Below, piece after piece: positions 1 through 64,000 of a stretch of DNA of 64,000 bases (its first letter is position 1; every line of letters starts with the position of its first letter). Below the pieces are notes generated by a model. That model did no database searches and was not told the DNA's origin. It worked only from the letters and a program-made list of their open reading frames with translations. Source of the stretch: Scleroderma bovista (Eukaryota > Basidiomycota > Agaricomycetes > Boletales > Sclerodermataceae). The stretch lies in NCBI GenBank assembly GCA_037178675.1, contig JAYMGJ010000270.1, positions 62,001 to 126,000 on the forward strand. Direction: 5' to 3'. The position numbers and the translations under genes were made by a program.

Positions 1-1
1 G

Positions 2-888
2 CAAATTGATCGGCTCTGTGAATCAGCTTCCCAATTTCTAGGCGAAGATTGGAATGAGGACATCTCAGATAATCTCATTTCCACAACGGACATCGATGAA
101 GGTGATGGTGAAGATGTATTTTCAGACACATTCCACCCACAAGATCCCAACTACTCGGATGCTGTTGTACTGCCCTTGCCGTCGTACCTGGGGATGCAGC
201 AAGCCGATAGGTTGGGGCTTTTAATCATGGTGGATCAGGAGTTACGATTGAGGGAAGGTCAGGCCAATGATGCTCTACATGAACTAAGGGTTTTGCTGGC
301 ACACAAGGCAGTCATCTTCCGGACCAATGTCAGACATGCCGGGACATACAATATGACTACGAGGGCCTGGGGGAAGGTGGGTAGTGCCGATGTGAAGGTG
401 CAGCGGCATGCGGCAATATATCGTCGGTGCCAGAAACAAATGATAGCATTGAATGCAGGCGGCAACACATTGAACCAATACAAAATGTTGAGGAAAGAAG
501 ACCTAAAGATCAGTACAACCATTGCCGACCCAAATGCAAGGGGTCATAGGGATGACACTTTGGCCTGGTTTTGGACAATGGATGTGCCACGGGATACAGA
601 GGTCAATGATTGGATGTCTGAATGTAAGATGATTGCTCCTTATGTTAACACCAGCTGACATGTATAGTTTACCAGGTGCATTGATTGAGGGTGAAAGCAT
701 TGCGAGACAGGTGGGACGAAGAGGTAAAACTATTGACATGTGAAGCCACCTGGACAAGACAATTTCTTTCATATAGGGAAACACTTTGGAGAGATCAAAA
801 GGAGGAGGCTAATATGAGCAGAGAGATGGGGAGAGCATGCTATGCAGCAAAGCAATGTCAAATGTATGGTAGACTTGGTTGTGTATGA
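2..888 (+). pseudogene. KDZ transposase, C-terminal fragment (KDZ-1)
   Basis: C-terminal part of a KDZ (Kyakuja-Dileera-Zisupton) DNA transposase entering from the left edge. The frame is open from base 2, with an exon to 623, a 44-bp GT-AG intron (624-667) and a final exon 668-888 ending in TGA. It matches the C-terminus of the fuller transposase at 35.3-38.8 kb almost residue for residue, for example NYNMTTRAWG-like, DPNARGHRDDTL and FWTMDVPRDT blocks and the KALRDRW block after the intron. The catalytic domain lies outside the window. At 682-684 the second exon has TGA where the homologue has TGG (Trp), so this copy is probably dead unless it reads differently. Intron position and phase are the same in both copies, which supports the model. 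Confidence 0.85.
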
Positions 889-1288
889 TTGGCATTGACC
901 ATCGGCATCAAATACTGCTATATGGTATGCAAAGAGGACATATTTGAAATGGATCATCGAGTGGCTGTTAGTGGAAAAAACAAGGTGCAACTGCAAGGTA
1001 TTTATGGGGTGCATATCTTGGAATGAATGGATGATGGAATGGGAGGGTCATGGACAGTGGCACGTAGATTGGCTGGTAGCCGGAATGGAAAAGCAATGCA
1101 CCAGAAGCAATTGAATGCCATGCATGCACACCCTTCAGCCAATGTGTAAATATAAATCAGCCAAGGGAAGAGGTGCAATCATGGGCCTACCAGCCGTGGT
1201 CCTCGTAGTTCCACGACTGCTGGCATTGATAACAATCAACTACCGCAGCTAGAAACCATTGTGTGCCGGTGCAACAGCTGGCTATAAC
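889..1288. other. No gene seen; KDZ-1 3' flank
   Basis: About 400 bp between the KDZ-1 stop and the first satellite. I see no coding frame, repeat or RNA gene here. Confidence 0.5.
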
Positions 1289-2190
1289 CTATGTGCCATA
1301 GTTCACTGCATCAATCATGCAGTTGTGTAGCAGCGTGTCAGGATGCTTCCAGCAGTGTGTGCCGCAATGATGATGATGCCGAATTGTTGATTGTGCCACA
1401 ATGTTGACTGTGCCGGAATGATGAATGTGCCAAACGGTTGATTGTGCCGCAGGGCTGACTCTGCCGCAATGTTGAGCCAGAATGGTGATTGTGCCGAACT
1501 GTTGATTGTGCCACAGTGTTGCTCTGCCGCAATGTTGCCTGTGCCGGAGTGTTGACTGGGCTGGACTAATGATGGTGCCGAAGTGTTGATTGTGCCGATG
1601 GAGTGTTGATTGTGCCGGCCTGTTGACTCCCAGGATGTGGATCCTGCCGGAGTGTTGACTGTGCCGCAAGGTTGATTGTGCCGGAGTATTGATTGTGCTG
1701 GCCTGTTGACTGCTGTGTATTCCAGCACATGCAACCGCGCGGCACATTCATAATTCCAGCAGATTCAACATTTTGGCACAGTTAACAGTTCAGCACAATG
1801 AAGATTTTGGCACAATTATCATTCTGGCAGAGTCAACATTGTGGCACAATCAACCCTCCAGCACCGTCAACATTGCAGCAGAGTCAGCCCTGCGGCGCAA
1901 TCAACCGTTTGGCACAGTCAACATTGCGGCAAAGTCAACACTGCGGCACAATCAACCCTCCGGCACAGTCAACATTGCGGCAGAGTCAACACTGCGGCAC
2001 AATCAACAGTTCAGCACAATCACCATTCTGGCTCAACATTGCAGCAGAGTCAGCCCTGCAGCGCAATCAACCGTTTGGCACATTCATCATTTCAGCACAG
2101 TTAACAGTTCGGCACAATAAACAATTCAGCACTATCATCATTGCACACGTTGCCGGAAGCATCCTGACACACCACTACACAACAGAGTGA
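1289..2190. repeat. 17-bp NGGCA satellite in two inverted halves
   Basis: Degenerate tandem array with a 17-bp period, unit roughly CGGCACARTCAACATTG, each unit anchored on NGGCA. From about 1315 to 1740 the unit is on the minus strand and from about 1750 to 2190 on the plus strand, so the halves form a large inverted repeat centred near 1745. Because 17 is not a multiple of 3, all three frames stay open and yield spurious Gln/Ser/Asn-rich reading frames on both strands. Arrays with the same anchor and near-identical period recur at 12.7, 57.1 and 60.8 kb. Confidence 0.85.
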
Positions 2191-3235
2191 ACTTATCTAG
2201 CATCAATCATGCTGCCAGAATTATAATTGTGCCAAACTGTTGAATCTGCCAGAATGATAAATGTGCCGCACAGTTACATGTGCTGGAGTACACAGCAATC
2301 GGTGATGTTCACCCCATGGATGCTACTGCCATTGAGGCACTGCACACCCTCACTCGGACAGAACCAGCAGAGCAAGAGAGATGTGACCGCAGCTATTTCC
2401 GCAGGTGGTCAATGCGGATCAAGTTGGAACCGACTGTCAACACTGATGATGAGAAGCTTGCAGGAGCATCAGCCTTGAGGAGAAACCATCGCTGATGAGT
2501 GGTCCATATGCACCTGCAGAAGGATTTGAAGTAGCTGGGAAAGAAGACAAGTGTGCACAGTGCAAAGAGAGAGATTTACTGCAAAACTAGGTCGAGTGTT
2601 CGACCTCAACAGCACACAGTAAATCTCTCTCCTTGCATTGTGTACATTTCTCTTCTTCCCCAGCTACTTTCCTTCCTTTTGCAGGTGTGTGCATATGGGC
2701 CATTCATTCGCAATGGTTTCTCCTCAAGGCTGATGCTCCTGCAAGCTTCTCATCATTTTCAGTGTTGACAGTAGGTTCCAACTTGATCCGCATTGACCGC
2801 CTTCGGAAATAGCTGTGGTCACATCTCTCTTGCTCTGCTGGTTCTGTCCGAGTGAGGGTGTGCAGTGCCTCAATGGCAGTAGCATCCATGGGGTGAACAT
2901 CACCGATTGCTGTGTACTCCAGCACATGTAACTGTGCGGCACATTTATCATTCTGGCAGATTCAACAGTTCAGCACAAGTATAATCCTGGCAGCATGATT
3001 GATGCTAGATTAGTTCACTCTGTTGTGTAGTGGTGTGTCAGGATGCTTCTGGCAACGTGTGCAATGATAGTGCCGAATTGTTCATTGTGCCGAACTGTTA
3101 ACTGTGCCGAAATGATGAATGTGCCGAATGGTTGATTGCGCTGCAGGGCTGACTCTGCCGCAATGTTGAGCCAGAATGGTGATTGTGCCGAACTGTTGAT
3201 TGTGCCGCAATGTTGAGCACACCGAGCGGCACCAC
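1985..3235. repeat. 1.25-kb palindrome centred at 2597
   Basis: Two arms of about 610 bp in opposite orientation around a small perfect palindrome at 2589-2606 (AGGTCGA, 4-bp loop, TCGACCT). The arms share the NGGCA array and unique sequence, such as the segment at 2280-2490 repeated in reverse at 2705-2925. Arms are slightly diverged. No terminal target duplication was recognised. Open frames within the arms mirror each other and are not taken as genes. Confidence 0.8.
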
Positions 3236-3358
3236 ATCCCATTGGCACAACACATGTTTGGATAGTATCTACTACAAACTACTCCCAACAAATTTGGACT
3301 ACATACCATCAGAATTACATTTTAGTACAACAGACAATCATATCAGGAAGCTAATTAT

Positions 3359-3553
3359 TCAATGTTTCACCAGTGCATTGCGGACATTATCTGGCGTCAC
3401 CCAATCAAGAGGCCGTGGCACCCTCAACCAATGGTGAATATTATCCCTCATATAATACACCAAACAGCACCTCGCTCCGTCAACCTTGTTGACGCCGTGC
3501 CGAAAGAGCTGGCCGGAAAATGCAATGACAGTGATGGGATTGTACAATACCTG
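3359..3553 (-). pseudogene. TET/JBP-like dioxygenase, C-terminal fragment 1
   Basis: About 64 residues of the C-terminal end of a 2-oxoglutarate/Fe(II) dioxygenase resembling basidiomycete TET/JBP proteins. Visible features are a PITVIAFSG strand, the distal iron-ligand His in LFRHGV, and the 2-oxoglutarate-binding Arg candidate in YYMRDN, ending in TGA. The HxD iron motif would lie upstream, but at 3553 homology to fragment 2 stops and an unrelated dispersed repeat begins, so this copy is truncated. Fragments 2 (13.4-13.8 kb) and 3 (33.3-33.6 kb) are homologous. It points toward KDZ-1 across the satellite. Family assignment is from motif memory, not a search. Confidence 0.65.
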
Positions 3554-4234
3554 TGCCAGTGTCCCGTGCTTTGCATCAGGCCCTAAATATGGTTTGCCGT
3601 TTCTGTTGGCAGGCCAGAGGAATAGTGTGTTTCGGGCTTTGATCAGGCTGTAACAACAGAGTCCCTTTCTTACCAAAGGGCCACGGAACTATTGTCCCTT
3701 GCATTCCAATGGGCTGTGTGGAGACTGTACCTTTAAGGGGTGCTAGCCACAGGGGTGGTGTCCCATAACTCTGGGCAAGCCCTGGAGACAGTGTCATTTA
3801 TAGTCAGTGCGCCCAGCATATGTGTTCAGTCTGACAGGCAATGGCCATGGTATCCCATAGCATTGGCAGGCCCTAGCAGAGGTGTTATCTAGCTATGTAG
3901 GCAAACCTTGCAAGTACATTTTAAAGTGACAAGCCATGAATGGGGTGTCCCACAGGATTAAACAAGCCCTTAATGCAGGTACAACTATATAGTTGGGAAG
4001 GCATGTGGATAGGTGTCCCATTGAGTGCATTGGGCCACAAAGTTGATCTCCTTGTATACCCATCAGGCCCTAGATACTATGCCCTCTATATAGATGTATC
4101 ACCATACATATAGTGTTAACTAACTACCATTAGGCCAAGATCCGGCACGAGGAACCATTGGCACTAAATTGATGCAGCAATAGATGCGGCTGACACAACA
4201 CCCGGCACCACATATCAGCGGCACTGGATATCAT
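3554..4234. repeat. Dispersed 'ggtgtccc/aggccct' repeat, copy 1
   Basis: Non-coding repeat built from loosely periodic blocks in which a GGTGTCCCAT-like motif alternates with GGCCCT. Related blocks occur at 12.08-12.66 kb and 56.39-56.93 kb, which resemble each other more than this one. The right end (4140-4234) carries NGGCAC motifs and abuts the truncated copia element. Confidence 0.7.
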
Positions 4235-4244
4235 GGGGAGGATT

Positions 4245-6464
4245 TATTTGATTAGGCTCTTCCTCAGGAGCCTCAGGTTCCTCGCGCTTTGGATCGTCAT
4301 CCTGCACTTGGGGATGTGGGTAGCCATGGTCGTGTTCCACATCGCCATCACTGTCGATATCATCAGGTGGATTCCCTGTTTGATCGGTGGTAGGTTTTGG
4401 ATTTACCCTTCCAAAAGGGTTCTCAAGAGGTTCGTGCCTGTTTTTGGGGCAGCGAGGGAAGTGACGCTCGTCAAAGACGGCATGAACAGCAGTAAATACT
4501 GCATTGGTGGAGCACATAAACAAGAAGTTGCGCTCATTTCCAGGGGCAACACCGACATAAGTCATAAGCTCCAACTTGGGAGCCATCTTGTTTGCTCGAG
4601 CCGAGGCTGGGAGGTAGACAAAGGCTCCACAGCCAAATACACAGAGGTGATCAATGTTAGGCATCTCCCCCTTAAGCATTTCATGGGGGGTGTGCCATCG
4701 CAGGCAAGCTACTGGAGTACGGTTGTAAATGTGGGTTGTGTGAGCGAACGCAAATTCCCACCAGGAGTCAGGAATGCCGGCTTGATGCCGCATAGACTCA
4801 GCTTTGTCCATGAGAGTGCACCCTAAACGCTCAGTGCGGCCATTCTGCATGGGGGTTCTTGGAGCACTTTGATATATTTTAATTCCTTTCTCAAGGAGTG
4901 CTTGATCAAACAGATCGGATTTATACTCTCCACCGGCATTGGACATCCATCCAACGATGTGCGTATCATGTTGGACTCACACCATTTCGAGGAAATCTTT
5001 GGCAGCCGTGATCACTGCAGCTTTGGAGCAAAGAGGCATAGTCCAGGCATGAGAAGTATAATTGTCGTAGAAGGTGATAACATATTTAAATTTCTGGTAC
5101 GACGTAACCGGGAAGGATTTGAGATCAGAGTGCACCAGCTCAAAGGGCTTGGAAGCACATCTTTCATTCTCAGGGAAAGCTCGATTGGGCATCTTGCCAA
5201 GAGCACATCCAGGGCAAACACAGTCCTCAGTAGGAAAGTGGATCTCTGGGAAGTGCTGCATATGTTTTTGCGCACGTTGGAGTACTTCCTTTGAGGGGTG
5301 CCCGAATCTCCGGTGCATAATGTTGTAATCGACTTTGCTCATGGAGGCAATATAATTGGATCTAATTATCAGGATAGATCTAATCCCGAAAATGATGTTG
5401 CAATTGTCTTCTGGGTCTGGCCCAAACCATAGGCGTTCAGCTTTGTGAATGAGGCCAATGCCTCGCTTATCGCCAGTGACTTTGTAGTTATGCTGGAGCA
5501 TTTCGCCCATAGAAATGAGGCATGCAGTAGCTCCTGGCATATGGAGTGCTTGGGTGAGTGTAATAACTTTCTCATCCCCAGAGTTGTGGTCTAAGCACCG
5601 GAGTAATACCGTGCCAATGCCAGCAATTAGTGCTACACCATTAGCCGTTTTGGTGTAATGTGCTCGCTTTAGCATGTTGTAGGAGGTGAAATCACCTATG
5701 TCACCGGTGAAGTGGCGTGATGCGCCAGAGTCTAGGAGCCAGAAGGCACCAGAAAGTTTGCTATTGTCGACCATTTTTCCCTTACAGCCAGCACAGCACG
5801 CATCATTTGAACATGAACAGATATATGCTTTACTCGAGATACAACATGACATATTGTAGTGACTACTCGCTATATACAGTGACAGCGTATAGCGCACATG
5901 TAAAGGGAGCATGTCAGTGTTGATCAGCACACATGCAGAGGGTACTTGCCTGAAAAGGCTGGCCTCCACGCCCATTGCCATTGATGTCACATTGTAGCGG
6001 TTGAGGACCATCACATCGATCTCGTCGAACTCGTCATCAGCGAATGGTTCGTGCGTGAAGGGCTCTTCATCCCCAGGGGAGATGGCATCCTCCTTGTACA
6101 TCGTGATGCACTCCTCAAGACGATGGCGCTTTAGTGAGGAGGGACCGGCCTCGGGCTGGTCCAAGTTCGCACTAGCCATCGACACAACTTGGTCAAGGGT
6201 GCGGATGGTCTGGCAGGAGGGCTCTACCCCCAGACGGTGTGCCAAATCGAAGGCCTTGATAGTATTGTCAAATGTGGGGGGGCCGTAGTGGGCAGCACCG
6301 GGAGTGTGAGCCAAGGCACGGGGGTTTACGGTGGGCTCTGGTCCATCGTAGTGGACATAAGTAGCAAAGGCTGCCTGTTGGGCATTTTCGCGGCGAGCGC
6401 GAGCCTTCTTGCCGCTGCGTCGAGTGTGGCCTCCCTGTCCTTGGGCAGGAGCATTTCTGCTCAT
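4245..6464 (-). pseudogene. Copia-1 protease-integrase polyprotein
   Basis: Polyprotein segment encoding, in order, a disordered basic N-terminal part, an aspartic protease with the LLDSGASRHF active-site motif, a GAG-pre-integrase zinc domain (MHRRFGHPS followed by CPGCALGK) and the integrase core beginning at the HSDLKSFPVTS segment. It is interrupted by TGA at 4977-4979 (Copia-2 has TGC, Cys), after which the same frame continues through the DAGREYKSDLF-like region to about 4245. It lies in a different frame from gag, offset at a CAG-rich tract near 6470-6510. A 155-bp in-frame segment before the protease, from GCAAGT to TGTAAG near 5780-5950, could be a GC-AG intron; this is speculative. 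Confidence 0.85.
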
Positions 6465-6507
6465 ACCACCATTGGACCCGCCTTGCTGCTGCTGCTGCCT
6501 CTGGCTG

Positions 6508-7224
6508 CTACTGCTGCTGGGCGAACTTGGGATCAGCTGGCTTGCGCTTCACAGCGCTAAGCTTGTTGACCTGGGAACCCTTACCGCTGGCATGGGAAGA
6601 GGCGCCTTTCTGCTCAAAAGAGAGCATGGCAGCCTTGACTATCCCATCGGGCTTGAGGTTCTTGATCTCGTCCAGCGATGTCTGGCTGAGAATCTGAGCT
6701 ACGACCTCCATGGTTGGAGGGAGCTTGCAAAGGATGATCATTGCCTGTATGGGGGCAGGGAACTCGAAGCCAGCGTCCTTTAGGTAGGTGAAGTGGCTAA
6801 GCAACTTCATAATGGCAGGAGTGGGATGGGAGCCAGCGGGAATGTTGGTGGCCAGGAGCTTGCTAAGCTCAGCATAGGCAGAACCAATACTGAGGGCGCC
6901 AAAGTTCTTCTTCAGGTGGTCCCATACTTCCTTGACAGACACGAGTTCGGAAATGGCAACTTGAATCAAGGGGGCAAGGCGCAAGGTGATATTACCAAGC
7001 GCTCTCTCAGTGTTGTCGTCCCATTCCTTCCGGTCATTGTGACCGTCAGTGGGTTGCGTTGTTGAATAGACGTACCATTGGCCTTGTGCCCAGAAGTAGG
7101 CCTGCATAGAGGTGTGCCACTGCTGCCAGTTGGAGCCAGTGAACACAGGAACCATCTTGTTGACAGCGCTGGACATGGTGATGTTCTGTTGGGAGTCAAC
7201 GGAGTCAGCAAGTGAATGCGACAA
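6508..7224 (-). CDS. Copia-1 gag
   Basis: A 238-residue Gag-like protein. The N-terminal part with FTGSNWQQWHTSMQAYFWAQ and the WDDNTERALGNI and VWDHLKKNFG segments matches the UBN2/DUF4219-type Gag of copia elements. It would form the virus-like particle. It ends in a run of Gln codons where CAG has become TAG (6508-6510); the protease frame resumes nearby in another register. No CCHC zinc knuckle is visible. The likely start lies within the first residues, where MSSAVNKMVP follows closely after an earlier Met. Confidence 0.8.
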   Translation of the reverse strand: MSHSLADSVDSQQNITMSSAVNKMVPVFTGSNWQQWHTSMQAYFWAQGQWYVYSTTQPTDGHNDRKEWDDNTERALGNITLRLAPLIQVAISELVSVKEVWDHLKKNFGALSIGSAYAELSKLLATNIPAGSHPTPAIMKLLSHFTYLKDAGFEFPAPIQAMIILCKLPPTMEVVAQILSQTSLDEIKNLKPDGIVKAAMLSFEQKGASSHASGKGSQVNKLSAVKRKPADPKFAQQQ

Positions 7225-7535
7225 CAGACAAGCAAGAAAAGAAGAAACACCTGAGTGCTAGTGAAAGCACTTCTGTCAACAGCTAACTCATGACTAGGTC
7301 ATGCCAGCACAAGTTGTCATCGATGTTCGCCATGGTTGGTGCAAGTCATCAATGAACTTTGCCTGGGGCAATACAGGTGCTCAACTAGGAGCTCACTGTC
7401 TGGCGCAAGTCGTCGACCGACTTCGCCTTGTGGCTGTGCAGGGGCTCAGCTAGGAGCTCACTGTGGTCCACAGCATCAAGCTAGTTAAAGCGATGCTCAG
7501 GGAGGTCTGGTGCATTGCTGCACACAGTGCACTCA
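7225..7535 (-). other. Copia-1 untranslated leader
   Basis: Region between the primer site and gag with no coding frame. It contains two diverged copies of an approximately 80-bp segment (GCTCA..CTAGGAGCTCACTGT motif near 7377-7405 and 7445-7465). Confidence 0.6.
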
Positions 7536-7549
7536 CAGGGCTCATAACC
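7536..7549 (-). promoter_or_regulatory. Half-tRNA primer binding site
   Basis: Directly inside the LTR the minus strand reads GGTTATGAGCCCTG. This is complementary to the anticodon stem-loop of initiator methionine tRNA (CAGGGCUCAUAACC), not to a tRNA 3' end. Drosophila copia and yeast Ty5 are known to prime from such an internally cleaved initiator tRNA. The match is 14 of 14 and abuts the LTR with no gap. Confidence 0.75.
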
Positions 7550-7837
7550 TGTTGGAGCAATACCTATATATGTAGAGGAACTGCTACTCTAACTCACCTG
7601 TTGGGTGGAGTGCACAACCTGAGATGATGGCGGTAGCTGGTCAAGAGCTGTTATATTATATAAGTGATGAACACTGTTTATATACAACAAATAGTGTGAT
7701 GCATGACTGTGATGTGTGACATGTGACATGTAACATCTACTCTAAAGAGGACTATTACTAAGTCTACACTAATATGGGTCACAGTCTTGTGCACACTTTG
7801 TTGACGGTTTACGCTGGGTGCACATGCGACTTCAACA
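7550..7837 (-). repeat. Copia-1 5' LTR (288 bp)
   Basis: 288-bp LTR with terminal TGTTGAAG/CTCCAACA-type inverted ends, closely similar to the LTR at 52560-52847. Contains a TATATAA-like promoter core near 7650. The partner LTR of this copy is absent, so no target duplication can be checked. Confidence 0.9.
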
Positions 7838-8029
7838 TTTTCACCTTCGGGTGGCTGTGTAAGACGGGATAAAGTAGGTACATTATGTGGAAATTCTGCA
7901 CAGTAATGCACGACACGACTTGTGTAACCACGTGACCTTACTAATCACCACAGCCACTGCCACCCAACCATGGCTGCCACGTCCCACATCAGCAAACCAG
8001 CCCTTCCCTATACAGTGCCAATGGATACT

Positions 8030-8745
8030 ACACATTTTTTGTACACATTTTACTACACTTTGACAATGCTTTTACTACGCTTTTTTGTACACTTTGACTA
8101 CACTTTTACTACACTTTTTTGTACACTTTCACTACTTTTGACTACACTTTTACTACACTTTTACTACACATTTTACTACACTTTTACTACACTTTTTGTA
8201 CACTTTTTACTACACTTTTACTACGCTTTTTTGTACACTTTTACTACACTTTTACTACACTTTTGATTACACTTTTACTACGCTTTTTTGTACACTTTTT
8301 TGTACACTTTTGACTACACTTTGACTACACTTTTAATGCACTTCTTACTACACTTTTACTACACTTTTACTACACTTTTGGTACACTTTTACTACACTTC
8401 TACTACACTTTTTGTAAATTGATTAGGTTGAGTAGTGTAGTCATTATTAGGTTAAGTAGCATAGCTGTGACTGGGTTAACAAGTGTAGTCAAAGTGTAAT
8501 CAGAAGTGTACAGAAAGTGTAGTAAAAGTGTAGTAAAAGTGTACAAAAAGTATAGTAAAAGTGTAGTAAAAGTGTACAAAAAGTATAGTAAAAGTGTAGT
8601 AAAAAGTGTAGTAAAAGTGTAGTAAAAGTGTAGTAAAAGTGTAGTAAAAAGTGTAGTAAAAGTGTAGTAAAAAGTGTAGTAAAAGTGTACAAAAAAGCGT
8701 AGTAAAAGTGTAGTCAAAAGTGTAGTAAAGGTGTAGCAATAGTGT
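8030..8745. repeat. Inverted 11-bp satellite
   Basis: Tandem TTTTACTACAC units (11 bp, with TTTTGTACAC variants) run on the plus strand from about 8030 to 8416, then as the reverse complement from about 8485 to 8745. The spacer (8417-8484) is partly unique. The halves could form a very long hairpin. Frames encoding FYYTFTTL-like repeats are a by-product. Confidence 0.9.
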
Positions 8746-9380
8746 CAGTAGTTAGGAATTTACAGAGTTGTACAGAGTTGATGGGTCTGTACAGGCTGTA
8801 CAGACCTGTACACAAGTCATGTGGTCTGTAGTGTCTGTAGCCCAAAAGTGCTGTTTTGCTGATGCAGCCTCGACAATGGCCACTATGTACTACCTGAACT
8901 CGACCATGTCCACCATCAGCCTTACCAATGACCACCTCTCTGCCTCAACTCTACACAGCCACCTCAACAACCATGTCCACCATGAATAACAATGATGATC
9001 GCTACCACCTCAACCATCACCACAACTACGATTGCAACAACCACCCCAATGGCTATGGGCCACCTGGCCACGACTACATCGAGATCAACCATGGCCACCT
9101 TGATGAAGAGTCGAAGACAACTAGCACTATCAGGATTCAGGATAACTGTACACCTGATGATGACAACCTGCCTCACTGTGACCATTAATGACAATGACAT
9201 GATGCAGGCAGTGAGTGCCTGCACAATCACCAGTGATTATATGGACAGCTGTATCCATCACAGATGGCAGCAGGAACAGTGATACAATGATGGAATGATA
9301 AATGTTTGTATATTTGTGGAGAATTACTAGTAAATGAGCACTATACTGATAGATATACACAACTGAGCTGTATTCTGATG
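8746..9380. other. No gene; low-complexity CCAC/ATGAC sequence
   Basis: Compositionally biased sequence (ACCACCTCAACC, CAATGACC runs, and TGTACAG repeats at 8765-8815). Open frames are Thr/His-rich and show no domain. Confidence 0.5.
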
Positions 9381-9475
9381 GGTACTGAAAATCAGTGTCA
9401 CCAAAATCGAGGTAGTGAAAATCAGCGTCACCAGAACTGAGGCAGTGAAAATCAGTGTCGGGACTCTGATGCTGA
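9381..9475. repeat. Three 30-bp repeats with GTGAAAATCAGTGTC
   Basis: Three successive 30-bp units containing (G/T)ACTGAAAATCAG(T/C)GTC. The same core appears in the palindromic element at 19149-19376, so this is probably the left part of a related element whose right end is the CACTGTGGGAAGTAAA complement near 10508-10523. Confidence 0.6.
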
Positions 9476-9541
9476 AAAGATGTGACCAGCAATTCAGTGT
9501 CAATGTCACTGATTTTGGTCACATCAGTGTCCCCATCACTA

Positions 9542-10491
9542 GGGGAATTCAAAGCTGGTTTTCGTGAGTGGTTTTGGAGTTGGTTTTGGGCAGTGGTTTT
9601 CGTTTTTGTTGCCTCCAAAACCAGTGGCTGGTTTTTGTGGTGGTTTTCACTCTGGTTTTTGCAACTCATAGTCGGACTTTCAATTCACTGTGCCAGTGCA
9701 CCTGCACAATGATGGCAATGACGGCAACGAGTGCAGTGACCACCATCGCTCGAGTCTACTTCCACTCTCTCGCATCAACCTCCACCTCTCGACCTCCACC
9801 CTCTCACATCAACCACCACAGCATGCATGCACGGCGATGACAACGATGATGAGTGCTGTGGCCACCACCGCTCCACCTCTGACCTCTTGCATTGACCTCT
9901 GCCTTTCAACTTTCACCCTCTTGCATCGACCAGCACAGCACAGCACACACAACAACAGCGACGAGACTCTGCCGTGACCACAGGCCACTGCACCAACCTC
10001 CACCCCTCGATCTCCATCCTCTCATGTCGACCACTACAACATGCACATGATGACAACAACAACAACGAATGGATATATATCTTGTACATACAATGTGTAT
10101 TTAATGATAAGTAGAAACAATAATACTTATGATTTTTGGAACTAGCATGACCACATATCAAACCCCTGGGTAAACAGGAACTTCGGCTTGTTGTGACACT
10201 CTGTCCTCCCCCCCTCTCCCCCCATTACCACCTCCCTCCATTCCACCCTTCTCCCCTTCCTGGTTGAGGCCATTGGTAGTTACTGGATGAAATCTCACTG
10301 TCATACATACTACTGAGAATTGAAACTCAGCCTTTGGACGACTGTTCCAAAACCAGTGAAAACCATTGAAAACTGGGGGTGTCAAACCAAAACCACGATT
10401 TTTGTGATCACAAAACTCACCAAAACTGATTGCCAAAACCACATCCAAAACCACTCCAAAACTGCTTGCGAAAACCAGCTTTGAATTCCCC
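9542..10491. mobile_element. Inverted-repeat element flanked by TA
   Basis: A 950-bp segment with about 60-bp terminal inverted repeats beginning GGGGAATTCAAAGCTGGTTTTCG-like and rich in GTGGTTTTGG. TA flanks both ends, as expected for a Tc1/mariner-type target duplication. No transposase frame is present inside; the interior is CCACC-rich low-complexity sequence. It sits inside an older element ending CACTGTGGGAAGTAAA (plus strand 10508-10523). Confidence 0.65.
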
Positions 10492-10523
10492 TATTGATTA
10501 GTAGTGACTTTACTTCCCACAGT

Positions 10524-11120
10524 GTCCTCACAAGCATTCCATAAACTGGAATGCATGGAACTGCCATGCAGGCAATCCAGTTGTACAAAACATGGATTTC
10601 ATGCAATCAGGGAAGCCTTCTGTGTCCATGCCATGAAGGCCTGCACAGTCACTAGGTTAAGCAGATACTAAGAGCAGACTCAACTTGAACGTAGTGGCTG
10701 GAGTGGATGTGACGGCTGAAGTGCCGAAGCGATGATCCAGAGAGGGAGCAGATTGGGATCCGCAGGAGTGCCACATGGGTGCCACAAAGTCCCCGTTTAC
10801 AGGCCACCTTTTGAACATCTGTCCCGCAACTCCAATCAAGTCTCCCTGCTTGAAGAGCTGTACATGGGACATGGAGCTCTAAAAACAGAGAGAATTATGG
10901 CCAACACTCGACGGGGAACGAGCCTGACAAAATAATCCAGAACCAAACACAATTCACCCTGCAGCTCTCACCACACAGCAGAGTGCGCACAATTCACTGG
11001 GAGCGATCGGGGTGATGGTGAGTGCCTGATTGTCTAGTCACTGGACTTTGCTGAGTGCCACAGGGGACTCATAGTACTCATCCTCTGATGTCAACTATGC
11101 TGACAATGTACTCTGTAGGT
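10524..11120. other. No gene seen
   Basis: About 600 bp without a coding frame, RNA gene or repeat that I can recognise. Confidence 0.4.
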
Positions 11121-11139
11121 GTTAGGCACCAGTAGCGAC

Positions 11140-11640
11140 TTTTCGCCCACACATACTGCAGATCAAGCGTCCCACAAAATTGTGGGTCTCATACAACAAG
11201 GTTGTCCATATCATGGACTCATTCACACATCTTATGCTGGGCGGAGACACATGTATGCTGCGAGTAAGGAAAACAGTGAGTACATACATTGTAAGGTATG
11301 TGCAAGAGTGTCTCTCCTGATCTTTGCAACTGTATATCCACCAATTCTGCCATCTCATCACCGTCACCTGTCACCCACTTCACCTTTCCTTGGGACACTC
11401 ACCATCAGCAACTTTCCCTCAGACCAAAAGATACCCCAACCAACATCGGTGGCTGATATCAATGTCACCAATGGTGGTGTTTCCACTCACAAGTCGATCC
11501 AACTCAGTGAAGTCAGGGTACATACCTTTTGACGTAATGTCATCCTTGATTGTTTTCTCTTGGCTCATCCAATCCGTTGCCACTGGCGAAGGATGTACCG
11601 TCGCCCTGCGCTGCTCCATGAACTAGATAGTCAATGAGGG
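11140..11640 (+). repeat. 500-bp dispersed repeat, copy 1
   Basis: Begins TTTTCGCCCACACATACTGC and ends near CACTGGCGAAGGAT. A diverged copy occurs at 27258-27712, where it cuts off a dynamin-like gene. No clear coding capacity. Confidence 0.75.
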
Positions 11641-11689
11641 TGCATGCTGTATGCTGCCTCAGATGGTCGGGGAGTCCTGCATTGTTCTT

Positions 11690-13089
11690 GGTGACAGTGT
11701 CCCATACAACACGGACAGACGAAGCTGACAATTGGCCATGCTACATGGCCAGCTGAGATAGGGCCCAGCTATGGTGCATCCCCATGTCATACAAGTGGGC
11801 TAATGGTAAGGTGTTCCACCATGCCATATTGGTGGCTCATGGAGAGGTTGTCACCAAGCAATATTGGTGGGCTGATACACTGGTACACTAGATCAGGATA
11901 TGGCCTGTGGCAATAGGACATAATGCGGCAAGGGAGCTGCAGCATGCGGCTAGAGGACTATATGCCGCAGGGTAGCCACTACATTCAGGCTGAGGATTGC
12001 AGGGAGCTGCCGCAGCATTTCAGCAAAAAGACAGTAGCAATGCGGCTAACCACAGACGGGAGTCAATAGAAGGGCCTCTGTACCAGTGTCCCATGCTTTG
12101 AATTGGGCTGTGGTGTTGGTGTCCTGTTTCTGTCAATGGGCCAGAGGGATAGTGTGTCCTGTGCTTTGCATTGGGCCATATCTTTGGTGTCCCTTTCTTG
12201 TTGCAGGGCCAGCCATGGAAACAGCATCCCTTGCTTTCCAATGGGCTGCATAGATTGTGTACCTTTGAGAATAGCTAGCCATGATATTGGTGTCCCATGA
12301 CTATGAGTAGGCCCTGGAGCCAGTTTCATCTGTATAGTCCAGGCACATGGCAACAATAGGTACAATGTCCCATAGCATTAGGTGGGCCCTAACAGAGGTG
12401 TTATCCAGCTATATGGGAGGGCCTTGCAGTACACTTCAAAGTGACAGGCTATGAATACGGTGTCCCCAGAGCATTTAGCAAGCCCTCAGTCTGGGGACAA
12501 CTAGCTAGATGGGAAGGCCAGCTGATATGCTTCCCCTTCAGTATGATCGGCCATACATTTGGTGTCCCATTATATACAGCAGGCCCTTTGAACTATATCC
12601 CTTGTATAAGTGTAGGGCCGGGCATCAGGTCTTCTCTAAAGTAACGCTAAGCCAGGGTGCGGCACAACTCAATCGGCACTACATGACATTGGCAGAACAC
12701 ATTATTGGCAGAACACACAGTCAGCAGAACACAACAGTTGGCAGAATACAACAGTTGGCAGAATACACAGTTGGCAGAACACACTATCGGCAGAACACAC
12801 TATCGGCAAAATACAACTGTCGGCAAAACTGTTGGCAGAACACAACTGTCAGCAGAACACACAGTCGGCAGAACACAACAGTGGCACAACATGTTATTGG
12901 CAATCTACCATTGGCATAATGAATTGCAGCATTACACGAATGACACAACATAAATACTAGTAATGGCCGGGCAGCTATCGCCGGGTGTGGCAATACCTTG
13001 CTGAGAATCACAAACACGCTGTGCTGGAGTAATAGCCGTGTGGCTTGCATGTGCAGCAATTCAGGAATGATTGTGCTGAGTGTTATAAT
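11690..13089 (+). repeat. Segmental repeat block, copy 1
   Basis: About 1.4 kb repeated in the same orientation at 56010-57500. In order it holds a CCCATACAACAC...GACAGACGAAG start, GCGGC-rich sequence, the ggtgtccc/aggccct repeat (12080-12655), a 17-bp NGGCA array (12660-12905) and a unique tail. The array internals differ between the copies while the flanks align, so the satellite has expanded separately. Confidence 0.75.
12660..12905 (+). repeat. 17-bp NGGCA array (TTGGCAGAACACAACAG type)
   Basis: Roughly a dozen 17-bp units of the form (T/C)GGCAGAAYACAACWGT. Same anchor and period as the arrays at 1.3-3.2 kb and 56.9 kb but a different unit body. Confidence 0.85.
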
Positions 13090-13620
13090 TCTGGCAGCAT
13101 GATTGATGCTAGATTAGTTCACTCTGTTGTGTAGTGGTGTGTCAGGATGCTTCCAGCAACGTGTGCAATGATGATAGTGCTGAATTGTTCATTGTGCTGC
13201 AGTGTTGACTCTGCCATAATGTTGACTGTGCCGGAGGGTTGATTGTGCTGCAATGTTGACTCTGCCGCAATGTTGAGCACACTGAGTGGCACCACATCCC
13301 ATTGGCACAACACACATTCAGATAGTATCTACTACAAACTACTTCCAACAAATTTGGACTACATACCATCAGAATTACATTTTAGTACAACAGACAATCA
13401 TATCAGGAAGCTAATTATTCAATGTTTCACCAGTGCATTGCGGACATTATCTGGCGTCACCCAATCAAGAGGCTGTGGCACCCTCAACCAATGGTGAATA
13501 TTATCCCTCATATAATACACCAAACAGCACCTCGCTCCATGAACCTCATTGATGCTGTGCTGAAAGAGCCGGCTGGAAAATGCAACGACAGTGCTGGGAT
13601 TGTACAATACCTGAATCCCA
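13090..13620 (+). repeat. Direct repeat of 2990-3553 region
   Basis: This segment repeats 2990-3553 in the same orientation: the GCAGCATGATTGATGCTAGA block, a short NGGCA array (about 13150-13300) and the 3' end of a TET/JBP-like gene. Fragment 2 (next entry) extends 200 bp further upstream. Confidence 0.8.
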
Positions 13621-13821
13621 AGACTGGGAATGTGCAGTGCACAATCATCATAATTACCAACACTGACTAGCATGTCATACCAATCTGCTCAAGAGTGTGG
13701 GTCCCTGTGGAGGGGGGTGCTTCGATTGACAATTAGCGAGATATTTGTGAAGACAGTGGACCAATTTTCAAGTGCCGCCAGCATTCCGGGATCATGGCCG
13801 GTTGCCCAGTCAGTCAAGCGT
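13419..13821 (-). pseudogene. TET/JBP-like dioxygenase, catalytic fragment 2
   Basis: The longest of three related fragments, about 133 residues of a double-stranded beta-helix 2-oxoglutarate/Fe(II) dioxygenase. Reading on the minus strand: WSTVFTNISLIVNRST, then the iron-binding HxD as PLHRDPHS (HRD at 13701-13709), then WYDMLVSVGNY, LHIPSLGIQV, PSTVVAFSS, the distal His in LFQHS, and the 2-oxoglutarate Arg candidate in YYMRDN. TET/JBP enzymes oxidise 5-methylcytosine or thymine in DNA; expansions linked to KDZ transposons are known in basidiomycetes. A TGA at 13689-13691 (probably from CGA) interrupts it, and the 5' part is cut off by the repeat starting at 13822. Confidence 0.7.
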
Positions 13822-16116
13822 TGTCACGCACCAAATGTGTTTGGTACTGTGGACATGGAGAAAGTTAGCCGATGAAATTAATGCGAAGAACGCACCCAAG
13901 ATCTGTTGAAAGATTGTCCCGACTTGAGGGATACAGACAGCCCTCACTATCCATATCACGCAAAGTCAAGACTATCTTTATGCGAAGAATGAATACAAGC
14001 TTGTTGTAGCCATCTATTGCATGAGAATGACTATCCTGATGCGAGAGATGAATGCCAACGCTGACAGTCATCTATCGCATGAGAACTGCCAAGAAGCAGA
14101 AGAATCCGAGGATTGATGATCATTTCAGTATGAGAGAGGAATGCAACCTACTGCAGTCCAACTCCCATACCAGAACAACCAAAGAAGCAGAAGAAACAAT
14201 AGAGAAACAAAGGAGAAAAGGAAGAATCATTTTTAGCGCCCAAATGTCAAATTTAGGTGCCCAGTGCCAGCATTCCGATATTTTGAATAGCTCCGCCATT
14301 TTTGAAGCTATCAATCATGTGACTATACCATCATGGAGCCTAGACCGTGGTCTATCTGCCTGTCAAGTTCCGACATAAATCTGTTTATTTCCCACGGAGA
14401 TATTCCACCCGCAATCCAGACACCCGCTTCATCACTCACTATGGAGTCTGCATTTTCTCTGGAACGTTTCTCCGCTATTGCAGCAGACCTCAACTATGTC
14501 CTGCTCTTGGGACAGCCTCTCCCTGAGCTCCTGTGTACTGTCTGGTACATATCTTCCCAGCCTGCTCCCTCAGTCCCTCTCGTTCTTGGTCAGCGCGTTC
14601 TCCTCGTCAGTCCTGTGTTGCGCACATACTTTGGTCGTCTCAAGTCTATTGTTAGACTTGAAAATTCATACCTGGTCATCTCTGTGTCTCCTGAGTCCTC
14701 TGCATATGGTCCTTTCATCCCAGAGTCCTGTCACATCCATCTCCCTCTATCATTCATCTCACTTCCCTGGACACATTGAATCCGCTATTCATGTTTCACT
14801 TCCCTGCTATCCCGCAACAAACACGAATGAAACAGTGCTCTAGAACCCTTCTTAGGAGCCCCAATAGAGTACAGAACCTTTCCCTTACTACTCAAGGGAA
14901 GACTGCACTTTGGGAGCACCAAATTTCGCATTTTTGCTCTACAGAAGCTCAATCCCAGGGATTTGTGACACTCTGTGACCAGCTGTGACTCTACTTGTCA
15001 TTCCAGGCCCCCTGACACTGCTCTTCTGGTCGGATCAATTCTTTTATTATCCCCCAGCCACTCCCATCAGTGGCACTGCTTCAGAAGCTCATCTCCAGAT
15101 CTAAAGTTCAATCAATCACAGGTTGTGCTTCCCTTCTGTCTGAGTCACACAGAGTCACTCTGGCTCACTCTGACTCACTCTGCTGCGCATTATTCAACCC
15201 CTCTTGGCATTACTAATCCCCATTACTCCCCTTACCAATCACTTACCAATCATCCTTCAAATCATGCTTATCATGCTGCTTATCAATTCATGACTCATGC
15301 CCCTATGATTCATATGCATTATGTCATCGCATATGCTCATTTAGCTTCGATCTACTCATCCCATGCTTTCCCCCCCTCTCTTTTGGGCCCTATGCAATGA
15401 TTTTTCCATATTCTTGATTATGCACCCCTTTTTACCTATGTTTTTGCTCTTTCCCTTGGCTCAGCAGCTTGTTCAGGCTCTCCCCATCGATGACTCAGCC
15501 TGATTACACTGCTTATCAATCGCTTACCAATTTCTTACCAATCTCTTACCAAGCACTTAGTCATTTGTGCTTACAGGGCCACAGCCCCTCTTGTATATAA
15601 ACCAGCAGCCAAAGGCTGCAAGGAAGTGTCTGCTTCCCCCTCAATAAAGCGACCACATTCACTCTCCCTCACTGTCTATAAGCTCTATCTTTGTCTTTGG
15701 ACTTGTAGGTCACTCAGTGCTGGCCTAAAGCTCCTATATTGTTGTTTATCAGATATATCTTGTATCTGATCATTTCTCTAGGCTCAAGCGCAGTCTAGCA
15801 TCTCTGTCCACTCCATCCCATCACTGGCATCGCATTCTTGAAGCAGGAACTGTTCCCTTGCTTCCCTGTTGCTCCATCACTGCTGTTACACCCCTGTCAT
15901 CAATCTATCATTGCTCTTCAATCCCAGGACTCTTCCTAACCACTGTGGTAGGCTGAAGAGGAGTCAATACCATCCCCAGTCGCATATCATCCCCATCAGA
16001 AGCCCTTCCCTTCCCTCCTGCATCCTGCCTGAAGGTGTGCAGCACATCCCCCTGAGGAGATTAAATACCAGATACACAAAGGAAGACCACCACTCACATA
16101 TTGCTGTCATTTGGGC
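13822..16116 (+). mobile_element. 2.3-kb LTR-like repeat (LTR-C), copy 1
   Basis: Repeated with high identity at 40882-43179. It starts TGTCACGCACCAAA, has a TATATAA core at 15594-15600 and an AATAAA signal at 15643-15648, an arrangement expected of an LTR. No recognisable gag or pol. The right shared end reads CTGTCATTTGG, not the CA end expected, and I find no target duplication, so the class is uncertain. Frames in it (for example 14333-14779) are conserved between copies but match no family I know. It interrupts a TET/JBP fragment on its left and Plavaka on its right. Confidence 0.65.
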
Positions 16117-17680
16117 TGCGATGTCGTCGACAGAAGATATCGAGCCAGTTCGTCTGAGCTCGGCAAAGATCTGCTGTGTGCGCTCGTATAAGTAGCGCAT
16201 TTGACGAGCCTGATAGGGATCACGGTAGAGCGCCTGGAGCTGTGGACCTAGAGGAATCGTAGTGAATCGTTTAGCGGGTACCTTGCTCCGGCCGTTGGTA
16301 AACTGTAAACGCTCCTGATTCCAGCAGGAAGCTCCACACAGTGGACACACCTCTTCATCAGAATAGGGACCTGTAAATGCCAGACAGCTGTTAGGACACA
16401 TATCATGCTGAACCTTCTCGACACCAGTCATTGCTTCAATGAGATTCTCCACCTTGTGAAAGGAAAGGAGGTCCTCGATACCCGGTGCACCTGCGAAGTT
16501 CCGAGCAGTGGAACGGCAGATCTTCTCGTAGGCATCCTCGGAAGAATGTTCTGTGGCGAGATATGTCGAGATGCTATGGCGATGACCAGCACTATCGATG
16601 AAGAGAGGCTGGCGAGGGGGGTCCCGAAGACGCTGCAAAGCCTGCGGACTAAGCTTTGCGACCGGATCTTCTAAGGTAGCAGTTGAAAGAGCAAAAACGA
16701 ATGCTACAGTCTCCTTCAGCTTGGGAATAACAACACATTCGCGGAGGTGTTGTATGTTAATCTGGGGGCGGGTGCGTCGTTGGTATGTGATGCGGTGGTT
16801 TTCTGGTGGGGGGGGTAGGGGCGGTGCATCGTGCTCCTCTGTGGGTGGCAACACGTCGTGCTCGTTTGGTGGAGGTGGTGGAGGTACGTTGTGTTCATCT
16901 GGGGGCGGCAGTACATTGTGTTCCTCTGGTGGAGGTGGAGGTGGAGGTACACCATGCTCCTCTAGGGGTGGCGATGTGTTGTGCTCGTCTGGTGGAGGTA
17001 CATCGTCCTGCTCTGGGGGTGGTGACGCGTTGTGCTTGTCTGGTGGAGGTACATTGTGCTCCTCTGAGGGCGGTGCGTCGTGATCTTCTGGTGGTGGTGG
17101 AGCACCGTGCTCTTCTGGCAGCACAGAGTAAGGAGGCAAAAATAGACAAGAAAATAAACTCACGATTATCAAAATGGGACGGATCATCGTCATCCTGTCG
17201 CACTGTCCGAGACTGCGAAGGATCGGACGCCTGAGGACAGAACTGTTGTCAGTACACCACAGAAATCCCTGAATGTAGAATACTCACCTGGTCACCAGAA
17301 TTTGAGGGACCAGCTTCCGAGTTGATGGGCTGCTGCACGCACACATGCACACACTTCCGTTGACCCACATATTCGTTGGGATTGTGGTTTTCCCTGGCCT
17401 GCTTGGCAAGTCCTCGGCGTGCCTCAGCCCTCCGAACGCTGGGGGGCACCGAGTAGTCGCAATCTGGTATCGATGAAGGTTTGGTGAGAGGTGGGGGGCT
17501 TGCTATTCGGTCTCCCAATAACCTCGCAGTTCGTATATGTTGATGCTCTTCTTCCGTGCATGCGCTGGCAAGATGTTGGTACCAGGCTGTATGAGAGATC
17601 CTGTGAGGCTGCCCAGACCCGTACTTGAGACAGACACAGTTATACTGGCGTCTAGCAGGCTCGGGATCTGGGGAGGCCAT
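16117..17680 (-). pseudogene. Plavaka (CACTA-like) transposase, N-terminal part
   Basis: N-terminal half of a Plavaka-type DNA transposase. Exon 1 starts at ATG 17680 and encodes an N-terminal cysteine motif (YNCVCLKYGSGQPHRISHT, then WYQHLASAC) typical of these proteins. A small exon follows (about 17174-17235), then the long exon from about 17115. That exon opens with a dozen (E/D)EHNxxPPPP repeats (to about 16805) and then the conserved DMCPNSCLAFTGPYSDEEVC...CGASCW zinc motif and FTTIPLGPQLQALYRDP segment. The catalytic domain is missing because LTR-C begins at 16116. Introns are about 50 bp GT-AG. Confidence 0.75.
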
Positions 17681-18170
17681 GTTAGTGGGTAACCGGTAAC
17701 CTACCTTTGACACGGCAAAGGTAGCAAAGGTCTGCAAAGTGTTACATTGCTTGCATAGGCACGACACATACGAAGCAATGTAATGCTTTGCAGCCCCAAC
17801 GTCGACATCAAGCGGACGCGCAGATTGCGCTGAAAAGATAACAATGTGTTTGGGTGGCTGCTCCCTCAGATGAGGTGCATTCGACCCAGGGACTTCTGGA
17901 GGTCTGGCAAGGCTCCCAAGGACTAAGGAGACTAAGAAACTAGAGAGTGGAAGGGTGGTTCAGTCACTCCAAGACTGAGCTCAAAGATATACACTGAAGA
18001 GAAGGATATTTCTTAGTAAGCTAAGTACAAGCCTACATAGCTAAGGTAAGAGTCCAGTATCAATACTACCAATTCTACACCTAGAGACAGGACTGTCTCT
18101 ACAGCGCATACGAAGGTAAAGCAAAACGTTACATTTGAGATTTTGTAACATTTGACACTATCTAGGCATA
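17681..18170 (-). promoter_or_regulatory. Probable Plavaka subterminal region
   Basis: Several copies of GCAAAGYRTTACATT-like motifs in both orientations (17725-17790 and 18120-18155) flank the Plavaka start, as expected of subterminal transposase-binding repeats in CACTA-type elements. The 273-bp LTR-B element sits between them. The terminal inverted repeat itself is not resolved. Confidence 0.4.
17831..18103 (+). mobile_element. LTR-B element copy 1 (273 bp)
   Basis: TGAAAAGATAACAATGTG ... GTCTCTACA, flanked by GCGC on both sides (17827-17830 and 18104-18107). Ends TG...CA. Near the right end is a perfect hairpin GAGACAG GA CTGTCTC. Homologous copies at 47667-47941 and 50497-50772 have other 4-bp duplications. 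Probably a solo LTR or small non-autonomous retroelement; no coding capacity. Orientation is assigned arbitrarily. Confidence 0.8.
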
Positions 18171-19148
18171 TGCTTAATAAGGAAATTCACATCACGACCC
18201 GTGGCGTCACACCAGGTGATGTCCACTTCTCACTGGGCTTCAACTTCCAACCCAGTATTTAGCCTGATGAGTGCATTGCGAGTACTGCTTACATAACATA
18301 TGAAGTGAGCCACATAGTCCTGATCCTGCTTTCAGGTGACAACACTGATTCAGATACCACCGGAGTACAAGCACCTTTCAGCTACCTGTCTTTGCTATCG
18401 CTGAGTTATGTTCCTGCCCAGTATGCAATCTAATTGCCCCCACAGTGGGCACTCACCAACATCAACCCTTCTACTACTGACGGCACCTGTGGGAGGCAGT
18501 AGATATGTTCACCTTGACATAATACATGCTCGCCCGCTTAGTGATCTGCATAGGTGAACCTGTGGGTGTCCAGATGCCAACCCACACCTGCACCCGCCAA
18601 TGGCCCACACTTTCCGTTTTTGTTTGTTTGTTGTTATTTTGTTTCACAAACTAATAGTTAACTAGTACCCTCCTGCCGCTCTCCCTGTGCCTGCAAGGGC
18701 CGCCAATGAAGCAACACAAATGGCCAGTGCCATTGCAGTACCACGACAACAATGACCTGGCGAAATGATGGTACAATGACGGCAGCGGCAATGAAGCATG
18801 ATGACCACGACAGCGACGACGGTGATGAGGCATGACCACAGCCATGGCCACAATGGCATGACAGCAATGACGACGCATGACAAGCAATGACAATGAGGCG
18901 TGACTGCTCTGTGCTGGATATGATAGTCAATGACCAGACAGTGACGATGGACGATGGCGAAGGACAACAGATGTCCACGGTGGGCCTATGGCCGTGCCGA
19001 TCGATGGCAGTGATGTGATGCGGTTGAGGACGTGTGGGTGACCAATGTTGTTACGCCTGGGGTGCATAGGTATAACCCTTTCAGAGGCTACTATGTGTAT
19101 CCGAGACCACATGAATACATTGGACCATGTCCTCTTGATAGTTAGCTA
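18171..19148. other. No intact gene; decayed or low-complexity
   Basis: 18187-18480 reads semi-open in one plus frame (HITTRGVTPGDVHFSLGF, later stops at about 18262 and 18431), which may be a decayed coding remnant of unknown type. 18660-19000 is TGACGA/ATGACC-rich low-complexity sequence. Nothing firm. Confidence 0.3.
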
Positions 19149-19376
19149 CGTGACTGAAAATCAGTGCCAGCGTTGATGAAAATCAGCGCTAAAATCAGTG
19201 CCATTCAATGCTGAAAAGTAGTGCCAATGGCACTGATTATTAGTAGCAAAAATGATCCAATCAGTGCCACTGTTTGGCACTGATTTTGAGTACGTGGTAC
19301 TGATATCTAGCGCTTTGACACTGATATCCAGCACATATGGCACTGATTTTCAGTGCGTTTACTTCCCACAGTGAAT
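19149..19376. repeat. Palindromic MITE-like element
   Basis: Short element made largely of GTGACTGAAAATCAGTGCC and its reverse complement GGCACTGATTTTCAGTGC, ending TTTACTTCCCACAGTG. The same end occurs at 10508-10523. No coding capacity; a miniature inverted-repeat element is the best reading. Confidence 0.55.
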
Positions 19377-19399
19377 GCTTCGTGGACGTGGTATGTAAA

Positions 19400-20860
19400 T
19401 CATTCGTGACTGGGACATGGCATCGATCCTAATGCAACGGACTGCAGCTTACTGTCACGACTGCGTGACGCCTCGTGACTCCGCAAGGCCTCTAGTCTGT
19501 TGTAAACTAAAGTCCAATCATAATTGCACACCTCCGACACTACGTATCCATCTCCGCTCCGACAATTGATGCTCCATCTCCTTTTAGTATATAGTTCCGC
19601 GTCTACGCCTCTGGTTATTGTATGCCTCTGTTCCGTTTCTGTTCCTGTTCCCTTTGTTCCCATTTTAGATTAGATAACGATTACTAATAGCTGTGATCCG
19701 TTAACCTTTTGATCTGTTACGCTTATCACTGACCTCCGTTCCATGTATGTTACTCATCCATTTGTCATCCACAGACTCTTACCTACATCTCCGCTATGTT
19801 TCTCTCCGCTTCTCGGTTACTGTACATTCCCGATGTAAAGTATAAGTACTCCGCACACTGAGGGAATTGTCCCTCAGTTCGAATATCAGATTGAATACCT
19901 CCCGCGAACTCTCCTCTGTCCCCTCTGCCTTCTGGCAAACCCGACCTTCGTCGGACCTCCGTCTCTCCATTCCTTAGTCCTCCGAAATACGAGGACGCAG
20001 GTATCGCAAGGGCGCAGCACATACGCTGAAGCCAAGTCCTCAAACACTTCCGCATCTCCTCCGCCTGTCGTCGACGACCCTTCATACTTATCTCTGCTCT
20101 CGTCGGAGTTCGTCAGAGGAAACGATTCTGACACTTACAGGAAATCCCTTGATCTCTTGGTCACCACAAACCTCCATGTGTGCGTCAGTGTGGACAGAGG
20201 CCATCTAGTTTCTTGCCGTACACCTCCTCAACAAATAGGCACGGGTGAGATTGTTTCTTGAATCAATGAACCTGTTGTCTTGTCCTGGAAAGGTGTCTCT
20301 TTTTGTTGCTGTGAATGCCTAAGGATGATTGGTAGCAGGAACACCTGAGGCGAACAGAGGACCATCGGTTGCTAATGGATTTCTCAAAGTACTCACCACC
20401 ATATCATTCCCTGATCAGCGTTGTCATTCTCTTCACTTCCCGCTTTGCAATTTGCATACGAGTCAGCCGCTGGCGAAGATGAACTACCCTTGGTGTGATG
20501 CCCGTTCTTGTGACGTTGTCATCGCGCTTGGTAAAATGAGGAACTCGTCCGAGTAATTGGAACATAGTACATCCAAGAATTAACCACATAGCAGTACTAA
20601 TACGAGTGTCAGAGCTATGCAACTGCAAATCATAAAAAGATAAGCCCATATAGATTGAAAGAGCCTAGCAGCATCGGAAACGCACAAGCTCGCAAATGAA
20701 GAGGGTTGAATGACAATGCATCTTCTCGTCCTCACCTGCATGGGATCGGGTGAACTTGTCAACAAAATATGGCGTGGGATTCGATATTGCTAGGAGATGT
20801 GTAGCTCCCTGAAACGGCAAGTCAAAGATGGCCAATCTAGAGACACCGTTACATGATAGA
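19400..20860 (-). other. Possible decayed gene remnants
   Basis: Several short minus-strand open segments with balanced composition, for example 19886-20134 (SESFPLTNSDESRDKYEG ...) and 20404-20765 (a hydrophobic stretch SCIALTLVLVLLCG then basic residues). They could be exons of an unrecognised gene, but I cannot join them with convincing splice sites and recognise no family. Confidence 0.2.
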
Positions 20861-21119
20861 TGTGTTGTAAATTAACCAGCACATGTTACTAGGTACTTAG
20901 GCGCGTGACTGTGCAGCTTACATAAGCCTTCCTAACGCACATACACAGTAGTATTTTCCTATTAGTCCCTCAGTAGCTTGAACATCTACTGAGGGTAAGT
21001 AGTCCATTACACACTCATTTCTACACATACTCACTTGTAGTAGTTACTACAGGTACTACTCTAATGCAGTAGCTTGACCATCTACTGAGGTTACTACAGG
21101 GTTACCAACATCCTTTCTA

Positions 21120-21431
21120 CAGCTTCTGTCCTACAGGTCCACTGCAGCAACCCCCAACACACTTTTTCCAAGAAGATGAAGGAACTTCAATTCGAGCCAA
21201 GTGTGACAGAGCACAACAGTGGGATTCAAAAAGAAGCACGAGGAAAACTACTGTACACAAAGCAAGATATAAGTACAAAATACCATTGATCACTTGTTGG
21301 CTTGATCGTGGGGCGACGTGTAAGCCATTAACAATCCAGGAAGGGTGCACGAGCCAGTGGGTCAACAGAGGTCATCGGAAAGATGCAGACCAAAATGCAA
21401 GACAACAGACGACGCTCACGATACTCTTACA
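21120..21431 (-). repeat. Gypsy-2 3' LTR (left end unresolved)
   Basis: On the minus strand the LTR starts TGTAAGAGTATCGTGAGCG at 21431, right after a polypurine tract (GAAGGGGGGAA, 21432-21442). It contains a TATATC promoter-like core near 21270. The other end is not located; tandem CAGTAGCTTGA-CATCTACTGAGG copies at 20980-21095 may be within it. Confidence 0.55.
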
Positions 21432-21599
21432 TTCCCCCCTTCAAAGTTTGTCGTCATAACTTTTCACTTCTTCGGCTCCTTTTCCGTGTCCTTCCCTTTA
21501 TCCACTTCAACTGATGGCTCTGTTTCTGCATCAATTTCTCCTTCCGCATCTTCTTCGGCACTCACACTCATTGGTTCATTCAACATCTCGAGATCTTTG

Positions 21600-22335
21600 T
21601 CAGTTAGAATGGGCTGATCGAGGACAGAGGATTGGGGGATCATAGGAGGTAAGGCGGACAGAAAAGGAGCTGGGACCCGCTACTGGAGTAGGGGTGGAAG
21701 AAGATTGGCAGGGTCCTGTTAAAATTCCTGATACAGTCGGAGTGACCGCAATGGGAGTCGGAAATGCATCCATTGATGTACCTCTAGCAGGGGTTTGGGC
21801 TTCGAAGAGGGTTGGAAGACAGTGGGTCCTGTCAGTGATGGGTCCTCGCGCCAGATTATGAGCGGCACGTTTCGCCTTACGAGTTTGGAACCCTCTGGTC
21901 ATGGACGCATGTTGCTTGGTGACACGAGCACCTGACTCCCATAACAAATCGGTTAGAATAGCTTGTTGATTCTCCGTAAGTCGTCCTTCTCCTGGACCGC
22001 CAAATCTGGTTGGTTGTTCCTCCGAGACAGGGCGACGAGTGCCCAAATATTCTCTGGCATCTGGGGGCATCATATTCTCATTAAGTGCAGGGAAACCTGG
22101 GTCCGCAAACCGTGCGGTGGAGTTCGGATGGTCTAATTCATAAGCACGGCAGAACTCCAAGTAACCATATGGCATGAGAGTATGAAGGTGTTGACGAAGA
22201 GCATCGTCGTATTCGAAGAAAGACCGGACCTGCTCCCAGTGCATACTGTAGATTTCGACGCCATTCAGACGTGATACGTGGATGATGAACCATAATGTCC
22301 CAGCGGGACGGATATGAGGGTCAGGAAGTGGGTTC
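21600..22335 (-). CDS. Gypsy-2 ORF downstream of integrase, unknown
   Basis: About 245 codons from ATG 22335 (MNPLPDPHIRPAG) to a stop at 21600, between the chromodomain-like segment and the LTR of Gypsy-2. No domain recognised; the N-terminal half has an aromatic-rich globular look (WFIIHVSRLNGVEIYSMHW) and the C-terminus is Pro/Ser/Thr-rich. The frame is open further upstream to 22508. It may be an accessory protein of the element. Confidence 0.45.
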
Positions 22336-22546
22336 ATGGCGAATAACGAGATATTAGTCAAAGAGGGATTGATAGATGAGGATGGGGGAGTGCGATGATT
22401 GGATTTGCGACATGTTGAGGGAGCGAGAGAAGAAAGAAAGCGACAAGTTGGACAGGGACACTGTATAAAAGTGTTTGCTGATGCAACTGGTACCCCTGTG
22501 CGTTCCATCGTTTCCTTGCCTGATCATCGATTCTGTAGATCCTCTC

Positions 22547-24557
22547 AGGGCGATTGTAAATCTGAAACATCTTTCACACCCAGAAATTTTAAATACTCGC
22601 CTAATGCTGTCGATCCCTCAAGATCGAGGTGTGGAACCCAAGTCTGGTCGCCTGAAGACCATTCGACTTTGAATTCAAGATCTGCATTGCTCCCTCGATG
22701 AGTAAGGATGTGATTAATCATCCACTCACCATTGGAACCTCCCAGTTCTGGGATTTGTTCATTTCAACGACCAGGGAAAAGACGGTCATCGTTTGGGATG
22801 TGAATTCATAGAAGAGAAGCATGGAATACATTGTGTACACCATGCTGCTTGAGTGAGTCCGGTAAGTTCACACAGTAGGAACTATTACCAAAATCTTCGG
22901 TAATCAAATAAGGACCAATGAACTTCGGAAACAGTTTCCTAGAAGTCCCACGCTCAAGTCGTACGTTCTTCGTCGACACATAGACCAAATCCCCCTTGAT
23001 GAAGGGGCACATCCTTCTTTTCTTGTTTGCTTGCTCAGTCTGTTTCACCCGTGCAGTTAACAATGCATCATGAGCGGCCATAAGTGCATTTTTCATCTTT
23101 TGAGCATAAACTCTGACACTTGGATATTCGTTGTTTTCAGGTGCATTCCAGATCATGGATCGTGGCATCCGTCCCGTATTCAAGAAGAATGGTGTGTAAC
23201 CAGTTGATTCCAAGTGTGCTGAATTGATCGCAAACTCGATTGCAGGTAATTTTAACACCCAATCGTGTTGAGTAGGGCCAATGCACGAACGAAGCATTTG
23301 CCCAACCGTTCGGTTCGCGCGCTCAGTAGACCCATCAGTCTCTGGGTGATATGCACTGGACATCTTCATCTTTACACCAATTAACTGATTCAAACAAGCC
23401 CAAAAGGTACTCGTAAAAAGAACATCACGATCACTAATTATTGCCCTAGGAAGTCTGTGGTGTTTATACACCTCAACGAACATTAATTCAGCTACATCCT
23501 TAGTGGTGTAGTCATTGCGGCTCGGAACCAAATGTACCATTGCAGTAAGTAAATCAATTATTACTGTAATAGAATTGTATTCACTGTTCCGATCCTTTGC
23601 ACTAGGTAATGGCCCAACGAAGTCAATTCCTACAGCTTCCCATGGATTAGCAGGTACGGACAGTGGATTGAGAAGTCCGTAAGGCTTCTGCGTCGAAGGC
23701 TTGCTTTGCTGACATGTTTTACAGGATGCACAGAACATTTCAACATCCTTCGCCATAAATCTCCACCAGACAAATTCTCGTAAGTACGACAATGTCTTAT
23801 AAGCACCTAAATGTGCTAATAATGAATGCGCTTGATCAATAATCAGTTCTTGTAGCCATCGGCCACCAACTCTAACATTTGGCACACAGATTACGATGCG
23901 GTTGTACAACCTAAGTTGTATCATTCCGTCTTCAGAAACAATAAAGTTCTTATAAACTCGAGGTGAGTCTAATATCCTTTGAAACATTGGATCTTCAATG
24001 TAACGTCCTTTCGATTCAAACAACAATCCTTCGTCATGTGGATAGGTGACAGGAATTGTTCGTACAACATCTTCAGGCAAACTTGGCAAAGGTTTGTCTT
24101 TATTTGTCTGACAAGTGCTCTCTTTCACAATTTTACACACAGTTTTCAAAGTTTCAGGTTTTGGGGCTCCCTTCCCCCCCTTCTTTCGTTGTCCTGGTCC
24201 AAGGAGAACAAAATAATTGCGCATGAAGTGCACAAATTCCGCACCAGTTTTGGGTTGGCCTGTTTCTGCAGGAGGGGGAGGGGGCCGTTTAGAACATATT
24301 TTCAGAGGAGGTAATATCTCCTCATGTTGAATAAGCTCCCAGTCATCCTCCATTGTAGGGTAACACATATCTGGCATACAAGCCAGTGCCTCAGGTCCCA
24401 CAAGCAGGGGTGCTGTTAACAGTTCACACAAAGATGTGCCTATTGGGTTAATAGTGGGGTCATGCTGGACATATTCGGACAATGCACGCACGGTCCCTGG
24501 TGAGTCAAATTCATATATTCGTGACAAAGCATCAGGTAATAAATTGTCAGTGTTGGC
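22547..24557 (-). pseudogene. Gypsy-2 RNase H tail, integrase, chromodomain
   Basis: 3' half of a Ty3/gypsy pol. The frame enters at 24557 with the RNase H tail (HANTDNLLPDALSRIYEFD), then the HHCC zinc domain (QAHSLLAHLGAY ... CASCKTCQQSK), the integrase core with its DDE residues (GIDFVGPLP, ISDRDVLFTSTFW, YHPETDGSTERANR), and the C-terminal SH3-like part ending VHNVFHASLL. A TGA at 22806-22808 replaces the Arg codon normal at that place; after another TGA (22764-22766) the frame continues into a chromodomain-like segment (FKVEWSSGDQTWVPHLDLEG, about 22570-22690). Chromodomains steer integration to chromatin marks. The 5' part of the element is lost at 24557. Confidence 0.9.
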
Positions 24558-24633
24558 ATGCTTTCCCCAAAGGCACCTTCAAGGCCCGTTTCGCTCCTCC
24601 TGCAGTCCCCCGCTCGGTCCTCCATCACTTTGA

Positions 24634-25338
24634 TGCCCACCTTTCTTCTGGTCCTGGACCACGAAGGCTGGCCCCAATGCTGGCAAAACCTTTGCAGTCC
24701 CCACCGTCCCGACCGCGTGTCCAAAGGACGGGCCCAAGGCGATCCGCTGGATCGTCTCTATTTTCCATGCCTTCAAGGCCCAGCTGGCCCCTCAGGCGCT
24801 CGACCCGGAGACTGGCAGGGTCCTGCCCTGCTATGTCAAAATCTACCAGAACAACATGTTGATGCACTTGCATGCTCAACAGGCCCACCCCAAGGCAGGC
24901 AAACCTCCCCCCCCTCCACCTCCTCGAGCTCCCACCCGGTCAATCGCCCCCATCCCCTCTAAATCCCCCGGTGTCATTGCGGAGCTCCGTGCAGAGATCG
25001 CAGCCCTGCACAGTGAGGTCCAGGCCCTTCGCGATATGCACGAGGCTTCCCATTTAGCCCCCCTCTCCCCACGCACTGCCCCCACTGTAGTGCCCCCCAG
25101 ATCCCCCACCCATTCGACATCCTCCTCCTCCTCAATGTCCATTGTGCAGGAACGCAAAGCTCATCCCGACCACCAGTGGCTCCAGGGTATTTTGGACTAC
25201 CCACGCTGCCCCCTCTTTCTCCACCACGTCGATTCCTCCATGGTCCCCCTATACTCATACGCACTACCTGACAACGTGGCAAGGGCCATCCACATACCAT
25301 GGGCCTCCTCGGTACGTTGGCTTCAACTCCAATGGTGA
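24634..25338 (+). CDS. Unknown GC-rich ORF fragment
   Basis: An open frame of about 235 codons beginning without a Met at the break of Gypsy-2. It reads FAVPTVPTACPKDGPK, then KAIRWIVSIFHAFKAQLAP, a proline run, a short heptad-like helix (ELRAEIAALHSEVQALRDM) and a C-terminal hydrophobic segment. Composition is more GC-rich than its surroundings, suggesting a separate inserted piece. Could be part of a retroelement Gag; no domain recognised. Confidence 0.4.
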   Translation, partial: CPPFFWSWTTKAGPNAGKTFAVPTVPTACPKDGPKAIRWIVSIFHAFKAQLAPQALDPETGRVLPCYVKIYQNNMLMHLHAQQAHPKAGKPPPPPPPRAPTRSIAPIPSKSPGVIAELRAEIAALHSEVQALRDMHEASHLAPLSPRTAPTVVPPRSPTHSTSSSSSMSIVQERKAHPDHQWLQGILDYPRCPLFLHHVDSSMVPLYSYALPDNVARAIHIPWASSVRWLQLQW

Positions 25339-25611
25339 CCTCTGTGTCGCCGAGGTCGCCCCACCGGACGTTGTCGACATGACGATAGTCCCACCCCCAT
25401 TTGTCACCGCCCCCATGTTCTAGCCCTACATTATGTTAGCTTACTGAGCCTCTATCCTCCCCACCACTTTTTATCAGCCCTTCATGATAGCTAACTCGTC
25501 TCACACAGTGTCTGTGCCTCACCGCCTCCCCAGTAGAGCTTGTTTCAGCATTGTGGGGCAGTGTTGTTTGAAGGTTTACATATAGTGATTCACCGTACAG
25601 TACTCTCCTAG

Positions 25612-27240
25612 TCAGTATGGGTCAACATAGGGCCACCGCCCTCGGGATCCTAAACCTTGAATAATAATAAGCGCATCAACTCCTGTGAGTTGGAGTTCTT
25701 CCCGCAGGGCTTGGTCAAGGCCACGCTCTAGTCCACGGACCAGTTCGTGGTCGATGGCCATAGGTACCATGTCCACGAAGCGCTTGTATGCAACTACGTT
25801 AGGGTTAGCAGCCATAGTTTTGCAATGGAACCACATCTTCACCTTGAAAATAGGCTCTGACGCTCGCCATAATCGTGATGGCGGCTTCCATTGGGTCTGC
25901 AGGAAGAAGCTTGGGCAGATCCTCGGGGCGTGCATTAAGCCCAATGTCAGCGAGGGAAGAAATTGCATTTTGTACACCCATAGTGTTCCACAATTGTGAC
26001 GTGAGGCCATTTGCGTCTCTAGATCCCTTGTAGTACGTGAGAAACTTGTCGCGATAGGCAGAGAAATAATGTGTGTTCAGCGTTGCCGGTGAGCTCTCCA
26101 GCTGAAGGACCCACTCAATCCTCTCCTTTGTACGCTCAGCGGCTGCATCGCATGACATCTTTGATGTATATGGGAATAGAGGCAATGTCATCTTCATCAT
26201 CCTCTTCTTCTTCGCTCGAGAGAAACATCACCTCGGGCAGATCATTCAAGTCCTCTTTGCGCTCCCAAGGCACGAAGTGCGGGGCTGTGGAACGTATCTC
26301 ACGCCTGAATGCCATGGTATGTGATCGTATAGTTTGGAGCAGGCCATCCTCATCGGGAGTGCCCTGGAGACGTTCAGAGAGTTCCTTCTGAAAATTGCCC
26401 AGGACCCGAAGGACCTCACCAACCGGGTCATGTGATGGCTCCTTTGGCAAAGCTCTCAGACTCTCTTCCGTCTGTTGCATAGCCTGGTATAGTTCATTCT
26501 GTATCTTGGGAAGCCTGTGTACGCATATCCCATCAGCAACCAAGCAGACGACAAAGAAGACACTGAGTGTGAACGCCTCGCACCTTTTCGCAATAAGTTC
26601 GGCGAGAATTGTACTCAACCGGTTCGTCAGATTGCTGGTTCGGAGGAATGATTGGTAGTAAGAATCCAGGCTGCACCATGGCTGGGTGGTATCAAAGAAT
26701 TTGTTTTCGTGGTGGCGTGCTCCTGCCCAGTCAATCCCTTTTTTGAGCATAAGAGAACTTGGCTGTTTCACGCAGTACCAGTTGTTGAGCAATGGTTTTT
26801 CCTGGTTGCGAATGAGGCGAAGCCATGATTCCTCTTCTCCAAGAGGGATGTGGTCTGGTTTGGTTAGCACACCTGTAAATCGAAGACAAAATTAGAGGGG
26901 AGGCTCATAAGATGGAGCGTTGAGTGCCTTACCGACTGTGCGCTTGCCTTCTTGGTCCAAGTCCTTCGCAAGCTGGTACACACCCTGGTTCTCAAAATTC
27001 GCTATAGGGTGAGCGGTGCGTGAATATACGGATTTGAGCAGTGACAATTTTGAGACTGACTTTCGCAAACCACTGTGAGTAGGATCACGCAGCTTTGTTT
27101 TTCGATGTAGGAAGTAACCAGATTCTTGACGAGGTTAATGTCGTGTGCATGTCCTGTTTGGCCAACACTCGTGATAAGACCAGGCAGATCTACGAACGAG
27201 AGGTCTGCAAGCTAATCTCTAGTGAAACGTGATTCCGTGA
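25612..27240 (-). pseudogene. Dynamin-like GTPase, truncated
   Basis: Remnant of a dynamin-superfamily GTPase, a membrane-remodelling enzyme. Exons on the minus strand: LSFVDLPGLITSVGQTG (G3 motif DLPG) to VVCET; intron 27060-27002; NFENQGVYQLAKDLDQEGKR; intron 26932-26873; GVLTKPD (G4 motif) through the stalk; intron 26583-26515; LPKIQNELYQAMQQTEES onward; and a GTPase effector domain with THYFSAYRDKFLTYYKG and AYKRFVDMVPMAIDHELVRG. All introns are 59-69 bp GT-AG. The P-loop (G1) is missing because a dispersed repeat begins at about 27255. Near 26150 the frame shifts and about 70 stalk residues expected in the family are absent. The C-terminus also diverges. Confidence 0.85.
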
Positions 27241-27257
27241 AAATGATATTTTCATTT

Positions 27258-27712
27258 TCGCCCACACATACTGCAGATCAAGCGTCCCACAAAATCGTTG
27301 GTCTCATATGACAAGGTTGTCCATATCATAGACTCATTCACGCATCTTGTGCAGGGTGGAGACGGTGTATGCTGCGAGTGAGAAAAACAGCAAGCACATA
27401 CATTGTAAGGTATGCGCACGAGTGTTCCTCATCTTTGCAACTGTACATCCACTGATTCTACCATCTCCTCACCGTTACCCGTCACCCACTTCACTTTTCC
27501 TTGGGACACTCACCATCAGCAACTTTCTCTCAGACCAAAAGATACCCCAACCAACATTGATATAAATGTCACCAATGGTGACGTTTCCACTCGCAAGTTG
27601 ATCCAACTCAGTGAAGACAGGGTACGTACCTTTTGATGCAATTTCATCCTTGATTGTTTTCTCTTGGCTTGTCCAATTCGTGGCCACTGGCGAAGGATCA
27701 CATTATGCACCT
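27258..27712 (+). repeat. 500-bp dispersed repeat, copy 2
   Basis: Diverged copy of 11140-11640, same orientation. Its left edge coincides with loss of the dynamin-like P-loop exon. Confidence 0.75.
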
Positions 27713-27929
27713 ACTTTGTCACGTGTAACACGGTCAGACGAGGGTGAAAATCGGCCGTGTGTCACGGGCCAGCAGAGGACAAGCCCAGCATTAACTATTA
27801 TCATGTAACACGGGTGGGCTACACACACCAATATTGTCACCATGTGATTTCGGTGGGCTATGATGGTGTTTAAGGAGGTGTGATGGATGGGGATATAGTT
27901 GTTGTCACCATGTCATATGGGCCAGCCAG

Positions 27930-29130
27930 GATTTTACTCCAATGCACATTAATGGACCAGCCCAGGATTACTGTAATGCAAAGGTAATGGGTTGGCTGGC
28001 AAAGACAAGTACCAATACATCTAGTAAGGGGTGATCCAACCAACCCTGCCAGGGCGTGTTCTACCGCGGATGGGTTGAAGCAGGGGGACCTACCACGGGT
28101 TTACAGGAGTGATCCAACCACCCTGCCAGGGCTTGTTCTACCGTGGATGGATTGAAGCAGGGGGTCCTACTGTGGGCTGTCCTACTGCGGGTTGACAGGG
28201 GTGATCCAACCACCCTGCCAGGGCCTATTCTACCGCGGATGGATTGAAGCAGGTAGACCTACCACGGGCTGTCCTACTGCGGGTTGGCTCACTCCGTCCG
28301 GTCAACTAGTTTGACTACCATGGCTTTGACAACATCCAATGAACATTAATAGATTGACTGGAATGCAAAGGTAATGGGTTGGCTAGAAAAGACCAGTACC
28401 AGTATGTCTAGGAAGGGGTGATCCACCCAACCCTGTCAAAGGTTGACCTACCATGGATCACAGAGGGTGACAAACCATGGGTTGACTTATCAGGAATTGA
28501 CTTACCGCAGGTTTACCTCCCGCAGGTTTCCTTACCACCGGTTGACTCAATACCTCTGTAAACCAGGTCGACTCCACTCCATGGCTTTCACTACCCATGT
28601 ACATTAATAGATTCACTGAAATGCAAAGGTAATTGGTTGGCCATAGAAGACACTACCAGTACATCTAGTAAGTGGTGATCCAACCAACTCTGCCAAGGGC
28701 TGTCCTACCACGGATGGATTACAGGGGTTGACCTTACCACCTACCGTGGGTTCACTTACTGCGGGTCGGCTTGATACTTTCAGTCAACCCGGTCTCCATG
28801 GCTTTCACTACCAATGTACATTAATAGATTCACTAGGTAATTGGTTGGCTAGAGAAGACAAGTAACAGTACATATAGTAAGGGGTGATCCAACCAAACCT
28901 GTCAAGGGCTATCCTACCGGGTGGACAGGGGGTGACATACCGTGGTTAACATACTGTGGGTTAACTTACTAGGTTGAGGCCACCAGGTTGACAACCATGA
29001 CTTCACTACCGATGCGCATTAATTGATTTACCGGAATGCAAAGGTAATGTGTGGGCTAGCAGTACTGGCTCTACTACCACGGATGGATTACAGCCGGTTG
29101 GATATTTACCGAGTGATCTACTGCGGGAGA
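27930..29130 (+). repeat. Long-period tandem repeat, about 200-395 bp
   Basis: Five diverged units, recognised by ACATTAATAGATT..ACTGGAATGCAAAGGTAAT at about 27947, 28342, 28601, 28816 and 29015. Each is followed by GGGGTGATCCAACCA and TACCGCGGATGG-like segments. The first unit contains an internal triplication (28020-28300). Non-coding. Confidence 0.7.
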
Positions 29131-29560
29131 AGTACCAGTACATACAATAAGGGGTGATTCAACCACTCTGTCAGCAGCACTGGCTTCACTACCATGGGTT
29201 TACTGCCTCCTGTTGGTTGACCACCAACCACTATGGATTCCAACAGAGATGGAAAACCTACTTGGCCTTTACTCTCAGTAGTTGACAAGAAATTCCTTTA
29301 TCAATGCCACCACAGGAAGACCGCGGGCAACCGGGAGTGGTTGACCATCAGGCATTTGGCTATCTCAATTGATCACAACAAAATACTACCACAAGTTTAT
29401 CACCACTAGTTGGCTATTCAGTTCCAGAACTATGGATTACCCGCGGGTGGAATAAAGGCAGGCTTAGTGGGCCCATGTTCCATAGTAGCACACAAATATG
29501 TGTGCCAATGAGCTCCACGTGAGCGCATATATTATTCCATCATCCTTCTTATAGGGGGAT
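29131..29560. other. No gene seen
   Basis: AT-balanced unique sequence between two tandem repeats; nothing recognised. Confidence 0.4.
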
Positions 29561-29569
29561 GGTGATATT

Positions 29570-30490
29570 ACACCACCCCATGTAAAATGGATGGGCAGTT
29601 ATTATATGGACCCATAGATACGGGTCAGCCAGATTACTACTGTACCCTAACAAACAGGTGAGCCTTGTATACAATGACACCGAGTAGTACAAGTGAGCTG
29701 ATAGTGGCTTGTCCAATGGGATACAGGTGAGCCCATGTATCATTTAATCATCCCGTATAACACGGGTGGGCTGTGTATATAATGTCCCTATGCTATAGGT
29801 CAGCCCACATACCACTGTCCCCTACAGTTTTGGCAGGCACATATTCTTTGCTGTCATGTAGCACGAGTGGGCTGTGATATGCATGTACACATGGTGTATG
29901 ATAGGGCTGTTATTATATGGTCCCGTGTGACACGGGTCAGCCGAGGGAATGCTGTCCCCTGACAAACAGGTGAGCCCCCATACATTGACACAGGTAGCAC
30001 AAGTGGGCTGAGAATTCATTGTTTCAATTGGATACAGGTAAGCCCATTCAAAATTTAATCATCCCATATGACACCAATGGGCTGTATATTTATTGTCCAC
30101 TATGATATAGGTGGGCCCAAATAACACTGGCCCTTGTTGTGTGAGTGGGCCCATATTCATTGATGTTGTGTAGAATTGGTGGGCTGGGGCAAGCATGGTC
30201 ATATGGTGTATAGAAAGGGCTGTTTTTCTATGGTCCCGTGTGTATCGGGTCAGCCGAAATAATTGTGTCCCCTAACAAACAGGTGAGCCCGCATACATTA
30301 ACACGGAGTAGTACCAGTGGGCTGAGAACTGATTGTTGCAATGGGATACAAGTAAGCCCAAATGTAATTCCACAATCCCGTGTGTCATGGGTAGGCTACA
30401 AATATACTGTCCCCTACCATATAAGAGGGCCTATAGGTTGCAGCTTCAAATATAATAGGTGGGCTGATATTAAATTTACTGTCTAATATG
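29570..30490 (+). repeat. Three tandem units of about 310 bp
   Basis: Units recognised by GGGCTGTTATTATATGG..CGGGTCAGCC at about 29590, 29905 and 30215, each followed by CCTAACAAACAGGTGAGCCC. GGTGGGCTG/AGCCCA motifs recur within each unit, giving a shorter internal rhythm. Non-coding. Confidence 0.7.
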
Positions 30491-30491
30491 G

Positions 30492-33341
30492 ATGAGCCCA
30501 TATCTTGCAATCCCACCTATTCGACCAAGTCGTGACCGATTCTTAGTGTACCCAGCAATCGGAGAACGACATGTAATCTATGATAGTGAACATCACTGGC
30601 ATGACAGTGATGGAATAATTTTAATTGACACACGTACCTTAATGGATCCGAATCTTCGGCTTGACAGCTGGTATTGGGTCTGTCGAGGCCTGATATTAAA
30701 CCGAGAACATGGCAGATGGATTTCCCGCCAGGAACGAATCCGAACTGTTCGGGCTCCTCCAATGGGGACTCCGATTGAAGATCGGATTGTTTCCTGTTTG
30801 GAATGGGATCATTATGGTCCAAGTTTTAGTGGAGAAACTCACCGATTTGAATGTCATCGAATCAATGAAAGTACCTATGAAATAACTGACCATGAAATGG
30901 GAATACAAGTTCATTTACCTGTATTTAGGGTAATGACTCCAAACTTTAATGTTGTGCAATGGTATGCTCAACAATTAAAGCGAATTTTTGTTGAGATGGT
31001 TCCGGAATTCGAACAAAGAAAGTTCCGAGATGATGATAGCGATGATGACGATGATTCCAATAATGGACAAATTAGTACTGTCATGAGACAACCAAAAGTT
31101 GGGTCACCTTACCCAACTGACATATGTAATAATCAACCTTCTCGATCTTGTTCTGTACAAAGTATGGTCATGGGACCACAAGAAATTGAGGTATTTGGAA
31201 TCAAGATCCCTCGTGAAGTTCCCCTGTGTCAAGACCGGTTCTCCTCAACGATCTTACTAGGAGGTCCAGAGGTGCAGGGAACTAATGAGGAGGTAAGTCC
31301 AGACACTAGTAGGTGCTAGTTAGTGCGGAGAGTCAAGTCCGGGTCAAATGAACGAAGTCCGGGCACTAGAGGAGCACAGGGAGTAAGTCTGGGTTTTTGC
31401 GGAGCACAGGGAGTAAGTCCGGGTTTTTGCGGAGTAAGTCCGGACTGCAGGAAAGTGGTCCGGAGTTGAGCGCAGCTTGTCCGGAGCGAACGACATCCCA
31501 GAGGTGGGATAAGTCCTGAGAGGTCTAGCGTCGAGTCTGGGACAGAGGTGGCTTTTGCCCTCGTGCAAGTAGGAGACTTGCTAGGATCGGACATAGGACC
31601 AAGGGGACAAGATAGGACAGAGGCTGGAGTTGGCCGGAGTTCAGGAGTTCAGATGAACAGATGGATTAGGAGAGCATAGTGGGTAGTACAGAGTGGGGAG
31701 TATCTTAGTCGAGATTTGATCTAAGGATCTACTAGGCCGGAGTACAGTATAGTTTATATAGTAATGAGAACTAGGGTGAGTACATACGGTGACAAGTAAA
31801 CACCTTAGTCGGGACAAGGGATGGAGCAGAAGCAGACAGGAAAATAAACCAGGGACAGGAAAATAAACCGGAGCGGAAGCAGAAACGGGGAACTAGGATT
31901 ACAGGGATGACGGAGCAGATGCAGGGACAAGTAGGTAAAGGGAACTAGGTCAGAAGAGGACAAGTAAGGGTTGGAGGTGGACTTAACTAATGTTAAGTCC
32001 GGAGCGATGTCCAGGACCGGAGGAAGTGGGACCGGAGGAAGTGCATGACCGGAGGAAGTGCAAGAGCAGAGGGAGTGTACAGCTGGAGGAAGGGCGGAGT
32101 AGCTGGAGGAAGGTCCGGAGTTGGACATGGAAATGTCCAAGGCCATTGGTGGACCTATCAGGGGAAGCAGAGCAGAACAGGAGCAGACCTGAGCCAGAGT
32201 TGGATGTACCAGCCGGAGTTGGGCTATGTTGCAGACAAGACCAAGGGAGTGGCCGGACTGAAACCGGAGTAGCGACAAGTGGTAGGTACAGGTTCGACAT
32301 GGCGGAGTTAGACCGCAGATGTGTCTAGAGGAAGACAGGGGTTAGTCCTGAGGTGGAGATGGATGTAGTGACCGGAGTTGGGCTGGAGTGCAGCTATGGG
32401 GCTGGAGATGGCCGGACTAGATCCGGAGTTGCATCTATGCCTAAGGAGAGGTCAGGCGGGCCATGGTTAGACCAGAGTTGCGACTGGGAAAAGTATGGAT
32501 ATGACACCCCGAAGGATCGTATTTCAGCATTACAACGAAATGCGGCGATTACTAAGGATTTCACTCGATTAATCCCTAAGCCTATTATTGTTGTAGTACA
32601 TATTGAGGGGCAACCAGCCCAAGCTTTGATTGATACTGGATCACTTGCAGATTTTATGTCTTTAAATTTAGCAGAACAACTAAAGGTCCCAAAGAAACAG
32701 CTAAAAAAGCCCCTAACAATTCAGTTAGCGGTACAGGGTTCACAATCGAAGGTAAATTATGCCGTGAATGCTCAGATTCAGTATCAAGGCACTGACTATA
32801 AACGGTACTTTGATGTAATTAACTTACAGCATTATGATTTGATCTTAGGAACTCCCTTTTTGTTCCAGCACAAAATTATGATTGGTTTTAACTCTCCTCA
32901 AGTAGTATTAGGAAGTATAGATCCTTTACCTATTGAAGGGACTCAGGTATCTACCTTGGAATCTCAAGCAACTGAGATTTATAGTGAACAAATTGAAAGA
33001 GCTCGAGAACACTTACTAAAAATGGCTAAACCATTATGTGCTCCAGCAGGGACAACAGAATTGCCACCACTGCATGAGATCAATCATACTATTCCTTTAG
33101 TGGATGAAAATAAAGTTTATACTTGGCGTCCATCTCGATGCCCTGAGGCATTAAGACCAGCATGGATTGAAAAGAAAAATGCATATCTACACTCAGGATG
33201 ATGGAAAATGACTACCACGAGAAATACATGTCCTATGTTATTGATTCCGAAAGTTGGAAGCCCAACTCGCCTTCAAGTAGTTGTAGATTTACGAGAACGA
33301 AATCAAAACACTAAAAAATTGTCTTCCCCAATGCCAGACAC
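30492..33341 (+). pseudogene. Gypsy-1 gag-protease-RT start, split by solo LTR
   Basis: 5' coding part of a Ty3/gypsy element. The first piece (30492-31226) encodes an unassigned N-terminal region ending EIEVFGIKIPREVPL. A solo LTR (31227-32506) intervenes, then the frame resumes at 32512 with KDRISALQRNAAITKDFTRL, an aspartic protease (ALIDTGSLADFMS with the catalytic DTG; YDLILGTPFL) and the first residues of reverse transcriptase (MLLIPKVGSPTRLQVVVDLR). Counting shows that removing the LTR and one 5-bp target copy puts both pieces in one frame. A TGA at 33199-33201 interrupts just before the RT. Homology ends at about 33341, where a TET/JBP fragment is joined. Confidence 0.8.
31227..32506 (+). 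mobile_element. Solo LTR, family A, copy 1 (1280 bp)
   Basis: TGTCAAGACCGG ... TATGGATATGACA, with TGTCA/TGACA inverted ends. Flanks CCCTG (31222-31226) and CCCCG (32507-32511) are a 5-bp target duplication with one mismatch. The same sequence lies reversed at 47514-49026. Inner sequence is GGAG/CCGGAGTT-rich and non-coding. It cannot be the 5' LTR of Gypsy-1, since coding sequence lies on both sides in one frame. Confidence 0.85.
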
Positions 33342-33552
33342 AACCCTTGGAGTTCAGCTGGAATATAGCCCGGGCACGGTTGTAGCATTTTCTGGTAGGC
33401 TCCTCAGGCATGGAGTGATCGAGGAGGGTGGAGACCAATGTTACCTCGCATACTACATGCGGGATAACATTCATAATTGGCTCGGAGTCCCCAGGCCAGA
33501 TCCAATGAGGCTTCACAAGGTCCAGGATGCGTTGTTGCAGTTGGAGGTGTAG
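33342..33552 (+). pseudogene. TET/JBP-like dioxygenase, C-terminal fragment 3
   Basis: 70 codons matching fragments 1 and 2: LGVQLEYSPGTVVAFSG, distal iron-ligand His in RLLRHGV, 2-oxoglutarate Arg candidate in YYMRDN, HNWLGVPRPD and a divergent C-terminus. It starts abruptly at the break of Gypsy-1. It faces the KDZ transposase at 35.3 kb, as fragment 1 faces KDZ-1. Confidence 0.65.
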
Positions 33553-33599
33553 ATTACCTTAATTGGCCATGACTGGTAGTCCAATACATGTTTCTGGCA

Positions 33600-34200
33600 G
33601 GATATGCTTTATCCATGTAGAACAATATGCTACTGGTATGACTGTTACCGGTCAGTATGCACCGGTATGACACACTGGTTGATATGCTCCCAGTATGACA
33701 GTGACCAGTCGGTATGCTACCGGTAAGACACTGACCGGTCGTGATACTGGTATGACTCTGACCGCCCAGTATGCTACCGGTATGATAGTGACCGGTCAGT
33801 ATGCTACAGATATGACACTGACCGGTTGGTATGCTACCGGTATGAAGGCCACCGGTATGACAGTCACCACTTGACTCGCTACGGGCTGAGTATAATACCA
33901 GTATGACCATTGGCAGTCAGTATGCCCATATAGAACAGTATCTTCGCAGGTCAAAACACAATACTAGGATGATACTGGTACACCACATAGCGGTCAGTAT
34001 GCTACCGGTATGACTGTTACCGGTCGGCATAATAGCAGTACCTTCAGTACTGGCCAGTATAACACCAGTATGACCAACACCAGTTCGTATGCTACCGGTG
34101 GGACAGTTACCAGTCAGTATAATAGTTGTATGTCCATTGCCAGTCGATATGCTACCGCTATACCTATTATCCAGTGTAATACCGGGATGACCATCACTGG
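33600..34200 (+). repeat. CCGGTATGAC array 1 (30-bp period)
   Basis: Degenerate tandem array of (15+15)-bp units around CCGGTATGAC and GGTATGCTA, the palindromic CCGG recurring in most units. Sister arrays, same orientation, lie at 43330-44165 and 50150-51290. Long open frames through the arrays arise because the period is a multiple of 3. Confidence 0.85.
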
Positions 34201-34459
34201 TCTGGTCTCTGTCTTCAAATACAATCCTGACAGGCTTATATTGCAAGCATCATGATTGCCAGTGTGTACGTGATTATTACCAGTCAATACCCCACATTTA
34301 TTACCGGTGACCATTGCTCTGTGTCTTGTATGTGCCCTACCGGCCACCCATTCAACCGGCCTAAGGCAGGACTGCATCATGAATGTCACATGGACCGTGA
34401 GAAATATCATTATCCTATTAAAGGCTTATATTTACCCAGGACCTCACTTGCCCGCAATC

Positions 34460-35231
34460 ATGTCTAACACCCTTGATGCCCACAATATCTCCCTCGCTTT
34501 GCAATACATCGGGGTTCGGTTCCGACGGTTTACCTATGTGCTACAGCAACCCAACCCACCTTCAAATTGGTTTGAGAATGTCATGATAGAAATTGTAAGA
34601 TCACCTGATTCTTATGGAAATCAATTCATATATTATACATTTAGCGCGTTCTTGAGCGATTGCTCTCTGCATGCAGTGCCTATGGTCTGATCATGCGGGT
34701 GCCTTATATCGCAAACCAATTCCTGTGGTGTGCCACTCTGGCAAAGATGCAGCAGGAGGAGATACTGGAATACATGAAGGGTCATGATGTATTCATGATC
34801 AGGACATCCGAGTCACAGATTCATCATACCAGACTGATGCTACACAAATGGTGGGAGATGCCCGGTACCACATTCCCTGATGGATATGAATCCTGGCAAA
34901 TCCCCCACATCATTTCGGAGGCCAAAGACTTTTTCCCTACTGTCTCGGTATGTATATTCCCTTGCCACCACATCCTGCCTTACATGATCAGCAGGATGGG
35001 ACCGAGTCCTTACCACTCCTCTTTGATGTCCCAAGAATGCCAAGGGACAGCATCAAATACATGATGAGTGGGTGTGATCTCATGCTGCATGAAATAGAGA
35101 AAGAGATGGGAAATGTACATATGGTGATGCAGGCTTCAGAGCAGCGGCTGAGTTTATTTGACAGTGTTCCCCATGTAAAAGAGCAATTGGGTAAGACATG
35201 GGAACGGTTTGTGACAGATGAAAAGAAGTAG
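34460..35231 (+). CDS. Gene D, unknown, convergent with KDZ-2
   Basis: Three-exon model: ATG 34460-34594, 50-bp intron 34595-34644, exon 34645 to about 34948, intron (GTATGT ... CATGATCAG), exon about 34996 to a stop at 35231; roughly 225 residues. The protein starts MSNTLDAHNISLALQY, has a helical middle (IANQFLWCATLAKMQQEEIL) and a charged C-terminus. No family recognised. A TTATATTT element lies about 35-40 bp before the ATG. It ends 32 bp from the KDZ-2 stop and lies next to array 1. No counterpart is visible near KDZ-1, so it may be private to this copy. Confidence 0.55.
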
Positions 35232-35262
35232 ATATGTTTTACAACCTACAACAATGTAGTGT

Positions 35263-38200
35263 TTAAATGGAATAGAGCCGGTGATATATCTGACGTTGCC
35301 GGGCAGCATAACAGGCAATCCCGATCTCATCAGATCTCAATGCTGTTTGCTGGCGGTCTGACCAGAAATTCAACCTACTTTGGAAATAATTTCTGGTCCA
35401 CTCCGCCTCACATTGTAGCATCTCCACTTCCTCCTTCCACCGGTCCCTAAGTGCCTTGGACCGGAACCAATGAACCCGGTAAACTAGATTTCCGGTTAAG
35501 TACCGAAAGCATTTTGTGATGATGCTAAGACATACATTCAGACATCCAATCATTCCTATCAGTATCTCGGGGTACATCCATGGTCCAGAACCAAGGGAGG
35601 GTATCATCCCTGTGGCCCCGAGCATTGGGGTCTGATATTGCAGTGGTGACCGAAAGGTCGGAGGCATGCAATTCCTGGTACCGGTCTAGAACCTGTCTAT
35701 CGGCACGGAGAGCTACCATCTGCCTGTGGCACTGGCGATATAATGAGGCATGGCGCTGTAGGGTGAGATCTGTGCTCGCTATCCGGCCCCATGCCCGGGT
35801 GGTCATATTATAATTACCGGCTTGTCTAACATCTCGCCTAAAGATGACGGCCTTGTCAGCCAGTGCCAGTCTAATTTCATGAAGGCAATCATTGGCTTGC
35901 CCCTGTCTCAAGGATAGTTCCTGTTCCACAAGGAATCCAAGTCCTAATCCCTGGAGATGGTCTATTCCAATATATGATGGCAGCAGTGGCAACATTGTTT
36001 CGGCATTTCCCTGTGTTGGCAAGACGAATGGATTTTCTATTTCCTCACCATCTGCTTGGTCGTCCTGAAATTGTAGGGCAGTGTCCAGTTCTACATCATC
36101 ATCCCAGTCTTCACCCAGAAACTGTGTGGCTGATGCAACTAATCCCTCTAACTGGGATTGTAGCCGGTCTCGGCGCCATGCAATTGATAGCTGTTGTATT
36201 TCAGTTCCGGATGTGTTGAGCTGCCGAGCATCAATGGCTAGCATTATCTGTGCTCCTTCAACCTTCAATGCCTTAGCTATCCATGTGGTTGATCCCCGAA
36301 GCCGGTCTTGTTGTTGGTTGATAAGGTTCATTTCTATCAATTTCATTGTTGGTGCTTCAGGCCATATTCAGTAAGGTTAACTCCATTTTAAAACAACATA
36401 CCCTTCTCCAGCTGAACATCATATATATCCATTGCACGGGGATCCATCATCCGGTCATTCAATGCCTTCGCCTCCTGCTCCGACCACAATTGCCGGAGAC
36501 CTTCCGGGACTTGGTTATTCAGTTTTTCAAAAGCTTCTGTAACCTCTGTCAACGAGCACTGGGCACCCCTCATTTTTCTCCTTAGAAACAATGCTTGTAC
36601 ACGTCAGCCAGCAGGGTCATGGTGAAGGGCATTGTTATACTCACGCATCCGGACCATCTTGACAAAATTGTGGTCATTCATTTGGAAATCGAGTAACTCT
36701 TGGCGATGCGGTGTTGCCATCCCCCTTGCAGATGGAGATATTATATTCAGTGAAGACCACAGTGTCTCCATGATCTCCCCATCCACTCTGCCGGCACCAG
36801 GAATAAAATTCGGGGCATATCTGGCAAAGCATTCTGTTTTATGCCCATGTACATGCCAAATACCGATCCCAGGCAAAATGCACAGTCCATCTGGTAGAGT
36901 GATGAATTTGTTGGACTGAATCCGCCGAGCCAAATTTCTACTATACTGGCAATTGATGTCGTAAAATGTTATCACTTGTTGGTTGGGATTCGATGCATGC
37001 CGGACTGCATGCACCAGAGCATAGTCCATGTTTACCTGCCTGTAACCAGCTCAACAAACTCGAGATGACAATTATGAGAACCTACTGTTCTCCCTTCTGA
37101 AAGTCAACCATTGCATGGGGGATGAAACATCCATGTCTTGCACATGCACATCCCCCAATCCCGGTGGATGACAGCTGTTTCCTTGCCGAATTTGCCTGAT
37201 TAACTGCCCGGTGATTGCTACACTCCAATCGCTTTTCAAAGGATGAGATATAGAACTTCCAGTGGTGCATTCCCTCACCTCTATCCGATTTGCTGTGCCT
37301 GCCAAGTACTCCTTGTAGTTACCTGAGCCTACCATGAACCCCCTCCCATCCATCAGCCACACCTCATCTGCAGGGTTCCTCGGTCTCATGTGCTCCGCCT
37401 TGAAATTTCCATCCATCACTATCGACCTCGAAAATTTCCAGCTACAAAGAAAAATGAATCTCCCCATCCCAGTGGAGCTTAAACACATTACATACTGGGA
37501 CAAATCCACATCAGTATCATCAAGGTTCACTCCGGGCTGTGGACATGCCGGACAAAACAGCACAAGGTCGCCTGTTGATGAACCAATTTCACTATCATCA
37601 ACTCCCTTCCATTTCATTAATTTTAGCACCCTCCACATCCTGGATACTCTAAGTAGCTCCCTGTATCTGTCCTATTACTGAGGTAAGACACATGTAATGT
37701 GTTTCCGGTCCACTCACCGGCACAAGGTGTGGAAAGGCATTGGATGTAATCCTGCGGAGTTTGCTGTAATAGTTCATGGCAGAGGTTCCACATTCCACAT
37801 TATCCTGGATGAAGTCATCCAATACCTGAAAGGTAAAGACAGTCCTTGGTTCCTTAGTGGTGGCAGGAAAGAGGCCGGCCATCATCAGCTGAAGGTGTGA
37901 ATCCGGTGACCCCTGACAGTTGCAGTACATCACATCGCAGAATTGTACTCCTGAAGTGTGCACCACAGTCAAGAAGGTTCTGCTGTTCGGTACTTTGAGA
38001 TGGGGAGGTGAGCCTGAATCCACAGATTCCTCATGGTCCTGTGCTCCTTCCTCTAGGTCATCGGAGAAATCTAATTCTGCATGACCACCACTCGGACAAG
38101 GATCCCCACCATGTCCAAGGTGCAGCACCAACCCCGCCTACAACATCAGACATTGTTATTGAGTCAGAATGAAAGCACTCACAAGCCGGAGAGAGGAGTC

Positions 38201-38824
38201 TTCAAAGAAGGCCGAATTCCATTGTTGAACCCGGTGGAAGGGCCAGAGCTTATGCTGGTTCCTGCAACAGGCTGTGCAGAACACCGGCCGGTGTGCACAA
38301 TCTATGCATCTGTAGCTGCCATCCCCACCACACAATATGCAAATCCGTGGACAGGGGGGAGCTTCCATGGCAAGAATGATTGAGAGATATTTCTGTTTAT
38401 GGGGCAGCCATGCCCGGAGATAGCTGTTCTAAAAGCGATGTCCATGAGATACAGGGTAATATATTGTGGAATAATACTCTACCTGATTTTTGGTCGTTTT
38501 AAATTGTTTCAAAGGAGGTGGATCGTCTAGCTCCTGGTAAGCATCTTCATCACCATTTTGAAACACATTGTGTTCTGCCATGATGGATGAGCAAGCCACA
38601 GTAGGAGATGCCTTAGATTGCATAGCCTGTCGACCCTTTCTTCTGGGAGTGACCTTTTGAAACTTATCAATTGATCCTCTAGTTGTTTTCACAGTCTTCC
38701 ACACCACATGGGTCACAGAGGTAGAAGAGGTCACTCCAGATATCCTCAACTTCCCCATGATTGATAGGCTTGGTGCAAACTTCAGTAGGAAATGCCTCAT
38801 TGCAACATCATGGATCACCATCAT
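35263..38824 (-). pseudogene. KDZ transposase (KDZ-2), nearly complete
   Basis: DDE-type KDZ transposase that would cut and paste its element in the nucleus. From ATG 38824: a basic disordered N-terminus; the CxC2 cysteine cluster (CILCGGDGSYRCIDC, CTACCRNQHKLWPFHR, LHLGHGGDPC; about 38060-38370); a central helical part; a zinc-ribbon-like CPACPQPGV; the KDZ domain with the first acidic residue in VMDGNFKAEH, LMDGRGFMV, GCACARHGCF, DINCQYS, the HVHGHKTECFARYAPNF motif and VDGEIMETLWSSLN; then a long helical C-terminus with an acidic DDDVELD stretch. At least seven GT-AG introns of 40-130 bp join in frame. One in-frame TGA (36603-36605) is the only visible lesion, so the gene died recently or the stop is an error. 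No terminal inverted repeats were identified. Confidence 0.88.
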
Positions 38825-38892
38825 CGCATCCGGATCTGTGTATCTTGTCTGAGATTGGTACCAATTGGCATCAGGAACATTAGGTACACTGC

Positions 38893-38902
38893 CTATATAT
38901 AG
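38893..38902. promoter_or_regulatory. Palindromic TATA element between KDZ-2 and gene A
   Basis: CTATATATAG reads the same on both strands and lies in the 190-bp gap between two divergent genes: 69 bp from the KDZ-2 ATG and about 111 bp from the gene A ATG at 39013. It could serve both. Confidence 0.5.
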
Positions 38903-39012
38903 TAGGTGATCTGCCGATTTGTGACATCGGCTACTTCTTATGGTTAGTGATCCACTGCACCGGAACCATAGCTAACCTCAAAAGGAAATTGTTCAGATCG
39001 AAGGAACTTTAC

Positions 39013-40782
39013 ATGACAGCTGAGGGAATTCCATTCAACATGGTGCACGCTATGATATGGAGGGCTTCACCAACAAAGTCTACCACATTCACAATGACTT
39101 CAAGCAACTCAGACTCCCATTCATCTTCTGAATCATCTCATCCTACAGAACCAGAGGATCCCACGACCACCGGACTGGTAGGGGAGAATACTCCAGGGAA
39201 ACTCACCTCCGAGGAAATAGAGATTCTTCATGCAAACCTTGAAGAGTGGAAGGCTTTAAAGGGGGACAGGAGGAAGCCTGTGAATAGGAGGGTCCGTGAT
39301 CTCATTAGACACCTGCCTGCAAATGAGTACATCTTGGGAGAGGACTGGAAAGCTAAGTTGGGTGTAGGTGATGTTGTATTCCGCTCTGCAAAGGCTAACA
39401 TTTTATAGCACATCAAAAGCTGGTTTTATAACCATGGCCAGTCCCGAGCACGCAAGGGGATGCTGAAGTGGGGGCAAAATTGGACTGCACGGAGGGTAAT
39501 AAGGGAGCAGAAGTGAATGGAGATTCAGCAAGAATTCCAACAGTGCGGTATCGGGGTTGGCAGCAAGGAAATGATAGGAGGGTACCAGAAGACCGTTGGA
39601 AGGCTGATGAAAAAGGTTACCGAGGATGAAATGAAAGAGGCAGAGTGGGTTGCTCAGGAGTGGAACAAGGTCCAACCACCGCCGGAGGTACAGGCTATGT
39701 ATGTACACATTTCTAATCTTTTGTATGATACACCTCACAGGTCTTCAGTGCAGCTGAGAAAAAAGGCCAGAAGTATACTCGCGAGTATGCAGAGACTATG
39801 TGGAAGCAGTGTGGTACCCAGGTGGTCGTGATGGTGGCTTGGAAGGATCAGAATGGAAAGGTGATGGCCGACATGTAAGTGGAAACATGGCAGTTACACA
39901 TTGAGATGACCGGAACAATTACAGACATGATTTCAATGATGAACTTGGGAATGTGAGTACATTTCTGGACTGGGAAGGAATGGAGGAAAAATGGTCGAGG
40001 TATGCTTCTGATGTATTCAAGGCTGGCAAGATTCCGGATGGAGACCAGGCAGATGATGAGGATGAGGATGCGGATCAACATCCTCGAAAGATTGTCAAGA
40101 AGGGTAAGAAAAAGGCACAAGTAAGCCTCCAAACCCTTGACAGCGGGATTCCACAACTTCCGAACATCCTTGACATGCATGTGCTGGAGAAACAGGACAT
40201 CATCCGGGCATTCGTGACCTGTCACTACCGTAAGTTACTTGGATTTAGGTGAGGGGTAACTAACTAAGGCACAATAGGTCGTGCTTGTGGAAAGGAAAGA
40301 GCAACTGTACCATGGATGAGCATTGCAGAAGACCTGCAAGGTTATATTGAAAGCAAGTACCTCCCTTCTGATGTCTCGTTGAAGGAACCTAGCAAAATGG
40401 GTGGTGTGCAAGTGACTCAGATCCTGGAATTCTGGAGGAGGAGACAACAAATCGATCCACAAGATGTATTTAGGTTCATGGCCTGGAAGGATGCCGAGGG
40501 AGCATTACAAAGGTCAGTTGGTGAAGATGAGCACCAGTCAGACAAGGCCCTTGGAAAGAGAAGGAGACAAGGTGAGTGAATTTCTCTGAATTGTGGAGTC
40601 TCTACTAAAAATATTACATAGAGGACCAATGGGATGAGGGTGATTCCCCCGATGAAGGCATTACTGACCGAACCAGAAATCAGAAGCACAACCGGCCTGC
40701 CCCAAAAGCTCATGCACTGGCCGGTCACACTATCGCAGTTCCCCCCACCCAGCCACGTCCACGCCAGAAGAGAGGAACAGGT
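39013..40782 (+). pseudogene. Gene A-1, KDZ companion, unknown
   Basis: Multi-exon gene divergent from KDZ-2. Start is ATG 39013 or 39094 (MTSSNSDSHSSSE). Exons encode a Ser/Glu-rich head; LTSEEIEILHANLEEWKALK; IKSWFYNHGQSRARKG, whose WFxN pattern recalls a helix-turn-helix recognition helix; a central helical part; LDWEGMEEKWSRYASD; an acidic then basic linker; ACGKERATVPWMSIAEDLQ; and VTQILEFWRRRQQIDPQDVF. A homologue (gene A-2, about 62.6 kb to the right edge) shares the last blocks with the same intron position after the HYR residues. An in-frame TGA lies at 39514-39516. The LTR-C repeat begins 100 bp downstream and may have removed a final exon. Function unknown. Confidence 0.6.
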
Positions 40783-40881
40783 ATGTTCATTGAATATAAT
40801 TGACAGGATAATGACATTATTATTAGATAATGTGGTTCCGGGGGATATTCCCATAGCCAGTTCTAGCAATAAGGAACCCGG

Positions 40882-43179
40882 TGTCACGCACCAAACGTGT
40901 TTGGTACTGTGGACATGGAGAAAGTTAGCTGATGAAACTAATGCGAAGAACGCACACCCAAGATCTGTTGAAAGATTGTCCCAACTTGAGGGATACAGAC
41001 AGCCCTCGCTATCCATATCACGCAAAGTCATGACTATCCTTATGCGAAGGATGAATACAAGCTTGTCATAGCCATCTATCGCACAAGAATGACTATCCTG
41101 GAGCAAGAGATGAATGCCATCGTCTGGCAGTCATCCCTCGCACAAGAACCGCCAAGAAGCAGAAGAATCCAAGGATTGATGATCATTTCAGTATGAGAGA
41201 GGAATGCAACCTACTGCAGTCCAACTCCCATACCAGAACAACCAAAGAAGCAGAAGAAACGATAGAGAAACAAAGGAGAAAAGGAAGAATCATTTTTAGT
41301 GCCCAAATGTCAAATTTAGGCGCCCAGTGCCGGCATTCCGATATTTTGAATAGCTCCGCCATTTTTGAAGCTATCAATCATGTGACTATACCATCATGGA
41401 GCCTAGACCGTGGTCTATCTGCCTGTCAAGTTCCGACGTAAATCCGTTCATTTCCCACGGAGATATTCCACCCGCAATCCAGACACCTGCTTCATCACTC
41501 ACTATGGAGTCCACATTTTCTCTGGAACGTTTCTCCGCTATTGCAGCAGACCTCAACTATGTCCTGCTCTTGGGACAGCCTCTCCCTGAGCTCCTGTGTA
41601 CTGTCTGGTACATATCTTCCCAGCCTGCTCCCTCAGTCCCTCTTGTTCTCGGTCAGCGCATTCTCCTTGTCAGTCCTGCGTCGCGCACATACTTTGGTCG
41701 TCTCAAGTCTATCGTTAGACTTGAAAATTCATACCTGGTCGTCTCTGTGTCTCCTGAGTCCTCTGCATATGGTCCTTTCATCCCAGAGTCCTGTCACATC
41801 CATCTCCCTCTATCATTCATCTCGCTTCCCTGGACACGTCGAATCCGCTACTTGCGATTCTCTTCCCTGCTATCCCGCAACAAACACGAATGAAACAGTG
41901 CTCTAGAACCCTTCTTAGGAGCCCTAATAGAGTACAGAACCTTCCCCTTACTGCTCAAGGGAAGACTGCACTTCGGGAGCACCAAATTTCGCGTTTTTGC
42001 TCTACAGAAGCTCAATCCAAGGGATTTGTGACACTCTGTGACCAGCTGTGACTCTACTTGTCATTCCAGGCCCCCTGACACTGCTCTTCTGGTCGGATCA
42101 ATTCTTTTATTATCCCCCAGCCACTCCCATCAGTGGCACTGCTTCAGAAGCTCATCTCCAGATCTAAAGTTCAATAAATCACAGGTTGTGCTTCCCTTCT
42201 GTCTGAGTCACACAGAGTCACTCTGGCTCACTCTGACTCACTCTGCTGCGCATTATTCATCCCCTCTTGGCATTACTAATCCCCATTACTCCCCTTACCA
42301 ATCACTTACCAATCATCCTTCAAATCATGCTTATCATGCTGCTTATCAATTCATGACTCATGCCCCTATGATTCATATGCATTATGTCATCACATATGCT
42401 CATTTAGCTTCGATCTTCTCATCCCATGCTTTCCCCACCTCTCTTTTGGGCCTTAAGCAATGATTTTTCCATATTCTTGGTTGTACACCCCTTTTTACCT
42501 ATGTTTTTGCTCTTTCCCTTGGCTCAGCAGCTTGTTCAGGCTCTCCCCATTGATGACTCAGCCTGATTACACTGCTTATCAATCGCTTACCAATTTCTTA
42601 CCAATCTCTTACCAAGCACTTAGTCATTTGTGCTTACAGGGCCACAGCCCCTCCTGTATATAAACCAGCAGCCAAAGGCTGCAAGGAAGTGTCTGCTTCC
42701 CCCTCAATAAAGCGACCACATTCACTCTCCCTCACTGTCTATAAGCTCTATCTCTGTCTTTGGACTTGTAGGTCACTCAGTGCTGGCCTAAAGCTCCTAT
42801 ATTGCTGTTTATCAGATATATCTTGTATCTGATCATTTCTCTAGGCTGAAGCGCAGTCTAGCATCACTGTCCACTCTATCCCATCACTGTCCATCGCATT
42901 CTTGAAGCAGGAACTGTCCCCTTGCTTCCCTGTTGTCTCCATCACTGCTGTTACACCCCTGTCATCAATCTATCATCGCTCTTCTATCCCAGGACTCTTC
43001 CTAACCACTGTGGTAGGCTGAAGAGGAGTCAATACCATCCCCAGTTGCATCTATTCCCCATCAGAAGCCCTTCCCTTCCCTCCTGCATCCTGCCTGAAGG
43101 CGTGCAGCACATCCCCCTGAGGACATTAAATACCAGAAACGCAAAGGAAGACCACCACTCGCATATTGCTGTCATTTGG
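40882..43179 (+). mobile_element. 2.3-kb LTR-like repeat (LTR-C), copy 2
   Basis: Second copy of 13822-16116, same orientation, with the same TGTCACGCACC start, TATATAA core (about 42658) and AATAAA signal. It separates genes A-1 and C-1, which are direct neighbours in the other copy of the gene set. The right shared edge again reads CTGTCATTTGG. Confidence 0.7.
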
Positions 43180-43329
43180 TGTTGGTTGTTGGTTGTTCTG
43201 ACCTCTTCCCTCACTTAGGCGCACACCGGTCCTGGTAATACAGTCCAGCAGGATCATGATGCACCTACACCCCGTGATAAAAGGAAAAAGAGATAGATTA
43301 CATATATATATTTTATGAATGTGTCCTGT

Positions 43330-44165
43330 TGTCTGGTACCTATTGATATCATTACCACTGGTCTCATCCCATATGATACCAGTATCCTTATCATCAGCGG
43401 ATCACTGCCGGTCACCATACTAGCAGTATTGTCAGCACTGGCCCACACAAGACCAGTATCCTTATTATTGGCCAGTACAATCTGTATAATTATTATAGGT
43501 CAATTTGGAACTGATCTGGTCTGGTATCTAACAGTTGTGTTCTTAGACCATTATGTTTGTATAATGATTACCAGTTCACTACTACCAGTGAGTATACTAC
43601 CGGTATGATCACAACCGGCCGGTATGCTACTGGTATGGTCACTACCAGTAGGTATCCTATCGACCGGTGAGTATACAAGCAGTATGGATTATTGGCCAGT
43701 ACTATCTTACCGGTATGGGTACGATCGGCCCACACTATACCGGTATTCATATCAGCGGCCAGTACTATCTGCATGATTATTCCACTGTCAATATTCCACT
43801 GATCTAGTCTACTATCCACAGGCCAGTACCATCATCTTAGTATCATAGGCCGGTATCATGACCACTAATGGGATGGTCACCACCGGCCCACACAAGACCA
43901 GTATCCTTCCAGTGCAATCTGTATAATCATTACTAATCAATATGCAACTGATCTGGTCTGGTAGCTACCGGTATGTGTAGCACCAGCCCACACAAGACTG
44001 GTATCCTTATTATTGGTCAGCACAATATGTATAATTATTACTAAATATGCAACTGATCTGGTCTGGTATCTAACAGTTGTGTTCTTAGACCATTATGTTT
44101 GTATAATGATTACCAGTCACCACACTCCGGGTGTAGTCACCACCGGCTACATCGGTCTGATGAAG
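43330..44165 (+). repeat. CCGGTATGAC array 2, degenerate
   Basis: Diverged array of CCGGTATG/ACCAGTATCC-type units mixed with longer repeats: a block at about 43475-43575 recurs at about 44015-44125. Lies in the intergenic space between convergent genes A-1 and C-1. Confidence 0.7.
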
Positions 44166-44193
44166 ATTGCATTGGTACTACAAAAGTACTACA

Positions 44194-45232
44194 CTACAGA
44201 AGGGATGGATCTAATTTTACTGTTGCCAACCATTGCATCTCCTCCTTTTCTGCTGCTTTGGCCAATTCATCCCGGAATTTTGACCATACCCGGTGCTGCC
44301 GGACCAACTCCCTCCATCGGCTGGTGGCTTCCACCAATCTATTTGCATATTGGGTATATGCTGCAATTAGTTGGCTATCTTGCATGGGGTGGATTGGTTG
44401 CTCATTGAAAAAAGTCACCGATCTGGTGATTTGCCTTGCCATTTCCACTGTGATTGTGTCAGACAGCATAACTGAAGGGCTCCAGACATACATTGTGTCA
44501 GGGGTACATCTCCCTCCCGCACAGCATACCTTGCAGACTCCCTTGCTAATAATTCATAGAGCTCATCTAGCGGTATGCAAACATTAGGAATGGGTTCATA
44601 GGTGGCATATAGCAGAACCTACCATCATCATTTCGCATCTCCAGAGATGCAGTATTGTGCTTTGAAGCTTGGGGTGTTGCAGATGCACAAAGTGGACTCT
44701 CAGTGAGATCAATAAAAACAGGGCCAGTGGTAGGTTTTGGCCGGACTGCATTGCTGTGGGAGGTATTTGTTCTGTCCGGTGAGTGCCATGGGGATCCGAG
44801 GGGGGGAACAACGTCCCTGGACTGACTCCTGCGAGGTGAATTGAGGCGTGGAGTGGCAAGAGGAGTAAACGCATGCATAGTAATAGATGGTGAGCCAATT
44901 TGGGGTTGAAATAGAGAACCGGATGGTGAAGACATTGGTGATGCCGAAACCCATGAGTGCTGCGCCACCGGTGAGTCAAATGGAGGGGGTGAAAGTGATG
45001 CAAATGAATTGGGAGATAATGGGGATGAATTAGATATATCATGGGGGATGGAACAAGACCTTTCCGACATAGGGGAGAAAGTGATTATTGGTTCCGGCCC
45101 ACAGGTGAATTCGGTGTCCTCGGAGAATGAGTGGAGAGGAGCCTCAGGAGTTGGGGACGAATCAGGGGAGCCAATGGGGGGTTCTGAACCTAGTGTGAAG
45201 CTTTCATCGGCACTTTGCTCATCGACCGACAT
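44194..45232 (-). CDS. Gene C-1, KDZ companion, unknown
   Basis: Two or more exons. The first, from ATG 45232 (MSVDEQSADESF), encodes a long Ser/Pro-rich disordered region with repeated SPxS motifs and a FIDLTESPL motif resembling a SUMO-interacting sequence. After an intron (donor at GATGG|GTAGG near 44626, acceptor TTATTAG near 44550) follow CKVCCAGGRC and a helical C-terminal domain SQLIAAYTQYANRLVEATSRW ... KLDPSLL (split here only for length). The C-terminus is clearly homologous to gene C-2 (MIAAYIHYANTLLDTARLW ... VLDPSKL). Function unknown; the start is uncertain because the frame is open upstream. Confidence 0.6.
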
Positions 45233-45780
45233 GGCATCCTCATCCTCCTCCACTGTGGTGAGTGAACTGGGGCATGAACTTCCACCGGGTGAAGGTTGAA
45301 TGACTACAATAGTTTGTCACATATCAATGGGAAATTATTGGGACTTACAGTGCTTCACCTGTCTTGTTGACGAGAACCTTACACATTTTGTTGAATGTTT
45401 GGTATCCATCAATGGAATTGTGTTTTGTGAGAGTAGAACAAATAGGATGCGAACAACCGGGTCAAGGGCAAGAACACCAAGGTGTATTATATAATCAATA
45501 TGATCACCAGTGCAGTTTGGGTACCAACAGCCAAGCAAGGACCGGTCACTGGTTCCACCACATTGTCATGTGTGAATTATGTTAATCACTATTATTCATG
45601 AGGTACATATGATTACCGGCGACTAATTGAATTCACCAGTGTGTGTTTGTGGCACTGAAGCAACCGGTTATTGATTTTACATGTGTTCCATTTATCTTGT
45701 TTTTTGTCTGCATATCATAATTTGTATTGGACCATTGTGCACAATACATGGGAATATGTTATGTAATCATTTTCAACAAT

Positions 45781-45787
45781 ATATAGT
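45781..45787 (+). promoter_or_regulatory. TATA box of gene B-1
   Basis: TATATAG 88-94 bp before the B-1 ATG (45875). Genes B-2 and C-2 have TATATAA/TATATAT at 85-97 bp before their ATGs. Confidence 0.45.
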
Positions 45788-47513
45788 GGCCATACTGGCA
45801 TATTTCCCTTGCCTTTCCTCCACCACATTCACTCCCATCGAATCCCATCGCATTCAACTGCAAAACCTTTATCCATGTCATCACAAGCCAAAGCCTTAAC
45901 CTCCTCCATCGGCACCGGTGAGGACCATGCAAAGGCGATTGTTACCCAGGCAGCCAAGGTCATACGGCAATATACCGACGGTCTCAAATATAATAGCACT
46001 ACGGAATACTGGAAGGAAACCACACAGGTTGTGTGGGATAGGCTGGTGAGTTATTAGTACATAGTTTGATATCTGTACCCATCAATCCCAAAGAAAGAGG
46101 TCACTGCCGTTGTAGATCAGTTGCCGGCCGGCTTTGCAATCCCGATCCATGTCATCGCGGCCGATGCCTTCATGGTGAGCCCCGACTCACTTCTTGAGGC
46201 GAAGAAATGGCCACCTTGGGAGCGCATCCGTCGGGCAAAGGACAAAGACATCGAGGATCACCCATGGTACAATCTCCGGGAGCCCGCCCTGCCAGTTCCT
46301 CCTGCACCAACAACAACACCGGTAACGCAGGTGAAAGGAAAGGAGAAGGAGAGGAATGAAGACATGGATAGTGGGAAATTAGGTGAGCACACCACATTTA
46401 TAATCCCAATTGATTTCTGTTCTGAAGAGCCAAGGTGCAGGAACCGAGGAGAGTGGTGGAGAGTTGGCAGGACGCCGGTCCCGATCCCGGCCGGCCGGTC
46501 TGTCTAAGAAAGGGAAGGAGAAGGCAAAGGTAGTGGAAGATCCACAAGGTCACATAAACCAGGGGATGTCTGGTAAGCAATATGACTGTTGGATTGACAC
46601 GAAGGTGTTTTCTGATAAAGGTAATGTGCAGACAAGCAGGATGGTGGTGGCCCGGTGGTAAGACACTGGTCTCGGTCCCGAGCGACCATGCAGTCAAAGA
46701 AGGGGAAGGAGAAGGAAGTGCAAATGCAAGTGGAAGTGGAGGGAGAGTCACAGAGCATGATCACTGGGGGGAAATTGGGTAAGTGAGGTGCCATTGATAC
46801 AATGGAGTCAGGCACTGATCAACTCGGAATGTAGACAACGAACAGGCCGGTGGAGAGCAGGCCAGAGGACGGTCTCTTTCCCGACAAGCCGGTGCATCAA
46901 ATCGGAATCAGAGTAAATCCCGAGGACACACACCACATATTAAGTCTGCACCTACTGTTGACAGCGAGGAAGATCCTGATATGCCACCGGTCAACCCCAC
47001 TCAACCAAAAGCATCATTCCTTGCGCCGGTAGGATTTGGCCCTGTTCCACCAGAGGATTGGTGTGATTGATGTCGGAAGGGTGACAAAATGTGCTTGGTA
47101 AAGCCAGGTCGGGCTTGCTTAAACTGCAACAAGGTAAAGATGAAGTGCAGTTTGACCGACAGGCTTCGTGCCCGATCTCAGGCCCCATCTGAGGCAGCCA
47201 CGACCACAACCCGGCGACATCGCTCCCCTTCCAGGGTTCCATCTGAGGCAGCCCCGACCACAACCTGGCGACGTCGGTCCCCTTCCAGGGTTCCATCGGA
47301 GATTGCCCCTGATTTCACCCCACGGCCAGCAAAGCGACAACGGTCGTCCAGCATCCACCCTACTCCTGGACCATCGAAGGCCAAGGCAGGACAGGTTGAA
47401 AGGTCCTCAGGCAAAGGTGAGTATCATCCATGCTTTGTATCCTTGCATTCAAATCGCTGAACAGGTTTTGAAGTTTATATTCAAACACCTTCATTGTTGC
47501 CAAAATCAAAGTC

Positions 47514-49026
47514 TGTCATATCCATACTTTTCCAGTTGCAACTCCGGTCTAACCATGGCCCGCCTGACCTCTCCTTAGGCATAGATGCAACTCCGGATCT
47601 AGTCCAGCCATCTCCAGCCCTATAGCTGCACTCCAGCTCAACTCCGGTCACTACGTCCATCTCCGCTGAAAAGATAACAATGTGTTTGGGTGGCTGCTCC
47701 CTCAGATGAGGTGCATTCGACCCAGGGACTTCTGGAGGTCTGGCAAGGCTCCCAGAGACTAAGGAGACTAGGAAACTAGAGAGTGGAAGGGTGGTTCAGT
47801 CACTCCAAGACTGAGCTCAATGATATACACTGAAGAGAAGGATATTTGCTTAGTAAGCTAAGTACAAGCCTACATAGCTAAGGTAAGAGTTCAGTATCAG
47901 TACTACCAATCTACACACCCAGAGACAGGACTGTCTCTACACCGCCTCAGGACTAACCCCTGTCTTCCTACAGACAGATCCGCGGTCTAACTCCTCTGTG
48001 TCGGACCTGTACCTACCACTAGTCGCTACTCCGGTTTCAGTCCGGCCACTCCCTTAGCCTTGTCTGCGACGTAGCCCAACTCCGGCTGGTACATCCAACT
48101 CCGGCTCAGTTCTGCTCCTGCTCCTGCTCCACTTCCTCTGTCAGGTCCACCAAAGGCTTAGGACATTTCCATGTCCAACTCCGGACCTTCCTCCGGCTAC
48201 TCCGCCCTTCCTCCACCTGTGCACTCCCTCCGCTCTTGCACTTCCTCCGGTCCCACTTCCTCCGGTCCTGGACATCGCTCTGGACTTAACATTAGTTAAG
48301 TCCACCTCTGACCCTTACCTGTCCTCTTCCGACCTAGTTCCCTTGTCCCTGCTTTTCCTCCATCGTCCCTGTAACTCTAGTTCCCTGTGTCTGCTTCCGC
48401 TCCGGTTTATTTTCCTGTCCCTGCTTTATTTTCTTGTACCTGGTTTATTTTCCTGTCTGCTTCTGCTCCATCCCTTGTCTCGACATTAAGGTGTTTACTT
48501 GTCACTGTATATACTCACCTTAGTTTCATTACTATATAAACTACCATACTCCGGCCTAGTAGTCCTTAGATCAAATCTCGACTAAGATACTCCCCACTCT
48601 GTACTACCCACCATGCTCTCCTAATCCCATCTTGTTCTCCTGAACTCCAGCCAACTCCGGCCTCGGTCCTATCTCGTCCCCTTGGTCCTATGTCCAATCC
48701 TAGCAAGTCTCCTACTTGCACAAGGGCAAAAGCCACCTCTGTCCCAGACTCGACGCTAGACCTCTCAGGACTATCCCACCTCTGGGATGTCCTTCACTCC
48801 AGACAAGCTGCGCTCAACTCCGGACCACTTTCCCACGGTCCGGACTTACTCCGCAAAAACCCGGACTTACTCCCTGTGCTCCTCTAGTGCCCGGACTTCA
48901 TTCATTTGACCCGGACTTGACTCTCCGCACTAACTAGCACCTACTAGTGTCTGGACTTACCTCCTCATTAGTTCCCTGCACCTCTGGACCTCCTAGTAAG
49001 ATCGTTGAGGAGAACCAGTCTTGACA
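47514..49026 (-). mobile_element. Solo LTR, family A, copy 2, with nested LTR-B
   Basis: Reverse copy of 31227-32506, 1513 bp including a 275-bp nested element. TGTCATATCC ... GGTCTTGACA flanked by AAGTC at 47509-47513 and 49027-49031, a perfect 5-bp target duplication. It lies within the reading frame of gene B-1. No internal region remains, so it is a solo LTR left by recombination. Confidence 0.92.
47667..47941 (+). mobile_element. LTR-B element copy 2 (275 bp)
   Basis: TGAAAAG ... CTCTACA flanked by CCGC (47663-47666 and 47942-47945). The uninterrupted family A LTR at 31.2-32.5 kb has CATCTCCACCTCAGG at this place, so the empty site is visible within the window and confirms the 4-bp duplication. 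Confidence 0.92.
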
Positions 49027-49791
49027 AAGTCCCGTGATACCAGTGTTGCCTCAACCTGTGCAGCATCTGCCACCGACCCTCCGACGTCCCCATCTGCTGT
49101 TGCGACATCTGGCATGACCGAGGGTGAGTGGTTGCAGGATGTGGAGGAGGAGGTCTTCCTTCTCAAGAAGGATATTGCGAGGATGAAGGAGGATACCGAG
49201 GAGAACATTGTCCTTCTGAAGAGAGATAATGCAAGGATGAGGGTGGAGTTGGAGCAGAACCGGGAGGAGCTGGAGACACTCCGGGCACTTGTGGAAGCTA
49301 TGCGCGAAGACCGGTTCCCCACTGCTCCTGCACTCCGTGACCCTGCAGTACCTTCTCCGGTCAAATGTCCTCCACCTGGTATGCATGGATCTCTGCCTTC
49401 TGAACATTCTCAATGTCCCAACATTTCCCCATCCATCCGGGCATTGTTTGATCTACCTGCAGGTTTGTGCTTTTGTTTTCCGATCTCTCGAATTCATGTT
49501 TTGAATGGTGCAGGTGACACTCCAGGTCCCAGTGCTGGTACCGACCACCAGGTATCTGCAATTCCGGCCTGTGTCCCTCTGGAGACCTCGGACATGGATA
49601 TTTCAACAGCCTCCACCAACAGACTGTCACAGGTGGACCCAACACCTGCTATTACCATGGGGATTCAGCCATCCCCCATCATTACCGTCAGTCCCCCTGC
49701 ACCAGAACCTCAAGATGTTGGTACTCCGGCATCAGAGCAACCAGATGTTGCAATGGGTGAAGGAGGCGGGGACTCCTCACATAAGGACTAA

Positions 49792-50149
49792 TTTTGTTTC
49801 ATTGCCACAAACTTTGTATTTGTAGTACAATTAGTATCCTTTGTTTGTGTAAGAATATATTCCTGTGCATGGCTATGATTAAATGTGTAAGTGATCTACT
49901 TGTATGCTTAGCACCGGTCAGTCAGGCCAATGGCCCATTTCTTTACTTATAATTATTGTTGTACCATTGCCAATATTATCATGTGATGAATTACTAGTTT
50001 ATATTTGTCACCCAACATTGGATACTACTGGATGATGAATCCCGGTCAGCACACTACTGGCATAATCATGACCTGTCAGTGCACACCAAGTATGATCTTC
50101 CCATGGTGGTTTGCTTACCATAGTATACTAACAATGTACTCATGCCTTT
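49792..50149. other. No gene seen; B-1 3' flank
   Basis: AT-rich unique sequence after the gene B-1 stop. No coding frame or repeat recognised until the CCGGTATGAC array. Confidence 0.4.
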
Positions 50150-51290
50150 GATTAGCTTGAGTGGGCTTGTCTTATAGCACAGCCGGTATGATTATGACCG
50201 GTATGTACACCGGTGTATTCATGACCGGCAAGTGCAATACTAGCATGTCCATCATCTGCCAGTACTCGGTCTGTTGTTACAATATAATTTTGGTATTGTT
50301 ATTACTTGTCAGTGCTGTCCTTGTGAAAGTATCACCGGGCAGCATTCTGCCAGCATGGTGTTGTTTACCACCAAACAAAACAATACCAGTATCCATATCA
50401 TCAGCCAGTACCAAACTACTGGTCGGTCGGTATGCTACTGGTATGACAGTGACCGGTTGGTATGCCACTGGTATGTACCGGTATGATAGTGACCGGTGTA
50501 GAGACAGTCCTGTCTCTGGGTGTGTAGATTGGTAGTACTGATACTGGACTCTTACCTTAGCTATGTAGGCTTGTACTTAGCTTACTAAGCAAAAAATCCT
50601 TCTCTTCAGTGTATATCTTTGAGCTCAGTCTTGGAGTGACTAAACCACCCTTCCACTCTCTAGTTTCCTAGTCTCCTTAGTCCCTGGGAGCCTTGCCAGA
50701 CCTCCAGAAGTCCCTGGGTCGAATGCACCTCATCTGAGGGAGCAGCCACCCAAACACATTGTTATCTTTTCACCGGTTGGTATGCTACTGATATGACACT
50801 GACCGGTTGGTATGCTACCGGTATGATAGTGACCGGTGAGTATGCCACCGGTATGCTACCGGTATGATAGTGACCGGTGAGTATGCCACCGGTATGCTAC
50901 CGGTATGATAGTGACCGGTTGGTATGCCACCGGTATGCTACTGGTATGACAGTTACCGGTCGGTATGCTACAGTGATCGGTCGGTATGCCACCGGTATGA
51001 CAGTTACCGGTTGGTATGCCACCGGTATGACAGTTACTGGTTGGTATGCCACCGGTATGACAGTTACCAGTCGGTATGCCACCAGTATGACAGTTACCAG
51101 TCAGTATGCTACTGGTATGATAGTGACTGGTCGGTATGCTACCGGTATGACAGTGACCGGTTGGTATGCCACCGGTATGATAGTGACCGGTTGGTATGCC
51201 GCCGATATGACACTGACCGGTTGGTATGCTACCGGTATGACACTGACTGGTTGGTATGACCAATTAATCATTACTGGCCAGTACACCACC
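50150..51290 (+). repeat. CCGGTATGAC array 3 (30-bp period)
   Basis: The most regular of the three arrays: GGTATGACAGTTACC and GGTTGGTATGCCACC half-units alternate to give a 30-bp period, best at 50770-51260. An LTR-B element (50497-50772) interrupts it. Confidence 0.9.
50497..50772 (-). mobile_element. LTR-B element copy 3 (276 bp)
   Basis: Reverse copy, TGTAGAGACAG ... ATCTTTTCA, flanked by CCGG at 50493-50496 and 50773-50776. Removing it restores the array unit GTGACCGGTTGGTATG, so the duplication is genuine. Confidence 0.92.
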
Positions 51291-51429
51291 TGAATGCTTA
51301 TCATTAACTTGTACTACTTGTATAATCATTTCCATTCAGTACAGTACCAGTCTTGTCTTTGCTAATACATACAATCCTGACATGGCTATCATCAGCCTGG
51401 ACTTGTTTCAAATATTTTTTCCTCTCTGG

Positions 51430-52556
51430 CCTGACCATACACTTATTGTGACACCCACACCCAGGCCGGACTATCCATTATGGTGACACACCTACCCGGC
51501 CCGACCATACACTATGGTGATGCCCACACCCAGGCCGGACTGTACAATATGGTGACACCCCTACCCTGGCCTGACCATACACTATGGTGATGCCCACACC
51601 TAGGCCGGACTGTACAATATGATGACACACCTATCCTGGCCCGACCATACACTATGGTGACTCACCTACCCTGGCCCAATCATACACTATGGTGATGCCC
51701 ACACCCAGGCCGGACTGTACAATATGGTGACACCCCTACCCTGGCCTGTCCATACACTATGGTGACACCCACACCCAGGCCAGACTGTATATTATGATGC
51801 CACCCCTACCCTGGCCTGACCATACACTATGGTGATGCCCACCCCCAGGCCGGACTGTATATTATGGTGACACCCACACCCAGGCCGGACTGTACATTAT
51901 GGTGACACACCTACCCTGGCCTGACCATACACTATGGTGATGCCCACACCCAGGCCGGACTGTACAATATGGTGACACCCCTACCCTGGCCTGACCATAC
52001 ACTATGGTGATTCCCACACCCAGGCCGGACTATCCATTATGGTGACACCCCTACCCTGGCCCGACCATACACTATGGTGATGCCCACACCCAGGCCGGAC
52101 TGTACAATATGATGACACACCTATCCTGGCCCGACCATACACTATGGTGACACCCACACCCAGGCTGGACTGTACAATATGGTGACACCCCTACCCTGGC
52201 CGGACCATACACTATGGTGACACCCACACCCAGGCCGGACTGTTCAATATGCACCCATACCCTGGCCTGACCATACACTATGGTATCACCCACACCCAGG
52301 CCGGACTGTATATTATGGTTAAACTACACACTCTGGCCAGACCATACACTATGGTGATGCCCACACCCAGGCCGGACTGTACAATATGATGACACACCTA
52401 TCCTGGCCCGACCATACACTATGGTGACACCTACACCCAGGCTGGACTGTACAATATGGTGACACACCTACCCTGGCCCGACCATACACTATGGTGACAC
52501 CCACACCCAGGCCGGACTGTTCAATATGTACCCATACCCTGGCCTGACCATACACT
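51430..52556 (+). repeat. 35-bp satellite with 70-bp higher-order period
   Basis: About 32 units of 35 bp. Two unit types alternate: one with CACCCAGGCCGGACTGTACA and one with CTACCCTGGCCTGACCATAC, each ending in -TATGGTGA. The dimer gives a 70-bp higher-order repeat. The copia LTR (52560) begins directly at its right edge. Confidence 0.9.
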
Positions 52557-52559
52557 ATG

Positions 52560-52847
52560 TGTTGAAGCAATACCTATATACGTAGAGGAACTGCTACTCC
52601 AACTCACCTGTTGGGTGGAGTGCACAACCAGAGATGGTAGCGATAGCTGGTCAAGAGCTGTTGTATTATATAAGCGATGGACACTGTTTATATACAACAA
52701 ATAGTGTGACACGTGACTGTGATGCGTGATGTGTGACATGTAACATCTACTCTAAAGAGGACTATTACTAAGTCTACACTAATATGGGTCGCAGTCTTGT
52801 GCGCACTTCGTCGACGGTTTACGCCAGGTGCACGTGCGACTTCAACA
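52560..52847 (-). repeat. Copia-2 3' LTR (288 bp)
   Basis: Same length and ends as the LTR at 7550-7837. The polypurine tract GCGAGGGGGAG (minus strand, 52848-52858) abuts it. Confidence 0.93.
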
Positions 52848-52893
52848 CTCCCCCTCGCTGTGCTGCACGTAGAGCACTTCAGCGAATAAGGCA

Positions 52894-54344
52894 CTAGATG
52901 CTGCCAGAGGGAAACTGTAAGCCTAGTTGAGCTCTGAACTTCGCGAATTTCTCGTGTGGTAAGTTCTTGGTGAGCAGATTGGCGGGATTCTCAGCACCAT
53001 CAATGAAGAATAGTTCCACGTTACCTTTCGCGACTGACTCACGGATTCCATGGTAGCGGATGTCGATGTGCTTGGAGCGAGGCTCCGTTACAGGGTTGGA
53101 TGCCATGAATATGGACCCCTGATTATCACCGCAAATCAGGATAGCTTTCAGCTTATAGCCGAGCTCACCGAGCAAACTTCGAATCCAGGTAACTTGGTGA
53201 GCGCAATCACTCAAAGCCATGTATTCAGCCTCAGTGGACGAGTACACAATAGTCTTCTGCGCACAAGAAGTCCAACTGATCAAGCCATCTGCAAGCTTCA
53301 GGTAGAAACCTGTCTGTGAGAGGCGAGAGGTAGGGTCTGATCCCCAATCTGAGTCCGTGCATGCAATCAGGCCAGCACCGGATCCACCATTGTACACTAG
53401 GGAGTAATTAGGTGTACCAATCAAGTAGTGACAGATATAAAGCGCTTTGGACAGGTGGTCCTGGGATGGGTTCGCGGCATGGCGCGAGAGATGGGTGACT
53501 GCAAAGGCAATGTCGGGCCTTGTGCCTAACATAAGGTACAGAAGGGACCCAATAACCGTCTGGAAACGGGAGCGGAGTTCCGCATCAACAGGCTCTGTAT
53601 TCTTGGTGGCATAGTAGCCAGCCGGCAGTGGGGTGCTTGCAGACTTTGCATTGAGCATGCCACAGCGTTCGATGACCTTTTGTAGGTATGCGCATTGGTC
53701 CAGGTGGATAGCGCAACCTTTGCGAGTGATTCGCATGCGGAGGAATTCCTTAGGTTCTTCAAGGTCTCTGCACTCCCATTTGCGCATGAACTGCGCTTTG
53801 ATGGCATCAACAACAGCCTTGTTAGGACCGCAGAATAGTGCGTCGTCAACGGAGATAATACCGATGACGATGTTGGTGCCTTTCTTCTTATAGAAGAAGA
53901 TGCCTGCTTCAGATTTAAGGCGCTCAAACCCGAGCTCTTTGAGAGACTCATCGAGTGTGCGCCACCAAGCTAGGCCGGCCTGTTTGAGGCCATAGAGGGC
54001 ACGCCAGAGGCGGAGCACTTTGCGCTCTGCCCAGGAACTGCAAACCCTTCGGGTTGTTCCATGTAGATCTCTTCGTCGAGCTTGCCATACAAGTAGGCGC
54101 TCCGAACGTTGAGTCCAGTGATATACCAATTCTCAAGTGCGGCAAGCACAAGCATGAGGCGCACTGTTTCAAAGCGCACGACTGGTGAGAAGACCTGGTC
54201 GAAATCTAATCCCTTGACCTGGGAGAAGCCTTTTGCTACTAAGCGGGCTTTCTTGTGGCCATCCGACTTGACATTGAAGACCCATCGATTCTTTATGACC
54301 TTCCAGTCTTGGGGACGGTCAACTAGCTCAAAGATTTTGCGCTT
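52894..54344 (-). pseudogene. Copia-2 reverse transcriptase and RNase H
   Basis: Copia-type reverse transcriptase beginning WKVIKNRWVFNVKSDG and KARLVAKGFSQ, with LRLWRALYGLKQAG, catalytic SVDD in GIISVDDALF, then RNase H with CTDSDWGSD, YSSTEAEYMALSD, CGDNQGSI and a typical KHIDIRYHGIRE tail. The frame shifts by one base near 54030 (a lost base before ERKVLRLW), and TGA 54345-54347 separates it from the integrase frame. Confidence 0.9.
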
Positions 54345-55988
54345 TCACAGCACGTGGAGCTCTTCTTGGCAAGCAAGTCGCCAGAGTTTCTGCTCAGCTT
54401 GGGGTAAGCGAGCAATGTCCTTGTAGGACCAGTTGCGAACACTCTCGTATTGAGGGTCGCGGGTTTCGAGGGCTTTGCCCATCAGATAACGGACTAGGTT
54501 TGCTCCCCCTTCCTCGCACATCTTTTGCACATCTTCCTCACTGGGTGTTGCAGAGGTGTCGGGGAAACCACCAGGAACATGGTCTGGTGTGTCCGGTTGT
54601 GGGGGCCTAGGGGCCTCACCCACTGTTTCTTGCCATCGAGAGGCACTTTCGATATCCCGGAGTTGCTCAATGGGATGTCGCCGCTCACCATACACGTTAC
54701 CGGGGCGCAATGGCGCTCTACGTTCACGTTGGGGGCGGGCAGGGATATTCACTGCAGGAGGTCGCGGCGCATTCTGGCGGCGTTCAGCTCGGCCAGGGCG
54801 CTGCGGTGCCGGAGGTGGCGGATTTCTTGCCGGTGAAGGTGTTCTCGGTGCCGGTGGAGGCACTGGAGATGGCGTACGGGGAGGGTTTATTTGGTTAGGC
54901 TCTTCCTCAGGAGCCTCAGGTTCCTTGCGCTTTGGATCGTCATCCTGCGCTTGGGGATGTGGGTAGCCATGGTCGTGTTCCACATCATCATCACTGTCGG
55001 TATCATCAGGGGGATTCCCTGGTCGATCAGTGGCTGGTTTCGGATTTGCCCTTTCGAAAGGGTTCTCGAGAGGTTCGCGCCTGTTTTTAGGGCAGCGAGG
55101 GAAATGACGCTCGTCAAAGACAGCGTGAGCAGCGGTAAATACTGCATTGGTGGAGCGCATAAACAAGAAGTTGTGCTCATTGCCAGGGGCAACACCGACA
55201 TAAGTCATTAGCTCTGACTTGGGAGCCATCTTATTTGCTCGAGCCGAGGCTGGGAGGTAAACAAAGGCTCCACAGCCAAATACACATAGGTGGTCAATGT
55301 TAGGCATCTCCCCCTTAAGCATTTCATGGGGGGTGCGCCATCGCAGGCGAGCTACCAGAGTACGGTTGTAAAGGTGAGTTGTGTGAGCGAACACAAATTC
55401 CCACCAGGAGTCAGGGATGCAGGCTTGATGCTGCATAGACTCAGCTTTATCCATGAGAGTGCGCCATAAACGCTCGGCGTGGCCATTCTGCATGGGGGTT
55501 CTTGGAGCACTTTGATATATTTTAATTCCTTTCTCAAGGAGTGCTTGATCAAACAGATCGGATTTATACTCTCTGCCGGCATCGGACATCCATCCAATGA
55601 CGTGCGTATCATGTTGGACGCACACCATTTCGAAGAAATCTTTGGCAGCCGTAATCGCTGCAGCTTTGGAGCGAAGAGGGATAGTCCAGGCATGAGAAGT
55701 ATAGTCGTCATAGAAGGTGATAACATATTTAAACTTCCGGTATGACGTAACCGGGAAGGATTTGAGATCAGAGTGCACTAGCTCGAAGGGCTTAGAAGCA
55801 CGTCTTTCATTCTCTGGGAAAGCTTGATTGGGCATCTTGCCAAGAGCACATCCAGGGCAAACACAGTCCTCAGTAGGAAAGTGAATCTCCGGGAAGCGCT
55901 GCGTATGTTTTTGCGCGCGTCAGAGTACTTCCTTCGAGGGGTGCCCGAATCTCCGGTGCATAATGTCGTAATCGACTTTGCTCACGGA
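54345..55988 (-). pseudogene. Copia-2 integrase and linker
   Basis: Integrase: zinc domain (MHRRFGHPS ... CPGCALGK), core with HSDLKSFPVTS, SDAGREYKSDLF and QSAPRTPMQNGHAERLWRTL (D, D, E residues present), then the Pro-rich linker toward reverse transcriptase. A TGA at 55920-55922 (Gln in Copia-1) breaks the zinc domain; TGA ends the frame at 54345. Confidence 0.88.
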
Positions 55989-56009
55989 GCACATAATGCA
56001 CCTGCATTG

Positions 56010-57500
56010 TCCCATACAACACAGACAGACGAAGCTGACAATCGGCCGTGCTACATGACCAGCTGAGATAGGGCCCAGCCATGGTGCATCCCCATGTCAT
56101 ACGAGTGGGCTAATGGTAAGGTGTTTCACCATGCCATATTGGTGGCTCATGGAAAGGTTGTCACCAAGTAATATTGGTGGGCTGACACACTAGTACACTA
56201 GATCAGGATATGGCCTGTGGCAATAGGACCTAATGCGGCAAGGGAGCTGCGGCATGCGGCCAGAGGACTATATGCCGCAGATTCAGGCCGAGGATTGCAG
56301 GGGGCTTGCCGCAGCATTTCGGCAAAAGGACGGTAGTAAGTGCTGCAATGCGGCTAGCCTGTGGATGGGAGTCAATAGAAGGGCCTCTGTACCAGTGTCC
56401 CATGCTTTGCATTTGGCTGTGGTATTGGTGTCCTGTGCTTTGCATTGGGCTGTACCTTTGGTGTCCCTTTCTTGTTGCAGGGCCAGCCAAAGAAACAGCA
56501 TCCCGTGCTTTCCAATGGGCTGCATGCATGGTGTACCTTTAAGAATACCCAGCCATGGGATTGGTGTCCCATGACTATGAGTAGGCCCTGGAGCCAGTTT
56601 CATCTATTATGTGCAGGGCACATGGCAACAATAGGTACAATGTCCCATAGCATTAGGTGGGCCCTCAGAAAGGTGTTATCTACCTATATGGGAGGGCCTT
56701 GCAGTACACTTCAAAGTGACAGGCTATGAATGCGGTGTCCCAGAGCATTAAGCAAGCCCTCCTTCTGGGGACACCTAGCTAGATGGGAAGGCCAGCTGAT
56801 ATGCTTCCCCTTCAGTATGATCGGCCATAATGTTTGGCCTCCCAATATACACAGCAGGCCCTTAGAACTATATCCCTTGTATAAATGTAGGGCCGGGCAT
56901 CTGGTCTTCTCTAAAGTAGCGGTAAGCCAGGTGTGGCACGACACAATCGGCACTACATGGCATTGGCAGAACACACTGTTGGCAGAACAAGGCTGTCAGC
57001 AGAACATGTTGTCGGCAGAACAATGCTGTCGGCAGAAGAAGGCTGTCGGCAGAACACGCTGTCGGCAGAACACACTGTCGGCAGAACACACTGTCGGCAG
57101 AACAAGGCTGTCGGCAGAACACACTGTCGGCAGAACAAGGCTGTCAGCAGAACACGTTGTCGGCAGAACAACGCTGGAGGCAGAACAAGGCTGTTGGCAG
57201 AACACACTGTCGGCAGAACAAGGTTGTCGGCAGAACAAGGCTGTCGGCAGAACACGACTGTCGGCAGAATTGTTTTTCGGGCAATGTCGGATTTGAACCG
57301 ACGACAGCAGCGGCACAACATGTCATCAGCAATCTACCATCAGCATAATAGAATTGCGGCATTACAAGAACGGCACAACATAAATACTGGTAATGGCTGT
57401 GCAGCTATCGCGCAGGTGCCGCAATACCTTGCCGAGAATCACAAACGTGCTGCAGTAATAGCCGTGCGGCCATCATGCTTGCATGTGCGGCAATATGGGA
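56010..57500 (+). repeat. Segmental repeat block, copy 2
   Basis: Copy of 11690-13089: CCCATACAACAC start, GCGGC-rich part, ggtgtccc/aggccct repeat (56390-56930), a 17-bp NGGCA array and the same tail (CTATCGC..GGTG..GCAATACCTTGC). Directly precedes the B-2/C-2/A-2 gene set. Confidence 0.75.
56940..57290 (+). repeat. 17-bp NGGCA array (CGGCAGAACAAGGCTGT type)
   Basis: About 19 units of CGGCAGAACA(A/C)(G/A)(G/C)CTGT, a regular 17-bp period. Lies upstream of gene B-2. Confidence 0.92.
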
Positions 57501-57960
57501 ATGACCGTGCCGTGTGGCAGTGTCGGCACGGTTGTGGACACCGGCATTTGCCACTGACATACTGGCCGGTGGCAGCCAGGCTAGTGGCTGTGCGAATAAG
57601 TACCGCAATGATAACATTAAATTAATGATGGCCGTACCGCAATGACTGACATGCGGCATTGATCCCTTTCTCAAGCTGCGGCTGTGTTAATACATGCCGC
57701 ATTGATTGTTCCCTGAGAGACACACTCCAAAATAAGGCAAATCATAATGCCGATCCGAGATCCCTTATTATTGTGATGGGACAATGCACTGTGACAGCCA
57801 ATCACAAGCAATAGAAACACGGCCATCATGCAATATGAAATGCGGCAGTGTGGTTCATTAGCCGAATTGTCAGGACAATGATTGGTCGGACTTGTGGCTG
57901 AATTATTAACCTATATTTGATTTAGTCCACTTTGGTGTGCGACCACAATGCAAACATGTT
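57501..57960. other. No gene; NGGCA-rich upstream region of B-2
   Basis: Scattered TGCGGCA/GCCGCA motifs in both orientations but no regular array or coding frame. Probably upstream sequence of gene B-2. Confidence 0.4.
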
Positions 57961-57975
57961 GTGGTGTGAAATGCT

Positions 57976-57982
57976 TATATAA
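57976..57982 (+). promoter_or_regulatory. TATA box of gene B-2
   Basis: TATATAA, 91-97 bp before the ATG at 58073; spacing matches B-1. Confidence 0.5.
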
Positions 57983-58072
57983 TACGTTGAACATCCTTCA
58001 GGCTGCACGGCAATCGGACCCAGTTCTTCCTCTCAACCACTGCTTTACCATTTCCACATCCTTACAGTCTAT

Positions 58073-60242
58073 ATGGAAACTTCAGAAGGTTCTCAGTTCG
58101 TCTCCGCCTCATCCGTTCAAGAGGATGTGTCAACAGCTACGTCCCTCACTGCAGAAGAAGTCATCGCCCAGGCCGCTGAAATAATTCAAGGCCGGATTGA
58201 TGGCTTGAGAAGCACACGGGAGAAGGGTGTATGGTCGGAAGCAGTGTCAACTATCTGGGCCCAGGTGGTGCGTGGCAAATTTATCTGCAATCAATCAACT
58301 CACTGATTAGGATATGATAGCGCCGGGTCGAGAATGTCCTGCAGGAGTTACCTGCAGGATTCATTATACTGACTATCATCGTTGCTGCCGACCAGTTTAT
58401 GGAGGTGCCAGAGGTGATCCTGTCGACAGGGAAGTGGCCTCACTTCCCGGACATCGTTAACGCCACGGACCACGATATCCGGGACCATCCCTGGTTCCAA
58501 CTAGGCAAGCCGCAGAAGAAGGTGGACAAGGGAAAGAGGAGAGCGGTAGAGCCGTCGGGGAACAATGCAGTGGCAGGACCATCGGGGGTAAAGGAGACAG
58601 AGGTGCACGGCAGTCGTGGCCAAGTAGGTGAGCCCAGTGAAACTGAGGACTCACAAGCAGTGCCAGAAGGAAGCCGTGCCATCGAGGATGATGAGGTGCC
58701 TAGGGGCCGCAGTCGCAGTCGCAAGCCGAGGAAGCGTGCCCAATCCGTCGCAACGATCAACAGCGACGGTGATGATGAAGAAGCCTCATCGCAACCACGG
58801 CCAAAGCGACCAAGGCCAAACGTTCGCGACATGCAGACACCAGACGCAGGCTATGAGTGGGTGGATGACAAGGATCGCTGCATCAAGTGCGTACAGCGAG
58901 ATCGACGGTGTGCAGCGAACCCAGGCCGTGCTTGCTGGCAATGTTGCTGCAGCAAGATTGCATGCAGTATGATGACGGCAGTCAGAGCGAGGTCAAGGTC
59001 GCGTTCACAAGCACCGAGGAAACCTGCACCGCGTCGGCGTTCACCATCTGCGCCCTCAACGCTCAACCGAGGAAGGTCACAGCGTGCAAGTGCGTACAGT
59101 GAGATCGACGGTGTGCAGCGAACCCAGGCCGTGCTTGCTGGCAATGTTGCTGCAGCAAGATTGCATGCAGTATGATGACGGCAGTCAGAGCGAGGTCAAG
59201 GTCGCGTTCACAAGCACCGAGGAAACCTGCACCGCGTCGGCGTTCACCATCTGCGCCCTCAACGCTCAACCGAGGAAGGTCACAGCGTGCAAAAAGCCAA
59301 CGTCAGACCCCAGCACCAGCAGCGGCCAATCCGCCCAGGAAACCAAGTAAGTTGTTCATTATTCAAACAATTTAATATTATTTCTATCGATATTCCATCC
59401 AGTTTTTGATGGGGTACTGATCAATACTCCAGCATGGCTAGGGAAGACATCGAGGACGGCAAGTCCATCGTCAACGGCCGCCGGCAGTGGCACAAACCCT
59501 CCCACAACACCGGGAGACAGTATGAATACATCGAATGTACAAGATCTCGAGGAGGAGGTTGTCCGTTTGAGGGAAAAGCAGGCCGAAACGGAACGAAAGG
59601 TGGACGAAGCGAATGCAAGATTGGCCGTCGCGCTCGGAGAAGTCGCTAGCTTACGGCAGGTGGTTGAAGCGATGCGGGAACAGCTGTTCCCAACACCATC
59701 CCACCTTCAACGTCCGGCATCGCGGCAGGCATTTGCACCGACACAGCCGGCATCTGACTCAACATGTCCCGAGGTCTCGCAGTGCGCTCACCCCAGTCCG
59801 CCAAGCCCGTTGGCACTAGCGCCTACCACAATGCTGGAAGAAATGGCATCGTCCAACAATCCGTCCCGACATGGCTCGAGCGAGCCGACCGGCACCCATG
59901 GTATGCAGGTTGCACTGCACAACAATGCCTCAAGTCTGGAGGTGGCAACTCCAGGCTTGGTCGATGAAAGGGGTGCCAGCAAGCCAACTGGTGATAGCTA
60001 CGACTGGGCCCCACCACAAGGTAAGTCTGTCAATTACCAAGCCATGTGCTACTGATCACAAGATTGTGTTGTTGACAGCGATTTGTGATGAAGTGGCCGC
60101 AACCATAGAGACCGGCAATATTCCAGCAATCGAGGTCAGCCCGCCGGAAGATGGAGATGTTGGGCCAGCATCCGATATGGAGATTGGGAGTTCCGATGCC
60201 GATGCCGGGCATGATGCCGGTGTGCAAATGGAAACGGACTAA
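58073..60242 (+). pseudogene. Gene B-2, Zn2Cys6 and coiled-coil protein, duplication-broken
   Basis: Homologue of B-1. Exon 1 from ATG 58073 (EEVIAQAAEIIQGRIDG), intron from about 58270 to 58320, exon 2 with LQELPAGF, VAADQFMEVPE and DHDIRDHPWFQL, then a basic/acidic linker (KRPRPNVRD). The cysteine cluster (58879-58970) is CX2CX6CX7CX2CX6C with CIKC, CAANPGRAC and CWQC, followed by RARSRSRSQ. A 203-bp tandem duplication (58888-59293) shifts the frame, giving a stop at about 59175. Downstream exons remain: a coiled coil (LEEEVVRLREKQAETERKVD, 59540-59640), a Pro/Ser region and an acidic tail to the stop at 60242. Domain order matches B-1 throughout. Confidence 0.72.
58888..59293 (+). repeat. 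203-bp tandem duplication in gene B-2
   Basis: 58888-59090 and 59091-59293 differ at a single noticed base (C to T near 58900/59103). The period is 203, not a multiple of 3, so the second copy is out of frame. It duplicates most of the zinc cluster and the following Arg/Ser region. High identity means it is recent, or an assembly artefact. Confidence 0.95.
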
Positions 60243-60585
60243 TTTTCTTTTATCATACCTACGTCTTTTGTACAATTTCCGCTTCCTATTCCATGTATAC
60301 CATATACATCACATTGTAAAGTATATTTATGCATGTAGAGTTGTCCTTGTGAATCATTGACACAGCCTGAGAACTCTGTCAGAGACATGCCAGTAATGGT
60401 CTCAACCACAGCCATGAATGCATTGCCAATATGTCGCCGGCACATCCCAAATTTACCTGTGGAGTAACTTTTCAATGTTACTGATATACATGAATACCAA
60501 GAGCAGGCTAGATATGTCCTACAGATGTAACTATAATTGCCATGTATGGCGGCATCAAGTATTGGAAGGAGCAACATACTTTTAA
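60243..60585. other. No gene seen; B-2 3' flank
   Basis: AT-rich unique sequence between the B-2 stop and the next NGGCA array. A segment near 60430-60570 (CGCCGGCA...AATTTACCT, CCATGTATGGCGGCAT) recurs loosely at 60945-61040. Confidence 0.4.
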
Positions 60586-61215
60586 TCCACTGGCACAACA
60601 CAATCAGCAGAACATACAAGGGAGAACATACACTCGGCACTGCATCGGCACATACAATCGGCATACAATCGGCACAACCACCGGCAGCATTACATCCATG
60701 CCGCTGCAACAGTGATCAGCACTTGCATAACATTGGCACTTGCAAACCATTCGCACAAGACACTATCGGCACAGCAACATCGGCACAACATACCATCGGC
60801 ACAACATACCATCGGCACAACATACCATCGGCACAACATACCATCGGCACTACATACCATCGGCACTATACTATCGGCACATCACACTTGTGACACAGCA
60901 CACTATTGGCACTATGTACATGATACTATCCCAATCTTTCGCCGGCAAATGCAAGATTTACCTTTGCAGTAATTCTTCGATGTTACCGATATACATAAAT
61001 AGCAAGAGTATCTATAATTGCCGTGGATGGCGGCATTAGGTGTTGATTGAGGTAACATACTGTAATCAGCACAGCATTCCATTGGAACATGCATACGGTA
61101 GACAATCGGCACACACCCCAGCGGCAGGACATACATTTGTAATACCATCAGCACTTGTATAACATCGGCACTTGCCGATACCTTTGGCACAACACACTAT
61201 CAGCAAATCTTTCCA
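60586..61215 (+). repeat. NGGCAC array, 16-bp period at its core
   Basis: Core at 60775-60890 has perfect 16-bp units CGGCACAACATACCAT. Flanks carry looser TTGGCACT/TCGGCACA motifs, up to about 61215. Lies between genes B-2 and C-2. Confidence 0.85.
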
Positions 61216-61232
61216 GTGGTGAGATAAATGAA

Positions 61233-61240
61233 CTATATAT
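61233..61240 (+). promoter_or_regulatory. TATA box of gene C-2
   Basis: TATATATG 85-92 bp before the C-2 ATG (61325). Confidence 0.45.
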
Positions 61241-61324
61241 GGAAACCATTATTATATAATCATTCAATTGTGATTTCCATTCCACGTCAATTCCATCTTG
61301 TCAACTTGCATCTTTGCTACCGCT

Positions 61325-62625
61325 ATGCCACCTAAGTCTGTCAGATTTGATAGCGCAAGTCCGCGGAAATTGAGTGAGTAATTTCTCTCCTCTGAGCTGA
61401 TCTGCATGACATCGTTATCAGCCATTCCTGCACTGCCAGTGTGGCACCCGCCTCCATCCATTGTCGATGAACGCCTGCCATCAAGCATGGACTGGATGCC
61501 ACCCTCTCCCCCACGCCACGGGATGCGCACAGGTGAAACAAATGTGTCTGTGAGGAACAACGATGCAATGTCTGGGGACAGCAACAGACAAGCAACAGCG
61601 GCAAACAATCAGTTGCCAGCCCCCTCGCAATCAGCTCCGATCAACCTCCCTGGCCCTTCAGCACACGAGATGCATGCAGCAACCCCCACGACTAGATCCC
61701 AGGCTTGGATGCCACCGTCGCCTCCAATCGCTGCCAGTTCATCCAATGTGCCGTCTACCCTCACCATTCGGTCGCAGGCATCAATGCCACCCCCGGCAGC
61801 AATGCCAGCTACCCCATCGGTTCGGCCATCATCCCAAGGCACCCAACTGCAAGCATGGATGCCACCGTCGCCATCCCCCACGATGGCCGCATGGATCCCA
61901 CCCTCTCCAGTGCACGTGCCACGTATTGGGACGTCATCCCCATCAATGCCGGCATCCTCAGTCCTGGCATCACCGTCCAGCCTGGCATCACCATCCAGCC
62001 TGGCACCACCATCCAGCCTGGCATCACCATCGCTCCCGGCATTGCCATCGAGCCCAGCATCAAGCCAGCGGATTCCCACCTCCCCAATGGAGGCAGAATC
62101 ATCTCCTGAGGCTGTATCTGGATCGCATGCACGATTCCGGGAACATGTGCATGCAGAGGATGGTAAGTCAGTATTACTGCAGGAATTATGTGTATTTAAC
62201 AATCATCCAGTGGAATATTTTGAGATGGTGGACAGGATTAATGCATTGCATGAGCATTTGGATCCATTCCAGAGTGATGTGCTTTCATGTAAGTCTCTCT
62301 TGGGCTTGATCCATAGTATCAGTTGATCAGTTGTCATCTAGTGGCCTCTGCAAGGCAAGTTGCTACATCCGTCCCTCCTAGGAACTTGCCCGACCTACTC
62401 CCACTCGATGCCGGCCTTGATCACCCTATGATCGCGGCCTACATTCATTACGCAAACACGTTGCTCGACACCGCCAGGTTGTGGAGATCGGAAATGTGCC
62501 GGAGAGCGATGTTGGCAAATGTGCGGGATATGTTGGCTAGGTCAGCCCGACTTGGCGAGAATGGTGACATAATTGAGTCCGATCACCCTGAGGATGTGGT
62601 AGTATTAGATCCCTCCAAGCTGTAG
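61325..62625 (+). CDS. Gene C-2, KDZ companion, unknown
   Basis: Exon 1 (61325-61373, MPPKSVRFDSASPRKL), 48-bp intron 61374-61421, a long exon encoding a disordered region with repeated (A/D)WMPPSPP and SSLASPS motifs, an intron near 62163, a short helical segment (EYFEMVDRINALHEHLDPF), and a final exon from about 62340 with LPLDAGLDHPMIAAYIHYAN and VVVLDPSKL. The C-terminal block matches gene C-1. No lesion seen, so this is the best candidate for an intact companion gene. Convergent with gene A-2, whose end lies within a few tens of bases. Confidence 0.62.
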
Positions 62626-62639
62626 TTTTGTTACAGTAG

Positions 62640-64000
62640 TGCGGCAATAAAATCTTTCGGCACAAGACATGGCAGATTTGACAATAGCATTATTCTACAA
62701 GTATATTTGCGGCGTCTCTTTGGGCTGGGCGTAGGGACATCGGCATCGGGCCGCTTTGGCTGCCTTCTTTGCCGTTCCAGTTGACTAGGCCCGGCAACGG
62801 CATTGACATGTTGAGCCCTGGCAATCCGGCGTGTGCTGGCAGCCCGCTTCCCCTTGCCTCCAGAGTGTGTGGCATCATCATCCCCTGATCGACCACCCTC
62901 CATCCCATTTGTGTTGCCAATGGAATGCATAGTTAATTCACCAACTATCATTTGTCGGAATTGCTCAAATGGATATTGAAATAGGCAAACTTACATTCCA
63001 CCAGCGCATCGGCTGTGTTCTTTTTAACCCGGGGCTTTGGCTTCATCGGTCCATTAGCATTGACGTTGCCCGGATCCATATGTGCTTTTTCTTATATGAG
63101 AATACGTGCCATTTCCAAGTAATTGAGACCAATACCCACCTTGCTGTTTAGGTTCGGCTGGCTGCCGTGCCGTCAGTGCCGCTGATGCTCTTCGTCAAGA
63201 TGGTCCCACCGGCATAACAAAACCAAGCCCCACGCACCATTTTCCTTAGCATTATGTCCATCTGAGTCATCCTCTATATATAAACTTCATATTCTGACAA
63301 CAAAAATATTCAAAGGAACTGACCAGGCTGTTCAATGGGCATTGTATGGCTTGCTGACAGGGATGTTCCAAATGTAGGAGGATCAAATGCTTGGAATACG
63401 GATGGGGCGTACCATCATCCTGGTTTGACCGGCATTGGTTTTTGTTTGTTGCACTGGACTCCCTCTCCTCTGGGGCCTCTTCTTTTATGCATGTCAATGG
63501 TTGCATAACATGGTTGAAAGATCCATACCAATTGTGCGCCGCCTCTTCCAACTGCTTGCGAGTTCCACATCTCGTGCCGCAGGTTCTTTGAACCAGTCAA
63601 AACAAGTTGATAAAAGTATTCAGAGCTAACCTTTCAGGGGCGGCTTTGCTGCACTTATCATTCCGGCCACTGAGTCCTCACAATCTGATACTGGATCTTG
63701 TAATCCACCATCCATATCTCTCCATTTGTGAAATGTCAGTACATCTTCCGGATCTGTCACTTGCCTATCGCACCAGAATTCCAGTACCTTTGTAACTTCC
63801 TGATTTGTGAGCCGGGTCGGCTCTTTGAACTCCCAATGCCGCGGCAGGTACACAGATGAAATGTAGATACCGGTCTTTGCATGTATGGCAGCCCAAGGAA
63901 CACTGGCACTTGGCTTGCCGCATGCCTTGCCTGCGGCAAGGGGTCAATTCTCCGTCTATTTACAAGGAAGAACTTACGATAATGCCATGTCACAAAGGTC
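62640..64000 (-). CDS. Gene A-2, KDZ companion, C-terminal part
   Basis: Homologue of A-1 running off the right edge. Reading leftward from 64000: TFVTWHYR with a GTAAGT donor (63975 region), an exon with ACGKPSASVPWAAIHAKTG, SSVYLPRHWEFKEPTRL and VTKVLEFWCDRQVTDPEDV (matches A-1 VTQILEFWRRRQQIDPQDV), then an intervening stretch without clear coding (63050-63600) and a basic C-terminus (GGKGKRAASTRR, RQRRQPKR; about 62700-62930). Exon joins between 62950 and 63620 are not resolved. The N-terminal half is outside the window. Confidence 0.5.

Follow-up and report, generated by a model that had tools for sequence, protein, structure and literature searches.

A decayed six-gene Kyakuja-type element in Scleroderma bovista, and family-specific CGG words that suggest how such transposons may mark and protect themselves

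Introduction

An association between KDZ transposases and TET/JBP dioxygenases was reportedly first described by Iyer and others in 2014. According to main-text parts of PMC12730594, Kyakuja is defined by a 7-bp target duplication and Zisupton by one of 8 bp, and Kojima argues there that a TET works for the transposon family that carries it, while speculating that Agaricomycotina TET acts without target specificity. The elements of Scleroderma bovista described here resemble the TET-carrying Kyakuja of Agaricomycetes, as these parts present them, in the KDZ transposase, the TET/JBP gene, the 7-bp target duplications and the 5' CA; judged by eye, they may also share the lack of evident inverted repeats. 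They differ in a 3' end of TC instead of TG, and in four further genes and family words; neither the companion genes A-D nor family words are described for Kyakuja in those main-text parts. KDZ1-KDZ3 of Cryptococcus likewise have a KDZ transposase, but the parts of PMC12810828 compared here give them TIRs of 139-241 bp, duplications of 4-8 bp and CxC1, and name no such companion gene set.

A further system for comparison is VANDAL/VANC of Arabidopsis, which parts of PMC5735166 describe as multi-gene DNA transposons enriched for a short word of their own family, often in tandem arrays, with words that differ by family. The S. bovista elements have the same trait, a dense and family-specific short word, in family 2 within arrays only. 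Unlike here, the VANDAL transposase belongs to another superfamily; in S. bovista the TET is element-coded, and the word also lies inside genes in families 3 and 5. VANC activity has been demonstrated, whereas the protein B considered below is a predicted DNA-binding protein, likened to VANC by its putative role.

Results

Unit 1, at 33342 to about 52560 of the 64,000-nucleotide stretch of contig JAYMGJ010000270.1 analysed here (the window), represents a large KDZ DNA transposon of Kyakuja type in decayed form, carrying six genes: K (KDZ transposase), T (TET/JBP), B (predicted DNA-binding), A, C and D (Table 1; gene ends in unit 1 and the exon count of D were read by eye). The first-pass annotation had reported a KDZ transposase packed with A, B, C and D at 33342..51290, and all of these genes are present where it placed them, K matching the Pfam models KDZ (PF18758, 5.9e-30) and CxC2 (PF18803, 1.9e-25). 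Both termini of the unit-1 copy are lost, and its right subterminal array continues past the annotated end to about 52560. The four companion genes were correct as far as they went; the sixth gene, TET/JBP, had gone unnamed, with its remnant lying at the very start, 33342. This remnant has a 97% DNA match with C122:11865-11999, overlapping a Tet_JBP match at C122:11591-11980. Since the TET/JBP gene was missed, the known TET-carrying Kyakuja type was missed as well. The decayed state of unit 1 and the family words had also escaped the annotation. Within A, the first 1.7 kb of the LTR-like insertion is 94% alike to C122:5352-7055.

Table 1. Features of units 1 and 2 in window coordinates
Feature	Position	Strand	Remarks
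T, C-terminal remnant of TET/JBP dioxygenase gene	33342..33552	+	translation PGTVVAFSGRLLRHGV...YYMRDNIHNWLGV
ACCGGT-rich array between T and D	33600..34200	none	
D, gene without Pfam assignment	34461..35231	+	three exons by eye; kept beside TET and KDZ
K, KDZ transposase with CxC2 cysteine cluster	35263..38368	-	PF18758, PF18803
A, gene without Pfam assignment	39094..40882	+	in-frame stops in unit-1 copy
LTR-like insertion splitting A	40882..43246	none	missing at the equivalent C122 place
Final coding piece of A, past insertion (by eye)	43247..43295	+	alignment with C122:19246 resumes
Repeats akin to ACCGGT arrays, between A and C	43420..44117	none	
C, Ser/Pro-rich protein	44194..45386	-	short C-terminal part conserved
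B, predicted DNA-binding protein	45875..49791	+	LTR-like insertion, and stop within zinc cluster, in unit-1 copy
Zn2Cys6-like cluster of B	47062..47148	+	C-x2-C-x6-C-x7-C-x2-C-x6-C; examined on copies from seven families
Solo-LTR-like insertion in B	47514..49026	none	flanked on both sides by AAGTC
Coiled-coil-like stretch of B	49109..49320	+	a/d hydrophobic residue counts
ACCGGT array on B side	50388..51318	none	broken by LTR-like piece at 50494-50776
35-bp subterminal array, last retained part of unit 1	51390..52560		matches C122 and C340 subterminal arrays
Unit 2 (family 3), first 8 kb of complete element	55990..64000	+	termini
B' of unit 2	58074..60242	+	zinc cluster at 58879-58965
C' of unit 2	61326..62626	+	
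A' of unit 2	62690..64000	-	continues past window end

Unit 1 was also considered as a complete element and rejected. Terminus patterns in the window lie at 7876(-) and, each with 1-2 mismatches, at 27699(+), 55990(+) and 29729(-). A fragment of 2.8 kb that starts at 27699(+) resembles the left end of family 5 (97.8% alike) but not family 1. The 55990(+) pattern belongs to unit 2, a complete element spanning 55990-75927 (its end being C270:137927), whose KDZ, TET and D genes lie just past the window end at C270:129233, 133850 and 135513, and whose DNA is 96.6-98.9% identical to that of C280 in six of seven blocks and 91.7% in one. The proposal that A, B and C recur as diverged homologues at 58.1-64 kb was borne out, B and B' being 42% identical over 77 aa and A and A' 39% over 97 aa, and in both units A and C are convergent neighbours with B adjoining C, again as annotated. 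B and C do not keep their relative orientation: they diverge in unit 1 but share a strand in unit 2.

Throughout the 51.8-Mb S. bovista genome, A, B, C, D and KDZ are linked multi-copy genes, with at least 166 matches to PF18758. Among the matches listed, the rows lying within 10 kb of KDZ numbered at least 83 of 139 for A (7.8 expected under scatter), at least 52 of 143 for B (8.0), at least 40 of 68 for C (3.8) and at least 79 of 124 for D (7.0). Within 10 kb of TET were at least 103 of the 124 rows of D (7.0 expected) and 11 of the 143 of B, the latter no clear excess over the 8.0 expected; B and TET sit at opposite ends of the element. At least 32 clusters held all six genes and at least 23 held five among the matches listed, under a rule that tolerated gaps of 8 kb or less and can therefore merge adjacent elements. 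These counts used 150 of the 166 KDZ matches (150 of 317 candidates scored) and 150 TET rows (150 of 159 candidates scored), after removal of 26 of 150 D, one of 144 B, one of 140 A and one of 69 C rows as extra pieces of one copy; the scatter expectation takes the genome as one line and ignores contig ends. Homologues found mostly alone at unlinked loci, which the annotation had named as the refuting case, were thus not what this one genome holds.

The common outer ends and target duplications that the annotation had proposed to look for were found in this genome. The termini have 201 left and 152 right matches, and reversed-pattern controls gave 0. From 100 of the 201 left and 100 of the 152 right termini, at least 27 pairs lay on the same contig in the right order, 3-30 kb apart; 22 of those 27 (C76, C95, C126, C211 and C212 being left out), together with C441 and C700, made up 24 end pairs. 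An exact 7-bp target duplication flanked 10 of the 24 and only 1 of 552 mispairings, the single match fitting two copies with an identical left flank (C139, C233). It was absent in 13 of the 24, one further pair had it with a mismatch, and none of the 24 had an exact 8-bp duplication. Beside exact 7-bp duplications the elements start with 5' CA and finish in 3' TC, not the TG of the Kyakuja 5'-CA..TG-3' termini, the search pattern itself having fixed TC. Compared by eye, the tip CACATAATGTACCT and the reverse-complemented opposite end, GAGCCCATGTACCT, have only ATGTACCT in common close to their tips; the subterminal arrays of family 1 are partly inverted. Gene linkage, shared termini and target duplications support the reading of A-D and KDZ as one large mobile unit. 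As the assignment is no more than probable, we use the label 'Kyakuja-type' and not 'a Kyakuja'.

The TET/JBP gene is present as whole copies within complete elements, with PF12851 matches between the termini in C441, C700, C288 and unit 2 of C270. On reading the translations, its catalytic residues are found in families 2, 3 and 5 as HRDP (HxD) and a downstream H in RHGV. In keeping with the view that A, C and D match no recognised family, a Pfam search with pieces of A, B, C and D gave nothing above the curated cut-off; A gave a weak, sub-threshold GTF2I-like match, and D no match at E 0.001 against 5.8 billion proteins. An AlphaFold model of the A homologue P0024 had a mean pLDDT of 46, and its loose MADS-box and helical matches were left unused. 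Single relatives of A occur in Scleroderma citrinum, S. yunnanense and Pisolithus tinctorius, and single relatives of B in S. citrinum and among metagenome proteins.

Zn2Cys6 proteins have the cysteine spacing C-x2-C-x6-C-x(5-12)-C-x2-C-x(6-8)-C. The six cysteines of the B cluster are invariant in all seven families and follow this spacing in every one, and in a Foldseek search with the cluster ranks 1-10 of 14 were Zn2Cys6 DNA-binding domains, with weak E-values (0.34 or worse). The PF00172 model gave 14.2 and 15.8 bits on two of five B clusters, below the cut-off of 21, and no match on the other three; the zinc-cluster profile had no match among PDB sequences. The coiled-coil-like stretch is hydrophobic at 11 of 19 a/d and 15 of 48 other positions in the best of seven registers. 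B is thus predicted to be a DNA-binding protein with a Zn2Cys6-like cluster. It shares with GAL4, PPR1, Leu3 and Pho7 the six-cysteine spacing, a downstream coiled-coil-like stretch and, going by the weak Foldseek matches, perhaps the fold, and differs from them in being transposon-borne and sub-threshold to PF00172 and in having a basic Ser/Arg-rich stretch past the cluster.

Each family has a CGG-containing word: ACCGGT in family 1, CACGG in the arrays of family 2, TGCCG in family 3, CCGCGG in families 4-6 and GCGCGG repeats in family 7. Tests covered seven copies of four families and 2.7 kb each of families 4, 6 and 7, from which the words of those three were taken, and words were counted on both strands, a palindromic site counting twice. 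With tandem repeats masked, the best 6-mers were ACCGGT in family 1 (z 18.2 and 17.7), TGCCGC in family 3 (z 11.5 and 10.3) and CCGCGG in family 5 (z 38.8); shuffles that kept dinucleotide counts reached 7.0 at most, and seven stretches outside the elements, which were shorter (3-11 kb), gave 4.1-6.7. The CACGG of family 2 had been expected to persist outside its tandem arrays; once these were masked it was not the best word. Family 5 has 38 CCGCGG sites in 19.2 kb (1.98/kb), their density being 2.0/kb within the gene part and 1.8/kb elsewhere, with a spacing evenness within random scatter (P 0.09), while the genome has 7400 in 51.8 Mb, or about 0.14/kb, no enrichment over the 7239 of the reversed word. 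The family 3 and family 5 words are dispersed across the whole element, genes included; ACCGGT of family 1 and CACGG of family 2 are mainly in intergenic and flanking arrays, most sites being outside the K-A core and many close to the ends. CGG/CCG accounts for 0.65-0.76 of CpG in four elements and 0.36 in one control stretch, and CpG o/e is 0.46-0.65 in the four and 0.69 in the control stretch. A 5.6-kb derivative whose ends resemble those of family 3, and of which 3.0 kb was read, carries the words TGCCG (16/3.6) and GCGGC (17/2.6), its best 6-mer being CCGCGG (three sites; 6/0.2 on both strands) and not the family 3 word.

Near-identical zinc clusters in families 4, 5 and 6 go with the common word CCGCGG, families 1, 2 and 3 have other clusters and other words, and family 7 has an array of its own, its B piece also containing three CCGCGG sites. 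The B gene of family 4 is still 72% alike in DNA to that of family 5 and 83% to that of family 6, so that families 4-6 are not independent cases. Together with the predicted cluster, the family-specific word enrichment supports the earlier idea that the unit has its own DNA-binding factor.

Discussion

That each family is full of its own CGG words suggests that the elements may mark and protect themselves. The best explanation, which we regard as somewhat probable, is a Kyakuja-type six-gene element in which B of each family would bind that family's word and bring the element's TET to its own copies, where TET would remove or oxidise 5-methylcytosine at the CpG-bearing word sites; B would perhaps also bring the transposase. 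The outcome would be a self-addressed system of anti-silencing and mobilisation in which word and zinc cluster would change together between families, with the marking of a family's DNA by its own B modelled on what VANC does for VANDALs. In its full form the idea is more tentative, and we give it rather less than even confidence: a Zn2Cys6 protein would read the family CGG word and aim both TET and transposase at the element's own copies, and word and reader would coevolve, making these elements a fungal, enzymatic counterpart of VANDAL/VANC.

In Spm, TnpA binds subterminal repeats and helps the transposase pair the ends. It is possible, if rather unlikely, that B and its word similarly serve transposition only, with B a subterminal-repeat binder aiding end pairing and TET unaddressed. 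The position of the family 1 and family 2 words, mostly outside the K-A core and often near the ends, would fit this, as would the short derivative that retains termini and CGG words, and Kojima's speculation about a non-specific TET; a word spread over the whole element, as in families 3 and 5, would however be unneeded for end pairing alone. Word enrichment might also be mutational and have no binding function, arising from array slippage and from CpG loss elsewhere that leaves CGG contexts. The largely tandem word of family 2 and the lowered CpG o/e of the four elements speak for such an origin, but we consider it improbable: with arrays masked, families 1, 3 and 5 remain far above dinucleotide-keeping shuffles, different families keep different words within one genome, and slippage does not make the dispersed CCGCGG of family 5.

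Zn2Cys6 proteins are known for the triplet CGG/CCG, which the family words contain, and signs of this fold were seen in B only. Both points weigh against a real word read by something other than B, either the CxC2 of the transposase, which does have a cysteine cluster, or A, which is conserved in the elements, and we think such a reader decidedly improbable. A host origin of A, B, C and D, as part of a segment duplicated next to a KDZ element, would be suggested by nothing more than the presence of two sets in the window; the dozens of linked copies, with their shared ends and target duplications, led us to reject host segmental duplication, whose probability we put at next to nothing.

If the favoured explanation, in which B addresses TET to its own family, is true, each element would have a way to act on itself, through a CGG-reading protein with family-specific words. 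This bears on the reason for the dozens of TET genes that transposons carry in mushrooms, and on whether their target is all DNA or chosen DNA. The elements would then be an independent instance of the reader-word coevolution known from Arabidopsis VANDALs, and would offer a natural collection of zinc-cluster proteins paired with their target sites.

The six-gene unit and its termini

The genome (51.8 Mb, 850 contigs) was searched with each protein, and pieces of one copy were merged before counting. Protein searches gave at least 150 matches each for the KDZ transposase (K) and for Tet_JBP (T), and merged matches numbered 143 for B, a predicted Zn2Cys6-like DNA-binding protein, and 139, 68 and 124 for the companion genes A, C and D, respectively. 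When the matches and ends listed were clustered across gaps of up to 8 kb on the short contigs, all six genes occurred together in 32 clusters, five in 23, four in 15, three in 33 and two in 64; a further 139 clusters held one gene and 70 held ends without genes, and many of the gene matches listed on these short contigs are solitary. Named relatives of A come from Scleroderma and Pisolithus and those of B from Scleroderma, which makes a host in the Boletales probable; A, C and D still have no assigned family, as the first-pass annotation had stated.

Comparison of near-identical copies revealed sharp borders. The left end starts with CACATAATGYACCT (201 matches in the genome) and the right end finishes with AGGTRCATGGGCTC (152 matches), while the reversed patterns, used as controls, gave no match in the genome. 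The 7 bases before the left end were identical to the 7 after the right end in 10 of 24 end pairs, with one mismatch in one further pair; wrong pairings, as a control, gave a 7-bp match in 1 of 552. Exact duplications flank five of the 16 pairs that are 13.5-22.9 kb long and five of the eight that are 4.7-8.6 kb long, the latter likely being non-autonomous derivatives. Common outer ends and target duplications are thus found across loci and, with the 32 six-gene clusters, support the large KDZ-linked mobile unit proposed at first pass.

TET+ Kyakuja transposons are known from Agaricomycetes and, according to the available part of Kojima (PMC12730594), have 7-bp target duplications and CA..TG ends without inverted repeats, whereas Zisupton has 8-bp duplications; that part names no companion proteins of Kyakuja. 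Our elements resemble this type in their target duplications, 5' end and TET gene and depart from it at the 3' end (TC instead of TG). The mobile unit is therefore of a known kind and is called Kyakuja-type here on the basis of its ends, duplications and genes.

Gene layouts and the copies on the contig

Two layouts predominate. Read from the CACATAATG end, elements of families F1, F2, F5 and similar ones carry T- D+ K- A+ C- B+ (with T+ as an exception in the F1 layout), whereas F3 elements carry B+ C+ A- K+ T- D+. Between these layouts, C-A-K is inverted as a block and B has exchanged position with T-D; the direction of B and D relative to the ends is the same in both. Counted from the left end, C306, an F7 copy without target duplication, shows a third layout, B- A- K+ D- T+. 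These differences are modular reshuffling within fixed ends.

The window belongs to contig C270. Unit 1, the copy described at first pass (33342..51290), reads TET/JBP remnant, D(+), KDZ(-), A(+), C(-), B(+), with arrays rich in ACCGGT between and outside the genes. Its start stands, marked by the TET/JBP remnant, and its right end had been set too short. It is a worn copy, since A is split by one LTR-like insertion and B contains a second, both of these genes contain in-frame stops, T is cut and a search of the window with the terminus patterns found neither end of this unit. The insertion in A (window 40882) sits at CCGG inside a CCGGT stretch, the family-word core, a single case. Unit 2, the second gene set at the right end of the window, lacks a target duplication at its ends. 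Its copy of B (B') contains a tandem duplication of a zinc-cluster stretch that is apparently single in the F3 copy C280, as judged from overlapping match blocks.

Coordinates of the units and neighbouring features (C plus number, contig)
Feature	Window position (strand)	Contig position	Remarks
Unit 1	33342 to about 52560		
TET/JBP remnant	33342-33552		first piece of unit 1
Unit 2	55990-75927	C270:117990-137927	complete family-3 element
Duplication in B'	58884-59289		exact, tandem, 203 bp
Family-5 fragment	27699-30515		beside unit 1; left 2.8 kb of element, 97.8% alike to C288 positions 1-2806; left terminus with two mismatches
Isolated left terminus	7876-7889 (-)		CACATAATGTACCT; continuation diverged; another element end
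TET/JBP fragment	13506-13763 (-)	C270:75506-75763	
Third element, family-3-like, in pieces	to 4224	C270 from about 42.1 kb	interrupted by ~9 kb (window -12.6 to -3.7 kb); KDZ match at C270:61048; window 0-5 kb rich in TGCCG
Copia-type pol pieces	4218-6548 and 52897-55919 (-)		Pol_BBD, gag_pre-integrs, SH3_retrovirus; rve, RVT_2
Gypsy-type integrase piece	22809-24578 (-)		Integrase_H2C2, Tf2-1 SH3
Partial dynamin central region	26139-26891 (-)		PF01031, 6.9e-11
Eight short versions with both termini		C1, C47, C139, C207, C217, C233, C264, C277	

Family words and their possible reader

Short CGG-containing words were counted on the two strands, so that each palindromic site scored twice, and compared with the number expected from dinucleotide frequencies. 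ACCGGT occurred 132 times against 6.4 expected in the F1 copy C122, CCGCGG 76 against 2.5 in the F5 copy C288, CCGTG 158 against 52 in the F2 copy C700, and TGCCG in two F3 copies 184 times (40 expected) and 236 times (45 expected). CCGCGG was also enriched in 2.7-kb pieces of F4 (40 against 1.3) and F6 (20 against 0.8); the B DNA of F4 is 72% alike to that of F5 and 83% to that of F6, and F4-F6 are close relatives. F7 (2.7 kb) has an array built of TGCGCGGACTC-like units, and its B piece contains three CCGCGG sites as well. The spaced pair ACCGGT-N9-ACCGGT was found 346 times in the genome and its reverse 14 times. One 5.6-kb derivative, whose ends resemble those of family 3, was read over 3.0 kb; TGCCG and GCGGC were enriched there, although CCGCGG, at three sites, was the top 6-mer. 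The family words contain CGG or CCG, a triplet that Zn2Cys6 proteins recognise, and also CpG, which could be a substrate site for TET.

The alternative that the words arose by mutation alone is less tenable for F1, F3 and F5, since their dispersed copies persist when tandem repeats are masked: z was 18.2 and 17.7 for ACCGGT (F1), 11.5 and 10.3 for TGCCGC (F3) and 38.8 for CCGCGG in the one complete F5 copy, where the word is dispersed at 2.0/kb within the gene part and 1.8/kb elsewhere. Among 40 shuffles the highest z was never above 7.0, and seven control stretches outside elements, shorter than the elements, gave 4.1-6.7. For F2, the top word after masking was only poly-T (z 7.4).

We propose that B would read the family word and that TET, perhaps K too, would be directed by the word-reading B to DNA of the same family. 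The nearest proven system is VANDAL/VANC of Arabidopsis, for which the available part of PMC5735166 describes an anti-silencing protein, VANC21, that binds a short word present at high density in its own family only, words spread as tandem repeats and a different word for VANC6. Alternatively, the role of B and the word may be limited to end pairing, or the word may be bound by another protein. With B as the putative reader, a single mobile unit in this one genome carries a transposase, a TET and a predicted Zn2Cys6-like protein, together with words that are specific to its families.
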